Origin: Pomphorhynchus laevis
Lineage: Eukaryota; Acanthocephala; Palaeacanthocephala; Echinorhynchida; Pomphorhynchidae
DNA length: 64,000 nt
Assembly: GCA_012934845.2 (NCBI GenBank)
Contig: WNNJ02001181.1
Span: 1 to 64,000, forward strand
Direction: 5' to 3'
Shown here: positions 1-64,000 of the stretch, one piece after another
Numbering within the stretch: the first letter of the stretch is position 1
How the letters are laid out: each line of letters begins with the position of its first letter
Made by a program: the position numbers and the translations under genes
The notes under the pieces: generated by a model
Databases searched by the model: none
What the model saw: the letters and a program-made list of their open reading frames with translations, nothing else
What the model was told of the DNA's origin: nothing

Positions 1-745
1 TGTATAGTTCTTTGGTCATCTTGGGGTTCAATATTATCTCTTACACATACTGGTATGATATGCGATGATGTTAACTTTAAGATCCATCTATGGTAAAACC
101 AAGCACTTTGTCAACTGCACTTGAAAATTGAAGGAGTGAAGAATTATTGGCTAATAACATGCTGCGATAATGCCAGGCGGAATAATTGGAAAAATTCTCG
201 ATCAATTTTTCTGTAACGAAAGCAAGACACTGCTCTGGTGTAAGCAAGTTAATTTCGTTTGTAAGAAAATACCAATATGCCCAACAATGAAAATTACGTT
301 CATCTCTACTCAAGTATTCCTTGCAAATATCCATTTCTTCTAGTAACGTAGCATTGTCCATTGCTTGCAGACACCATTTTCTATGGAACCATGACGCGTA
401 GGACTTGGGGTTCTGACTTAAGCATACAGCGTTGAAACGGAGTTCGTTCTTAAATATATTTAAGCGCTCTTCATCCTGATCACTGTCATTCTTCAAATCA
501 TCTGATTTGGACTGTTGCAATTCATTCAAATACCTAAGTATTATCCGCTTTCTTAGATTCCATAGAGTGCTATTTTCAGGACTAATGCTAAGTACTTCCC
601 CTATGTCAGAGAGATCATTGAGGCTTAATTCATCTACGTTTTTACTATATATTTGATTACACTTATTTGCGTATAATGTACTGGCTGCTTTGAGTTTAGA
701 TTGCTCAACGTTATCTCGATTTCTGGTTCTTGTTATTCCGTGCAT
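1..745 (-). CDS. RABGGTA: Rab geranylgeranyltransferase alpha subunit, 5' part
   Basis: Alpha subunit of the cytosolic enzyme that adds geranylgeranyl groups to C-terminal cysteines of Rab GTPases presented by REP. The first exon reads about 215 residues from an ATG at 745. It starts MHG like other family members and shows protein prenyltransferase alpha repeats: NPKSYASWFHRKW near residue 113, DERNFHCWAYW near 147 and NFSNYSAWHYRS near 184. A second exon at the window edge (1-49) reads CVRDNIEPQDDQRTI, matching the next repeat (usual form DPxDQSxWFY). I infer a short intron of about 50 nt (50-99, acceptor CCAG, weak donor GTTTTA); a donor further upstream in the exon is also possible. Oddity: the family motif HCWDYRRF is HCWAYWYF here. 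The rest of the gene lies beyond the window. Identity is confident; the splice junction is not. Confidence 0.88.
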
Positions 746-1130
746 ACATAAAACAAACAGATGATCTATAATATGGATAATTAGAAAATTACGGAAAGCA
801 AATTTGGCGTTTTAATGTAAAAAATTGAATATCATCCAATTTACAGAATTTACACGAAAAAAAGAAAGTATTTATTTTTTGAAATTTTGGAGCAGAATCA
901 TTCAGAACATAACTTCATTTTCCTTTTATTTCATTTTTATTATTTTATATAATAATAAAATACAACAAACTAGAATTCACAATGTTTAATTGTCAAATTT
1001 TTTGTTATTAAAATTATTTATTTTTAATTAAAAGTATTTTTACTGAATTTAATTTCAAAGAAATTAAATTTTGCAAGTATCATTCTTCTGACACTAAAAT
1101 TAAAATATATTTTATTTTTATTTATTTGTC
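746..1130. other. Intergenic, upstream of RABGGTA
   Basis: AT-rich sequence immediately upstream of the RABGGTA start codon. It presumably holds the promoter and 5' UTR, but no recognisable element was seen. Confidence 0.4.
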
Positions 1131-2708
1131 GACATGTGATTTATTTTCACCGCTGTAATACGTTGGGAGCTGAGATGAACGCTATTTGTATGATAAGATA
1201 TAAGTGTATATTTTAGACAATATATAATTTAAAGAAGATTTGTATTAAAAATATTTAGAACCAATAAACACAATAAAACCTTATGATATCCTTGGTTAAG
1301 AGGTGTCTCCGTTTTACAAGTCGAAAGAGGTCTTGTTCTCCACATCTGGTATTAAGCTTTTGATTTACCTCCCCATAGTGGATAGCTCAGGTAACAGCGA
1401 CAGCTTTCTTAGCGTTTCAATTGCCTTCGAGGTACTATTGACAAGCTTTTGGAGATTTGTCGTCAAGGAACTCGTGATACAACCGTTTCTTTTCACGTAC
1501 CTTCATTTTCACTTCGTCTTTTTAAAGCCAAATATCTCGGTTGATGTAATGTTTCCCAGGCTTAGTGCTCCCCAGTATCTAACGGGCAGCATCGTGAATC
1601 ATATTTTTTGTTCCACGCATCCTCTACTCTGTTCAAGTCAGACAGTTGCAGTTGCGCTACCATCTCAACCTTCTTATCAGGTAAGAGCAACCACTTGATG
1701 CGAGCCGGACTCTACGTTTCTCATTGTGTTGTTTGGGTGGCTTTATGTTAAGGAATGCGACTACAGATCGATGCTGTGAGGCGATGGTCTCATATGGTAT
1801 GACTTTAACGTCGGTCACCGAAGACATATACCCGCGTCACACTAGTATGAAGTCGACCTGTGATTTATTTTCACCGCTGTAATACGTTGGGAGCTGAGAT
1901 GAACGCTATTTGTATGATAAGATATAAGTGTATATTTTAGACAATATATAATTTAAAGAAGATTTGTATTAAAAATATTTAGAACCAATAAACACAATAA
2001 AACCTTATGATATCCTTGGTTAAGAGGTGTCTCCGTTTTACAAGTCGAAAGAGGTCTTGTTCTCCACATCTGGTATTAAGCTTTTGATTTACCTCCCCAT
2101 AGTGGATAGCTCAGGTAACAGCGACAGCTTTCTTAGCGTTTCAATTGCCTTCGAGGTACTATTGACAAGCTTTTGGAGATTTGTCGTCAAGGAACTCGTG
2201 ATACAACCGTTTCTTTTCACGTACCTTCATTTTCACTTCGTCTTTTTAAAGCCAAATATCTCGGTTGATGTAATGTTTCCCAGGCTTAGTGCTCCCCAGT
2301 ATCTAACGGGCAGCATCGTGAATCATATTTTTTGTTCCACGCATCCTCTACTCTGTTCAAGTCAGACAGTTGCAGTTGCGCTACCATCTCAACCTTCTTA
2401 TCAGGTAAGAGCAACCACTTGATGCGAGCCGGACTCTACGTTTCTCATTGTGTTGTTTGGGTGGCTTTATGTTAAGGAATGCGACTACAGATCGATGCTG
2501 TGAGGCGATGGTCTCATATGGTATGACTTTAACGTCGGTCACCGAAGACATATACCCGCGTCACACTAGTATGAAGTCGACCTGTGATTTATTTTCACCG
2601 CTGTAATACGTTGGGAGCTGAGATGAATGCTATTTGTACGATAACATATAAGTGTATATTTTAGACAATATGTAATTTAAAGAAGATTTGCATTAAAAAT
2701 ATTTATTT
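1131..2708. repeat. 724-bp tandem duplication, 2.2 copies
   Basis: Two near-identical 724-bp direct copies (1131-1854 and 1855-2578) are followed by about 130 bp of a third (2579-2708). The two full copies differ at very few positions, so the duplication is recent; the third partial copy is more diverged. The GC content is higher than in the flanks. Each copy holds a 131-codon open stretch on the plus strand (1303-1698 and 2027-2422) that opens with GTG rather than ATG and resembles nothing I know. On the minus strand short reading pieces also occur but are interrupted. Could be a segment of a mobile element or of an unrecognised gene. Confidence 0.9.
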
Positions 2709-4704
2709 TTCGATAAAATTACTATTCTTGAATGAATAAAATCAAAAAGACTTATACATTAAATACATATTCTTAAATATCGATAATAAATTAATTTATC
2801 GTTCTATACTTACATATCATTATTATGTTAAATAATTATAATGATAAAATTAAAATTTATGTTTTTAAGACTAAAGTTTCCTCAGTCTAATATTTCTAAA
2901 GTATATGCAGGGCCTAAGAAACGGCCGATGCAATTCCTCCTCATAACCTATATATTATAGGAAGAACTGACATGCAACACAGCAGTTCCTTCGGTTTCAT
3001 CTATATGATTTAGGGAAATCATTATATGATAGTGGTATAAGTAGGAGTCAAATCACAAACGGCATTGGACTGCAGAAAGCTGGCAAAAGCTTAGCATTTG
3101 AACGAAACAAAAAATAAACATGGTATGTATAAAATATGACATGAAGATATAATAAGATATAAAATATTCATACATTTATAACATTTAACGATACATGTGC
3201 TCGGGACTGCAGAATAATATAAATGTCAGTGATCATATTTTTAATATAAGCACATAGATTAACTTAGAAATGTCCTTTTTATATAAAGGACAGCAAAGTT
3301 AATTCACTGATTTTAAAAATCAATGCATTTTATCAATAAATAGAAAAATATTTAGATAGAGGGAAAAGAGCCAGTTCCATCTTATAGGATTTATGAAAGT
3401 CGGAATAGTGTGTTTCATTGTCAGTACAGTTAGCCTTGCTTGTGAAAGTGAATATTAAATGTATAATGTATAAACGGTGGTTAAATATGTTATAATATAT
3501 TGAGCTACTCGTGTATATCATCATATTGGTGATGATAATGGTGATTAAATCATCACCATTATATATAATAAAAGGTTGAAAAGGAAATTTGTTCCGGGCA
3601 GTGGTATCATATAGCCTGTGGATTGATTGCATATTTAATTCTTTTCTAGGAAGACGACGAATCCTTGCAATTCTTGTGAAACCATGTTATGAATAGCTTT
3701 TCTACGTATAATTCTTTTAAATATATTAAGCTACCCGTGTATATCATCACCATTATGGATACTGTATCCTTTGAATTAATATTGTGCTTTAAATTTTATT
3801 TCGAAGTTTTTGAATTCTACTTATGATGATATCATTCTACGTATGATGTTATTACCAATTTCTAACGTTAGATGAACTCGAAAAGTTAATAACGTTTATG
3901 GCACCTTATCTAACGTTTTCCAATTTCCAACATTAGATGCTAACGTTACCACTTTCTAACGTTAGATGAAATCGATAAAGTTAATAATGTTTTTTGGCAC
4001 CACATCTATGGTTTTCATTAATACTTGCTTAGTTTGACATGTATAGATTGCATCAATCTATTAGGTACGTTTGCCAGGTATAAGGCATATTTTTCGAATT
4101 TAATCTGATTAAATTAAGGGACATTAATTGTTGCTTAATTATTATTAATGAATATTTATTTGATCCTAATTAATTCTGATTAAGGGTTTCTTAATATAAA
4201 TTCTTAAACAAAAATTAATAACTAAATTGATGCTTTAATTTTTTAATTAAATAGATTTTTTTATATTAAAACACGTTACCCTCGAATGAGCCGTAATGTT
4301 TAATTTAATTGTAAATAATATATGAAAAACTGATTATCATGTTTGGTTGAAAAAGTTGGTCTTCTACAGGTCGACCGTACTTGCTCTTTATTTTAATACC
4401 ATTGTCTGAGTAAGTTAAAGTGATTCTCTGAATCATGAAGTTTGATTCTTAAATCAAACGATCTTATGAATCGTTTGTCTACGTATAATTAAAGGATATC
4501 AGAGGATAATCCACTTCTAAAGAGTCGTAATTTCGTATTCAAGAAATAAGAGTTGAAAATTCAAATAATCTAAATTTATTTTTAACAGATTTAGATTTGT
4601 ACACAAATTTATGAATGTTGAAACAGTGTCGTTCTCTTAACTTTTTAATCAAATTTTCTACTATACAAGTTTGCTACCCCATAATAAAGCTAAGCGTAAA
4701 TTAT
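2709..4704. other. AT-rich intergenic stretch
   Basis: No gene recognised. It holds short internal repeats such as the TAACGTTAGA-type near-palindromes at 3860-3970 and a repeated TATATCATCACCATTAT-like phrase near 3510-3560 and 3735-3755. Confidence 0.4.
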
Positions 4705-4717
4705 TTACATATCTCGC

Positions 4718-6103
4718 CTACACAGTACCATTTTTATTTCCACTGATGCCGTAATAGTAGCCGAGGAGTCTTCTTTTGCAGTCTTCTGTAAGTAAACAGA
4801 AACCGGAAAGTTTTTGTATTGATGATAGACGGAATTTCCAGATAAATTTGGCAATGTGACTGATAATCGGATATTTTTTATCACTAAATAATTGAAATAG
4901 CTCAAACAAAATATTAAATTGGAAGCAATGCAAAGGATAATCCACATCGTCAATTCGGATTCGTTCTACGTCGTCAAACTGTTGCCCTGAACTGTCGTTT
5001 GGAATCTGCTTGATAGTTCGTTGTGCATTAGATAAATACATTATCAGTTCAGCGCAGCACCGACTAAATAAGGTTGGAATATCATATACTTTACTCAGAT
5101 ATATCATTGAAACAAAATTGGATTCGTTAAGCTCAAGTCTCAGCGTTGGATGGACATGCTTCAATATGCTTATTGCGTCAATTAAACTCATCTCCGGGCA
5201 AACAATTACTGCGCTATTATTGCTGGATTTACTATAAGCAATGATAGCTCTTTGTTTTAAAATTTTAGAACTTTTAAAGATATATTTGCTATCTGCATAT
5301 AATATTCGCCCATCAACTAACAATTGAAGATCACTGTCTTCTCGAGACATTTGAAAATACGACCATACGTGACAATCATCAACTTCATCACTAAGTTCTC
5401 CTATTGCCATAAAATGTACACTAGTATCAGTTGATGATTCGGAATCCCAATCGGAATGGACATAGTCATCTGCACCGGTGATAACAACTGTATCATTGTT
5501 GTCTATGTTTTCCGATTCCATATCCAGATAATCCGGATCAATAAAGTGATCATCTACATCGATCATTTGATCAAATTGATCGTCTTCTTGATCCACATAA
5601 TCATCTTGATCGGAAGCGTCGTCTTGATCATATTCTGGGTCGTCATTGTGATTCGAATACTCCTCATCGTCATCTTGATTTGACAGATCATCGTTATCTT
5701 GATTCGACTCATCATTATCTTGATTCGACTCTCCACCATCGCTCTCTTGAATGAATTGATCTTCTCCGTCGTCTTGATTTGACTCTCTATAGTTATCTTC
5801 GTTGTTTTCAACCAGGTCATCGCCCTCTTCTTCATTACCATCATTGCTAATAATGTCACAGCATATTTCTTCTCCTTCGCTGTCAGTATACGTCCAAGAA
5901 CATGGCATTACATATGTTTCGTGTTCTAAACGATTTCTGTTAGTTCGCGTTGTGGTTGAGTTGATCACATTGTCAATACTAACTCTCAGATTTGTTATTT
6001 CATCAATCAAGGTTAATTCCTTGGAAATTGGTACATTATGGGAAAACGGTATTGGCATTATAAATGTGAATGATATATCAAATAATCGTCGACAAATCGG
6101 CAA
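4718..6103 (-). CDS. Acidic low-complexity protein with BTB/POZ-like domain
   Basis: Single uninterrupted reading frame of 461 codons, with no sign of introns. Residues 1-75 are ordinary sequence. Residues about 85-235 are very acidic and Asn/Gln-rich, with short imperfect repeats of the type ESNQDNDE, DDxxDQDD and EEYSNHND. From about 255 to 365 the sequence looks like a BTB/POZ fold: DLQLLVDGRILYADSKYIF, then SLIDAISILKHVHP and LSKVYDIPTLFSRCCAELI, as in animal BTB proteins that bind Cullin-3 or self-associate. The C-terminal 95 residues (FELFQLFSDKKYPIISHIAK onward) would be the usual helical extension. Substrate adaptor or scaffold roles are inference from the domain. Intron absence could mean a retrocopy, but the frame is open throughout. 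The ATG at 6103 is the first in frame; one at residue 16 is also possible. Confidence 0.72.
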   Translation of the reverse strand: MPICRRLFDISFTFIMPIPFSHNVPISKELTLIDEITNLRVSIDNVINSTTTRTNRNRLEHETYVMPCSWTYTDSEGEEICCDIISNDGNEEEGDDLVENNEDNYRESNQDDGEDQFIQESDGGESNQDNDESNQDNDDLSNQDDDEEYSNHNDDPEYDQDDASDQDDYVDQEDDQFDQMIDVDDHFIDPDYLDMESENIDNNDTVVITGADDYVHSDWDSESSTDTSVHFMAIGELSDEVDDCHVWSYFQMSREDSDLQLLVDGRILYADSKYIFKSSKILKQRAIIAYSKSSNNSAVIVCPEMSLIDAISILKHVHPTLRLELNESNFVSMIYLSKVYDIPTLFSRCCAELIMYLSNAQRTIKQIPNDSSGQQFDDVERIRIDDVDYPLHCFQFNILFELFQLFSDKKYPIISHIAKFIWKFRLSSIQKLSGFCLLTEDCKRRLLGYYYGISGNKNGTV

Positions 6104-7268
6104 TACTAGTCTGTGAGCTTAAAAATCAAACGTAATTAGTGAAATCTACAGGCTCTTATTATTGAAAATTTAAACTAATTTGTATGTAATATTATAAAAA
6201 AGCAGTTGACTAAAAATATATTGTTTAAAAACTAAATCAGATAACTGAGTCTACTTATTTTATACTTTATATAAATATAAATAAAGATAAATAATACATA
6301 ATTATATAAAATTGACTAATAAATAACAGACGATGTATCAGAATAAGGATAAGAGTCATCAGAAGGAACTGCCGTGTTATCAGGTTCCACCCCTTATTCA
6401 TCGACTCAACATGGCAACGAGATCACATACATTCTAACGACGTTAAATTTTGAAAATTCAATAATTTATATAAATTGATATTTTACTAAATTACTAAATT
6501 TATTTTAGTAATTTTATTTCATTTTAGTAATTATTTTACTGAATTTATTTACTAAATAAATTTGGTAAATTTTATAAAAATTGATATGTATATAATAGAA
6601 AATTGTACAAATTGATGTAATATTATGTAATAGGTATTTTGGATTAAGTGATGTGATATCAGGTTACGAACTTTGTTTATCCACTCGACAGAACATTGTA
6701 ATTGTAAGCGCAAAACACCAGTAAAATCTACAAACTTATAAATATGGGACTCAGTTTATCGACGCGACAGTTTGGCAAAATACAACTTTTTTAAAATTTC
6801 CAAGAACTATCAGGTATAGTTAAACAACAACAAAAAATATTTTGATATTTCGCTAGTATCTACTAGAATCTTCTACTAGCGAAATATCAAAATATTTTTT
6901 TTTCTTTAAACTATAACTGATAGTTCCTGGATATTTAAAAATTAAAATACAACTATTAAATATGAAGGGTGATAAATCAATGAAATATTTAAAATGATTG
7001 AAACACTTCATAAAAATTTCAGCGTACAAAATTTTTATTGACTTGGCAACAACTTGACTTTAATCGCAGCAGGGCAGCCAAATATAGTTAAAATATTATT
7101 ATGCAGACAACGTTATGAGCATAGCTCAGAGTTGCCGACAAATTGATAGTCAAAATAAAAGAAAAGGAGAAAAACAAAAACAAACCAGTCAACAATTTTA
7201 AATAATCTGTTGTTTAAAGAGATCACGAGTAGTCGCATTTACAATATCATCGCTTAAACGATTCTATT
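6104..7268. other. AT-rich intergenic with dispersed repeat and palindrome
   Basis: No gene seen. 6220-6440 is a copy of a dispersed repeat also found in inverted pairs near 58.1-58.6 kb (shared TGACTAATAAATAACAGACG phrase). 6800-6931 is a long palindrome, listed separately. Confidence 0.5.
6800..6931. repeat. Long palindrome with GCGAAAT arms
   Basis: Inverted arms at about 6800-6862 and 6877-6931 share ACTAGCGAAATATCAAAATA and, further out, a CAAGAACTATCAGG / TGATAGTTCCTGG pair. The arms look like two ends of one element joined face to face. The same GCGAAAT-type ending recurs on the minus strand near 38.52 kb and on the plus strand near 61.53 kb. Confidence 0.75.
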
Positions 7269-7394
7269 AATTTATTATTCGTTGTCCAAATTGAATCATC
7301 CTAGAATGTACTATTCGTCGGCGACTAAGATAATTTATTATTCGTTGTCCAAATTGAATCATCCTAGAATGTACTATTCGTCGGCGACTAAGAT
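7269..7394. repeat. 63-bp tandem duplication at LINE 5' end
   Basis: Two identical 63-bp units in direct orientation, beginning AATTTATTATTCG. They could be a duplicated promoter-like 5' segment of the L2 element or a target-site-associated duplication. Confidence 0.9.
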
Positions 7395-7456
7395 ATCCTC
7401 TGTCTCCCGTCATCAAATCAAATCCCTCCAAATCATCAACTGTCAGCTCTTCTATC

Positions 7457-7987
7457 GTGATATCACCTACACACGTCAGTCGTCCTCCTTTACGGAAGCG
7501 CTTTGCTTCTCGCGATCGTTGCGTCATTGTAACTAATATCACGCCTTCTAACTCCTTATCTCCAAACGCACGTATGGACCACGATGTTTCCGCCTTCAGA
7601 TCCATCCTCTCGTCTATTGTTCCTGCGGATAAACCATCCTCTTTCAAGAAATTTTCTCCTGTCGCATTCATCCGTCTAAACAAATCTTCTCAATCTAATC
7701 CTTCCCAGCCCCCTCTCCTAAAAATTGATTTCAAGCATCGCTCTCACGCGTCTTCTGTCCTCTCTCAACGATTCAAACTCATGTCATCTTCAACCACTCG
7801 AATTTTCCCCGATCGCGCCCCTTCCGAAATCGCTCAAATCTCTTCAGCCCGCATCGAAAAACGCCGTCGCGAGGAAAACGGCGAAACATCACTCGCCATC
7901 CGAAACATAGACGGAAATTTTCAAGTTGTCCACACCCGTCCAAAAATTCGATGGCGCTCCATCTCTCCTATGTGTCTTCTCCACTAG
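7457..7987 (+). CDS. L2-type LINE ORF1 protein
   Basis: About 177 codons from the ATG at 7457. It carries a pattern seen at the C-terminus of ORF1 in several invertebrate CR1/L2 elements: SRDRCVIVTNI, a D/H-rich acidic patch, a basic strand PPLLKIDFKHRSHASS, then RIFPDRAPSEI and a terminal GETSLAIRNIDGNFQVVH stretch ending in PKIRW. The same C-terminal phrase occurs in the CR1 at 12598-13059 and in the L2 copies at 23280 and 33390. Presumed nucleic-acid-binding chaperone of the retrotransposon RNP. The frame overlaps ORF2 by about 37 nt. The true start could be upstream; no in-frame evidence decides it. Confidence 0.75.
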   Translation: MISPTHVSRPPLRKRFASRDRCVIVTNITPSNSLSPNARMDHDVSAFRSILSSIVPADKPSSFKKFSPVAFIRLNKSSQSNPSQPPLLKIDFKHRSHASSVLSQRFKLMSSSTTRIFPDRAPSEIAQISSARIEKRRREENGETSLAIRNIDGNFQVVHTRPKIRWRSISPMCLLH

Positions 7988-10846
7988 TCTCTTTCGCCAC
8001 AGCACACGGTTTCCGCCTCGGTCTCCTCAACACTAGATCTATTCTCAATAAATCCGATCTTATCCTCAACCTATTCACCAAGCAATCCATCGATCTCTTC
8101 TGCCTCACCGAATCCTGGCACTCAGATTCCGACGACCTTTCCATTCGCCGTCTGCTCTCTGCCGGTTGCTCCCTAGTCAAATCCGCCCGCCCCCTCAGCT
8201 CATGCCCTTCTAAATCCTCTAATCATGGCGGCATCGTCGCATTCGCGCGTCACCCAGCGTCTCTTCGCAAAATCAATCCCCCTTTCAGTCCTTGCTCTTT
8301 TGAATTGCTCACTTGTCGTTATTCTAACCCGATCACTCTAGATCTCGCCATTGTATACCGTCCTGGTTCATCAGCTCCTACAGCCTTATTTTTTACCGAA
8401 TTCGCTGACCTCCTTTCTCATTGTTCTTTGTCCTCAATTCCTTCACTCGTTCTAGGCGACTTCAATATCCTCCTAGACCGCCCCTCTTCCACAGATTCCA
8501 TCCGCTTCATCAACATTCTATCCAACTACAATTACAAACTAATCTCCACTGCCCCCACACATATACTTGGCGGGGCACTCGACATCATCGCTGTCCCCGA
8601 TCATTTTGCTGCCCACACCTCACTGTCCATCTCTGATCCTGGTCTATCCGATCACTTTCTTATCACCCTTGATCTCGCTCGCAACCACACCCCTCCTCAC
8701 ACACCTACAATCCTACGTCGCCCTTGGAGAAATCTTGACCTCTCCCTTCTCCGCTCTGCCTTACTCAAATCGTCTCTATCATTACCCACAATAACATATT
8801 CATCTCCTCACGATCTCGCCTTTCTTTTCGACTCTGAACTCACATCCACTCTCGATATTCTCTTGCCCTTCAAGTCTCACCCACACCGTCGCTTGCACCG
8901 TGCCCCATGGTTTGACATCCAATGCCTACTCTCAAAACGTCGACTCCGCCATGCTTTTCGAGTCTATCACCGCTCTCTCAGACGCGATTTCCGCTCGATC
9001 ACTCCGTCTTTCCGTGATTCCTATCTTGCTCTTCGCCGGTCTCATCTCCACCTACTACGTACCAAATGCAACTCCTTCTGGCAGCATAAAATCATCACTT
9101 CATTCAACTCTAAGACACTCTGGCATACTTTTAACTCAATCCTGGCTCGCTCCTCTACGCCTTGCAACATCAATGCTAATGATTATTCGTCATTTCTCCA
9201 GACTAAAGTATCCACGCTGCTCTCTCACACCCCGGTCTCCATCCCATCCCACTCTGCCCAGTCTACTCTCATCCTTCCTAGAACTCTTTCATCTTCTCCC
9301 TGTATCACCTACAGAAGTATCATCTGTCCTCATGTTCTTGCCCAACAAAACCTCATCTGCCGATCCCCTGCCTACCCACATATTAAAATCTATATGCTCA
9401 TCGATATCCCCATTTCTCACAACCTTGTTTAACTCGTCCATCCGCAGTCGTATCTTCCCTTCACACTGGAAATCCGCAATCGTTCGTCCCCTCCTTAAGA
9501 AACAATCGCTCGACCCCTCCCTTCCTTCTAGCTATCGCCCTGTTTCACTACTCCCTACTCTTTCAAAGCTCTTAGAACGCCTCATCTTAATACAAATCAA
9601 CGCTTATCTCTCCTCATCCAATCTGTACCCTCCTTTCCAATCCGCTTTCCGCTCTAATCACTCGACAGAAATCGCATGCATAAAAGTGTACAACGACTTA
9701 CTCATTTCTCGAGACAAGGCTCTATATAGTGTTCTCATCTCCCTCGACCTCTCCTCCGCATTCGACATTGTCGACCACTCCGTCCTCCTTTCTCGCCTTC
9801 GTTATGATTACGGCTTTTCTTCCTCCTCCGTAGCTTGGTTCGCCTCATATCTATCCGACCGTTCCTTTCGCGTCTGTTCTAATTCATCATCCTCCCCTCC
9901 CATCCCTATTTTTTGCGGGGTTCCACAAGGTTCAGTCCTAGGTCCCCTGCTTTTCTCTCTTTTGCTTGGTGATCTCTCTCCATTTATCAAACCTTACTCC
10001 TTTAACGTCATGCAATACGCCGATGACATTCTAATCTATGCTCATGCACCCGCACATCGCATACACGATATCGGCATTTCTGCCTCCAACTGTCTTTCTT
10101 CTATCTACAAACGTCTCTCCAATCTCCATCTCGTTCTAAACGCCGAAAAGTCCAAAATAATGTGGATCCTTCCCCGTAAACCAAGCATATCTCCTCCCAT
10201 TGTATCTTTTGCCTCATCGATCATCCCTATAGTCCACAATCTCACTTTCTTAGGCTTCCATTTCGATGATCACCTTTCCCTTAAACCCTTCGTCCGTGAC
10301 AAGGTCCGCTCGTCTAACTTAATTCTCCGTGACATCCGCCGTATCCGCCCCCTTATCGACTTCCGTTCTTGTATGTCTCTTCTTTCATCGCTTCTTTTCC
10401 CTAAAATCGATTACTGCCTTAGCCTTTTCGCCAATTCTCCAAAATCCATCATCCTACCCCTACAACGAATAATCAACACCGCCGTTCGAGTGCTCTTTCG
10501 TCTCCGTCGCTTCGACCACACATCCACATATTTTGCCCAACTCTCCTGGCCCACCATCCACATCCGCATCAAACTCCGCCTTCTAGTAACTTTTCGTCTC
10601 ATCGCTGTCGGCTCCCCGTCGTTCATCAACCTTCCTTTCTTAAACGATACTCGCCCCACCTCGCTATCGCTTCGTTCCTGTCATACCCTCTTACTCCACG
10701 TTCCTAATTACTCCAACAACTACGGTCTCCGATCCTTCCTCGTCGCCGCCTCACTCGCCTGGAATCAACTCCCTCTCGACGTCCGCCGCGCTCCCTCCTT
10801 TATCACATTCAAACACCTCCTCCGTTCACACCTTCTCGACACCTGA
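7951..10846 (+). pseudogene. L2-type LINE ORF2: endonuclease and reverse transcriptase
   Basis: Starts at ATG 7951 inside the end of ORF1. The N-terminal third is an AP-like endonuclease: RLGLLNTRSILNKSD, LFCLTESWHSD, LVLGDFNILLD, STAPTHILGGALDII and SDPGLSDHFLITLDL (catalytic-type N, E, D/N and SDH residues visible). The reverse transcriptase follows: SYRPVSLLPTLSKLLER, ISLDLSSAFDIVDHSVLL, FCGVPQGSVLGPLLFSLLL and the catalytic YADD in MQYADDILIYAHA. The C-terminus ends in the typical LAWNQLPLDVR phrase. One frameshift near 9275-9300 joins the endonuclease frame (open to 9432) with the RT frame (open to 10846). Combined length is about 965 residues, normal for the group. No other disabling change noticed. 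Confidence 0.85.
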
Positions 10847-10923
10847 TTCACAGTTTTGTTTTGTTGTGGTCATGTAAGCGTGCGCTGGCACGCATTTGCC
10901 ACGTTAAAATAAATCCTTTTTTT

Positions 10924-11641
10924 AAGATAAAACGAGTGACCTCGCAAAGCTCGAGTTGATCGAATGTTGGAGAGCCCACGCAACACATTGTGTTCATTGT
11001 GAAATACCTTCCATACAAGACACAGATCCCGCGAGTCACGAATATCACATAATGACTGCATATTTAAAGACCGAAGACGGTCCTCGCAAGGAAGTTCTCT
11101 CAAAGAATGTACTAATTTTGTTGCCCTACGTAGCACCTTCTCAAGTCGAGTAATCTTATCTCTGGTTCGAGGGTATGAACATTGAGAAGCATATAACAAA
11201 TGGCTTAGTACAAAAGCGTTTTCAAGAACTCTAAAAGAATGTGGACTCACATAGCTGAATGATCGACGAAGGAAACCAACCATACGCATGGCCTTCGAAA
11301 AATCTACTCAGTGTTTCGGCGAGTGGAGAAATCATCGTGATCCATACGCCAAGATCTTTATAGCTCGAAACCAATTAAATCACTCGGTTCCCGAGATGAT
11401 ATATCGGCATTAGCAAAATATTACGTGAACGAAACCAACTCGAAACCAATTTAATCACTCGATTCCCGAGATGATATATCGGCACTGGAACAATATTACG
11501 TGATCGGATATGCATGGAAGTGCACTTTGAGGCATTAACAGACAGACCATTAGAACGAAATATAGACAATATCAACGAAATATCTTTAACTTTATATGTT
11601 GGAACGACACAATAATAAGTCAATTGCATATCAATTATCAT
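10924..11641 (-). pseudogene. CR1-like LINE fragment, reversed
   Basis: Minus-strand remnant of a CR1-type RT C-terminus. 11289 down to about 10930 reads YPRTRDKITRLEKVLRRATK, LVHSLRELPCEDRLRSLNM and RALRGHSF, the usual post-RT region of CR1 elements. 11641 down to 11375 reads the thumb region (FRSNGLSVNASKCTSMHIRS), with an internal direct duplication of about 75 bp carrying PIYHLGNRVI twice. The L2 element at 7269-10923 abuts or interrupts it. Confidence 0.75.
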
Positions 11642-12301
11642 GTATTTTCACAAAATAACGGTGATGTTATTACTGGAATTAATATAGTGTCGGCTAAACT
11701 TTTACAAATGTTTAAAAATACGTTCAAGTAATACTAGGTAATTATAACAGATACAATTAGCACAAGTATGATGTGACGGTTAATTTCGAGGAACACATTT
11801 AAACGGTATATCCATATACCTTTTATTTAAAATAAAAGGTATATTTTTTATTAAAATAATGTGAACAAGTATTAATATAGATGTGCATCGCTACAAAATG
11901 GATAAATCATATCAGATAACTGAATAAATGTGTTTTATAAAAATAACAAATAAAAATAAAGATAAATAATAAATAATTATAAGAGATTTTATAAAGTATA
12001 TTCTAAAAAGTATATCAGCAGAAATTTTACTGATAATATTATATTGCATTGTAGAGCCCTTTAAATCAAGTTCGTGGAACAAGTTAACTTCTGTAATTTA
12101 CTATCTTTGCAAACTTTACAGGTATCGTATACAGATATAAAGCATTAGTTCACACATTCAACTAATAAAACTATCTTCCAAACGTCGTAAATAGTGTGCT
12201 AGTGCTAAGGGATTGGCACTAGCACACTTATTGGCACTTCTAAGGGATATTTTTGCCAATAGCCAAAAATAGTATCATATTTTAGATTCAACAGTTATTT
12301 T
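11642..12301. other. AT-rich stretch, no gene
   Basis: No coding signal. 11910-12000 resembles part of the dispersed AT-rich repeat at 6230-6310. 12195-12235 has an imperfect repeat of GTGCTAGTGC / GGCACTAGCAC type just upstream of the CR1 element. Confidence 0.4.
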
Positions 12302-12597
12302 ATGCGTCCAATAATTATATTATTCATATTATCCAATATTACCCCACAAACTCACTCTACACGGGTATGGAAGAATATCAACGGACGTCATTTTCGAAGT
12401 TCATCCAGTATTGGTCAACAAAATTTGCAACTTGAGTCCAAACCTGGTGGATCCAACTGTAGAGATAATTCTAGGGATATTAATTCAATGTCTAAATCGT
12501 CAGTGATGGTTGCAAATGTCGGAGAATTTTCCGTACATAAAACAGGAAACGGCCAGAATAAAATCCATTAACACAACCGCTAGATATTAATGCGCGA

Positions 12598-13059
12598 ATG
12601 CGTGGCGAAAACCGAGATCGGTGCGTAATCTTTGCTAATATACCGGAATCTAACTCTTCGGAGCCGCAGCTACATATTGATCATGACGTGAGTAGAGTTC
12701 GGGAAGTATTATCAAAAATATTTACTTCAGGTGAGGAATCTATAGCCTCATATCTTCTAGTGAAATCATTGTTCAGGTTAGGTAAGAAAAATGAAGAACG
12801 TCCACGCTTATTGAAGGTGGTATGTAAATTGTCCGACAATTTTAACGAGATCTTACGCAGAGGGTATAAATTAAAAGGTCAAACTACTAAAATCTTTAAG
12901 GATCTCAGCATTCAGGATCGTAAGATGCGACATCAAGCTTGGGAAGAGCTAAAGACCAGGAATGCTTCTGGTGAAAAGGACTTGACAATAAGAAATTTTC
13001 GTGTGGTTCGAAGAAAGCCATTTGTACGTTGGAATCCAATCGGTCCGTTAATTGCTTAG
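12598..13059 (+). CDS. CR1-type LINE ORF1 protein (C-terminal region)
   Basis: 153 codons: NRDRCVIFANIPESNSSEP, IDHDVSRVREVLSKIF, ERPRLLKVVCKLSD, GQTTKIFKDLSIQDRKMR, GEKDLTIRNFRVV. This order matches ORF1 of invertebrate CR1/L2 elements and parallels 7457-7987. Presumed RNA-binding. It overlaps the next frame of ORF2 at 13029-13059. The N-terminal part may lie upstream in another frame after a frameshift. Confidence 0.7.
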   Translation: MRGENRDRCVIFANIPESNSSEPQLHIDHDVSRVREVLSKIFTSGEESIASYLLVKSLFRLGKKNEERPRLLKVVCKLSDNFNEILRRGYKLKGQTTKIFKDLSIQDRKMRHQAWEELKTRNASGEKDLTIRNFRVVRRKPFVRWNPIGPLIA

Positions 13060-15886
13060 GTATTGATCCATCCTCGTTAGATATATTTTCTACTGGACTA
13101 TCTATAAACGCAAGAACCAGTAAATGTTCAACTCCAATTATTAACGTCGCTTACACAAATATTCGTAGTATAGTATCGAAGATTGACGAATTTCGGAACA
13201 GATTCTTTACATATAAACCTCAAATAATTGCAGTTACCGAAACTTGGCTGATCATGATATTGCTGATAGTATGGTGGCAGTGGATGAGTATTCGATCATC
13301 AGGGTTGATCGTAAAGTACGACGAGGAGGCGGTGTTGCACTTTATATCGATCAATGTATAGGTGTTGACGATTTTGAATGTTATACTGACACATATGGTA
13401 CTTGTGAACTGATGGTGGCGAGTCTATCCCATGTAAGAAATAAAGTTACTATTGCACTATGTTATAGATCTCCATGTAGCTTCGTTCTCACTCAGGAATT
13501 CTCAGATATTTTGACAAAGGCAGCAATGGGTGACCGGTTCCTCTGTTTAGGAGACTTCAATATTTCCAGCATCAATATGGATGATCCTCATTCAGGAATA
13601 ACATCTTCTAGTAAACTAGATCATGACTTGTGGAATTTTCTGTTAGATAGCCTACTTCTTGTTCAGCATGTATCATCATCAACTAGGATTATGAATGATC
13701 AAAGTTCTTTGTTGGATTTAATTTTATCTAAATCATTAACAGATGTGCGTGACATTATGCATGAAGCACCCATAGGAGTTAGTGATCATTGTGTATTGCT
13801 TTTTCACTTCTCATGGATTTTAAATAATATTATTGACGAAGTTGAAACTAAAATCTTCAAGCATTGTTGGTATCGTGCGGATCAGTGTAAAATTCTTCAA
13901 GCAGCATCGACTATGAACTTTGTAGGCGCTATCGACGATGTTGAAGATTGTTGGAAGGTTTTCCGTTCAGCAATGTGTGAAATAATAGAAAAATACGTGT
14001 TTACCAAGATCGTGCATAAAAATAAAAAAGTGAATCCTCCGTGGTTTAATCGAGAACTTAAATCAGAACTAAGACGAAGAAACCGACTGTTTAAATTAAG
14101 CTACAAGGACAATACTTATCGACAGGAATACATCAATTGTCGTAACATTTTCGAAAAGCTTAAAAAACGCAAAAAATTTAACTACGAAATGACAATAGCT
14201 GCGGACTTTCATAGTGCACCAAAACGATTTTGGGCTCACATACATAGAAATAGGACAATTCCCCCTGCGATTTCGTCTTTTCGTATTAATGATAACTTTA
14301 TCACATCGCCTCAAGATGTAGCCGACACGTTTGCGTCGACTTTTCAACTCGTAACTAATAACACATAAATTAACCAGCACTCTCGTGTAAGCAATTCACG
14401 AAGTTATTTTGATGTTACTACCGAGGAGGTTTATAGTGAGTTAAATTTTTTACGACATTCATCACCTGGTCCGGATGGATTACATCCCCAGATACTAAAA
14501 ATATTATCTACATTTATTGCTTCACCGTTAGCTTATTTGTTTAAACTATCACTAGCTAAGTCAATTCTACCGTTAGATTGGAAAATCGCCACTGTAGTGC
14601 CAGTCTACAAAAAAGGAGATCGTCACAATCCTAAAAATTATAGAGCAATAAGCCTTACAAGTGTCGTATGTAAGATGTTAGAGCGCATATTGTATCGGCG
14701 ACTACTATCCTATCTTGAATCATCAAACTTGTTAGATAATTCGCAACATGGTTTTCGTCCTGGACGTTCCCGCATTTCTAATCTTTTATGTGCATGCGAA
14801 GCATGGGTTGATGCAGTTGCGCAGGGTAATGCAGTTGATGTCGTGTATTTCGACTTGAGTCGGGCCTTTGATAGGGTTCCCCACAATATGTTGATTGAGA
14901 CTCTTGCAGATTACGGAATTGAAATTCCTATTATTCGATGGATTCACGCTTTCCTATCTGATCGTTCTTTCAGAGTTCGAGTTGGAAATTGTCTATCTAG
15001 ACCGTCAAATTTATCAATGGGTGTTCCTCAGGGATCGGTGTTGGGTCCATTATTATTCGTCATATTTCTGAATAGTTTGCTACGCTCTCTAAAATGTAAA
15101 AAATTAGCATTCGCGGATGATCTTAAAATATGGAATGTCATTACATGCTATACCGATATGCAACACTTACAAGATGACATAAATATGGTTAATAGGTGGA
15201 GCGAACTGACCGGAATCATGATTAACATTACTAAATGTGCCCACCTCAGATTTGGTCGTAGTTATTTACCAAATGATTATTCTGTTTGCGGTGAGATTAT
15301 TTTCACAAATTGGTATACAAAAGATCTTGGAATAATTGTTCAGAATTCGTTTAAAACCGACCTTAATACTGAAAATATATGCAACATGTCGAGAAAAATT
15401 ATTTACATGATCAAAAATACCTTTAGTTCGCTTCCACCGTCTCAGTTCTCACTATTATATAAGGCGTTAATCGGACAAATCATTGGTTATGCTTCGCCGG
15501 CGACTTTTCCTTCTACGCGTGGTGAAATAAACCAATTAGAAAAGATTCTTCGCCGATTTTCCAAGCTATGTTCTGGTCTTCGGAACATCGCCTACTGTGA
15601 TAGACTAAGCCAACTAAATATTACTTCAGTTTACAAGAGATATGTGTACAATGATTTATTACAGTTATGACGAATGATCCATGTCTTTCCTGGTTATCCA
15701 TCGGAATCCGTTATTCTAAATGATCGCCCGAGCCACAGAGGACACTCTTTATCAGTTGTTGTGCAATCACACGGGAAATGTCATAGATACTTGCGATTAT
15801 CTCACAGAGCGGTAAACCTATGGAACCGGTTGCCGAATTCGATCGTGTCTATGGCACAGTACAAATCTTTTTTCTTAATATTGTGA
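13029..15886 (+). pseudogene. CR1-type LINE ORF2: endonuclease and reverse transcriptase
   Basis: Endonuclease: NVAYTNIRSIVSKIDEF and IIAVTETWL in the first frame, then a frameshift near 13245 into the frame with RRGGGVALYIDQ, RFLCLGDFNISSINMDD and GVSDHCVLLFHFSW. An in-frame stop falls at 14366. RT: PGPDGLHPQILK, YKKGDRHNPKNYRAISLTS, VYFDLSRAFDRVPHNMLIE, MGVPQGSVLGPLLFVIF and the catalytic FADD in LAFADDLKIW. After a further in-frame stop at about 15668 the C-terminus continues (HRGHSLSVVV, LSHRAVNLWNRLPNSIV) to 15886. All domains of a normal ORF2 are present, so decay is modest. Confidence 0.85.
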
Positions 15887-17340
15887 TCAGACAAAATGAC
15901 TCTTTTATGTGTCAAAGTCTTGTAATAAATAATAATATATTTTTGAAATCAGACGCTTCAGTTTTATTAATATATGTAAAGCAATACAAATGTCTAAATC
16001 ATTTTTACGCAAGCATCCACTCTTAAGAAGTCCATCCCGGGTACCCATTTTAGTTCAAAGTTCTGTAAATGTTAGATATGCGTTTACGCAGTGCAACGTA
16101 ACAATTCACCCTATGATAATGTGACAACAATTTTTCATTTATGTGTCATTTGGAATACCTGTTGACTTATATTCATTAAGATTTGCTAATAGCGCTGGGG
16201 GCTAATAACGATATGTTTATCGGATCATCGTGTTATATTCAATAACATTGATCCGGTTAGGCGTATTAGCAGAACAGTAGGCATTCATCTTGGTATTATG
16301 TGAAATAAAATGTCACCCGATGACGCGTTTCTTCGAATTCTGCATTCGTAATCGAATGGCCTATGTATCCAATTTTGGAAATAATATGTAAATGCTGAAG
16401 ATGCGTTTACACAGTCCAGAGAAATTAAAACATGTTTAATAGGTTTGATGATAATGTGATATGGCAACAGCAATCTGTCATTTACGAGGAATTTGAATTC
16501 AATAAAACGGTGTTTGGCGAAGGTCATACTTTTCGGTATATTGTAGACAATGGACATTTTTCTTTTATCTATAAATGTATTAGACTGTAAATAATACATT
16601 GACTATGTGAACATAAAATATTAGGAATTGTGACATATAGTGCATAATTCTTAATATTCCATTAAATTCCAGTATCCTTATAGTTGAGGTTTCTAAAGTA
16701 ATATATCAACTTCATTAAATCGACATGAAACTATCTGGCAATTATATAAATTATTGAGAGATAAGGGCCTATCCAGCATTGAAACGAATAAAAATGAATT
16801 TATTCTTTCAATATTTCGCCTATCATTTGTAGGCATTTTCAAGGGCATCTATTATACAAAGAAAAAAACAAGAATATGCAACAAGACAGAGTGTCAAAAC
16901 TCAAAAAGTTCTGATTATTCAACTGATTACAATGTCCTTGAAACATCAGTTTAAAATATAATATAATTATTTATTATAATTAATATAATTATTTGTATAT
17001 TAAATATATTATTTAAAATAATACATTAATGTTATATAGATATGTAATTAGAAATTAATTATTAATTGTTTTTATATTCAAACTGCAAAACAATTAATGT
17101 ATTTGAATTAATTTGAATTAAATAAGAGAATGAATTAACTCAAACTATGAAATTAATACAAATTAATTTGAAAAATATTTCTTTTAATTTTTATTAAACT
17201 CATTTTTGTATTTCGTAAATAAAACCACATTTTTTTTATTTTTGGTAGAAATTATTTTTAAACATCCACATTTACACACTATTTCGATAATCGTATTTTA
17301 CCAATTATTGGGAATTTATCTTTTGAAATGGCAATATTAA
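15887..17340. other. AT-rich stretch, no gene
   Basis: No convincing coding sequence. A near-repeated phrase (GCGTTTACGCAGT / GCGTTTACACAGT with following GATAATGTGA and CAACA-TTTTCATTTA words) at about 16080-16150 and 16400-16480 suggests a small internal duplication. Confidence 0.4.
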
Positions 17341-17606
17341 CAAGAGCGCAAGCCAAGTACGGAGAGCGACAGCTCGAATCTCGGATAAGTCAAATTTCAA
17401 AAGGCGAAGAGTTGGTAGTCAGCCTTCTGACGAGCCCGGGGCTACCAACATGTGGCAAAAAGCGGGCGAAACGAAAACGGTTGTGGCAATGGCGCCGTTA
17501 GTAGTCAGGGTGTATGGAATTGAATATCATGAAGGAAGGATTCTGTAGCTGGTTTTCAATGCGAAAGTCACCTCGTGTGACATAGCAACTATTCGTTATA
17601 TATATA
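17341..17606 (+). repeat. Dispersed repeat bearing a hammerhead
   Basis: About 265 bp, the reverse complement of 27292-27558 and in part of 27700-27885. It is compact, GC-richer than its flanks, and ends in TA-rich sequence, as do its relatives. Non-coding. A hammerhead-like ribozyme core lies in the middle (see the ncRNA entry). It may be a SINE-like or retrozyme-like non-autonomous element. Confidence 0.8.
17410..17520 (+). ncRNA. Hammerhead ribozyme candidate, type I order
   Basis: Core blocks occur in the normal order. CTGACGA is at 17427-17433. Stem II is GCCCG (17434-17438) with CGGGC (17463-17467), followed directly by GAAA at 17468-17471. Stem III begins A-U and C-G and is extended by AACGG (17476-17480) with CCGTT (17495-17499). 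The GTC cleavage triplet is at 17504-17506. Stem I is CCTT (17423-17426) with AGGG (17507-17510), including one G-U. Weak points: the middle of stem III is mismatched and stem I is short. The copy on the minus strand at 27375-27485 keeps the same blocks with the canonical CTGATGA. Confidence 0.6.
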
Positions 17607-18520
17607 ATATTAATTATGATATATATTAATATTATAAAAATATTAATATATATAATATAATATTATTAATAATATTTATCTTATCTGTGAAATGATTACT
17701 GCCTCTTAGGAGGTGGTTAGTGTGTAAGTCATCGGCTTTTGTGCATTCTTTGTCAGTTTATATAAATTTATTGAAAGGTGCAGCTGTTATTCATCTCAAA
17801 TCAAAATTTATTTAATGATTTCCTGATATAAAATCATAATGCTAAAAATTAAGATTAGATGTAAAACCAGATAATAATATTGTCTTTATAAAAAATTCAA
17901 AAACTAATACTCTTACAGAAGCATATTACACCGTTTAAATTTTTGTGTTTAAAATATATATTTGGCGCGGTGAACATATTCATCTTTAGATATGTCACAT
18001 GCTATAAAGATAAATTAAGGCAACAAATACTATCGAGTTTTGCATCGTAGTGCTCGTCCCAGTTGAATCATTCAGTAAAGTACACATGTTACCTCACTTA
18101 AAATTATCGATATTTAAAAAATATACAAAATATGGAAAATGAGAAATGTTTATATTTTAATGAATCATGCATTTTCTAAAAAAATAATCGTTTATATGAC
18201 GAAACTAATTACCCTTTGTAGAGTATGGCGCAGGTATTCATGACATGACTCACATGATTGAGATACCATTTCTTTAATAACTTGTCACATAACGCATATC
18301 AACAAAAGTAAACCGAAAATACGTTTTTTTTGTCATGTTGATATCAGTTAACTATCAAGATTTTACTAATTTTTAAGAGAAAATTAGTTCACTCTCTTCT
18401 GTTCAATCAAGAATTAAAACAAATGCAAAACAATCGATTTATAACATTATTATCTTCCATTCAACCATCATCTAACCTAAGGCGATTAAAACGTGATAGA
18501 TATCAGTTTGAATGTAAACC
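17607..18520. other. AT-rich stretch, no gene
   Basis: TA-rich simple sequence at 17607-17680, then unremarkable AT-rich DNA. Nothing coding seen. Confidence 0.4.
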
Positions 18521-21367
18521 ATGTCTTCTGATAATAAACGTAATCAAATCTTCATCACAAGCAATCTCTTAAGAATAAAACATGATATTTGGTGTGTTCA
18601 CATATCTTTGCCAGCATTCTTAATCAATGATCTAAATCCTAAAGTTATCAATCTATTTCGCGTAGGTGTCAAAATAGCGAATGGTGAGCAGAGGTCTCTC
18701 TAAATCGTTTCCGCCAATTCAGCGGTTATCAAAAAACTCTTATTTACTGAAGAAAACAAGTCTTTGTTTGCTTAACGATCTGCCCTGAGGATAGCCGGAA
18801 ACTTCAAAAAGCAAAAATTGAACTACATCATAGAGTTGCAACTGGTGAAAATGATTTAACGATTAAAAATTTATACATAGTGCGGCGCATTGTATCGAGA
18901 CGATTTACACTTTACCGTCTCACCGCAACACAATTTGGTATAGATCTTCGCACACTTTACGCCGCTTCATCGGGCCAAGTTGCTTGATGAGTGATTACAT
19001 CTTATATCGCTCTCCTCGTTCGCCCATATCGCTAATAGGCAAATCAATCGATTACCATTACGGAACTCCGATAATGTAATCGCGTTCAGCGATTTAAACA
19101 TGCCCTTTGATGATTGGAAATCATACGGCTCGTTGTCGGGTTGCGATGCAAAATTCCTCGAAATTCTGAATTTCGTTAATAATTTAAACCGTTGTCAGAA
19201 CATAAACACATCTACACGTTTCAGATGATCTGCTTTATCGTTATTAGATATCTGTTTTATTTCTTAACACCAGATTGTACATAATTCCCATCTACTACCA
19301 CCAATTGGCAAGAGCGATCATCAGGCTATTTTGATTATCTTATCTCGAGCAAAACCACCTCTAAAAATAATTATCTTAAAGCTGACTACATAGCGATGTC
19401 TCATATTCTGCTGAATGCTAGCTGTCTCAACCCTGATGTTTGTGGTATTGAAACAGTAAGAATCACTTTGGTAATATTATACTTCTTCCCCCTTATCAAA
19501 CGTAAAAAGAAAAATAAAACTCCGGCATAGTTACAAATTGAGTTGAAAAAACTGGGACCTATTAGAAATCGCTCATTCGTTGATTATAGAAATGGCAGAT
19601 TAGATTTTGCGGCTTAAGAGAAATACGTAATAAGATGACTCTAATGAAAGGCAATAAAAAATCCAGCTTTTAATCATGTCGATGTCTTACGGCATCATCT
19701 AATCCATATGATCTTTATGGATTTCTCCGCTTTGTCAAGTCAACTCTTTCTGAAGTTACCAGTCTAATCACCAACAACGGCCAGCTTTCTTTCGATATAA
19801 TGGAAATAAAGAATTGCGTTCTACAAGTTTTCCAATCTCCAGACGATTTTCCTTAAACCTTCAGCTAATATAGTTCAGTTTAATCGGACATCCGAAATAT
19901 TGTTTGAATTAAATAGACTACCTCGTTCTGCATTTTAGGGTCCTGAAGGTATTCATAACATACTATTCCGTGAGTTAGCAACTGATATTGCTAGATGAAA
20001 TCTATTATTAGACCACTATTTAATAAGGGCAACCGAGACTTTGCATCAAGTTACAGACCATCAAAAGTCTTACATGCATAGCCTGTAAAGTGATGAAGCG
20101 CGTTGTTACGCTGTCTCTATCACATCACCTCGAACGTAATAGCATTCTCTACAACAATCAACACGGATTTAAACGTGCTCGTTCTACAGTAACAAATCTA
20201 GTTAATGTCCATAATAGTTGGACTACCGCAAGGCAGGCAAACTCAAATATTGATGTACTTTTTTCAATTTGTCCAAGATGTTCGATAGAGTAGATCATAG
20301 TATTCTTCTCGACGATCTAATGAAATGTTATGGGAGTATTTCACTTCTCGAGTGGATCCACTCATTCATCACTAATCGTACTGCTGCTATAAAAATCGGT
20401 GAATATATGTCGACATGGAATCCATTTTCAAAAGGAGTCCCTCAAGGTTCCGTTCTAAGCCCTTTGTTGGTCAATATTTATATAAACGATCTTCCTGGTG
20501 CATTATCTATTAGCTACTCAGTTCTCGACAAAGATGGCATTAAAATGTGGAGGACAGTTGACGACATAACATACACTGGCATCTTACAAGAAGATGTAAA
20601 TTGACTAAATGATTGGTGCCGTTGTAAATGCTTACTGCTTAACCCAGACAAATGTATGCATCTTCATTTGGATCTGCTAAACATGTTACTTTATGCTTTA
20701 TAGACGGTGTAGCAATCAAAACTGTATCAAAAACTATCGATTAGTTACGCTTCAAGCAAGTATTTTCCCCTACTAGGTATGCTGCGTAGATCCCTAGGTA
20801 CTCTTGACGCTAAATGCTTCCGTCTTATTTTTAATGGTTATACGCAGTCACATACCCTATACCTATCCAATGACATCCCCCCCCAATTTAGAGGTGAATT
20901 GGACTACATGAGCGAATTCTGAGGGAAGCCACTCATCTTGTACCCTCGTTGCAGAATGTTATATATCATGATAGACTCAAAATCTTAGGGGTCCAATTAT
21001 TAGAATTTTTGCTAAGAGAATCTGATTTGGTGTTTTCTTTTTGTCGTTTGCTATTCGATCTAAAGTACCCTTGTCGACATATCTTTAACCTAAGGAATTC
21101 ATTTGTTCTTCGAGGTCATCATCTTTCTTTGTAAGGTAGAATAATCCAAACACGAGTTGCGCTATGATCGGTGACAGAATCGACGAAACATGGAACAGCT
21201 TGCATGCATATATTGACTTCGCAACATTTTCAAAACTTTTAAAACACGACTCAGGACACATTTTAACTGATTTTCTGTTTTGCGCTTTTTTTCTCTTTAT
21301 TAATTTTTATTTCCGACTTCACAAGCAATGTGCTTGGCTGGTCGATGTACTTATTTTTTTTAAATAA
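18521..21367 (+). pseudogene. Heavily decayed CR1-type LINE
   Basis: Scattered remnants in the right order. Near 18830-18985 is an ORF1 C-terminus (GENDLTIKNLYIVRR). Near 20085-20290 is RT finger/palm sequence (NNQHGFKRARSTVTNLVNV), and 20281-20600 reads FDRVDHSILLDDLMKCYG, then KGVPQGSVLSPLLVNIYIND. The catalytic box is degraded (RTVDDI). 20950-21130 keeps the post-RT region with FNLRNSFVLRGHHLSL. Many stops and frameshifts; clearly dead. Related to but diverged from the CR1 at 12302-15886. Confidence 0.8.
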
Positions 21368-21492
21368 GTTAGTGTAAAGTTGTCGGGTTTGTTATGTCAT
21401 TCTTTCAGAAATATCCACGAAAGTGGATCTAGTTGATGCGCCTTTTATGTCATTCTTTCAACCTTAAATAAGTTTGAGATCTAAAATACATA

Positions 21493-22110
21493 CAATTATT
21501 CCTGTCAGTTCCAGATTATTCCTGTCAGTTCCAGATTATTCCTGTCAGTTCCAGATTATTCCTATCAGTTCCAGATTATTCCATCAGTTCCAGATTATTC
21601 CTGTCAGTTCCAGATTATTTATGTCAATTCCAGATTATTCCTGTCAGTTCCAGATTATTCCTATCAGTTCCAGATTATTCCATCAGTTCCAGATTATTCC
21701 TGTCAGTTCCAGATTATTTATGTCAATTCCAGATTATTCCTGTCAGTTCCAGATTATTCCTATCAGTTCCAGATTATTTCTGTCAGTTCCAGATTATTCC
21801 TGTCAGTTCCAGATTATTCCTGTCAGTTCCAGCTTATTCCTGTCAGTTCCATATTATTCCAATCAGTTTCAGATTATTCCTGTCAGTTCCACATTATTTC
21901 TGTCAGTTACAGATTATTCCTGTCAGTTCCAGATTATTCATGTCAGTTCCAGATTATTCCTGTCAGTTCAAGATTATTCCTGTCAGTTCCAGATTATTCC
22001 TGTCAGTTCCAGATTATTCCTGTCAGTTCCAGATTATTCCTGTCAGTTCCAGATTATTCCTGTCAGTTCCAGATTATTCCTGTCAGTTCCAGATTATTCC
22101 TGTCAGTTCC
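21493..22110 (+). repeat. 20-bp minisatellite, about 31 copies
   Basis: Tandem array of the 20-bp unit TTCCTGTCAGTTCCAGATTA. Variant units (TATCAG, a 19-bp unit with CCATCAG, TTATGTCAATT) cluster in a block of roughly 120 bp repeated twice in the first half, a higher-order pattern. The second half is nearly homogeneous. The array ends at CGCTCGCTACGCTCGC, itself palindromic. It sits directly upstream of an L2 copy and may belong to that element's 5' region. Confidence 0.95.
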
Positions 22111-22156
22111 GCTCGCTACGCTCGCTAATTGAGTTCAATCTATCGATAAAAGGTCA

Positions 22157-24785
22157 TGACAAAAAAAGCGAGATCTCAGATCCCTGTTCCTGATCAAGTA
22201 TCTTCCACATCAGAATGCAATGATGGTTAAACCAGTTTTGAAGTTGGATGTGATTCCAAAGATTGTGATGTATAGACACTTGTTCGTGTTAAAATATCCG
22301 ACCACTCGGTGTATAAACATAAACAGTTCACATCCGGTTTTTGTACATCAGTACGACTACTACAGTTATCCTGCTCCTCTACTCCTGTATCACACACGAC
22401 CACTCAGACCAATGCTGTTTTAGATGTTTCCCTCGCATCAACACCTGACTTCGCATCTTATAATCCCATTATTGAACCTACTCTCTCACACACTCCTCGT
22501 TCAATTACGAACCAAACTTCCATTGATCTTGATCATTCTCACAATGCTAACGGTAAAGCTTTTAATCTCGTACCTCCTCTTTTCTATTCCTCCCCCAATC
22601 AAATAAATCTCAAACTTCTTTATTCTCTTCACGTACTCCTTACTCTACCTCTCCCGTATCACTTCTTAATAATTTACATCCTTCCTTCAAAATCATTTCC
22701 AGTAACATTTCCGATCAACTGATTCAACACTCCATTCCTGTCACTCATGCCCCAACCTATCTTAATTCTCCTTACTCTACCTCCCACGTAGCACTTCCAA
22801 ATAATTTACATCCTTCATCTAAAATCATCTCCAGTCACATCTCTGCTCAACCGATTCAACACCCCGCTCCTGTCACACTTGCTCCGAACAATATTAATTC
22901 TCTAGCAAGCACCCCTGTCATTTTCACTTCTATCTGCTCATCTGCTTCGATTCCTACAAGCTCTCTCCGTCCACCACTTCCACGAAATCGTTTTCCTTCG
23001 CGCGATCGCTGTATATTCATATCAAACTTAAAGCTTTCCGAATCTGCTTCTCCACAATCTCGCTTCGATGATGATGTATCTGCTTTCAGATCTATCCTAG
23101 CAACCATTCTTCCTGATGATAACCCATCCCTCTTCAATAATATCGCTCCTGTATCCTTTATTCGTTTTAAACAAATCCACTAAATTCAATCATCTCAGTC
23201 ATCCACTCTTAAAAATCGTTTTCTGACATAGTTCATCGGTACTCTCCCAACGTTTAAAACTTCTTACCACTTCATCTACTTGCGTATCTTTCCTGACCGC
23301 TCCCCTTCTGATATTGCTCAGCTCAATTTAGCTCGCATTGAGAAACATCGACGTGAAACAAACGGCGAGTCATCCTTATCTATACGTCAAATCAACGGAA
23401 ATTTTCACGTTCTTCACACAAGGCCAAAAATTCGATGGCGTCCCATCTCTCCCCCTTGTCTTCTTCGCTAGTCGATCTCGCTCCTAAGCATACTTTTCTT
23501 CTTAGTCTATTCAACACTCGCTACATTCTTCATAAAGCTGACATGCTCCTCGATATCTTCAAACAATTATCTATCGATATTCTTTGCATTACCGAATCAT
23601 GGTACTCTGACTCCGACGATCTTGCTATTCGTCGTCGATGTCGCTCTGGTTGTTCTCTAGTTAAATCAGCTCGTCAAATTGCATCTCATACATCTACTGC
23701 TTCTAACCATGTCAGTATTGTTGTCATTGCTCGTCACCCAATGTCTTTACGTAAAATTAACGTTAACATTCGTTACACCTCATTCGAATAACTCATATGC
23801 AGATTATCAACTCCTTTCCCTCTAGAACTTGTGATTGTATACCGTCCAGGTTTAGTTGCCCCATCACGTATCTTCTTTAACGACCTTGCAGATCTAATGT
23901 CTCACTGTTCATTGTCTTATACTCCTTCTTTTGTTCTCGGTGACTTTAACATTCGTCTTGATCGCCCGGCTGACTCTGACTCTATCACTTTAACTAATCT
24001 TTTTTCTGATTTTAACTATAAATTACTTTCAACAAGCCCAACTCATATTCTCGGCGGTGCTCTCGACATCATTGCTGTTCCTAACTGCTTCAATGACTAT
24101 ACCTCCTTGTCAATTACTGATCCTGGTTTGTCCGATCATTTCCTTGTCACTCTTACTCTTACTCGTCCCCATCCTCCTTCTCCGCCTTTACCATTATCTA
24201 CACCAAGTCGACCCTGGAAGCTTCTCGATATCCCTATCCTCTGCACAGCCTTACTCAATTCTTCACTCTTTTCACTTCCTCTTAACTATCTCTCTCCCGA
24301 TGATCTCTGCATTCTGTTTGATTCTGAACTTACGTCGATCCTCAATAACCTTCTACCTAGTCGACTTCGACGTTACCAGCGCTCGCGCAATGTTCCCTGG
24401 TTCGATTCTGACTGTAGTCTTTCTAAGCGTCGACTCCGTCACTCTTTTCGTATGTATAAACGCTTTCTTAAACGTTCTCCCAACTCACTTCCTCCAAACC
24501 TCCGTGATTCTTACTTTTCTCTACGCCGTTCACATCTCATTCTTATACGTACTAAACGTACTCTCTTTTGGCGAAATCAAGTCGAGTCATCTTCCAACTC
24601 TAAATCTCATTGGAAAATCTTAAACTCAATTCTTTCACGATCATCTACCCCTTGTAATATAAATCCTGATGAATTTTCTTCTTATCTACAAACTAAGCTA
24701 TCTAATTTACTTTCCCTACTACCCATAGCCCCCTTGTACCCACTCTTCTCTTTAAATACTTCCCTCCCAGAACTATTCCACCTTT
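22157..24785 (+). pseudogene. Truncated L2-type LINE (ORF1 and endonuclease)
   Basis: Related to the L2 at 7269-10923. ORF1 remnants run from about 22157 with frameshifts; its C-terminus at 23280-23471 reads RIFPDRSPSDIAQLN and ESSLSIRQINGNFHVLH. ORF2 starts at 23435 and carries the endonuclease: LLSLFNTRYILHKADM, LCITESWYSDSDD, then after a break at 23789 SFVLGDFNIRLDRP, STSPTHILGGALDII and DPGLSDHFLVTLTL. It stops at 24787 just where the 360-bp satellite begins, so the RT is missing. The break is a junction, either a truncation by the satellite or a recombination point. Confidence 0.85.
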
Positions 24786-25005
24786 AAGCTTATTAGCTCC
24801 CGGAGCACAGTTTAACACGTCCAGATATAAAATTATAAAAATGTATCCTCCAAAGGATCCTGTGAGAAAGCAAGCAACGACAGTAAGTGAAATTCCTGCC
24901 GAATAAAATTAGGATGGTCCGGAAAGCACATGGTTAGTTTAAAGAGGCTATGCCCATGCTACCACGTTAGCAAATTCTCGGAAATGCCTATTTAATATAT
25001 CACAA

Positions 25006-25080
25006 GGCAGCCGAAACGACTGATGGTAGTTCACCCTACTGATGAGTGCTGCCGGCTACCATCAGCTCGTCTAGGAGTGA
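25006..25080 (+). ncRNA. Hammerhead core blocks, satellite A unit 1
   Basis: Same layout as the unit-2 entry, 360 bp upstream. The only nearby difference is GGAAATC instead of GGAAGTC after the block, outside the core. Confidence 0.7.
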
Positions 25081-25365
25081 TAAGGAAATCTGCTCTACTT
25101 GTAATCGAACTCCGGTTTTTGGCAACATCTACAATTATGAAACTGAAGCTTATTAGCTCCCGGAGCACAGTTTAACATATCCAGATATGAAATTATAAAA
25201 ATGTATCCTCCAAAGGATCCTGTGAGAAAGCAAGCAACGACAGCAAGTGAAATTCCTGCCGAATAAAATTAGGATGGTCCGGAAAGCACATGGTTAGTTT
25301 AAAGAGGCTATGCCCATGCTACCACGTTAGCAAATTCTCGGAAATGCCTATTTAATATATCACAA

Positions 25366-25440
25366 GGCAGCCGAAACGACTGATGGTAGTTCACCCTACT
25401 GATGAGTGCTGCCGGCTACCATCAGCTCGTCTAGGAGTGA
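25366..25440 (+). ncRNA. Hammerhead core blocks in permuted order, satellite A unit 2
   Basis: Block A: GGCAGCC (25366-25372), GAAA (25373-25376), CGA. Block B: CACCCTA, CTGATGA (25399-25405), GTGCTGCC. Block C: TCG, then GTC (25429-25431), then TAGGAGTG. Stem II pairs GGCAGCC with G(T)GCTGCC (one bulged U). Stem III pairs ACGA with TCGT and extends by a perfect 10-bp helix, CTGATGGTAG (25380-25389) with CTACCATCAG (25416-25425). Stem I pairs CCTA with TAGG and CAC with GTG across a bulge. All conserved core bases are present. The strand order A-B-C is not any of the three normal permutations; a normal type I fold needs B from the preceding unit with A and C of this one. Confidence 0.75.
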
Positions 25441-25725
25441 TAAGGAAGTCTGCTCTACTTGTAATCGAACTCCGGTTTTTGGCAACATCTACAATTATAA
25501 AACTGAAGCTTATTAGCTCCCGGAGCACAGTTTAACACATCCAGATATGAAATTATAAAAATGTATCCTCCGAAGGATCCTGTGAGAAAGCAAGCAACGA
25601 CAGCAAGTGAAATTCCTGCCGAATAAAATTAGGATGGTCCGGAAAGCACATGGTTAGTTTAAAGAGGCTATGCCCATGCTACCACGTTAGCAAATTCTCG
25701 GAAATGCCTATTTAATATATCACAA

Positions 25726-25800
25726 GGCAGCCGAAACGACTGATGGTAGTTCACCCTACTGATGAGTGCTGCCGGCTACCATCAGCTCGTCTAGGAGTGA
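25726..25800 (+). ncRNA. Hammerhead core blocks, satellite A unit 3
   Basis: Identical in the core to unit 2; 360 bp downstream of it. Confidence 0.7.
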
Positions 25801-25908
25801 TAAGGAAGTCTGCTCTACTTGTAATCGAACTCCGGTTTTTGGCAACATCTACAATTATGAAACTGAAGCTTATTAGCTCCCGGAGCACAGTTTAACACAT
25901 CCAGATAT

Positions 25909-25913
<5 letters not shown>

Positions 25914-25977
<64 letters not shown>
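25914..25977. repeat. (TA)n microsatellite
   Basis: About 31 TA dinucleotides separating satellite A from satellite B; both arrays run directly into it. Confidence 0.97.
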
Positions 25978-25981
<4 letters not shown>

Positions 25982-26271
25982 GACATGGTGATTGAAATTC
26001 GTGAATCTAAGTCCAGTATATCAAGCAACACCATTTAGTATAAATGCCGTATTTCGTAAAAAATCCTGGACCGTTGTCTACTCAGCACATCCGTGCACTA
26101 CTATTATACCTGCCGTATCCATTTAGGATCCAACGAGTGCAGCGACAATTCAGCAACAACCTCTGCCTAGTGTTTAAGGATGGTCCGCACAGCAATTCGA
26201 TCTGGTTAAGAGCGTAAGCCTCAGACAATTAAGCAAAGTGTCGGAAACGCCTTTATTCACAATGTCACACA

Positions 26272-26360
26272 GGCAACCGAAACGACCAGTGTGTACCTCA
26301 TTCTACTGATGAGTGTTGCCGGGTACTCATCATTTCGATGCTGAAGTGGTCGTCTAGAAG
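26272..26360 (+). ncRNA. Hammerhead core blocks in permuted order, satellite B unit 1
   Basis: Block A: GGCAACC (26272-26278), GAAA, CGACCA. Block B: CATTCTA, CTGATGA (26306-26312), GTGTTGCC. Block C: TGGTCGTC (26347-26354) then TAGAAGTG. Stem II GGCAAC/GTTGCC, stem III ACGACCA/TGGTCGT (7 bp), stem I TTCTA/TAGAA, cleavage triplet GTC. Compared with satellite A, stems I and II have changed on both sides and still pair. The order A-B-C is again non-canonical within the unit. Confidence 0.75.
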
Positions 26361-26650
26361 TGACATGGTGATTGAAAGTCGTGAATCTAAGTCCAGTCTA
26401 TCAAGCAACACCATTTAGTATAAATGCCGTATTTCGTAAAAAATCCTGGACCGTTGTCTACTCAGCACATCCGTGCACTACTATTATACTTGCCGTATCC
26501 ATTTAGCATCCAACGAGTGCAGCGACGATTCAGCAACAACTCTGCCTAGTGTTTAAGGATGGTCCGCACAGCAATTCGATCTGGTTAAGAGCGTAAGCCT
26601 CAGACAATTAAGCAAAGTGTCGGAAACGCCTTTATTCACAATGTCAAACA

Positions 26651-26740
26651 GGCAACCGAAACGACCAGTGTGTACCTCATTCTACTGATGAGTGTTGCCG
26701 GGTACTCATCATTTCGATGCTGAAGTGGTCGTCTAGAAGT
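26651..26740 (+). ncRNA. Hammerhead core blocks, satellite B unit 2
   Basis: Same core as unit 1 of satellite B; all stem and catalytic bases kept. Confidence 0.7.
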
Positions 26741-27028
26741 GACATGGGGATTGAAAGTCGTGAATCTAAGTCCAGTCTATCAAGCAACACCATTTAGTAT
26801 AAATGCCGTATTTCGTAAGAAATCCTGGACCATGTCTACTCAGCACATCCGTGCACTACTATTATACCTGCCGTATCCATTTAGGATCCAACGAGTGCAG
26901 CGACAATTCAGCAACAACCTCTGCCTAGTGTTAAGGATGGTCCGCACAGCAATTCGATCTGGTTAAGAGCGTAAGCCTCAGACAATTAAGCAAAGTGTCG
27001 GAAACGCCTTTATTCACAATGTCACACA

Positions 27029-27117
27029 GGCAACCGAAACGACCAGTGTGTACCTCATTCTACTGATGAGTGTTGCCGGTACTCATCATTTCGATGCTGA
27101 AGTGGTCGTCTAGAAGT
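27029..27117 (+). ncRNA. Hammerhead core blocks, satellite B unit 3
   Basis: Same core as unit 1; one G is missing just after GTTGCC (linker), outside the stems. Confidence 0.68.
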
Positions 27118-27173
27118 GACATGGTGACTGAAAGTCGTGAATCGAAGTCCAGTCTATCAAGCAACACCATTTA

Positions 27174-27228
<55 letters not shown>
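27174..27228. repeat. (TA)n microsatellite
   Basis: About 27 TA dinucleotides at the end of satellite B, followed directly by the dispersed repeat. Confidence 0.97.
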
Positions 27229-27231
<3 letters not shown>

Positions 27232-27890
27232 TCGTATGAGATCATGAAGATCGATTGGAATCGGGACTGGTGATCCTTTGATGGATTCTTATTTATGTAA
27301 CGAATAGTTGCTAGGTCACACGAGGTGACTTTCGCATTGAAAACCAGCTACAGAATCCTTCCTTCATGATATCCAATTCCATACACCCTGACTACTAACG
27401 GCGCCATTGCCACAACCGTTTTCGTTTCGCCCGCTTTTTGCCACATGTTGGTAGCCCCGGGCTCATCAGAAGGCTGACTACCAACTCTTCGCCTTTTGAA
27501 ATTTGACTTATCCGAGATTCGAGCTGTCGCTCTCCGTACTTGGCTTGCGCTCTTGACTGCTAGGCTACGAATCCAGGATTACCAGATTTCACACAGTATA
27601 TGAAACCTTCCATCATGATATCCAGAAACTGCATTGTCCGAGATGCTTCTCTGGCATGCTTATTATAGATTTTATCGTATGAGATCATGAAGATCGATTG
27701 GAATCGGGACTGGTGATCCTTTGATGGATTCTTATTTATGTAACGAATAGTTGCTAGGTCACACGAGGTGACTTTCGCATTGAAAACCAGCTACAGAATC
27801 CTTCCTTCATGATATCCAATTCCATACACCCTGACTACTAACGGCGCCATTGCCACAACCGTTTTCTTTTCGCCCGCTTTTGGCCACTAA
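27229..27890 (-). repeat. Hammerhead-bearing dispersed repeat, two copies
   Basis: 27229-27558 and about 27670-27889 are direct copies of each other and reverse complements of 17341-17606. Between them is a short unrelated or diverged piece (27559-27667). The first copy carries the full core on the minus strand. The second is cut at the stem II side (CGCCCGCTTTTGGCCAC) where the palindromic element begins, so its CTGATGA block is lost. Confidence 0.85.
27375..27485 (-). ncRNA. Hammerhead ribozyme candidate, type I order
   Basis: Minus strand: CTGATGA (27469-27463), stem II GCCCG/CGGGC, GAAA at 27428-27425, AACGG/CCGTT in stem III, GTC at 27392-27390 followed by AGGG pairing with CCTT before the CTGATGA. 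Same design as 17410-17520, with the canonical T where that copy has C in CTGACGA (a position that tolerates any base). Confidence 0.6.
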
Positions 27891-27941
27891 ATGATTGTAA
27901 ATTCAATCAAATAAATCTTTGGATTTCCCGGTTTAATTTTT

Positions 27942-28027
<86 letters not shown>

Positions 28028-28112
28028 GAAAATTAAACCGGGAAATCCAAAAGATTTATTTGATTGAATTTACAATTATTTAGTTCACGCTTTCGGCTGC
28101 TGCCTTCATCAG
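27886..28112. repeat. Palindromic element ends around (TA)n
   Basis: Inverted arms of about 60 bp (27886-27944 and 28024-28084) flank a (TA)n tract at 27945-28024. The shared arm contains AAATTCAATCAAATAAATCT and GGATTTCCCGGTTTAAT. Outside the right arm, on the minus strand, 28112-28091 reads CTGATGAAGGCAGCAGCC followed by GAAA: a hammerhead-type core with a 3-bp GGC/GCC stem II, as often found near the ends of Penelope-like elements. The arms look like two copies of one element end joined tail to tail, each tail being TA repeats. Confidence 0.8.
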
Positions 28113-28818
28113 GATTTGTCACTACGCATTTTTGCACAAAAATGTCAATTTATAATATTTTTGGCGCATTGTTCTGTTCACTCTTATGTTTGTCGAGCGA
28201 ATTGTCACAATTGCTGAATGCACTCTCTACACGTTGTTAGTATATTGCCGCTTTTAACAATTGTAGCTATGGTAAGCAACATCGATGATGTACATTCGTG
28301 AAGACGAAATTCAATGAAAAGTGTACACGTCGGTGCTACAAAGGAAAGAGGTTTTGCTGCTGAAATGATTCAAAGCTCAACAAATCACAACGAAATCTCC
28401 TCAAAACAAGGTATACTCTCAAATGTTAACCACAATTGAAAGGTAAGTGACGTTTCTTTGTTTGTTAATGAGGAAGATCTACTCCCCGGTCAAAAAATTA
28501 TCAAATTTGGCTATAATTACGGCAACTAAGCCAATCGAGAAATATCTTTTGTTCCGTACATTCCTACGGGAGTTTGTTCTAAAGTTTAATAATAGAGTCG
28601 TTTTCAACAACGTAAAATTTTTGACAACTCCCTGAGAGTCTCTTTTGCGTCATTAGATCTACTAAATGAATATTATCAGTATTTATTGGAAAACCTGTCA
28701 TTAACTGGTTCAATAATGCTAAAACCAATAATGGCCTCAATTAAATTCACCAAAGCAAATTAGTTCCTACTATACTCCGTACATAACCCCACCTCACTCC
28801 TCTTCATCTCAAGGACTA
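28113..28818. other. No gene recognised
   Basis: Probably remnants of the element whose end lies at 28024-28112 followed by 5' remnants of the LINE downstream. No protein signature seen. Confidence 0.3.
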
Positions 28819-31164
28819 TTGACCTTAATTAAGTGCTCCTTAAGATCTTCCCTCCTTCAAAATTACTCTTGTTCAGCCCTGTCTTGTTTGGTAGTTTCAC
28901 TCGTTAAGAACGGTAACCACCTCAGTCTAGCCGATGTATACATCCGTCCAGAGAAGATTCACAAAAATCGTGCCCTCCTGGATGGTATTATTGATAGCGG
29001 CGACGACATGGTACTAGGTGACTTCAACGACAGAACTGGTCGATAGATTAATGCAGCACTCCGCAGAGCCAGGAACAGTTATCTTATTCACAAACCACCA
29101 TCCCCCACCTTTCATTGAACATCAACGAATTCACTACTCAACTTATTACTGATCCACGAGAGGCGGTTGATAAAACCCTTCTGTACGGAGCAGTCGCGAC
29201 AACATCTGTCCATTACTCATGATCTAATTCGCTAGCGGTTAGAAGAGGATACGCTGCTTCGTAGAAGATTCCACTTTGACCCGATCAGAGTGGCTTTCTT
29301 CCAGGCAGCAATCCAACGCTTCCCCGAATTGGTAATGAGAGTTTAACCGAATTTAATTCCTTCCTCTTTTTGCAAGCTACCGCTTTGCTTTCGACAACCT
29401 TTAAAGGTCACATTTTCAATTCCACTCCGACAAAACTCAAGGTTCTAGCTAAACTGCTAAACCTCCCTAATCTCTCTTTCTCCTTAGGCAGACCCTCTCA
29501 AATGAATACTGGCGCACCAGATATTGGTTCCAGCTGAGTAGGGATATGGCGAGCATTTCTCGTCTTAACTCTTCTCAGTCTTCCTTTTGGAAGATATTTA
29601 AGAAGGAGAAGTTTGTTCGTTGAAGGGATAGGGCTTTGGGTTGGATCGGTAGTATAGGCCTTGATAAAGTTTTGGAGGAGTTACTAGCCCTTCATAATTA
29701 TGGAGCCACGCAATCTCCGCAACCAATCCCGCATTGGGAAGACTTCAGGAGTAGAGACTTATCTGTCACAGATATTCTCAACATTTGGGGGGCTCTTCCG
29801 GGCACCTCCAAAACCGTCGCTCCACTCTCTTCCCGTGTCTGCCAGCTTTTGACAGCCGATCGAAGAAGGGGGTGGCCGTCACAATGCTATTAGCCACCCC
29901 ATCCGATGTGGCCGGCATTAACATTAGCAAGAGAATTTTTATTCCAAAAAAGTTTCCGGTCTCTTGTCAAAAAAGACCTACGGCCCATTTTGATTCAAAA
30001 TTCCCTCGTCTCGATCTACGAAAAAGCACTTGTGCGTAGAATCCGCGATCATCTGATTAGGCGAAATTTAATCACACCAAGTTTTAATGGGTTCGTCAGA
30101 GGTCGCTCGGTCCATTCAGCTGTACGTGAAGTGCATCAGCTCTGTTAGGATAATATTAATTAATTTGCTCTGGCTGTTGTCCTTGATTTTTCTGCTGCAT
30201 TTGACCGTATCTCCATCCCCTTTGTTATCTTTTCTCTAAGGTCCCTCGGGTTGTCTGCGAGAATTGTTAACAGGGTGGAGATACTGCTGTACACCAAGCA
30301 TTCTATTATGAAGACGAACCCTGATGCGCGTCAGTTCTACCCTATTACGGGTGTACCCCAAGGATCCCCTCTTTCTCCTATCTTGTGTCTTGCTGCTTCC
30401 ATTATACTTAAAATATTTAAACGTGAACAACGTCTAGTGGTATACGTTGATGATACCACATCCTTGTTCTCTGGACGCAGGTGCAAAGACGTAGTCTCAT
30501 ACATCAGCCGTTTCTTTTTAATATTAAAAGATCAGTTACCCAAGTCCAATCTTATTTTAAACTCTGCCAAATCGCAGGTGGTTGTCTTTCATCGTGCCCC
30601 TGCAAAAAAGCAAAAACTTAAGAGATTAGTACTCTCTGCGCTCTCCTCCGTTCTGACTAATCAACCACTCTCTGTCTTCACGAGTCTAGTAAAATACCTG
30701 GGGTTCACCGTTACGGTGAACTGGTCGGCGAAAGTTGACCTGGATAGACTTAAACATATCCTGAAGAGAGCTAGATGGGCTCTGAAACGGGCCCAGCATC
30801 TGTCATTGAAAGGGAAAATTCAGGTGCGCCTCTGGGGCACTTGGGCTATCTCGGGATCAGTCTTCCTTTTTAGAGGACGTCCCCCAGAGCAAAGGCTAAG
30901 GTTTCTCAAGCTCTTCGTCTCTCTATTACCCAGCATAGCCCGCCTCGATTGGACTCTTCGCGGTGTGAAATACCCCGGGTGGTTCAGTCGAAGAGCGGCG
31001 TGTTGGCTCGGCTGGAGGGCTCAGATCCCACTGGACCTGATGCCCTGAGTTATGTAAGAAGATTAAGCAGTGTCATTATATCCATACGTCTTCTTGTTTT
31101 TGTAGCTTTCGGTTTTTCTGTTTCTGACGATGAACCCTTTGTAATATTTATTTATTTAAGATAA
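28819..31164 (+). pseudogene. Decayed non-LTR retrotransposon, unassigned clade
   Basis: Endonuclease remnant at 28890-29043 (SLADVYIRPEKIHKNRALL, DDMVLGDFNDRTGR). RT from about 29940: RPILIQNSLVSIYEKALVRR, then NGFVRGRSVHSAVREVH, a stop-interrupted piece with VLDFSAAFDRISIPFV at 30175-30230, then TGVPQGSPLSPILCLAAS and the catalytic YVDD in RLVVYVDDTTSLFSGRR at 30430-30475. The stretch 30251-31048 is open for 265 codons and includes the thumb region. The GVPQGSPLSP form differs from the GVPQGSVLGP of the CR1/L2 copies here, so this is another lineage. Not active: several frameshifts and stops. Confidence 0.75.
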
Positions 31165-31399
31165 CCCTTATTATCGGCGCAGCAGAACAAAGACGTAGAT
31201 TGTACGTTTTACATTGCGCAGCGGATCAATTGACTAGATGTGCTCCATATTAAAAATTACACAAAGTAAAATATATATAAAACAACGACCAAATCAATAC
31301 AAAACATAGAATTACATTAAAGTATTTGTTATTAATTCAATATCTGGTTTACTATCGGGCATCAGTATATTTCTATTTTTGTGCATACTGTTCAAGGAG

Positions 31400-32150
31400 T
31401 GGTCTATTACATCCCCAGATCCTGTTCATCTCTTTATCGAGTATCTATGTTGGTCAATACGCTTAGACAATCCTTGTTCTTATTGACCAATATAGATCTT
31501 ATTACAGCCGTCACAAGGAATTTTATATACAACACCATCCTTGTTCAAATTAGGTTTATGTTCAAATATATTTTTTATTTTGGGCATTTTTTGATTATAT
31601 ATGACAATGCTGGGGGTGCCATTTTTAGAACGTTTAATGTGATTGATCGTTTTGCCGTTCCATTTATCATTAATATAGCGTATACCTATATATTTTGTTT
31701 CAAGTTTTTGACCTATCAATTTTGCCCTAGTACTATTTTCCATAAAATATGATTTTTTGATAGCCCAAGTATGATATATACTACTTATAAGACTTCTCTT
31801 AGTTACATCATCCCTTTTCGATTTGAGATAGACACTAGAACAGATTGCCTTTGATCTCAAGAACTGTGAGGAAACTGTAGAAATTTTCCAATCGCTAGGT
31901 ACATTACTTTCCCAGCTTACAACATTAGGGTACTCACAAATTTTTTGGGAAACCTCAGTTTCTACTTTGTTTGCAGGAGATCTAATAATCTTTATATCAA
32001 GTAAGGATAATGCACCATCTTCTTCCTTCGTTAATGTCCACTGAATATTTATATCAGCACTATTTAATCCAAAAAACAATCTGGGTCAAACGGTTCCTTT
32101 AAAAGAACAAAAGCATCATCCGCATACCTAAGCCAGGTATGATCAAGATA
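31400..32150 (-). pseudogene. Penelope-like element: RT end and GIY-YIG start
   Basis: Minus strand. The catalytic RT box WLRYADDAFVLLKE lies at about 32130-32090 (YADD at 32126-32115). After a short frame break, 32079-31480 reads the end of the RT and the linker (NIQWTLTKEEDGALSLLDIK) to VYKIPCDGCNKIYIGQ, the start of a GIY-YIG nuclease domain, with a stop immediately after. The frame beyond the stop reads EQGLSKRID, the next nuclease motif. Penelope-like elements use a GIY-YIG endonuclease for insertion. The N-terminal RT is missing here. Confidence 0.8.
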
Positions 32151-32269
32151 AATAGTCTATAATAATTATACATGCAGAATATTTTCAGATAGTAAAGATT
32201 CGAATATGTACATATTTGTACTTTATAAAACTCTGTTGAATTATTTAAAATATTTTAAACTCTGTTGAA

Positions 32270-32690
32270 TTATGTAGAATTATGTTTAATTATTTTAAAT
32301 TCTGTTTGATTATGTTGATTCATATTGAATATCGCCATTTTGGGCAATGGGCATATCCGGTTGATATCCCAATTTTCAGTCTTTTCATTCAATGCATGAT
32401 GTTTATTTTTCCAGCGCGTATAAGTACGGCATTTTTCGCCGATATCTAGAGGCATCATCTTTAGTAAATATCCCCACAAGATTTTGTTTATGTAACGCAT
32501 CTACGGTCTTAATGGCACTAGTTATATCAGACAGTGCATCTTGGAAAGATTTATACAGATCATTCAACATATAATTACTTTTAACCTCGACAAGTTCACT
32601 TGAAAAATTTGCAATAGAAGGCAGAGGTATCCCAGAACCAATATGCAAAGTTTCACAAGACGCTGGCATTTACCATTGCTTTTGCTAATA
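32270..32690 (-). other. Open minus-strand remnants upstream of the Penelope-like element
   Basis: Two overlapping minus-strand reading pieces (32669-32403 and 32500-32270) beginning MPASCETLHIGSGIPLPSIA. They may be the N-terminal region of the same element or of another repeat. No motif recognised. Confidence 0.25.
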
Positions 32691-32935
32691 ATACTATTTG
32701 GCGAAGCCGTAGTGCTGGTTTAGCACTCAATGGGGTTACTAGAGGTGTTCTAATAACTCATACACATGATTCGTTTATTTCGGTCTGCTAGTCATCCTCT
32801 GCATCTAGCAGTGAGATGGATCTGGTACTGATGAGCTATTGTGATGACGAAACGGTATCTATTACTGTTTTCGTTTTTATTTCTCGCCGGGCTTATATGA
32901 TTACGAAAATTCACGCGGAATAGTATCATTTGACA
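32690..32935 (+). repeat. Dispersed repeat with type III-like hammerhead, left copy
   Basis: About 245 bp matching 36704-36940 in direct orientation. Starts TGCTTTTGCTAAT, ends near GGGCTTATATGATT. The core is C-B-A ordered: GTC at 32783-32785, stem I TGCTAG/CTGGTA, CTGATGA at 32828-32834, GAAA at 32849-32852. Stem II is damaged (GCTAT against ATGAC; GTCAT would pair), so this copy is probably inactive. Confidence 0.65.
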
Positions 32936-32984
32936 TATATTCATGTTAAAAGTGAGCCGATATAAAGAAACCTGCGCTCGTATT

Positions 32985-33390
32985 AAAAACGAATTATTTT
33001 TACGTGGCAAATGCGTGCCGGCGTACTCTTACATGACCAGCAACTTAATTCTCCGTGACATCCGCCATATCCGCCACCTTATCGACTTTCGTTCTTGTAT
33101 GTATCTTCTTTCATCGCTTCTCTGCCCTAAAATCGATTACTGCATCAGCCTTTTCGCAAATTCTCCAAAATTCATCATCCTACCCCTACAACGAATAATC
33201 AACTCAGCCGTTCGAGTGCTGATTCGTCTACGTCGCTTCGACCACACATCCACATATCTCGCACAACCTTCCTGGCCCACCATCCACATCTGCATCAAAC
33301 TCCGCCTTCTTGTAATTTTTCGTCTCATAGCTGTCGGCTCCCCATCGTTCATCAACCTTCCTTTCTTAGACGACACTCGCCAACTCATGT
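32985..33390. mobile_element. L2 3' end with inverted 5' part
   Basis: 32985-33034 is the L2 3' UTR in reverse (ACGTGGCAAATGCGTGCC). Directly joined at about 33035 is a forward fragment of the RT C-terminus (NLILRDIRHIRHLIDFRSCM ... SPSFINLPFLDDTR). One strand in sense and the adjoining part inverted is the signature of twin priming during LINE insertion. Confidence 0.7.
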
Positions 33391-36250
33391 CCTCTTCAAC
33401 CACGCGAATTTTCCCTGATCGCACACCTTCCGAAATCCTTTAAATCTCTTCTGCCCGCATCAAAAAACTCCGTCGCTAGAAAAACGGCGAAACATCTCTC
33501 TCAATCCGAAACATCGACGGAAATTTTCAAGTTGTCCACACCCGCCCCAAAATTCGATGGAGCTTCATATCCCTTATGTCTTCTCCGATAGACCCTATCA
33601 CCACCACACACGGTTTCCGCCTCGGCCTCATCAACACTAGATCTATTCACAATAAATCGGATCTTATCATCAATCTATTCACCAAGCAATCCATCGATCT
33701 CTTCTGCCTCAGCTAATACTGGCACTCATATTCCGACGACCTCTCAATTCGCCGTCTGCTCTCTGCGTTTGCTCACTAATCAAATCCGCCCGCCCCCTAA
33801 GCTCATCCCCTTATAAATTCTCTAATCATGGCCGCATTGTCGCATTTGCACGTCACCCCGCGTCTCCTCAAAATCATTCCCCCTTTAGTCCTTGCTCTTT
33901 TGTAGTGCTCACTTGTCGTTCTTCTAGCTCGACCACTCTAGATCTCGCCATTTAATACCGTCCTGGTTCATCCTCTCCTACCTCCTTATTTTTTACCGAA
34001 CTCGCTGACCTCCTTTCCCATTGTTCTTTGAATTTCATCCCTTCACTAGTTCTTGGCGACTTCAACATCCTCCTCGACCGCCCCTCTTCCAATGAGTCCA
34101 TCCAGTTCATCAACATTCTATCCAACTATAAGTACAAAGCCATCTCCACTGCCCCCACACGTGTCCTTGGTCGGCACTCGACATCATCGTTGTCCCCGAT
34201 CATTTTGCTGCCAACACCTCTCTGCACATCTCCGATCTTGGTCTATCCGATCACTTTCTCGTCACCCTTTATCTCACTTATAACCACTCTCAGTTTCACA
34301 CACCTACAATCCTACGTCGCCCTTGGAGAAATCTTGACCTCTCTATTCTCCGCTCTAACTTACTTAAATCGCCTCTATCTTGCCCCATAATAACATTATC
34401 ATCTCATCACGATCTTGTCTTTCTTTTCGACTCTGAACTTAAATCCACTCTCGATCGTATCTTGCCCTTCAAGCCTCACCCTCACCGTTGCTTGCACCGT
34501 GCCCCATAGTTTAACATCCATCGCCTACTATTAAAGCGTGGTCTCCGTCATGCTTTTCGAGTTTATCACCGCTCTCTTAGAGGTGATATCCGCTCGCTCA
34601 CTCCGTCTCTCCTTGATTCCTATCTTGCTCTTCGCCGGTCTCATCTCCACTTAATACGCACCAAATGCAACTCCTTCTGGCAGCATAAAATCAACACTTC
34701 ATTACACTCGAAGTCTCTCTGGCATACTGTTAACTCAATCCTTGCTCGACCTCTTCGTCTTGCCACATCAATCCCCGTGATTATTCGTCATTTCTTCAGA
34801 CCAACGTATCCACGTTGCTCTGTCACAACCCCGTCTCCATTCCATCTCACTGCCACTCGCCTCGCCTAATCCTACAGGAAATTTTTATCTTCGTGTCTCA
34901 CCTGCTGAAGTCTCATCTGCCTTCATGTCCTTGCCCAAAAAACTCTCACCTGTCCATCCCCTACCTACCCCTATCCTTAAATCAATATGCTCATCGATAC
35001 CCCCTTTCCTCACCACTTTGCTTAACTCGTCCATCCTCAGACGTATATTTCCTTCACACTGGAAATATAGTGTTCTCATCTCCCTCGACCTCTCATCCGC
35101 CTTCGACATCGTCGAGCACTCCATCCTCTTTTTTCGCCTTCGTTATGATTACGGATTTTCTTCCTCCTTCATGGCATGGTTTGATTCATATCTATCCGAC
35201 CGTTCTTTTCGAGTATGTTTAAATTTATCATTCTCTCCTCCCATCCCTATTTTCTGCGGGATCCCACAAGTTTCAGTCCTAGGACCCCTGCTTTTATCTC
35301 TTGTACTTAGCGACCTCTCTCCGTTTATCAAACCTTACTCGTTTAAAGTCATGCAATACGCTGATGACATCCTCATCTATGCTCATGCACATGCCCATCG
35401 CATACGCGATATCGCAATTTCTGCCTCCAACTGTCTTTCTTCTATCTACAAATGTCTCTTTCATCTTCGTATCATTCTAAACCCAGACAAGTCCAAAATA
35501 ATGTGGATCCTTCCCCGTCAACCTAACATATATCCTCCCCCTGTATATTTTGCCTCATCAGTCATCCCCATGCCCGCAATCTCACTTTCTTAGGATTCCA
35601 TTTCGATGACCACCTTTCCCTTCAACCCTTTGTCTGCAAAAAGGTCCGCTCGTCTAACTTAATTCTCCGTGACATTCGCCGTATCTGCGCCCTTATCGAC
35701 TTCCGTTCCTGTATGTCTCTTCCTTCATCGCTTCGTTTCCCTAAAATCGATTATTGCCTCAGCATTTTCGCAAATTCTCCAAAATCCGTCATCCTACCCC
35801 ATACAACGCATAATCAACTCCGCACTTCAAGTGCTACTAAGTCTCCGCCTTATCGTGACTTTTATGGGCCTACACTCCTGGCCCATCATCCACATCCACA
35901 TACAACTTCGCCTTCTCGTAATTTTTCGTCTCATCGCTGTCGGCTCCCCATCGTTCATCAACATTCCTTTCTTAGACGACACTCGCCGCACCTCTGTATC
36001 ATTGCGTTGCCGTAATTCCCTCTTACTCCACTTTCCCAATTACTCCAACAACTACGGGTTCTGATCATTCCTCGTCGCCGCCCCACTCGCCTCGAATCAG
36101 CTCCCACTCGACGTCCGCCGCGCTCCCTCCTTTTTTACATTTAAATGCCGCCTCCGTACCCATTTTATCAGAACATGATTTATATTTTTCTTGTTGTTGT
36201 CATGTAAGCGTGCCCTGGCACGCATATGCCACGTAAAAATAAATATTTTT
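33388..36250 (+). pseudogene. Decayed L2-type LINE with internal deletion
   Basis: Starts inside the ORF1 C-terminus (MSSSTTRIFPDRTPSEI), then a stop-riddled ORF2: GLINTRSIHNKSD-like, LVLGDFNILLDRPSS at 34047, the later endonuclease at 34200-34500, then RT. Between 35065 and 35075 about 250 bp found in the 7269-10923 copy are missing (HWK joined to YSVLISLDLSSAFDIVEHS). RT then reads FCGIPQVSVLGPLLLSLVL and MQYADDILIYAHAHA. The 3' UTR lies at 36185-36245 and is followed immediately by an inverted L2 fragment. Confidence 0.85.
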
Positions 36251-36704
36251 TTAATAAAGGAGGGAGCGCGACGGACGTCGAGTGGGAGCTGATTCCAGGC
36301 GAGTGAGACGGGGACGAGGAAGGATCGAAGACTGTAGTTGTTGAAGTAATTGGGAACGTCGAGAGGGTATGACGAGAACACAGCGATAGCGAAGTGGAAC
36401 GAGTGTTGATGCGGATGTGGATGGTGGGCCAGGAGAGTCGGCAAGATATGTGGATGCGTGGTCAAAGCGACGGATACGTAGGAGCACTCTAGAGGCGGAG
36501 TTGATGATGCCTTGTAGAGGTAGGATGATGGATTTTGGAGAATTTGCGAAAAGGCTGAGGCAGTAATAGATTTTAGGGAATAGAAGCGATGAAAGGAGAT
36601 ACATACAAGAACCTAAGTCGATAAGGGGATGAATACGGCGGATGTCACGGAGAATTAAGTTAGACGAGCAGACCTTGTCGCGGACGAAGGGTTTAGCCAG
36701 TGCT
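36250..36704 (-). pseudogene. Inverted L2 RT C-terminal fragment
   Basis: Minus strand from 36704: KPFVRDKVCSSNLILRDIRR, PLIDLGSCMYLLSSLLFPKI, then FANSPKSIILPLQGIINSA and, after breaks, LAWNQLPLDVRRAPS. It lies back to back with the 3' UTR of the forward copy, forming an inverted pair. Confidence 0.8.
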
Positions 36705-36940
36705 TTTGCTAATGATCCTATTTGGTGACGCCGTAGTGCTGGTTTAGCACTCAATGAGGTTACTAGAGGTGTTCTAGTACCTCATACACATGATTCGTTT
36801 ATTGCCGTCAGCTAGTCCTCCTCTGCATTCAGCCGTGGGAGGGATCTGGCACTGATGAGTCATTGTAAAGACGAAACGATATCTATTACTGTTTTCGTTT
36901 TTCGTTCGCGTCGGGCTTATATGATTGCATTTACAATTAT
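36704..36940 (+). repeat. Dispersed repeat with type III-like hammerhead, right copy
   Basis: Direct copy of 32690-32935, on the far side of the L2 cluster. Confidence 0.65.
36800..36885 (+). ncRNA. Hammerhead ribozyme candidate, type III order
   Basis: CCGTC (GTC at 36807-36809) opens stem III. Stem I is (A)GCTAG with CTGGC(A), extended by CCTCC with GGGAGG. CTGATGA is at 36852-36858. Stem II is GTC/GAC closing an 8-nt loop. GAAA is at 36873-36876, and ACG pairs with CGT in stem III. The left copy has a 5-bp-compatible 3' side (ATGAC), suggesting the ancestor had GTCAT/ATGAC. The first base pair of stem I is A-A here and T-A in the other copy. Confidence 0.5.
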
Positions 36941-38244
36941 TTTTTTGCATGCAAAACTCCTCACAAATATAAATCATATTTTGAAATACTATGTTTGTTT
37001 CTTTAGTTCCAAAATATTTTAAACCTGCTCTTGCTTGACTTTTTAGAGACTTGTCGGCTATTTTAATTTTTGACTTGACGATTAATAAGGACGGTAGATA
37101 ATTTTATAAGTTTGATTCAAAATAGTCAGTTCAAACATTTGACTGTTTATAATTAAGAATTGCTTTTGTCTCAAAATGAATTTTAGATTTTGTGTGAATT
37201 ATAAGGACTAAAAATATTCTTTTAAAATTAGACAAACTTTCGACATTCCAACTTATCAAAACCCTACAACTATTTCGACTTCAGAAAACCTAACTCTTTC
37301 TAGTTTATTAAAATTAAATCCAAAAATCTTCCTATCGGACAAGTATATCGGATCTTTTGTTCGGATTGCGATAGCTCATACTTTGGTGAAACAGCGGCAT
37401 AACATTTGAACACGGGGATCAAAATACTACCGTGTTTCACTTATTATTAGACTTACCATTAAAATAAGACCTAGCATGTTTTTAATGTATTTTCATTTGT
37501 ATTTTTTAAATGAGCTCTACTCTAAAGTAAGACCTAGTAAAGGTTGGGATGAATAATGCGTTCAATAAATGTATCTAGCATTTACACATGATTAATCATG
37601 TGTGCCTTTTTATTCTGTCTCCAAAATTAAAAATAAAAAAATAAATAATTTTTTACCCCAAAATTGATGTTCCAAAAGAAAAAGCTTTTTCGTTGAATAT
37701 AATGGAAAAATCTTAATGTAAAAATCTTACATTAAGGAAAAGCTACAAAAGCTACATCTGGTAATGAGCTGCAAAAGCTACATCTGAAAAGCTACATCTG
37801 GTAATGGTACGCAAATGGAAGAAGGAATATGATAGATTGTGTCAGAAGGCGGAATTTCGAAATGAGAAAAAAGAAAATTTCAATCGTGCAAAAAAATGAA
37901 AACTTTTCTCGAATCAAAACCAATCGACCAAGTAATGATACGTGCTGGGATGATACCTTACCTTTAAACTCTAGATACTGGCTGTTAACAAGCCATTTAA
38001 AGATCATATAAGATATGATCGTCAAAATATAAAAAAAAATAAAAAACAAAAATGATCATATAAATCGTCAAAAAATCGATGGGAGAAAATAACTAGTGAC
38101 TGTGTTGAAAACGCACTTCGTGTTGGTTACTTAGACAAGAGGTTCACACTTAAAGAGAGCTTGATCGTTAGGCACGATATATACGGTTAAATTATTTAAT
38201 TTATTTAATTTATTTAATTTAGTAAAACTAAATTAAATAAATTT
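36941..38244. other. AT-rich stretch, no gene
   Basis: No coding signal. Short local duplications such as AAAAGCTACA and GCTACATCTGGTAATG words at 37735-37810. Confidence 0.4.
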
Positions 38245-39535
38245 AACCGAATAGCGATCTAATGATATAAGTCGCTGCTATATTTCAGAAAATGAATTTA
38301 CAAAGTGAATTACACGAAATGAACGTAAATAAATGTGAAAATTTAATCCATTTTATCAAAATAAAATGATAATATATGGATATAATAACGTATACGGAAA
38401 AATGATTGGAGCTTGAAGCAAAAATATATTGGAATGCCTTAATCTTTGAGTAATAGAAATTATGCATAAAGAATTATTGGAGCTGGATCAAAGAAAAGAG
38501 GAGAATGTTTTATTAAAATTTCGCTAACTTCTGTTAGCATCTTCAGAAAATTACAATGTTTCTCAAAACATACATGCCTTTATAAAAAAATTATTCAAAA
38601 TGATCAGGACGATCGTTTGGATCGCCAAAACGATCTTTTACTAACACTGATTGATCATAACAAATATTACCCTATTTGACTAATAGATAAAACTCAAAAA
38701 CAATAAAATACACCAATACTGAAATGTAGCGTGCTGTTGTTGGCTTATAGATAGGATTAAGGCAACGTGCAATGTTATCAAAAAGTTCAATAGTAACAAT
38801 GACTGCACAATTATATCAACTTGAAATCAGAACACAAATTGTAGATGACTAGTTTGATAATAGAAATTAATTGCAAAAATATGCAGGTTTTTAAATTGAA
38901 GGTTGCACCTTCCCAACCATTACTGATTAATAGGTACTTGATCAATAGCTAATGAGGACAACCAATACTGAAATGTAGCGTACTGTCGTTGGCTTATAGA
39001 TAGGATTAAGGCAACGTGCAATGTTATCAAAAAGTTCAATAGTAACAATGACTGCACAATTATATCAACTTGAAATCAGAACACAAATTGTAGATGACTA
39101 GTTTGATAATAGAAATTAATTGCAAAAATATGCAGGTTTTTAAATTGAAGGTTGCACCTTCCCTACTAGGCTGATTAATTTCAATTAAATTGATTTCAAT
39201 TTAATTGATTTAAATAAAATTTTCAAAATTTTAGGCAAAAGTCTTTCATTAAATCTAAATGCTAATAAAGCAAACGAGTCGAATCAAAGTAGAATCATCA
39301 ATTAAACTAAATTGTTAGATTATTACTAATCGTAATGTTAATCTGTACAAAATGTTTGGCTTGTCAGTTGGTTATTTGTGAACAAAATTATATTTGATCA
39401 CCTATTGCAAATTTGAGTAATTCATTTTGATAAAATGGATTAAATTTTCACATTTATTTACGTTCATTTCGTGTAATTCACTTTGTAAATTCATTTTCTG
39501 AAATATAGCAGCGACTTATATCATTAGATCGCTAT
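38245..39535. repeat. 1.3-kb unit bounded by inverted repeats
   Basis: 38245-38370 and 39428-39535 are near-perfect inverted copies of at least 105 bp (shared CGAATAGCGATCTAATGATA and TGAATTACACGAAATGAACG). Between them are the 249-bp tandem repeat (38712-39168) and, on the minus strand at about 38545-38515, a CTGAAGATGCTAAC / GTTAGC / GAAAT motif like a hammerhead stem-II region. May be a composite or foldback element. Confidence 0.75.
38712..39168 (+). repeat. 249-bp direct duplication
   Basis: Copy 1 is 38712-38960. Copy 2 starts at 38961 and stays nearly identical for about 205 bp. Each begins ACCAATACTGAAATGTAGCG, the phrase that also closes the hammerhead-like blocks at 39905, 40171 and 40880. 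Confidence 0.9.
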
Positions 39536-39784
39536 TCGGTACTATTTTAATAATCAGTACGCGCAATGATCATGTACTTTACGGTGATTTTGATTTTTTT
39601 ACGATATCTACAATGTGATTGAATATTTTATTAAACTTAATGGGGGTCGTGTGTTTGTATTTTAAAGAGCCACCGAGAACTGGTTGTTGCAGCAAATAGA
39701 AAAACGAAATAAAAAAAATATATTTAAATTTTATTAATTATTATTAAATTATATTATTATTAAATGTGATAATATGACGAAATG

Positions 39785-40930
39785 CACTTAAATGCTCACT
39801 TTTAACGTCAGCCAACATTAAAAGGGCCGAAACGTTAAACGTAAAAAAGGACCGAAACGTTAAACGTTAAACGTAGGTATTGGATCAGCAGCTGATGAAG
39901 TCCACCAATAATGAAATGTAGCAAACCGCCACATTAATATTTATAATCTTATACTATTTATAAGCTATTGGCTTATAAATAGGATTAAAGAAACAAGCCG
40001 AATAAAAATAGAAATCAGAAATGATTTCAATTAAATTTGCAAAATGTAAGACGAATATCTTTCATTAAATCTAAATGCCAATAAAAGCAGACTAATCGAG
40101 TGATCGTCAGTTTAAAAGGACCGAAGCGTGAAACGTAGGTATTGGATCAGTAGCTAATGAGGACAACCAATACTGAAATGTAGCGTACTACTGTTGGCTT
40201 ATATATATGATTAAAGTAGCGTGCAGTGTTATCAAAGTTGCAATTGTAACAATGACTAGATTGTAGATTAACAAATTAACCTCAAAAAGATTATATTAAT
40301 TTAAAATTAGAAACAAGTATTTTTAAATTTAGGTAACCGAGGCTACAAAATATGTGGCCTCGCTTAAGTGATCTGATCAGTTAACCGTTTATTTTCACCT
40401 GCAAAATGAGATTGTGTAGAAGTGTGACAACTCGTAGCTATAATTAAATTTAACTTTCAGCATTTTATTCATTACATGTTCCTTTTAAATATGGAATAAC
40501 GTTTTACGATTAAAATATTTGTAAATATATAAAATTTATATTTTTAAATTTATAAAATATGTCGTATGAGTTAAGTGAGTGGTGATGTGATTAATAAGAA
40601 TTAAGGAAATTGTTTTATCTTATATTTAAAATTTCAGTTTATAAAAAGGAATATAAATCGAAACATGATTTCATATATATAGAGGGGAATATAAATCGAA
40701 ACCTGATTGATATATTGATGACCTATAATAAATGAATAATTATTACATAAATAATGTAAGACGAAAGTATTTCATTTAATCTAATTGTCAATACACTAGG
40801 CAAGTCGAGTGATCGTCAACAAACATTAAAAGGACCGAAACGTGAAATGTAAATATTGGATCAGTAGCTGATGAGGTCCACCATACTGAAATATAGCGTA
40901 CTGCAGTACATTTTGCGAATTATAAATTAA
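39785..40930 (+). repeat. Short repeat family with hammerhead-like blocks, three copies
   Basis: Copies around 39835-39930, 40105-40200 and 40825-40910. Each holds GGACC-GAAA-CG, a 5-nt loop and CGTA or TGTA, then GTATTGGATCAGTAG, CTGATGA (CTAATGA in the middle copy), GGTCC/GTCC/GGAC, and ACTGAAATGTAGCGTA. Stem I CAGTAG/CTACTG is perfect in the middle copy; stem II GGACC/GGTCC is perfect in the last. Two GAAA-plus-short-stem-III modules surround one CTGATGA, so either could supply the 3' half. Non-coding. Confidence 0.65.
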
Positions 40931-41231
40931 TGACTGCACAAATGTAAGAATTATAATAAAAATAAATGTAATAATAAATAATACATGTAATAATTAATTA
41001 AATAATGTAATAATAAATTTAATAATTACTACATAAATAATTAATTCGAGTACATTATATACCATATTTTCTGATTATCAAATTTAAGTAACAAATTACA
41101 TGTCCTGTAAAAATGAGCCTGGTAATAAAATATTTACAATTTAAAGATATTTACATTTTTACTAAATAATAATGCATAGGTAATGCAAAGCTGGTTCAGA
41201 GATAATAAAAACATTTTTTATTTAAAAAATG

Positions 41232-41398
41232 TTAATTAAGCTTTATAGAATTTTAATTTATACGGAACATCATCCATTCCAGGCAAGCTCATAGCAGACT
41301 TCATGTCTAAAACAACTTGTTTACCACATTCGCTTTGAGGAAGTCTTTGCTGATAAACAGAATCCTCAAGGACAACAATGACGGCTTTTCTATGAAAT
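41232..41398 (-). CDS. Possible terminal exon of an unidentified gene
   Basis: Minus strand after a plausible acceptor (TTTAATTTCATAG at 41411-41399). The frame reads AVIVVLEDSVYQQRLPQSE, CGKQVVLDMKSAMSLPGMDD and VPYKLKFYKA, then TAA. The composition is that of real protein in an otherwise AT-simple region, and no RT motif is present. I do not recognise the family. No partner exon was found between here and ALG12, so it may be a stranded or duplicated exon. It lies downstream of ALG12 on the same strand. Confidence 0.35.
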
Positions 41399-41876
41399 TA
41401 AAAATTTCATATTTTAATTTATATTGTAAAGAAATCAGTTCATTAAAATAAGAAATAAAAAAATCTAAAGTTATGAAAAATCTGAAATAATGCATTTGAA
41501 GATTTAAAAATATTTACATTTTTACAAAATAATACCAATCAAAAGATTGTAAATCAATACATCAAAATAAATTAAAACTATTTAGTGATAAAAATTTTAT
41601 GGATTGGTAATAAATAATTTACTTTGTAAGAGTAATATATTAATCTAGGTAAGAAAATTACACCAAAGGAAATTTTTTTGGCCCGACGTCATGTAAAGTC
41701 AAGTAATAGGGGCGAAACCTAATAGCATACCATATCATCCTGCCTACATCCAATCTTTATTTTAATAAATAGTGTATTATCTATTAGTCGGTTCATAAAA
41801 AAGATTTAAAAAAATTCTAAACTTATATAAATCAAATTATAGAAAATCTTAAGATTAAATATTTAGAATATATAGT

Positions 41877-42060
41877 GGTGGTGCACGGATGTGCTGAGTA
41901 AACAACAGTCCAAGATTTCTTATGAAATTTGGCATTTATATAAAATAGTGTTGCTTGATAGGCCTGACTTCGATTCACGACTTTTCGTCATCATGTAATT
42001 TCTAGACAACCAATGAGTACCCGGCAACACTCTTCCATTTATATGGAAGAGTGTTGCATT
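41877..42060 (-). repeat. Diverged satellite B fragment
   Basis: Reverse-oriented copy of part of satellite B (GTGCACGGATGTGCTGAGTA and TGTTGCTTGATAG words). It keeps GAGTGTTGCCGGGTACTCAT and TTGTCTAGAA (the stem II 5' strand and cleavage-site block), but the CTGATGA region is replaced by a 34-nt palindrome (42024-42060 area, arms GCAACACTCTTCC / GGAAGAGTGTTGC). It sits just past the ALG12 poly(A) signal, in the sense orientation of that gene. Confidence 0.75.
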
Positions 42061-42063
42061 TAC

Positions 42064-42251
42064 TTGTTTTTATTGCTTTGTATAAAATGATGTGGCATAG
42101 ATATTTGGATCACAATAATGATGGTGTAGCAAATGCATAAAGTATTTGTTATAATAAATAATTTCAGAGATAAAGTAGAGCCAGAGTAATTTCTTGCGCT
42201 ATAAAACATCAACGTGTGAATTAAAAGAATTCGATCCGAATAGTAGATCCA
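42064..42251 (-). other. ALG12: ALG12 3' UTR with poly(A) signal
   Basis: The short stretch after the ALG12 stop codon has an AATAAA at about 42075-42069 on the minus strand, which would give a 3' UTR of roughly 190-200 nt. Confidence 0.5.
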
Positions 42252-45200
42252 CTATATTTTCACCAATAGAACAACTGATGGTTTCATTTCTACCAGCGGA
42301 ACTTTGCTGCTTATTTTTGTGAGAACTTTAAGATTTAGTCTGTGAAATGACGAATACGTTTTAGCGATCTTATATACAGTGTTCCATAACTTTAAGTTTG
42401 TTTCAAATTTATCGAAATCCAGAAGTAGCAAGTCAAACTGTTGCTTAACCAATTCAATGTCACTTAAGTTTTCAGTTTTGTCGAAACTAAACAAAAATTG
42501 ATTGAATAAAAGTAATTGATTAAGTAATTTATTAATTTATTATTTATTAATTAATAATTAATTACATTATTAATAATTAATAATTAATTAATAATTAATT
42601 ACATTAATATTATTTATCCATCCGAATAAAATCGGTAACTGATGTTTATAGGACACAATTGCATGTTTATTGAACACTAATCGTATGTCTTTTATTTTGA
42701 TGTTTATCTTAGAGTAAACTCTGCCTGAAAATTAAAACAACTTTGGATATATGGATTAAATATACATTTTTCTAAATATACATTTTTTGCTTTTTATAAA
42801 TTTAATTGCAGATTTAATTACAAATATATAATCGATATATTCGTTTTTAAATCCCCACCGAATTAATATTCCCTTTATATGGGTGTTCATTGGGTTTCTA
42901 TTGGGTGTACAAACGTGGATATCAAAAAATAGTTGTTTAACGACTAAAAGTATCGTTGTACACAAAGCGCTGTTATTAGGAAAATGACCCGATGCTTTTA
43001 CCAAATTACTGGTAATCCTTAAGAATCGTTCCTTCTCTAATCATGTATTTAGTCGCATCCATTTAATGTTGAGAAACCAGCCTGCGCGTTTGACTTCTTG
43101 TAATTCCTCATCCATGTTGTTTTTATAATCAATTACATTTAAGATTAAAAACATGATATTATCATCTAAACCCTTAACAAGTTCAAATCGCACTTGGTTT
43201 TATTTAATAGCAACACAATTAAAAACTAAAATATAACGACTGATTAACTAAGTAGCCTGATTTAACTTGAATAGTTTGAAGAATATTCAAAAACGAGCAA
43301 GGTAGAATGTGAAATGAGTTCATCTTCTGTCGTTAAAAGTTGTTGTTTTAGGCTCGTTTATGGTGTACTTATACAATCTTAGAATTAGTTTTTCTTCTTA
43401 GAGCCACACCCGGAACAAAGACCAAGATTTATAAAGTTCGGTAATCTTTAAGAATCCTTAGTCTTCCATATTTGAAAAGCAACCAAATATCAAAATTAAC
43501 AAGCCATCTCTTAAAAAAGTAAATATGAGTATGCATGAATATTTAATCATTATTTCGTATGCAGAACTTCCGTAAGATAATTATTGCAGTCTACCATGAA
43601 CAAAGTGTAGCGAATACTTATAACATAACGAAATCGATAAATGACCAGTATAAAGAACTTATTGTAAATGGGGTGTATTTTCAAATAAGGTGTTCAGAAA
43701 CATTGTTGTGGCTGTTGCTCATATTAATCTTTAAATGAGGGAATTCGGCTAAAGAGTAAGTAATTCGGATATATATTTTAAATAAGATTTTAATATTTTA
43801 AATAATATTTTAATATTTTAAATTAAGATATATATTTTAAATAAGATTTTAATTAGCTAATTTTCGAAGTAGTTAAAATACTGTTATTTTATTACCAAAT
43901 TACATAATAAAGCTTTGCACTCATAATGATAAATCACAAGATTATGAAAAAATCAATTTATTTAGTAAGATATTTCAATATCTTACAGAAATTAATCCAT
44001 ATATCCAAAGTTATTTTAATCCCAAGTCCTTCCAAATGCACTGCAATCACATCACAATTTTTTGTCTTCGTTCATAACTATAATGATTATTTATCAACCA
44101 CATTGTATCATTTAATTTCTCAAGGAAGGAAAGAGTTGCATTCAAAATGTCGTCATCTATTTTTTGTAATTTAGAATATAACAAAAATCATCTGCCTCTT
44201 GTAGTGGGCATACTTTCGTTGCGAAGGTATTCATGAACATATTTTAACATGGAATCGCATTGATAATCTCGGGAGAGGCAAAAACACTTTGCATCCGAAG
44301 CTTGAGATTGTTTACTGCAAACAGAATCTCATAATTAATGGATTAATATGCTAACGATCAATTAAGATTGAGCTCACAAAATTAGCTTATGTTAATTGCT
44401 TTTAATACTCTGATTTAGTTCAAGAAAACCAACAAATTAGGATATAGTTTAGATGATCAATTAGGATGAAGTTTTTATTGATTTTGATATGAACAAAATA
44501 GATTCGAAGCAATTAATTTGACATAATTAATACAAAAATATAAACACAAACTAAAATAAGATTTTAAACTTATTAAATTGGATAACCTCAAACCCAGTGC
44601 AATCTACCCGGTGATTCTTCAATACTGCATAGTTCGGATTTATTTAAATTTTGTTTAGTGCTGAATTTATAGTAAAATGTGATCTGTGTTTACTTCACGG
44701 GAATGTGCTCCTGATAGTTTATTGACCGTTAAAGTATCTGTGTGTATTACCAATGTTTCATTTCATGTTGGCCGTAACTCATCAATTCTATCACTAGTAT
44801 CAGGTTTTGGTCCGTTTAGTATTTGGTCATTCCAGGGCACTTAAATTATTAACTTATTATTCATTTTATCAGTTTATATATTAAATCCAGAGTATTAAAT
44901 AACATCGTTAATATAAAAGCAAGCATTGACAATTCTCCTGATATTTAGAAGCTATATTTTTATATTTAACTATATATAGTTACAAATTGATTAATTGATT
45001 AATTATTAATTATTAATAACTAAAATTAAGAATATTTTTAATTTATTAATTTAATTTTAATTAATTATTTTGGTAAATTATAAATAATAATTATATTTTA
45101 ATTAAAGAAATTACATAAATTTGCTATTAACCTGGATACTATATTTACATTATTATGCTGTAAATAGACAATAAAGAGATATTAGATATATTCCATATAT

Positions 45201-48200
45201 TATATATGCACTTTATATCCATAGTAATAAAATCGGTAACTTATGTTTATAGGACACAATTGCATGTTTATTAAACAATAACTGCGTCTTTTATTTTGAT
45301 GTTTATCTTAGAGTGAACTCTGCCTGATTATTGAAAGAATTCTAAATATATATTTTGAAATATATACCAATATATATATAATATATATATATATTTATAT
45401 ATCAATAAAGAGATATTAGATATATTCCATATATTATCTATACACTTTATATTAGATATAAAATCAATAGTGATATATTTATATTGTGTATTTATTAAAT
45501 TTCATAATGATTTTTATTCAGAACACAAAAGAATATTGCCAATAGTATAATATCTAATAATATACATTATTTTAATATTTATTAAAAAATTTTATATTAT
45601 AAATGTTTACAGATATTTTGATATTATTAAAATAATATCAAAATTGTATTGATATACAAATATCAAATTGATATTTATTGCAAATCTTATAAATTCTTCA
45701 AATATCTTTTAAATATTTTATTTCCTACCTAAAATTTGAATAATTCAATGTCGCACGCTCTAAAAATCTCGTGACTCCAGTTTGTGCTGCCGCGTTGTCG
45801 ATGTACACTTTCGTTGGGTAATCTATTGGAAATTTAATCTAATTTAATACAATACTATGATCACCTTTGTTAAAATTTTTTAGATCCAGCATAGCCTCTC
45901 CTCCTGGATAGTTCTTGCTTGATACATAGAGTAAAAATCCAGATTGAATTGTCTGTAAAATAATCAGCATGTAAACGATCGAAGTGCCAATAATCTTTAA
46001 TCTACCATTGAACTGATAGCTATAAATAAAGACATGTTGCAAGTCAACTTTCTATTAAATTTACATTCGCTTAATTGCAACGGCGATAGGCAAGTTGAAC
46101 AGTGGAGTTGTGTACAATATAAACCGTAGCTCCTTATGTGGAAGAAATGAGAAAAATAATATGTAGAACAGGCCAGCCAGTAAAACGTAAAAGCATCGTT
46201 TGTCAATAAGAATACCAATTGGTAAAAGTACAATCGATATTAGTAGCATACGTGGAATAGCAGAATAGAAATACCAGAAAAATGGGAGCTTGTACATATT
46301 CGAACAAATTACGGTTAGGGATAAAATTAAAGAAGACAGTTTTTGTATAATTTTGAATATATTAGTAAAGGAGTTACTTAAGGAGCAAATCATTTATTGT
46401 TTAAAGTAAGCATTATATCGATTGATAACAAAATCACAATCATTTGCTATCATGTAAATTAAAACTATATTCTATCTTCACTCTAAAAGGTGATACGTAA
46501 AAAATTAAATTTTTTAGATATTTTAAAATCTAGACAAAATATTTTGACTTTACATACAAATCGTTAGATTTTGCAATATCTCACATATTTTAAGTGTTAT
46601 ATTATGCTCAATAAGATGTAGACTACGAAATTACAATTATAAACTACGAAATTACAACATAATCTATATATGCGTGCAATTATGACATAAAAATTTAAAA
46701 AATTAAAATCTTTGTTTGTGAAAAGGATATTCCCCATAAAGAGCTTTTGTTTAAAACAATGTTAAACCATGCTACTTCTCCTTCCGGCCAGATGAATCGT
46801 CTCCAAAGAATACTATCGACAAGCATCGATATACCTAAAACATTTTAAAATGCACAACATTTTGCTTTCGAATAATACATATAATTTAAATTATTAAAAT
46901 TATTCTGATTATAACTTAATAATAGGCAAAATGACAGTTGATATATAATAATATTTATAATATTATTATTAGCAAATTGTGTATTATCAAACTTTACAAA
47001 TGCTCAATCATTGACTTATTGCAATTTATTATTTTTGACGATCGATAATTTAACCGTAGGCTATGATAATTGCAATTTAAAATCGCTAATTATAAATTAT
47101 CTTTTAAATCGATTTTAGATAAATAATAATTTTAGTTTGTATATTATGATATTTATCATAATAATTATTTTATGAGATAATTTACTCCAAAATAGTTGTA
47201 ATTGCCTCAATAGATTCGTACGTTGTGGCAAAGATGAAAAGATCAGCTTTACACAATTTATCATTTTCTTGTATTTTATCATCTGGAAATAAACCGATTT
47301 CAATGTTCTAAGATATCTATGCATAAATTGTGTATTTGAGACGTATCTACTCATTTATAAGTTTATCTTTTTATCCTGTCGTGATCACTTGAATGATGCA
47401 ACCATCACAGTAAAATTTCAATCGGTACGTATACACTTGTCACTTCACCACAACAAATAGAACAAATACTATTTGTTCATAAGAGCAAACACTATGTTCA
47501 ATATAAAGCGAACTTATTCTTGTGAACACTATTTGGATATTCATGTTTAAATATAATCTATAATATAATATTATAGATTATAATATATAATATATTATAA
47601 TATATAATATCATATATTATATAATATAGGTTATATCTATAATATAATCTTGTTTGATCTCTTCCATTTTTTTCAGTGAAATAATAGTGCGTTAATGAAT
47701 GAGTTAATATTTACTATATATTTAGCATATATAATAAATATATATTTATAAAAATATAAATACATATATTTTTATAATATAAATATATTACTATATATAC
47801 TATTAATATACTATTAATATTATTAGCATTACTATTAATATAATAATACTCGAGAAGGATTTACTCAGGGAGACCCGCTTTCGATGATCGCGTTTGCTGC
47901 TTTCTTCCTGCCGATGATTGATGCACTTAAAGAAGTTGCTGCTCTTGTTCTACATAGATGGTTCGCTGATGATGCTAACTGTGTCGGTACCATAGATGAC
48001 AATATTATGGTTTGGAACGCGATAAAGACAATCGGTCCTAAATATGGCTTTTACGTCAATGAAATCAAATGTAGAGTTCTGGCACATCAAGAACATTTCT
48101 CACAAGTTAAGGACATGTTTGATGAGTATCAATTGTCGGTTGTTTCTGATGGTGTGGTAGTATTAGGATCGCCAATAGGGTCCTATGGATTTATGGTCTC

Positions 48201-51200
48201 ATTTGTCAATGCCAAAGTGGATAAATGGTTGTTCAGATTAAGTAGATTGTTGAGTGTTGCAATAATAGATCATCACGTTGCATTTACCACTTTGACACAA
48301 GTCATGCAGTTTGAGTGGAACTATTTGCAGAGAACATGTAATGTTGACAGTAGCCATTATACGAGACTAAAAGATTATCTACTCAAAAAGCTTATTCCAG
48401 AAATCACCGGCAATCACCATTTGACAGAATATGAAAACGAGCTAATGCTAATGCCTTTATCTCACGGTGGAATTGGTATAAAAGATCCATGTGACTTTTC
48501 TAATACAGAATATGAGTGGTATGTGGCGATGTGCGAGCCTTTGCTGAGCGGTTTAAAAGAAAGCGATCTAAAAATAAAGCAGAGAGACTTATAAAGCGCT
48601 TTCATCGTGAAAAAGATACTTGTAACAAACTTCGAATCGAGTGTTTAGTTTCTAATGATGATTCCTTAAAGAGCTTAGTGAAGTATGCATCCGATAAAAG
48701 TTCAACAACGTGGCTTGCTTCGAGACCGTTACAATCACTTGGATTAAATTTGACGAAGCAAGAGTTTCAAGATGCTCTGGCTATACGTTATAACTGGAAC
48801 TCTCGTGGGGTGTCTTCAAATTGTAGATGTGGAGAGACTTTAACTATCAATCATTCACTCGCTTGATAAACTGGAGGTATTCCGACAATTCGGCACAACA
48901 TAGTTAGGGATTTATTGGCAAGTGAGTTAGATGGCGTGTGCAATTTGATTACGCTGGAACCAGTGCTGCTACCAGTACCTAACGGGTATGAGTTCGAAAA
49001 TAAATCAACAACTCGTGATAAGGAAGCGAGATAGGATGTATCATGTCATGGTCTTTTCGGAAATAGTACGGTGTTGTCCCTTGTGGACATTTGTACATTT
49101 AGTCATTTGGCACCATCCTACTCAAGAAATGCTGACTATGGCCCTTATCGATATCACGAATCAAGAAAAACTCAGAAGTGCCGTGAACGAGTTACATCGA
49201 TTGAACGAGCAACTTTTTGTCCATTCGTGATCTCAACAACAGGTAGGCTAAGATCTTCCGCACAATATATTCTCAAAAGAATTGCAATGCTTCAAGCCAG
49301 AAAGCGAGACATTCCTTATAGTGAATGTATTCGATTGCTTCGTTCTAAATTTGGTTTTACAATGGCAAGAGCTGCCAGTCTGTGCTTGAGGGCTAGTCGT
49401 ATTCCTTGGCATCGAGTTCCACGTTACTACGCTAACATTATAGCTTAAGAGTATTTATGAATGTTTTGGATTGCTTACGCTTTTTCTCATTTATGTTTTC
49501 TTTATTCTTGATTCTAATAAATTTACTTCTAAAAAATAATACTTAAAATTAATGTATTAATGTATGATTAATTTATAGTCTTGATTGCCTGAATGAAAGC
49601 GGAATATTTATACCTTTTATCATATTATTGATTTCCGTGAAGCTCTGACTATTTTGTCTACAGTTTCAACTTTAAATGCACCGTTTTTATTCGTATAACA
49701 GTGATCTATAACATAATTTTTAATAGGTTTTGATTTGTGAATATTAAGTTGACTGCTATTTTTGAATCTATCCTGATTTTATCGTTTGTCGCGCATTATT
49801 TCAGAACAATTTCCGTCCGTTTTATCTTTGGCTATTGTTCTAATTATTTTTGTATTCGTTCATTTTGTACGATTGTATACATAAAGTCCTTACTCAACAT
49901 CATAAGCGAAATGTAAAAAAGCTTCATTTACTAATTAGATTACAATACTCCTTGTATTCATTTTCAAATAAAATTAATATTCCATTAAAAAAATTAATAT
50001 AATAATTATAAATTATGATTATATTAAGATGTATTCGTTAAGTCCATTTGAAAATTAAAAATATATTAGTCATAGCATTACAAAAATATAAAATATGATC
50101 AACCCGTTTACGGTGAGATTACAACGTCATCCTTATTGTAATTAGGTTTTCGTTTAAACATATTTTTTATTTTAGGCATCTTTTGATTATATACAACTAT
50201 GCTTGGTATGCCATTTTCAATTGTACATTTTACATTGCGTAGACAATCAATCCAGTATATCATGTTCCTCTTTTAATAGAATATTTGTGTTAGCCCATAC
50301 GTTTAGACAATCCTTGCCGTGATTTACCTATATAAATCTTATCACAACCTTCACATGATATATTTGTATACAACACAATCTATATTGTAATTAGGTTTTC
50401 GTTTAAACATATTTTTTATTTTAGGCATCTTTTGATTATCTACAACTATGCTTGGTATGCCATTGTTAGAACGCTTAATGTGATTAATTATTCTGCCCTT
50501 CCATCTATCGTTAATTTAGGGTATACCTATATCTTTTGTTTCGAGTTTAGGTCCTATAAATTTTTCCTAATACTATTTCCTCTAACATATGATTATTTAA
50601 GAGCCCAAGTAGGATATATAAGACTTCTTTTAATTACATCATCCCTTTTCGATTTAAGAGAGCTACTAGAGCAGATTGTCTTCGATCTCAAGAAAAGTGA
50701 GGAAGCTGCAGAAATTTTCCATTTTCTATGAATATTACTTTCCCAGCTTAATTTAGGATATACCTATATATTTTGTTTTAGGTTTAGGCCCTATCAATTT
50801 TGTCCTAATCATTCATTAATTTATTAATGAATGAGTTAATATTTACATGTTGTATAATTTATATATATTTTATAAGGTAATATATAATTTACAAATTAAG
50901 CACAAATAATGCAGCAGATGCATAAATGACGATTGAAACATGAAATGCCGGACTTTGTGCACTGCGGAAGAATTCCGTCAACTGACTATTATTGGGCATT
51001 AAAGTGATAACGTAAAAATTGTGATTTAGCATAAAAAATTCCAGTGTTATTCTAAATGAATTTTATTAAAACGAAAGTTTTACCTATTGACAGTATACCG
51101 GAGAAAGCTGCAATTACAAACGTTCGATATATCCACTTAACTATAAAACGGTAATAGTCAATTAAGGCAAACTGTACTTGGGAAAGCTTTTCAGTTAGTA

Positions 51201-54200
51201 AAACAAGATATAAACAGCCAAATAGCAGTGCAATTTCGAAACGAAATATAATAGATACGCTCACGCCTATACCAACGAAATACTTGAATTCCTTTGACAT
51301 CACTGTATCTGTTAGCTGATAATACAAACAACTTAACCAGTTCGCAAAAATTAGCGTTACTTAATACAAATATACAATTACAGCGAATACTTTTTCCAAT
51401 TTTAATTTTACCTAAAAATACATATTTATTATCAAGCAAACGACATCATTGATTCAAATAAATAATTAACTCTAACTTATTAATTATCTAATTACTTAAT
51501 TTCTTCAAATCCCTTGTTAGTAATTTGTTTGGATCTTTTCGGTCCAAAATAATACACTTTATCTTTGCGGATCAAGTGTAGATTTTAATACTTTAAAATG
51601 TTCAGTTAAAACAGAACATTCGAGAAACCCTCATGAGAATCAAATTTTTCAATTTTTGTAAAATAAAAAAATTTAGATGATCTTTAAAATAAATGTTTGC
51701 CTAATAAATAATTTGGCATATACTCTTTTTCCTAAGCAATTCTATTGTAGTTTATGAAGTTCATTAAAATTCAGTATAAAATCGAAATATCTCTACGTTT
51801 TTAGTACGCTTTTTACATTAAAAGCGGCGCAAATATAAAACAAATGTCATCAATAAGACTACCAAATAGATTATATAATCAGACACAATAATATTGATAT
51901 TTAATCTAAATTATCGTTATCATTTAATTGTAGTGAGATCACATTTATGTTCGTTCAGGGCCAGTTTGCAAAATTAAATGTTTATAAAGAATGATTTCAT
52001 AACAAGACAGTAACGTTTTTCACAGTATTCTCGAATACGTTGTTTGAATACTTGTTTAGATACCTTTTAAGGTGGACTTTAGTTGAACAAATACTATCAA
52101 AAATCATTGCAAATGTATTTAATAATGTCCGTGTCATGTAAAACGAGAAATGAAATTCTAGTTTCATTATATATATTGGACAAACAAGGCGAGAAATGCA
52201 CATACGAGCACTGGGCGAGAAATGCACATACGAGCACTGAATAGAAGATCCGACATAAGGAACAAGAGGCCAAACAATGATGGAACAGTCAACCATTGCA
52301 TAAACAATGAAGGACACTGTATGTAAACGGTTATTTTCGAAAGTGATCTACAAGATACGGCAAAAAGAAAAGAAATGGAACAATTTTGGATAGGACAACT
52401 ATGTACTGACCAACAATTAAACACAGAGCACATTTTTAATTTGCCGTCAAAGTTGATAGTTCACAATAATAGTAAATGATATAATATAATAAATAAATAT
52501 AATAATAAATTTCGGAATTTATTAATAATAAATTCAGAAATGGGCGCAGATAGTGTGGCGACTATCTAAGATAGCCCTGTTTGACCCTCATTCCTCCTTT
52601 GTGGTAATCGTACAGTCACTGTAATATAAATGCACATATCTGTTTCGAACCTGTAATGTGATCCAGCATGGCTAGAACCCCTAGATACCAACCAGGAGAA
52701 GAAATTTTTATCCGCAATATATGGTCTAAGTTCCATGACAATGGCTCAGAAGATGGCAATGTGATTACCTCCACGAAACAGTGGACTGGGAATACACTTA
52801 TTTTCTAAGATTGTAAAGAGGAAATATGAAAATTCAATGCAGATGTGTGCATGTTTTCACTCGGGATTTATCGGAGACGACTTGAGACATTCACAAGATC
52901 TGACAGCCAACAATATCTACACAAGGAAACAAGAGTCCGAAAAACAAGATTTAGCCGATGCATTTAGTTTGACACATGGTGATTCCGCTCTAGCACTTAA
53001 GGAAACTCATCAGCATGGTTCATCGTCATGGACCTCATGACGACCGATTTCGAAATTAGGCTTACATCTCACTCCTAGAGAGTTCATAGATGCACTTACG
53101 GTCAGATACGTCTGGTCACTGATCAATTTGTCTATAAGATGTGTGTGGTGAACAAAATGACAAGGCACATTCGCTATCATACAGGTTAGGTGGTTATACC
53201 ATATTGCAACACGACATCAACAGAGAATGCGTTGCAGATATGCTAAAAGACTTATGTGGGAATGTTGAGAAAGAATTTATTTTTATACCTGTGCGTGGAG
53301 GTATTGTATTCGAGAAAATTGCGACAACGTGTGACACCAATGCTCGTTTGGACATATATTGTAGAGGTTTATACGAAAATCGATTTGAACGGACACTAAT
53401 AGACGTGCCAATATACAATCCCTTTGCTTAGTTATATGCCAGTAGAACTCCTCCATAGATAATGCAGTACCATTCGGACAGAAAACGCTCAAAATATGTG
53501 GAAAGGAGAAGCAAGGTTGAAAATTGCAGATTTGTCCCTTTTATCATTTCCGCTGCAGGTGGAATTGAAATGTAGGCAAATGCCCTTTTGAAACAGCTGG
53601 CCAAATTAAGATCGCTGGGAAATGTTACCGGATACGCTGGACATGTAAGGGAGCTCAGAACCCAACTTGTGTTCAAAACACTGAAGACGGCTTCAATTTG
53701 TTTACGTGCGCAAAAACACATACTTGGACATCGTGAACGAAACGACTGTAATGAATGAACAAAACAACGTTTATGGTAAAAAAAATAGTACCCATTTAAA
53801 AGGAACCCTTTAATTGTAAAATATGATGATTATTTAAAGAATAATTATTAAATGAATAATTACTTAAATTGCCAGCAAATAGTGATACACCAATTGTTAA
53901 TTAATTTATATAGAGATATGGAGAATCTATTCTCCAAATATATTTTTTATAAGCTCTATATTTATATATAGTAAATGTGAGATTAGAACTTGTTTAAACC
54001 AACTTTTGTATTTGATCAATGAATATTATGATTAAACCTGATAACACACCAGTATAAATATAATAAAATATGATAGTTTACCTAATGAAATATGATATAT
54101 TATATTTAACATATTTTAATATATAAAATATAATATAGCAATTATAATATAGCAATTATTACAATATAAATATAACACACCTAATAAAATATGGAGAGTT

Positions 54201-57200
54201 TTAGAGTTTTATCCGATGATATCTACAGCTATAATTGTATAATTTTAGAAAAATGAAAATACATATAATTTTATAGATTATAGCGTTGATTACATTTAAT
54301 CATATCACCCAGTGGCGGGTTATTAAAACTTTGAAGGTAAGTCTGATGTTGAATTTTATTTGATTATTTTTCCTTTAAAGCTTTTTCATAATAGTGATTT
54401 CGCATCAAATATTTTAATTAAATATAAAATTATTTTTATATTATTCTAATTGTCTAGGACGTTGAAACATCGAGATGAATAATAAAATAAGAAATTTGTA
54501 AATAATTTATTTTTCTATTCCTTTCGATGTTTAAATACCGTGTACAATATAATAGTACATCGAACTTATCATTGTATATTATTCTAATTGTTTAAAATTA
54601 AAATTTTATAAAACAAATATATATAGCGATTTCAAAATTCTATTAACAGGAAAACATCCTGTTAATTCTGTATAAATAGAGCATACCAAAAATCATTGCA
54701 AATGTATTTGGTAATGTCCGTGTCATGTAAAACGAGAAATGAAATTGAGTAGCCGTTATGATTGAAAACGCAGATGCAACTGTATTTCCGAACACCTCAC
54801 GAACCACAAATATGTATTGATATAACCCAAGGAATACAAGTAGTCCTAGGGTAGCACGAGCTAAAATAAAGCATATATAAAATATACAATATTACCATTA
54901 TATAAAATAATTAATTAGCAAAATAATATAAAACAAATCGTTTTCAAAGAAAAACAAAAGTCATATTAGTGCAAAGCATTAGTGTTAAAAATACTTTATT
55001 TCGTTAAATTTAATTCTATTGAAACTAAATTGATTAAAATTGAAATTTTATTAAATTTAAATTTTAATCAATTAAAGAATTAAAAATGAAGAATATATTC
55101 TCCAAATTTATTATTTATATTTATTTGATGAATCCCATATAATCAACACTTGCAAGCACATCAGTGGAAGTGCCGGACCGTCAGGAATGGATTCAGTTTT
55201 ATGGAAACAGATGCTTACTGGTTTTGGTATCACATCAAATTCTCTTGCTTCCGCACTTGCCGAGTTCGGAAGATGCTTAGCTTGCGAGATTATACCATTT
55301 GCTTCACTTGACGCCTTTACTTGCTGCAGATTAGTGATCATCAAAAGGAAAGATGGTGGTGTTCGACCGATTGGCGTTTGTGAAGTTGCTCGTCGAATTG
55401 TATGTAAGGCGTTGCTTAAGATTATTCGCTTAGATTTACAGAAAGCAGCCGGTCTAGTTCAATTAGCCGCTTCGCAACGGGCAGGAATTGAATATGCGAT
55501 ACATTCTGTCCGGCAGTCTTACAAAGCCAACAGTGATCATTGTGTGTTAGCGGTTGATGCTTCAAACGCGTTTAACTCGACAAATCGAGCCGTAACCTTA
55601 CACAACATACAATATACTTGCCCATCTTTCTCAACTTTGCTACGAAATATGTACGCGGGGCCTGCTCAGCTTGTTCTAGGGAGTGATAGCATCATGTCGA
55701 CCGAAGGCTTCACACAACGTGACCCCTTATCTATGGCGGGGTTCGCTATGTCATCTCTTCCACTTATACACAAAATCAGAAGTAGAGTCCCAAATGTTGT
55801 TCAGAGATGGTTCGCGGACGATTCAAACTTTGTTGGTCATCCAAAAGATTTACAAGAGGTTTGGAACTTGCTAATACAGATTGGTCCACTGTTTGGTTAC
55901 TATGCCAATGAATCGAAAAGCCAATTGCTAGCACATGATGAAATGTCGAGCAAGTTATATCTCGGGAATGTAACTAAATCGACAAGTTGCATCAACATTT
56001 TAGGATTTCCTATAGGTTCGGACGATTTTATTCAAGACACTACATCCAGCCATGTTAAACGCTGGACTGGGCTAATCGATAAACTAGTTGATATTGCTGA
56101 GATTGATCCTCACGTTGCATACGTTGGTATGGTAAATGCGTTGCAGGTTAAATTGATTCATTTTATGAGATCGACTACTTGCCTACCATTGACTTTAATC
56201 GAGTTGGATGACTCAATACGATTTCATTTGTTACCTGCTTTTATCAAAAGAAACATTGACGATAATTTTTTACCATATTTACAACACCTATCAACCTCGG
56301 CGGCCTTGGTGTGAATCATCAATCTTTTTCATCAGTCCTTGAGTTTGACTCATTGTTGTCAATTTGCGCAACTTATGACCGGAACATTCTAAGAGATGAA
56401 CTCGTAGAGCTACAAAAAACAACTGTGAATAACATTTCCACGTGGCGAAAAATCAAATTCAAAAGTCGCTTAGACGCTGCTTTAAGTGGTTCAGATATTT
56501 CATGTTCGAACTCAATTGCTCATGCATCATTTACGGGTGTTTCTCTCTGGTTGAGTGGATTGCTTTTGGTACTCGACGGTTTTCATTTAAGCCCGCACGA
56601 ATTTAGAGAAGCGATTTATTCTCGTTATGGTTGGACACCGCCCGAGCTGATAAATTCAAAGTGTATCTGTGGCGAAACCATCAGTGCTCCACATTCATTA
56701 TCGTGTAAACGAGATGCTCTGCCTATTATAAGACACAACACTCTCCATGACATAACGGCGTCTTCTCTTGATAAGTATGCTCTGGTGTTGAAGTAGAGCC
56801 GGTTTTCAAGCCTGTACCCGAGTCACTAAAGTTCAATCAAGAATTTACAACTCGTGACCTAGATGCGCAAGTGGATGTGGTTTGCTCTGGCCTCTTCAAC
56901 GAAAAGATTTGAGCGGACGTTTTTCGACGTCTATGTCTATTCTACTCATGTTCAATCTTACATCAATAGAGATCACTCCTCAACATTCTCGTACAACGAA
57001 AACAGAAAAATGGTCAAGTAGAATGAAAGAGTATCAACTATGGATCATGGTGGTTTTATACCGCTTGTATTTTCGACGTCTGGCGGCATAGGTGATCGTG
57101 CCAATTCTGTGCTTAAGGCGATAGCCTCCAAGACAACTCGCACCAATCGGTCGTTATATGCAAATGTGATACTCACTTTAAAGCGAAAACTGAGTTTCGC

Positions 57201-60200
57201 AATCATTCGGTCTTCATCAGCATCCTTTAGATACTCTCGGCAAAAGAGAGGGACATTCGCGGACATTTGACAGAGAAGACATTATCAAGCGATACAAACT
57301 ATTTAATTAGACTCTTTTGTATTAAAAAATTATTAATATCGAAAAAAATTAAAGTATTAAAAAGATTAATAATAAATTATTTATAATTATTAGTAATAAT
57401 TATTAACATCAAAAAGATTAAAAAGACTTTAATATTTTTAATTAAAAGATTAAATGTGAAGCAGAAGTATGTTTCGTATAAGTAAAGCGTATAAAATTAG
57501 AATCAAAATTAATACATAATTACATTTATTTTATAATATAAAACATTACTATTTTAAAAACAAATTGTTATTAAAATTAATCATCCTTAAAAGTTTATTA
57601 ATTAATAATTATTAATTTAATGTAAATTAAATTATTTAATTAATTAAATTAATTAAATAATTTAATTAATTTAATTATTTAAATTAATTATTCCAATCAC
57701 TAATTTAAGTAATAATCAATACAAATTTGTGAAGGAATTTGTTAAGACATCATAGGATACTCGACGAATAATGCTTTTACTCCATAGAATAAATCTAGCG
57801 CTTATATTTACCTTTATTGATGCCATCAAAATAATAAAGCTATTTTAAATTGATTTTTATTTTAAATTTTAACTTGGTATAGGTTATATAAATTCTTATA
57901 ACAATTATTTATTATTTATAATTATTTATTCGAATTATTAAATTTCGATTTATTGATTTAGCATTATTATTTTATACTTATTTTTATTTTATAATTTTAT
58001 TAAATACATAAACTCAGTTAGCTGAATTGATTCATATTTATATACTCAATTTCCTAGTTTATATATTTTAAACATTCGTACTTATATACTACATTTCTCG
58101 ATTAATACGTACTAAACCTGATAACATAGCAGTTCCTACTGACGACCTCATTCTTATTGTTATTAATCCTTATTCTTATTCTTATTAATCCTTATGTCTT
58201 ATTATTTCTAATTCTTATACATCGTATGTTATTTATTAGTCAATTCATAACAAGTGACTTTTATTTTAAATTTTAATTTTAAATTTTAACTTAACATATA
58301 TATAAATTGAATAAAATCTTATAATTAAATCAGCTAACTGAGTCTACGTATTTAATATAATTATAAAATAAACAAAACATAATAATGCTAAATCAAAATT
58401 TAATAATTAAATAATAAAATAAATAATTGTTATAAGATTTTCTATAATTTAAATCAAGTTAAAATAAAAAAAAATTGAAATTTAAAATAAAAGTAAGATT
58501 TTATGAATTGACTAATAAATAACAGACGTTGTATCAGAATAAGAATTAGAGGTCATCAGGAGGAACTGCTATGCTATCAGGTTTCGGCCCCTAACTCCTC
58601 TACCCAACATAGCAGCGGGGCCAAATACATGCTAATGATGTATTTCCTCTGATAAAACTATCTAGTATCTTATTCTAATACAAAGTATATTATTTATTAT
58701 CCATCCATAAAAATTTGCCACTTAAGAGTTTAAATTTATTCTTTATATTATTGTGTTGATTTATATATTTTACTATTTTCTGCTTGATGTTATTTTTATA
58801 GTAACCTAGTTTAAAATATGTATCTATTAAATTATTTAAATGATTTTGAAGAAAGCCAATATCATTACATATTGTTGCAATTCTTAAAATTTCATTATTT
58901 AATGTATTATATTTTATATTATATGGTATGCATGAATGCTCATGCAAAAATATGTTTCTTGTAAATTTAAATATGTCATCTTTACGATATAAATTAATAG
59001 TAGTTTTAGTTAATGTTAATTTAATGTTCATATCTAGATATACACCTTATTTATCATTAATATTGGTTTTGTTAAGAATAAGGCTTTCTGGATAAATGTG
59101 CTCACTAATTGAATAAAAATTATTAGAATTAAATACACATATATCATCAATGTATCGAAACATATATTTCATATATTTATATTGTTTAGATTTAGTTTTT
59201 ACACAGTTATGAACAAATTCATATTCTATAAAGCTTAAAAACAAGTCAGCTATAATTGGGCTACTATTACCACCCATTGGAACACCTTTTACTTGTCTAA
59301 ATATAGATGTCCCTACTTTTAAATAATTTTGATTTATCAAAATATTTAAGGATTCTATTAATTCAATTTTATCCATATATTTATATTTACTTGATGGTTT
59401 AATTTTTGTTAGATAGGCGTTATAATTATTATAACATATATATGTATATCTTTTTCCGAATATAAGATTAATTAATTTTACTAACGCTTCTTTAATATCT
59501 ACTAAATCTAGATTTGTATAAAGCGTACTAAAATCGTATGTATTTATATTTTGAAAATTTATTCCTTTTGTCTGTTCTAAAAATTCTTTTGTAGAATTAA
59601 TACTGAAATAGTGTTTTATACCAGTATTAATTTCGATTACCTTGCAATATTTTTTGAAATGTGCTTTAATTACTTTAAGTATTTTATTCATATAAACAGA
59701 AAGTGGTTTTAATGTACATTTAAACGCACTACATATGAACCTAGGTTTTATTGGATTTTTATGTAATTTTGGATTCCAATATAATATAGGTATAGTTTTA
59801 TTATCTAATTCAACCTTTATACCCTTTTTATCCATTATAGAACAGTGACTTGTAATAATTGTTAATAATTATTATTTATTATTTATCTTTATATATACGT
59901 AGACGCCGATATCTGATTGATTTGTTTTACTGACAAGTTATTATTGACCTTTGGACTTTGTTTTCACAGTAATCTAAACTCTGTCAGAAATACTTAAATT
60001 ATGTATTCTTGATAAGACATTTTTTCTGATTTTTTTCAATCAAAATAGATGATTTTTGTCTATTTCTTTCGATGGAGAAGTATAAATCAACAAAATATTA
60101 TTAAAAAGATACAGGTAAGCAAATTTCATCATATGATATACGTCATTAGCATGCATTTGACCTCGTTGCTATGACGGGTCTAGGATATTCTCGAGTTATT

Positions 60201-63044
60201 CCGGAATTGAAAGATGATCTTCTTGTTATTTTTTTATTTTCATGAATGAAAAAATAATAATTTTTATAGTGGTTAACTTGCACAAACTTTATGCTTTTAC
60301 GATAAAAACTATTGAGACTATCATAATGGTATTCAAGGCTCGCTGCGAATATTAGGCAAGTCTCGACACTCTACATCAGATGGTACATAGTATTCGTGAT
60401 ATTAAACAACCAGAATCGTGCATTATCGGATAATTATTTGGAAATTTTAAATCTCTTAAGCATGGACCAAGATTTAAGTGGTTGTGTAATAACTTCAGAG
60501 CAAACTCTTCTTGCCAAATTGTGTGAAATTAGTGATTCATTAGTTTTACAGAGGGTGTTGGTCAACTAAGAAATTCTGCCTTTAAGAAGGATGCTTACTA
60601 AAGTTTCTTGGTAAATTTAGTATATCGAATGGATTATAAAATCGCAAGTCAGCAATCAATTGTTTTCTAATTTGCTATATCACACAATTGCACATTTAGT
60701 AATTAGCATTATAATGGCTGATTGGATTAAACGATAACAGGATTAAACAGATTAATTGTACAACTTGAGAAGTTGACATGCTGAAACCCAATCGATGTAA
60801 ATCACCTTGCACATATGAAATATTTTGGTTTGATAACGAAAAAGTTGCGAATGGAAAGATTGTTATCTAAAATATGTAGGCTACAAGACTGACAACTATC
60901 GACGAGAACCACAAATCATTCAAATACAATCATGGATGTCTTGTTGAACAAAATAAGAATTAGGTGCGCTGTAGCTCAAAATGATTGATCGACAAATCAC
61001 GCAATGTACACCGCGAATAAAGTAGCCAGATATTTTTAGTTTTTTTTTAACTTGTGATCTTGTGCCACAACTACGTAAGTTGGTTTAGACCCTTAATATT
61101 TGAGCATAATTTGTATTCTTGTAACGGTATTATAATTATGGAAACAATTGCTTTTGCGATGACTGGATCTGCTAGTATTTATATTATTTATTAAATTGAA
61201 TTTCAAATTGAATTTTGATTTTCAAATTTTCATAATGTGTTACTTATATTACATATTATATATATTATTTAAAACAGATATAATAATTCAAAGTTTAACA
61301 GATTAAATTTTAGGATCAAAATGTAATTAAATTTACGGACTAAACTGTTATTCAATTCTCAGAAGAGAAAGAAATTTGAATACAATATAATTACAATGGA
61401 AGCAGGATCAATAAAAATATAAATTTATTTTTATATTTCTCTAGCTCGCTGCATCATTAGAAATGCTTTACTGGAATTTTCTGAAATTTCCATAAGAAAC
61501 TGTTCGCTAACAGTAGCTAGCGAAATATAAAATAAATTTGAGCTCTCACAATTTTTCAAAAATTGTGAGAGGTTAGCATTTGAATATTCAAATAAATGTG
61601 ACATTTTAATGTATATATAATTATAAGACAAATGTTTGCAAAGTAATGCAAAGACTATATCGTTATAACGAAAACCAATAATCACAAATAAAGAACTTAA
61701 AACAAAAACACTTTAACGGAGAACTAAAAATCACAATTTTTTTATTAAATAAAAATTTTAATAAAAATTAAATAAAATATAAAAATTACAAGTGCCTAAT
61801 CAGAAATAAAAATTAATGCACATTATCAAAATAAAGAAAATAAGATTTACCTAATATTTGAGAAAGCAGACCGTTTGATATATTAAAAATTCTTGCTACC
61901 GGACAATGGAATAGAGAAACCAAAATTGACCCAATAAAAGTGCGAGGTACGACACCGGGAAATTTTATATGATCGTACTAAAAACATTGCAATTAATTGA
62001 CTAATTTTAATAAAACAATTCAAATAATAAATACTAATAATAATTTAATTAAATAATAATTAAATAATATTAAATAATTAATAATTAAATATTATTTAGT
62101 AATTAAATAATATTAATTAAGCAAGTTTAACGAGATTAAAAATGGGCTAAAAATTTAAACATATAATATATTTCGTCTAAGGATTATAAAGGCTTGACAG
62201 AAAATTGCAAGAATTTCGTAGTTTCAAACGACTTTTAGAAGCATCGATTTAAAGTGTAAACACAACAATTAATTGATTTTCATTGTTTTACAAATCTTCG
62301 GAAGAATTCGTTTAAATTCATTTTTTAGCAAAACTGGTGCAATACACCGTTTTAGGAATGTTATAGATTAGCTATTTTGGAACTAATTGAAAGAGATTAT
62401 TCTTTTATTAAAATTTGACCAGATCCATGTATACAGAACAATATCGTAATGAGTAATAAGGAATATCTTGAATGTAAGTGTTTTGTATCAGTGATGATTA
62501 CTGAATAAATAAAAAATTATTTATTTCTAATAACCAGAAATCAGTCACTATTTTAGCGGATTTAATAAATGTACAAATCAAATCTAACTCAAGGAATTGA
62601 ACCTTTCTCGTCGGTATTTGATATTTAAGGAATTGTACATCTAATTTAATCTAATTAATTGCAACTCTTTTGGAAAACAAACACGTCTCAAATTTATGAG
62701 AAATTACAAATTTCTTATAATGGATATTATATAATATTATATATTATATTATATATAATATTCAAGAATGCAATATTAATAATATTTAATATTTATATTA
62801 ATATTTAATATTTAATATTTATATTTATATTATCAATTTAATATTTATTATTTTTATATTATATCAATGTAATATTATTTTTATAAATTATTTTAAAATT
62901 AATTACCTTTTCAATGTTTACATTATATTGACAAATGTCATGTATTGCTTGAGTATTGAAGCTTTCCTCGACTTTGGTAAAAGGACAAATTATCACAAAT
63001 GCGATTGCGTTGATGAAAACTAGTATGTGAGTTGGATTAAGCAT
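42252..63044 (-). CDS. ALG12: ALG12 alpha-1,6-mannosyltransferase, complete nine-exon gene
   Basis: ER enzyme (GT22) that adds the eighth mannose, alpha-1,6, from dolichyl-P-mannose to the lipid-linked N-glycan precursor on the luminal side. Exons: 63044-62907, 61977-61851, 54860-54687, 51359-51084, 46834-46731, 46291-46065, 46019-45865, 45822-45729, 42486-42252. All phases agree, giving 1530 nt and 509 residues (family about 490). Signatures in order: hydrophobic start, [123 protein letters not shown] and [16 protein letters not shown]. The C-terminus ends [10 protein letters not shown]. The multi-pass membrane pattern fits. Intron 5 has U12-type AT-AC ends; introns 6 and 7 are 45 and 42 nt; introns 2, 3, 4 and 8 hold retroelement debris. 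Exon edges are my reading of GT/AG sites and protein similarity. Confidence 0.92.
42625..45340. repeat. Repeat pair inside ALG12 intron 8
   Basis: 42625-42735 and 45229-45335 are direct copies (about 110 bp, shared TATAGGACACAATTGCATGT and TTTTGATGTTTATCTTAGAG). The rest of this intron (42487-45728) is AT-rich with no recognised gene. Confidence 0.8.
46292..46730 (-). other. U12-type AT-AC intron (ALG12 intron 5)
   Basis: The donor on the minus strand is ATATCCTTTT starting at 46730, an exact match to the minor-spliceosome 5' site. Near the 3' end is TATCCCTAACC, a good branch-site match, about 20 nt before the terminal AC (46293-46292). The exons on either side join without a gap as [15 protein letters not shown], matching the family alignment (WG, two residues, then a hydrophobic WYF block). 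No GT-AG pair near these positions would do so. Confidence 0.85.
47854..49448 (+). pseudogene. RT element with nuclease-like C-terminus, copy 1
   Basis: Plus strand, antisense inside ALG12 intron 4. It starts abruptly in the RT at [18 protein letters not shown], then [17 protein letters not shown] (catalytic ADD) and [18 protein letters not shown], continuing open to 48594. After frame breaks: [15 protein letters not shown], a Cys/His knuckle [22 protein letters not shown], then TTRDKEAR and [15 protein letters not shown], and the tail [18 protein letters not shown] with [17 protein letters not shown]. The conserved acid pattern suggests a restriction-like nuclease, but this is inference. 5'-truncated, preceded by TA-rich DNA. 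Confidence 0.75.
50090..50800 (-). pseudogene. Decayed Penelope-like element fragments
   Basis: Minus-strand homologue of 31400-31900 (linker and GIY-YIG start), partly duplicated: the block with AATTAGGTTTTCGTTTAAAC and TTTTAGGCATCTTTTGATTA occurs at about 50140-50205 and 50390-50455. Too decayed to read through. Lies in ALG12 intron 4. Confidence 0.7.
52099..52157 (-). pseudogene. Duplicated piece of ALG12 exon 3
   Basis: 59 bp nearly identical to the 3' part of exon 3 (54687-54746), in the same orientation, within intron 3. It reads [19 protein letters not shown], where the true exon has TLPN. It lacks the exon's 5' half and its GTATGC donor (GATAGT instead), so it should not be spliced in. 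Confidence 0.85.
52690..53760 (+). pseudogene. RT element with nuclease-like C-terminus, copy 2
   Basis: C-terminal remnant, plus strand, in ALG12 intron 3. 53041-53115 reads [16 protein letters not shown]. From 53141, [18 protein letters not shown] aligns with the Cys/His knuckle of the other copies, then [33 protein letters not shown] and [15 protein letters not shown] give the conserved D...E...D pattern. After a stop, [15 protein letters not shown] and [10 protein letters not shown] follow on to about 53745. The RT domain is absent. Confidence 0.72.
53761..54686. other. Intronic AT-rich sequence
   Basis: Part of ALG12 intron 3 next to exon 3; simple AT-rich sequence with no feature recognised. 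Confidence 0.4.
55135..57273 (+). pseudogene. RT element with nuclease-like C-terminus, copy 3 (best)
   Basis: Plus strand, in ALG12 intron 2. 55187-56314 is open for 375 codons. RT blocks: [92 protein letters not shown] (usual TQGDPL changed to TQRDPL), [16 protein letters not shown] and [18 protein letters not shown]. Then the frame of 56311-56796: [16 protein letters not shown] and [27 protein letters not shown]. After frameshifts: [58 protein letters not shown] and [15 protein letters not shown], ending 57268. A widespread animal RT family whose clade I cannot name with confidence; not CR1/L2, not Penelope. Confidence 0.78.
58090..58640. repeat. Inverted pair of a dispersed AT-rich repeat
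   Basis: 58120-58265 (reversed) and 58500-58620 (forward) are copies of the repeat also at 6300-6400: TGACTAATAAATAACAGACG, TATCAGAATAAG, GAGGAACTGCTATGCTATCA. The arms extend inward through AACTGAGT-type words near 58010-58030 and 58325-58345. Foldback or MITE-like; in ALG12 intron 2. Confidence 0.75.
58690..59835 (-). pseudogene. Penelope-like (or related) reverse transcriptase
   Basis: 59835-59047 reads 262 codons: [60 protein letters not shown] and the catalytic [16 protein letters not shown], ending [17 protein letters not shown] stop separates it from 59031-58690 in the next frame: [20 protein letters not shown], then [19 protein letters not shown] and LGYYKNNI, the normal continuation in this RT group. 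No GIY-YIG domain follows. Both pieces are open and AT-rich like host sequence, so decay is recent or the copy old but lucky. Sense to ALG12, in intron 2. Confidence 0.75.
59836..61850. other. Remaining ALG12 intron 2
   Basis: No gene recognised. 60327-60572 (plus) is open for about 80 codons without an early ATG ([20 protein letters not shown]), unassigned. 61515-61545 has AACAGTAGCTAGCGAAATA, the GCGAAAT-type element ending also seen at 6.88 and 38.52 kb. Confidence 0.4.
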
Positions 63045-63843
63045 CTAAAACTGAATGATATGCTTTTAAAATAGTATTTGAAGGATAACCAAGTATTTAA
63101 ATATTTAAACTATTTACTTTGAAACAATTAAGGTATCTTCTATGACGGAATAATTATTTATTTTATATTGTTAATATAATTATATTATAATTATAATTAA
63201 TTATAATTATATTATATGTAGTTGATTCAAAACAATGAAAATTACAAGCAAGAAATTTTCGAGAAATAAATTAGGAGCGATGAACAATGGTCACCACTGA
63301 CCAGAGGAGTTTTGATTGCCGGTGCCGTGTGACTTTTATTTGTTTATTTTTGTCAATAAATTGTTGTTGATTTTAAGTGAGCACTCGTCAATGGGATTAG
63401 ATTACTAGTACGGCAATTTATTCAAACATGATTCCATCGGTAATTTCTGAACTGTTAGTAATGCTTGTTTACGATGTAGAAAAGCATTCAACGGTAGAGT
63501 ATTGAGTTATGGTATTGGAAATATAATTTGCGTTTATGCATTAATTCCTCCGTTTCATCTCTTAATTTTAAATGTGAAACCAAAGATTTCGTAATACATT
63601 TATTTACCTCCCGATAAGTATTTCCTCCCTGAATCAGCTTTTTTTCAGCTAATAACTGTATTGTAGTAATCTGTGTTTTATATTAAACTATAAAAAAATA
63701 GTTTAATCTGTGCTTTAAAAAATGAACTAAATAAATATCCCACTGCCGCTACGAGCGATGGGGATGTTAATCAGTAAAATAAGTCAATAGCCACAAACCT
63801 ATACAAATTTCCAATTCAAATGCGTCGTCATTTTAACTTATAC
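63045..63843. other. Upstream of ALG12
   Basis: AT-rich sequence ahead of the ALG12 start codon, presumably with its promoter and 5' UTR. A hairpin-like AAACTAT-AAAAAA-ATAGTTT lies at about 63685-63703. No other feature. Confidence 0.4.
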
Positions 63844-63976
63844 CCCCTAGGCTTGGGTAGAATGCAGCTCATCAAACTAGCAAAGAATCCGAGTGCTTTA
63901 GCGCCATCGTTCGCAAAATAGCGCAACTGCTTGCGAGCAATAGATCGTCGAGTTTCCTCCGCAATATACACAAATA
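63844..63976 (-). CDS. Possible exon of an unidentified gene
   Basis: Minus strand, GC-richer than its flanks. The frame reads VYIAEETRRSIARKQLRYFA, then NDGAKALGFFASLMSCILPK and PRG, and meets a good donor (GTATAAG at 63843-63837). The 5' side runs into an in-frame stop a few codons upstream, so an acceptor such as GCGGAG inside the stretch would be needed. No family recognised; it could be chance. Confidence 0.25.
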
Positions 63977-64000
63977 TTTTAGATCACGCTTATGGCACAT

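Follow-up and report, generated by a model that had tools for sequence, protein, structure and literature searches.

Does nature use a hammerhead ribozyme whose strands are laid out in an order foreign to the classical types and, if so, how many repeat units does it need to fold? The question arises from two neighbouring satellite arrays, A and B, in a 64,000-nt window of Pomphorhynchus laevis DNA (the window being the whole stretch analysed), which is part of one contig of the 249-Mb eukaryotic assembly used for our genome-wide pattern searches. Three full satellite A units span positions 24786–25865, followed by a further 61 nt and then by (TA)32 (Table 1). A full unit carries, 5' to 3', block G (3' strand of stem II, GAAA and 5' strand of stem III), then block C (3' strand of stem I, CTGATGA and 5' strand of stem II) and, last, block S (3' strand of stem III, GTC and 5' strand of stem I). 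These blocks are present in each of the window's six full units (three per satellite), in the order and at the coordinates first described. The pattern CGAAACN{12,42}CTGATGAGN{12,42}GTCTA matched six times in the window and never in 100 dinucleotide shuffles.

Table 1 Repeat features and G-C-S motifs in the window
Feature	Position	Strand	Basis
Satellite A array: three 360-bp units and a 61-nt partial unit	24786..25926	+	TRF, BLAST
A unit 1, complete GCS motif	25006..25080	+	pattern match 25012-25073
A unit 2, block G: stem II 3' strand GGCAGCC, GAAA, stem III 5' strand	25366..25389	+	sequence, pattern match
A unit 2, block C: stem I 3' strand TCACCCTA, CTGATGA, stem II 5' strand	25391..25413	+	sequence, pattern match
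A unit 2, block S: stem III 3' strand, GTC, predicted cut after 25431, stem I 5' strand TAGGaGTGA	25416..25440	+	cleavage inferred by analogy
A unit 3, complete GCS motif	25726..25800	+	pattern match 25732-25793
(TA)32, 3' end of array A	25914..25977	+	TRF; partial unit ending at unit position 61 on 8/11 contigs
Satellite B array: 3.2 units of about 379 bp each	25978..27178	+	TRF, BLAST
B unit 1, block G: GGCAACC, GAAA, stem III 5' strand	26272..26296	+	sequence, pattern match
B unit 1, block C: TCATTCTA, CTGATGA, GTGTTGCC	26298..26320	+	sequence, pattern match
B unit 1, block S: stem III 3' strand with insert of ~15 nt, GTC, predicted cut after 26354, TAGAAgTGA	26323..26363	+	
B unit 2, complete GCS motif	26651..26742	+	pattern match 26657-26735
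B unit 3, complete GCS motif	27029..27119	+	pattern match 27035-27112
(TA)26, 3' end of array B	27175..27227	+	TRF
Decayed family E tandem pair, 249-bp period, CUGAUGA block reading CTAATGA	38712..39163	+	TRF, sequence; assigned to E by eye
Family E GCS motif, single copy: GGACC-GAAA...CAGTAG-CTGATGA-GGTCC...GTA^CTGCAG	40830..40910	+	script, sequence

The middle A unit illustrates how tightly the blocks are packed. GGCAGC (25366–25371) is followed by C11.1 (25372), GAAA (25373–25376) and the 5' strand of stem III (25376–25389). After one linker nucleotide come the 3' strand of stem I (25391–25398), CTGATGA (25399–25405) and the 5' strand of stem II (25406–25413); after two more, the 3' strand of stem III (25416–25430), C17 (25431) and the 5' strand of stem I (25432–25440). 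Stem I comprises 8 bp and one bulged nucleotide, TAGGaGTGA/TCACCCTA in A and TAGAAgTGA/TCATTCTA in B. Re-reading the units returned the cut positions predicted in the preliminary description, after 25431 in A and after 26354 in B. The linkers are short, as had been noted, but measure 1–2 nt in A and B rather than 2–4 nt, since stem I is read here as an 8-bp helix with a bulge and not as one of 4–5 bp. A canonical reading of the same blocks was rejected: in neither A nor B does a GAAA lie between CUGAUGA and the cut site.

Classical hammerhead types I–III share the cyclic order C-G-S, which the motifs described here do not have. Their order is non-canonical, as first stated, but it is not unknown, as had also been claimed: a linear G-C-S order with all core elements is type GCS, published from one bacterial sequence. 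Eckert, Friedrich, Weinberg and Weinberg (2023; PMC10085705) dissected the hammerhead into blocks C, G and S, with six linear permutations, of which GCS is the sixth. In that paper, natural type SGC comprises 583 sequences, with examples tested, and type CSG two sequences, also tested; almost all motifs in the study come from metatranscriptomes only, type CSG from metagenomes only. The sole type-GCS candidate there is GCS-1 of Caballeronia peredens, which lacks covariation and whose biological significance the authors deemed unclear. A single-motif GCS-1 transcript cleaved in vitro with a kobs of 0.014 per min, which they regarded as cis cleavage (PMC10085705).

GCS-1 has the same 5'–3' order as the repeats here, and the cut is predicted at the equivalent place by analogy. 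It differs in being one bacterial sequence without covariation, whereas here seven covarying eukaryotic families give thousands of pattern matches in tandem repeats. Types SGC and CSG, as described there, likewise have the non-circular cyclic order and would form two pseudoknots in a one-unit fold, but are other linear permutations than GCS. Set against that paper, our sequence comparison adds a predicted type GCS that is abundant and covarying, occurs in a eukaryote and resides in retrozyme-like tandem repeats. A search of open-licence PMC papers, preprints excluded, turned up no eukaryotic genome and no retrozyme for which a non-circularly permuted hammerhead had been described. The term occurs in two further papers, which by title and abstract deal with structure-comparison software. 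As far as the literature was searched, this is the first well-supported type GCS, and in a new setting.

The same G-C-S order occurs in seven sequence families (A–G) of the host genome. Genome-wide, CGAAACN{20,50}CTGANGAGN{12,42}GTCTA gave 3324 matches against 2 for the reversed pattern; nearly all of the first ~100 places listed were A or B types. Family C, found among the listed places of this search, has 2432 matches within two mismatches (control, 0). A pattern in which CTGATGAG is followed by A or C matched 1222 times (control, 4); among its listed places families D and E prevail, alongside two copies of family F, from which alone that family is known. Family G was found by script in fetched loci and has 2041 matches within three mismatches (control, 0). 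The four counts overlap slightly and have not been added up; the composition of each is known only for its first ~100 places. Unit lengths are 360 bp in A, 379 bp in B, 360–370 bp in C and 399 bp in D, with a GC content of 0.40–0.44; the family G unit is about 393 bp, as judged from match spacing.

The families are not independent of one another. A, B and F have stem II and the ends of stem I in common, and C/D/E share ~74–80% identity over the ribozyme region, as measured between C and D. Between the C/D/E and A/B/F/G groups, stems I, II and outer III differ, while inner stem III is more alike. Units of C and D align in the ribozyme region only (C1–D 78 columns, C2–D 65–71), and the alignment of A with B spans 101 columns, which take in blocks G and C and part of S. 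Among 20 fetched stretches, two (L123 and L132) lack the stems and two more (L126 and L127) are decayed. Candidate relatives in viral contigs were discarded, all four matches being, by eye, type I hammerheads of the canonical order that happen to have CGAAAC upstream; the C/D/E-type pattern had no match in viral contigs.

CUGANGA, GAAA, an NUH triplet and A15.1–U16.1 are kept in families A–G. G10.1–C11.1 is kept as well, save in family G, in which one U precedes the G that pairs with C11.1. The NUH triplet is mostly GUC or GUA, with AUC in one B2 group and GUU in some D copies. To assess the stems, we aligned 23 motifs of A/B2/F/G and 17 of C/D/E from the 81 distinct motifs returned by our motif script; long-insert B copies were left out, the first A2 row is one base late, and at least one of the 81 (L071, AT-rich) is by its appearance probably a chance match. 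Paired cells make up 95.1% of 526 in A/B2/F/G and 91.7% of 373 in C/D/E, percentages that are inflated because the script required stems I and II to be at least 80% paired (bulge allowed) and the 15.2–16.2 pair to be present; outer stem III and the kinds of pairs are free of this selection. Sliding one strand by 1–3 columns lowers pairing to 25–45% in A/B2/F/G, and sliding lowers it to 29–45% in C/D/E.

Changes on both sides of a pair affect 12 of 23 pairs in A/B2/F/G and 11 of 22 in C/D/E. All five measures exceed all 500 shuffles in the former group. In the latter, three of the five do so, both-side changes being reached by 44 of 500 shuffles and further pair types by 408 of 500. We also re-paired consensus strands across the seven families, with bulge positions and consensus strands chosen by hand. 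Stem I paired at 34/35 positions against a mean of 22.0 (fraction 0.0004 of 5040 permutations), stem II at 35/35 against 26.7 (0.0008) and inner stem III at 27/28 against 23.7 (0.029). The proposal of three pairable hammerhead stems is thus borne out, I, II and III covarying both in the family alignments and on re-pairing. That the repeats represent a hammerhead with permuted blocks is well supported by these comparisons, and the sequence evidence that the arrangement is used in nature is good. To the biological relevance of type GCS, left open in PMC10085705, this genome contributes seven families, thousands of matches and clear covariation.

Two other explanations of the repeats bear on this conclusion. 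One is that they are stem-rich elements of another function, such as protein binding or the start of transcription or reverse transcription, that look like hammerheads by chance. Rfam names no ribozyme in the window, nor in three loci of family C, as this explanation would have it: a scan of the whole window gave no family at its gathering score, positions 24600–27400 gave seven matches at E ≤ 10 with no ribozyme among them, and the family C loci gave no match at E ≤ 1. Such silence is expected, since an order that requires a pseudoknot cannot be written in a nested covariance model. Chance resemblance is very improbable given core nucleotides with three covarying stems in seven families and the excess of pattern matches over controls, both in the window (6 against 0) and genome-wide (3324 against 2).

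The other explanation takes the repeats for true hammerhead descendants that are inactive today, dead satellite copies spread by the machinery of other elements or by unequal crossing-over. Copies with broken stems or cores exist, and although the motif within A and B has changed only 0.4–0.8 times as fast as the remainder of the unit (45 and 50 distinct copies), its core is no more conserved than its stems (0.018 versus 0.013 and 0.011 versus 0.009). We nevertheless consider this unlikely. Double compensatory changes are found between and within families, including a C–G to U–A change at 15.2–16.2 in subfamily B2, and many A and B copies on different contigs are 97–99% alike by BLAST.

How the blocks would come together is less straightforward. 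In every family, block C is the loop of the stem III hairpin and is flanked by linkers of 1–3 nt, one leading from outer stem III to stem I and the other to stem II (A, 1 and 2 nt; C, 2 and 1 nt; D, 1 and 1 nt). The predicted fold of the isolated motif contains this hairpin in eight of nine forms, F forming stem II instead. In the usual hammerhead, stems II and III are coaxially stacked and the far end of stem III points away from stems I and II, as PMC10085705 describes, and therefore such linkers cannot bridge a fully helical stem III within one unit. By a rough estimate from hand-typed helix lengths, a fully helical one-unit stem III would require 53–70 Å, compared with 13–26 Å of linker. 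Linker lengths and path estimate together uphold the earlier view that such linkers leave no room for a one-unit fold in which stem III stays intact.

A two-unit requirement is plausible but unproven; we give about even chances that the active fold forms between two units, which we place slightly ahead of a one-unit fold. The block C loop of one unit would pair with the arms for stems I and II in the following unit, or loops would be swapped between two units. All helices would be kept, with the hairpin helix lying across the far ends of stems I and II, where it may stand in for the usual loop–loop contact. This fold would also explain why stems I and II are similar in length within each family. 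Multimers would be able to cut themselves and a lone circle would not. A stronger version holds that the ribozyme is topologically unable to work as a single unit: its catalytic strand would be trapped in a loop, a second copy would be needed, either within one multimer or on a partner molecule, multimers would be cut to unit length while circles are spared, and the hairpin helix would replace the stem I–stem II contact. We rate this a little short of an even bet. If true, the loop-trapped strand would be a built-in switch by which multimers are cut and finished circles spared.

Alternatively, a single unit may fold as a pseudoknot, as Eckert et al. suggest for type GCS. The inner 3–7 bp of stem III would be kept, and its outer helix would open or swing back at a hinge and hold stems I and II together. 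In each of the seven families, the main form has stem III broken midway, by a one-nucleotide bulge in A, a bulge in F, an insert in B and an internal loop in C/D/E/G, and any of these might serve as the hinge. In eight of nine forms, with the pseudoknot penalty uncounted, the combined energy of stems I and II (−11.5 to −18.8 kcal/mol) is more favourable than that of the outer helix that would open (−4.0 to −14.6 kcal/mol), and cleavage of GCS-1 from a single-motif transcript also speaks for such a fold. Yet stem III is continuous in subfamily B2, alone among the forms, and in A and B2 it extends over 14–15 bp with 0–1 nt at the joint. The internal loop of C/D/E is conserved in sequence, which would be odd for a mere hinge, and outer stem III covaries and so probably forms at some stage. 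Taking these points with the path estimate, we regard the one-unit pseudoknot as a serious possibility that we lean against. In circular whole-unit folds, A retains the stem III hairpin, and the outer stem III strands of C1, C2 and D pair elsewhere. The repeats offer natural material for asking how a double-pseudoknot topology cuts and whether topology shields circles.

Under either the two-unit or the one-unit fold, the expected role would be retrozyme-like, from tandem transcripts to units to circles. We consider it probable that the repeats are animal-type retrozymes, that is, short non-autonomous retroelements, carrying a non-circularly permuted hammerhead of type GCS. By analogy, tandem transcripts would cut themselves after the NUH triplet, unit-length RNAs would then be circularised, and a reverse transcriptase, with (TA)n as its priming site, would copy the circles round and round into new tandem arrays. 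Animal non-LTR retrozymes comprise tandem units of 150–450 bp with type I hammerheads and give rise to circular RNAs (Cervera and de la Peña 2020; PMC7229834). Families A, B, C, D and G match this description in having tandem units of ~150–450 bp, low GC and a hammerhead in each unit, and depart from it in that the hammerhead is of type GCS instead of type I. The likeness extends to arrays from dimers to large multimers and to a non-autonomous nature; the difference is that those elements carry canonical type I (CGS) hammerheads. Axolotl hammerheads perform better as dimers, according to the same paper, where dimerisation concerns a weak stem III; here it would instead exchange the CUGAUGA loop. 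Classical hammerhead models may, we suggest, overlook a whole group of retrozymes.

Canonical type I hammerheads are present in the same genome, in 296-bp tandem units recognised by RF00163 (72 matches at E ≤ 10, the best at 42.2 bits against a cut-off of 34). In control searches, 11 of 14 genomes had matches at E ≤ 10 and none had one over the cut-off. These repeats resemble the GCS repeats in their short tandem units, and one locus (L063) lies beside a TA repeat. They differ in their CGS order, in a stem III that by eye is short and palindromic, and in being recognised by Rfam. BLAST detected no similarity between the 296-bp units and the A, B, C or D units (E ≤ 0.01, plus strand). A rod-like, highly paired circle was considered and set aside for A and B: circular folds of GCS units are 53–58% paired, with z of −0.6 for A and +1.6 for B relative to 30 shuffles, and the signal for C1, C2 and D is weak (z −1.7 to −2.8).

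The ends of the arrays carry traces of how they may have been inserted. An end was counted as a distinct position with its 30-nt flank, so that identical TA flanks from different contigs were merged, and some of the ends counted are breaks inside arrays. By BLAST, the partial unit of family A stops at unit position 61 on 8 of 11 contigs, and 16 of 26 distinct 3' ends of family B fall at unit positions 70 or 133. TATATA occurs within 20 nt of 12/26 B and 5/14 A 3' ends, and of 8/26 B and 2/21 A 5' ends; the 5' ends scatter along the unit. In A and B, the families whose ends were analysed, a fixed 3' junction, variable 5' truncation and TA repeats occur together, as target-primed reverse transcription at (TA)n would leave them. 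The sequence pattern of clustered 3' ends, often by TA repeats, and scattered 5' ends would thus fit this mode of insertion. A Penelope-like element that carries a hammerhead and begins reverse transcription internally (Frangieh et al. 2024; PMC11167929) likewise has its 3' junction fixed at internal RNA places and links a hammerhead to a retroelement; it encodes its own reverse transcriptase, whereas the repeats here are probably non-autonomous.

The idea that insertion ends mark the ribozyme cut was rejected, the clustered 3' ends lying elsewhere and the 5' ends bearing no clear mark. A rotated B query returned 31 distinct 5' ends, of which 4 fall no more than 6 nt from the predicted cut, where an even spread would place about one. 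Their offsets are −3, −2, +3 and +6, so that two lie upstream of the cut; +3 is the array B of the window. As a sign of cut templates, these ends give a weak hint at most.

Two fragments in the window appear PLE-like by eye; Pfam assigns no retroelement family to one and RVT_1, at 28.3 bits, to the other. For a gene of the host, the best named relative is that of Nymphon striatum (42% identity), and the host's COX1 fragments contain stops. Separately, several arrays in the genome start with an inverted piece (C213, C2920, C1352, C3239 and C2902).

The stem III internal loop of families C, D and E, whose hammerhead blocks follow the order G-C-S, comprises columns 15-23 and 59-67 of alignment A1, built from the motifs of these families. 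GAAAnGUAG is kept on its 5′ strand, and the 3′ strand likewise has a conserved, similar GUAG. Because GAAAYGUAG occupies both strands in some family E copies, the sequences suggest that this loop is a structured motif.

The 360-bp satellite A unit shares GTAATCGAAC with the 296-bp units of L061 and L073, two loci carrying canonical type I hammerheads. Relative to the ribozyme, however, it lies on opposite strands in the satellite and the 296-bp units. We guess that it is possibly part of an internal promoter. Family G matches recur at ~393-bp spacing across many kilobases of contigs C132, C301, C311 and C670 of the host assembly (G000), forming arrays longer than those of satellites A and B in the window.

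By eye, the window also holds a candidate hammerhead-like core in canonical (C-G-S) order, CTGATGAAGGCAGCAGCCGAAAGC (28089-28112, minus strand), which we take to be similar to the minimal hammerheads of Penelope-like elements. Nearby lies (TA)40 (27945-28024), flanked by an inverted repeat. CTGAAGA, a GCTAAC/GTTAGC stem and GAAA, again spotted by eye in canonical order (38518-38547, minus strand), are possibly another minimal hammerhead.

A reverse transcriptase fragment (59047-59835, minus strand; RVT_1, 28.3 bits) fell slightly under the Pfam cut-off, and an ORF (31480-32079, minus strand) ends in what looks by eye like a GIY-YIG-like start. Both appear to resemble Penelope-like elements, an identity for which the Pfam search gave no confirmation.

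Other reverse transcriptase ORFs in the window
Feature	Position	Strand	Match
Reverse transcriptase ORF	8900-10846	+	RVT_1
Reverse transcriptase ORF	30251-31048	+	RVT_1
Reverse transcriptase ORF	55187-56314	+	RVT_1

The ORF at 23831-24787, similar by eye to that at 7951-9432, ends at 24787, where array A starts. A tandem repeat at 21495-22110 (20-bp period, 30.9 copies) has one reading frame free of stops along its whole length.
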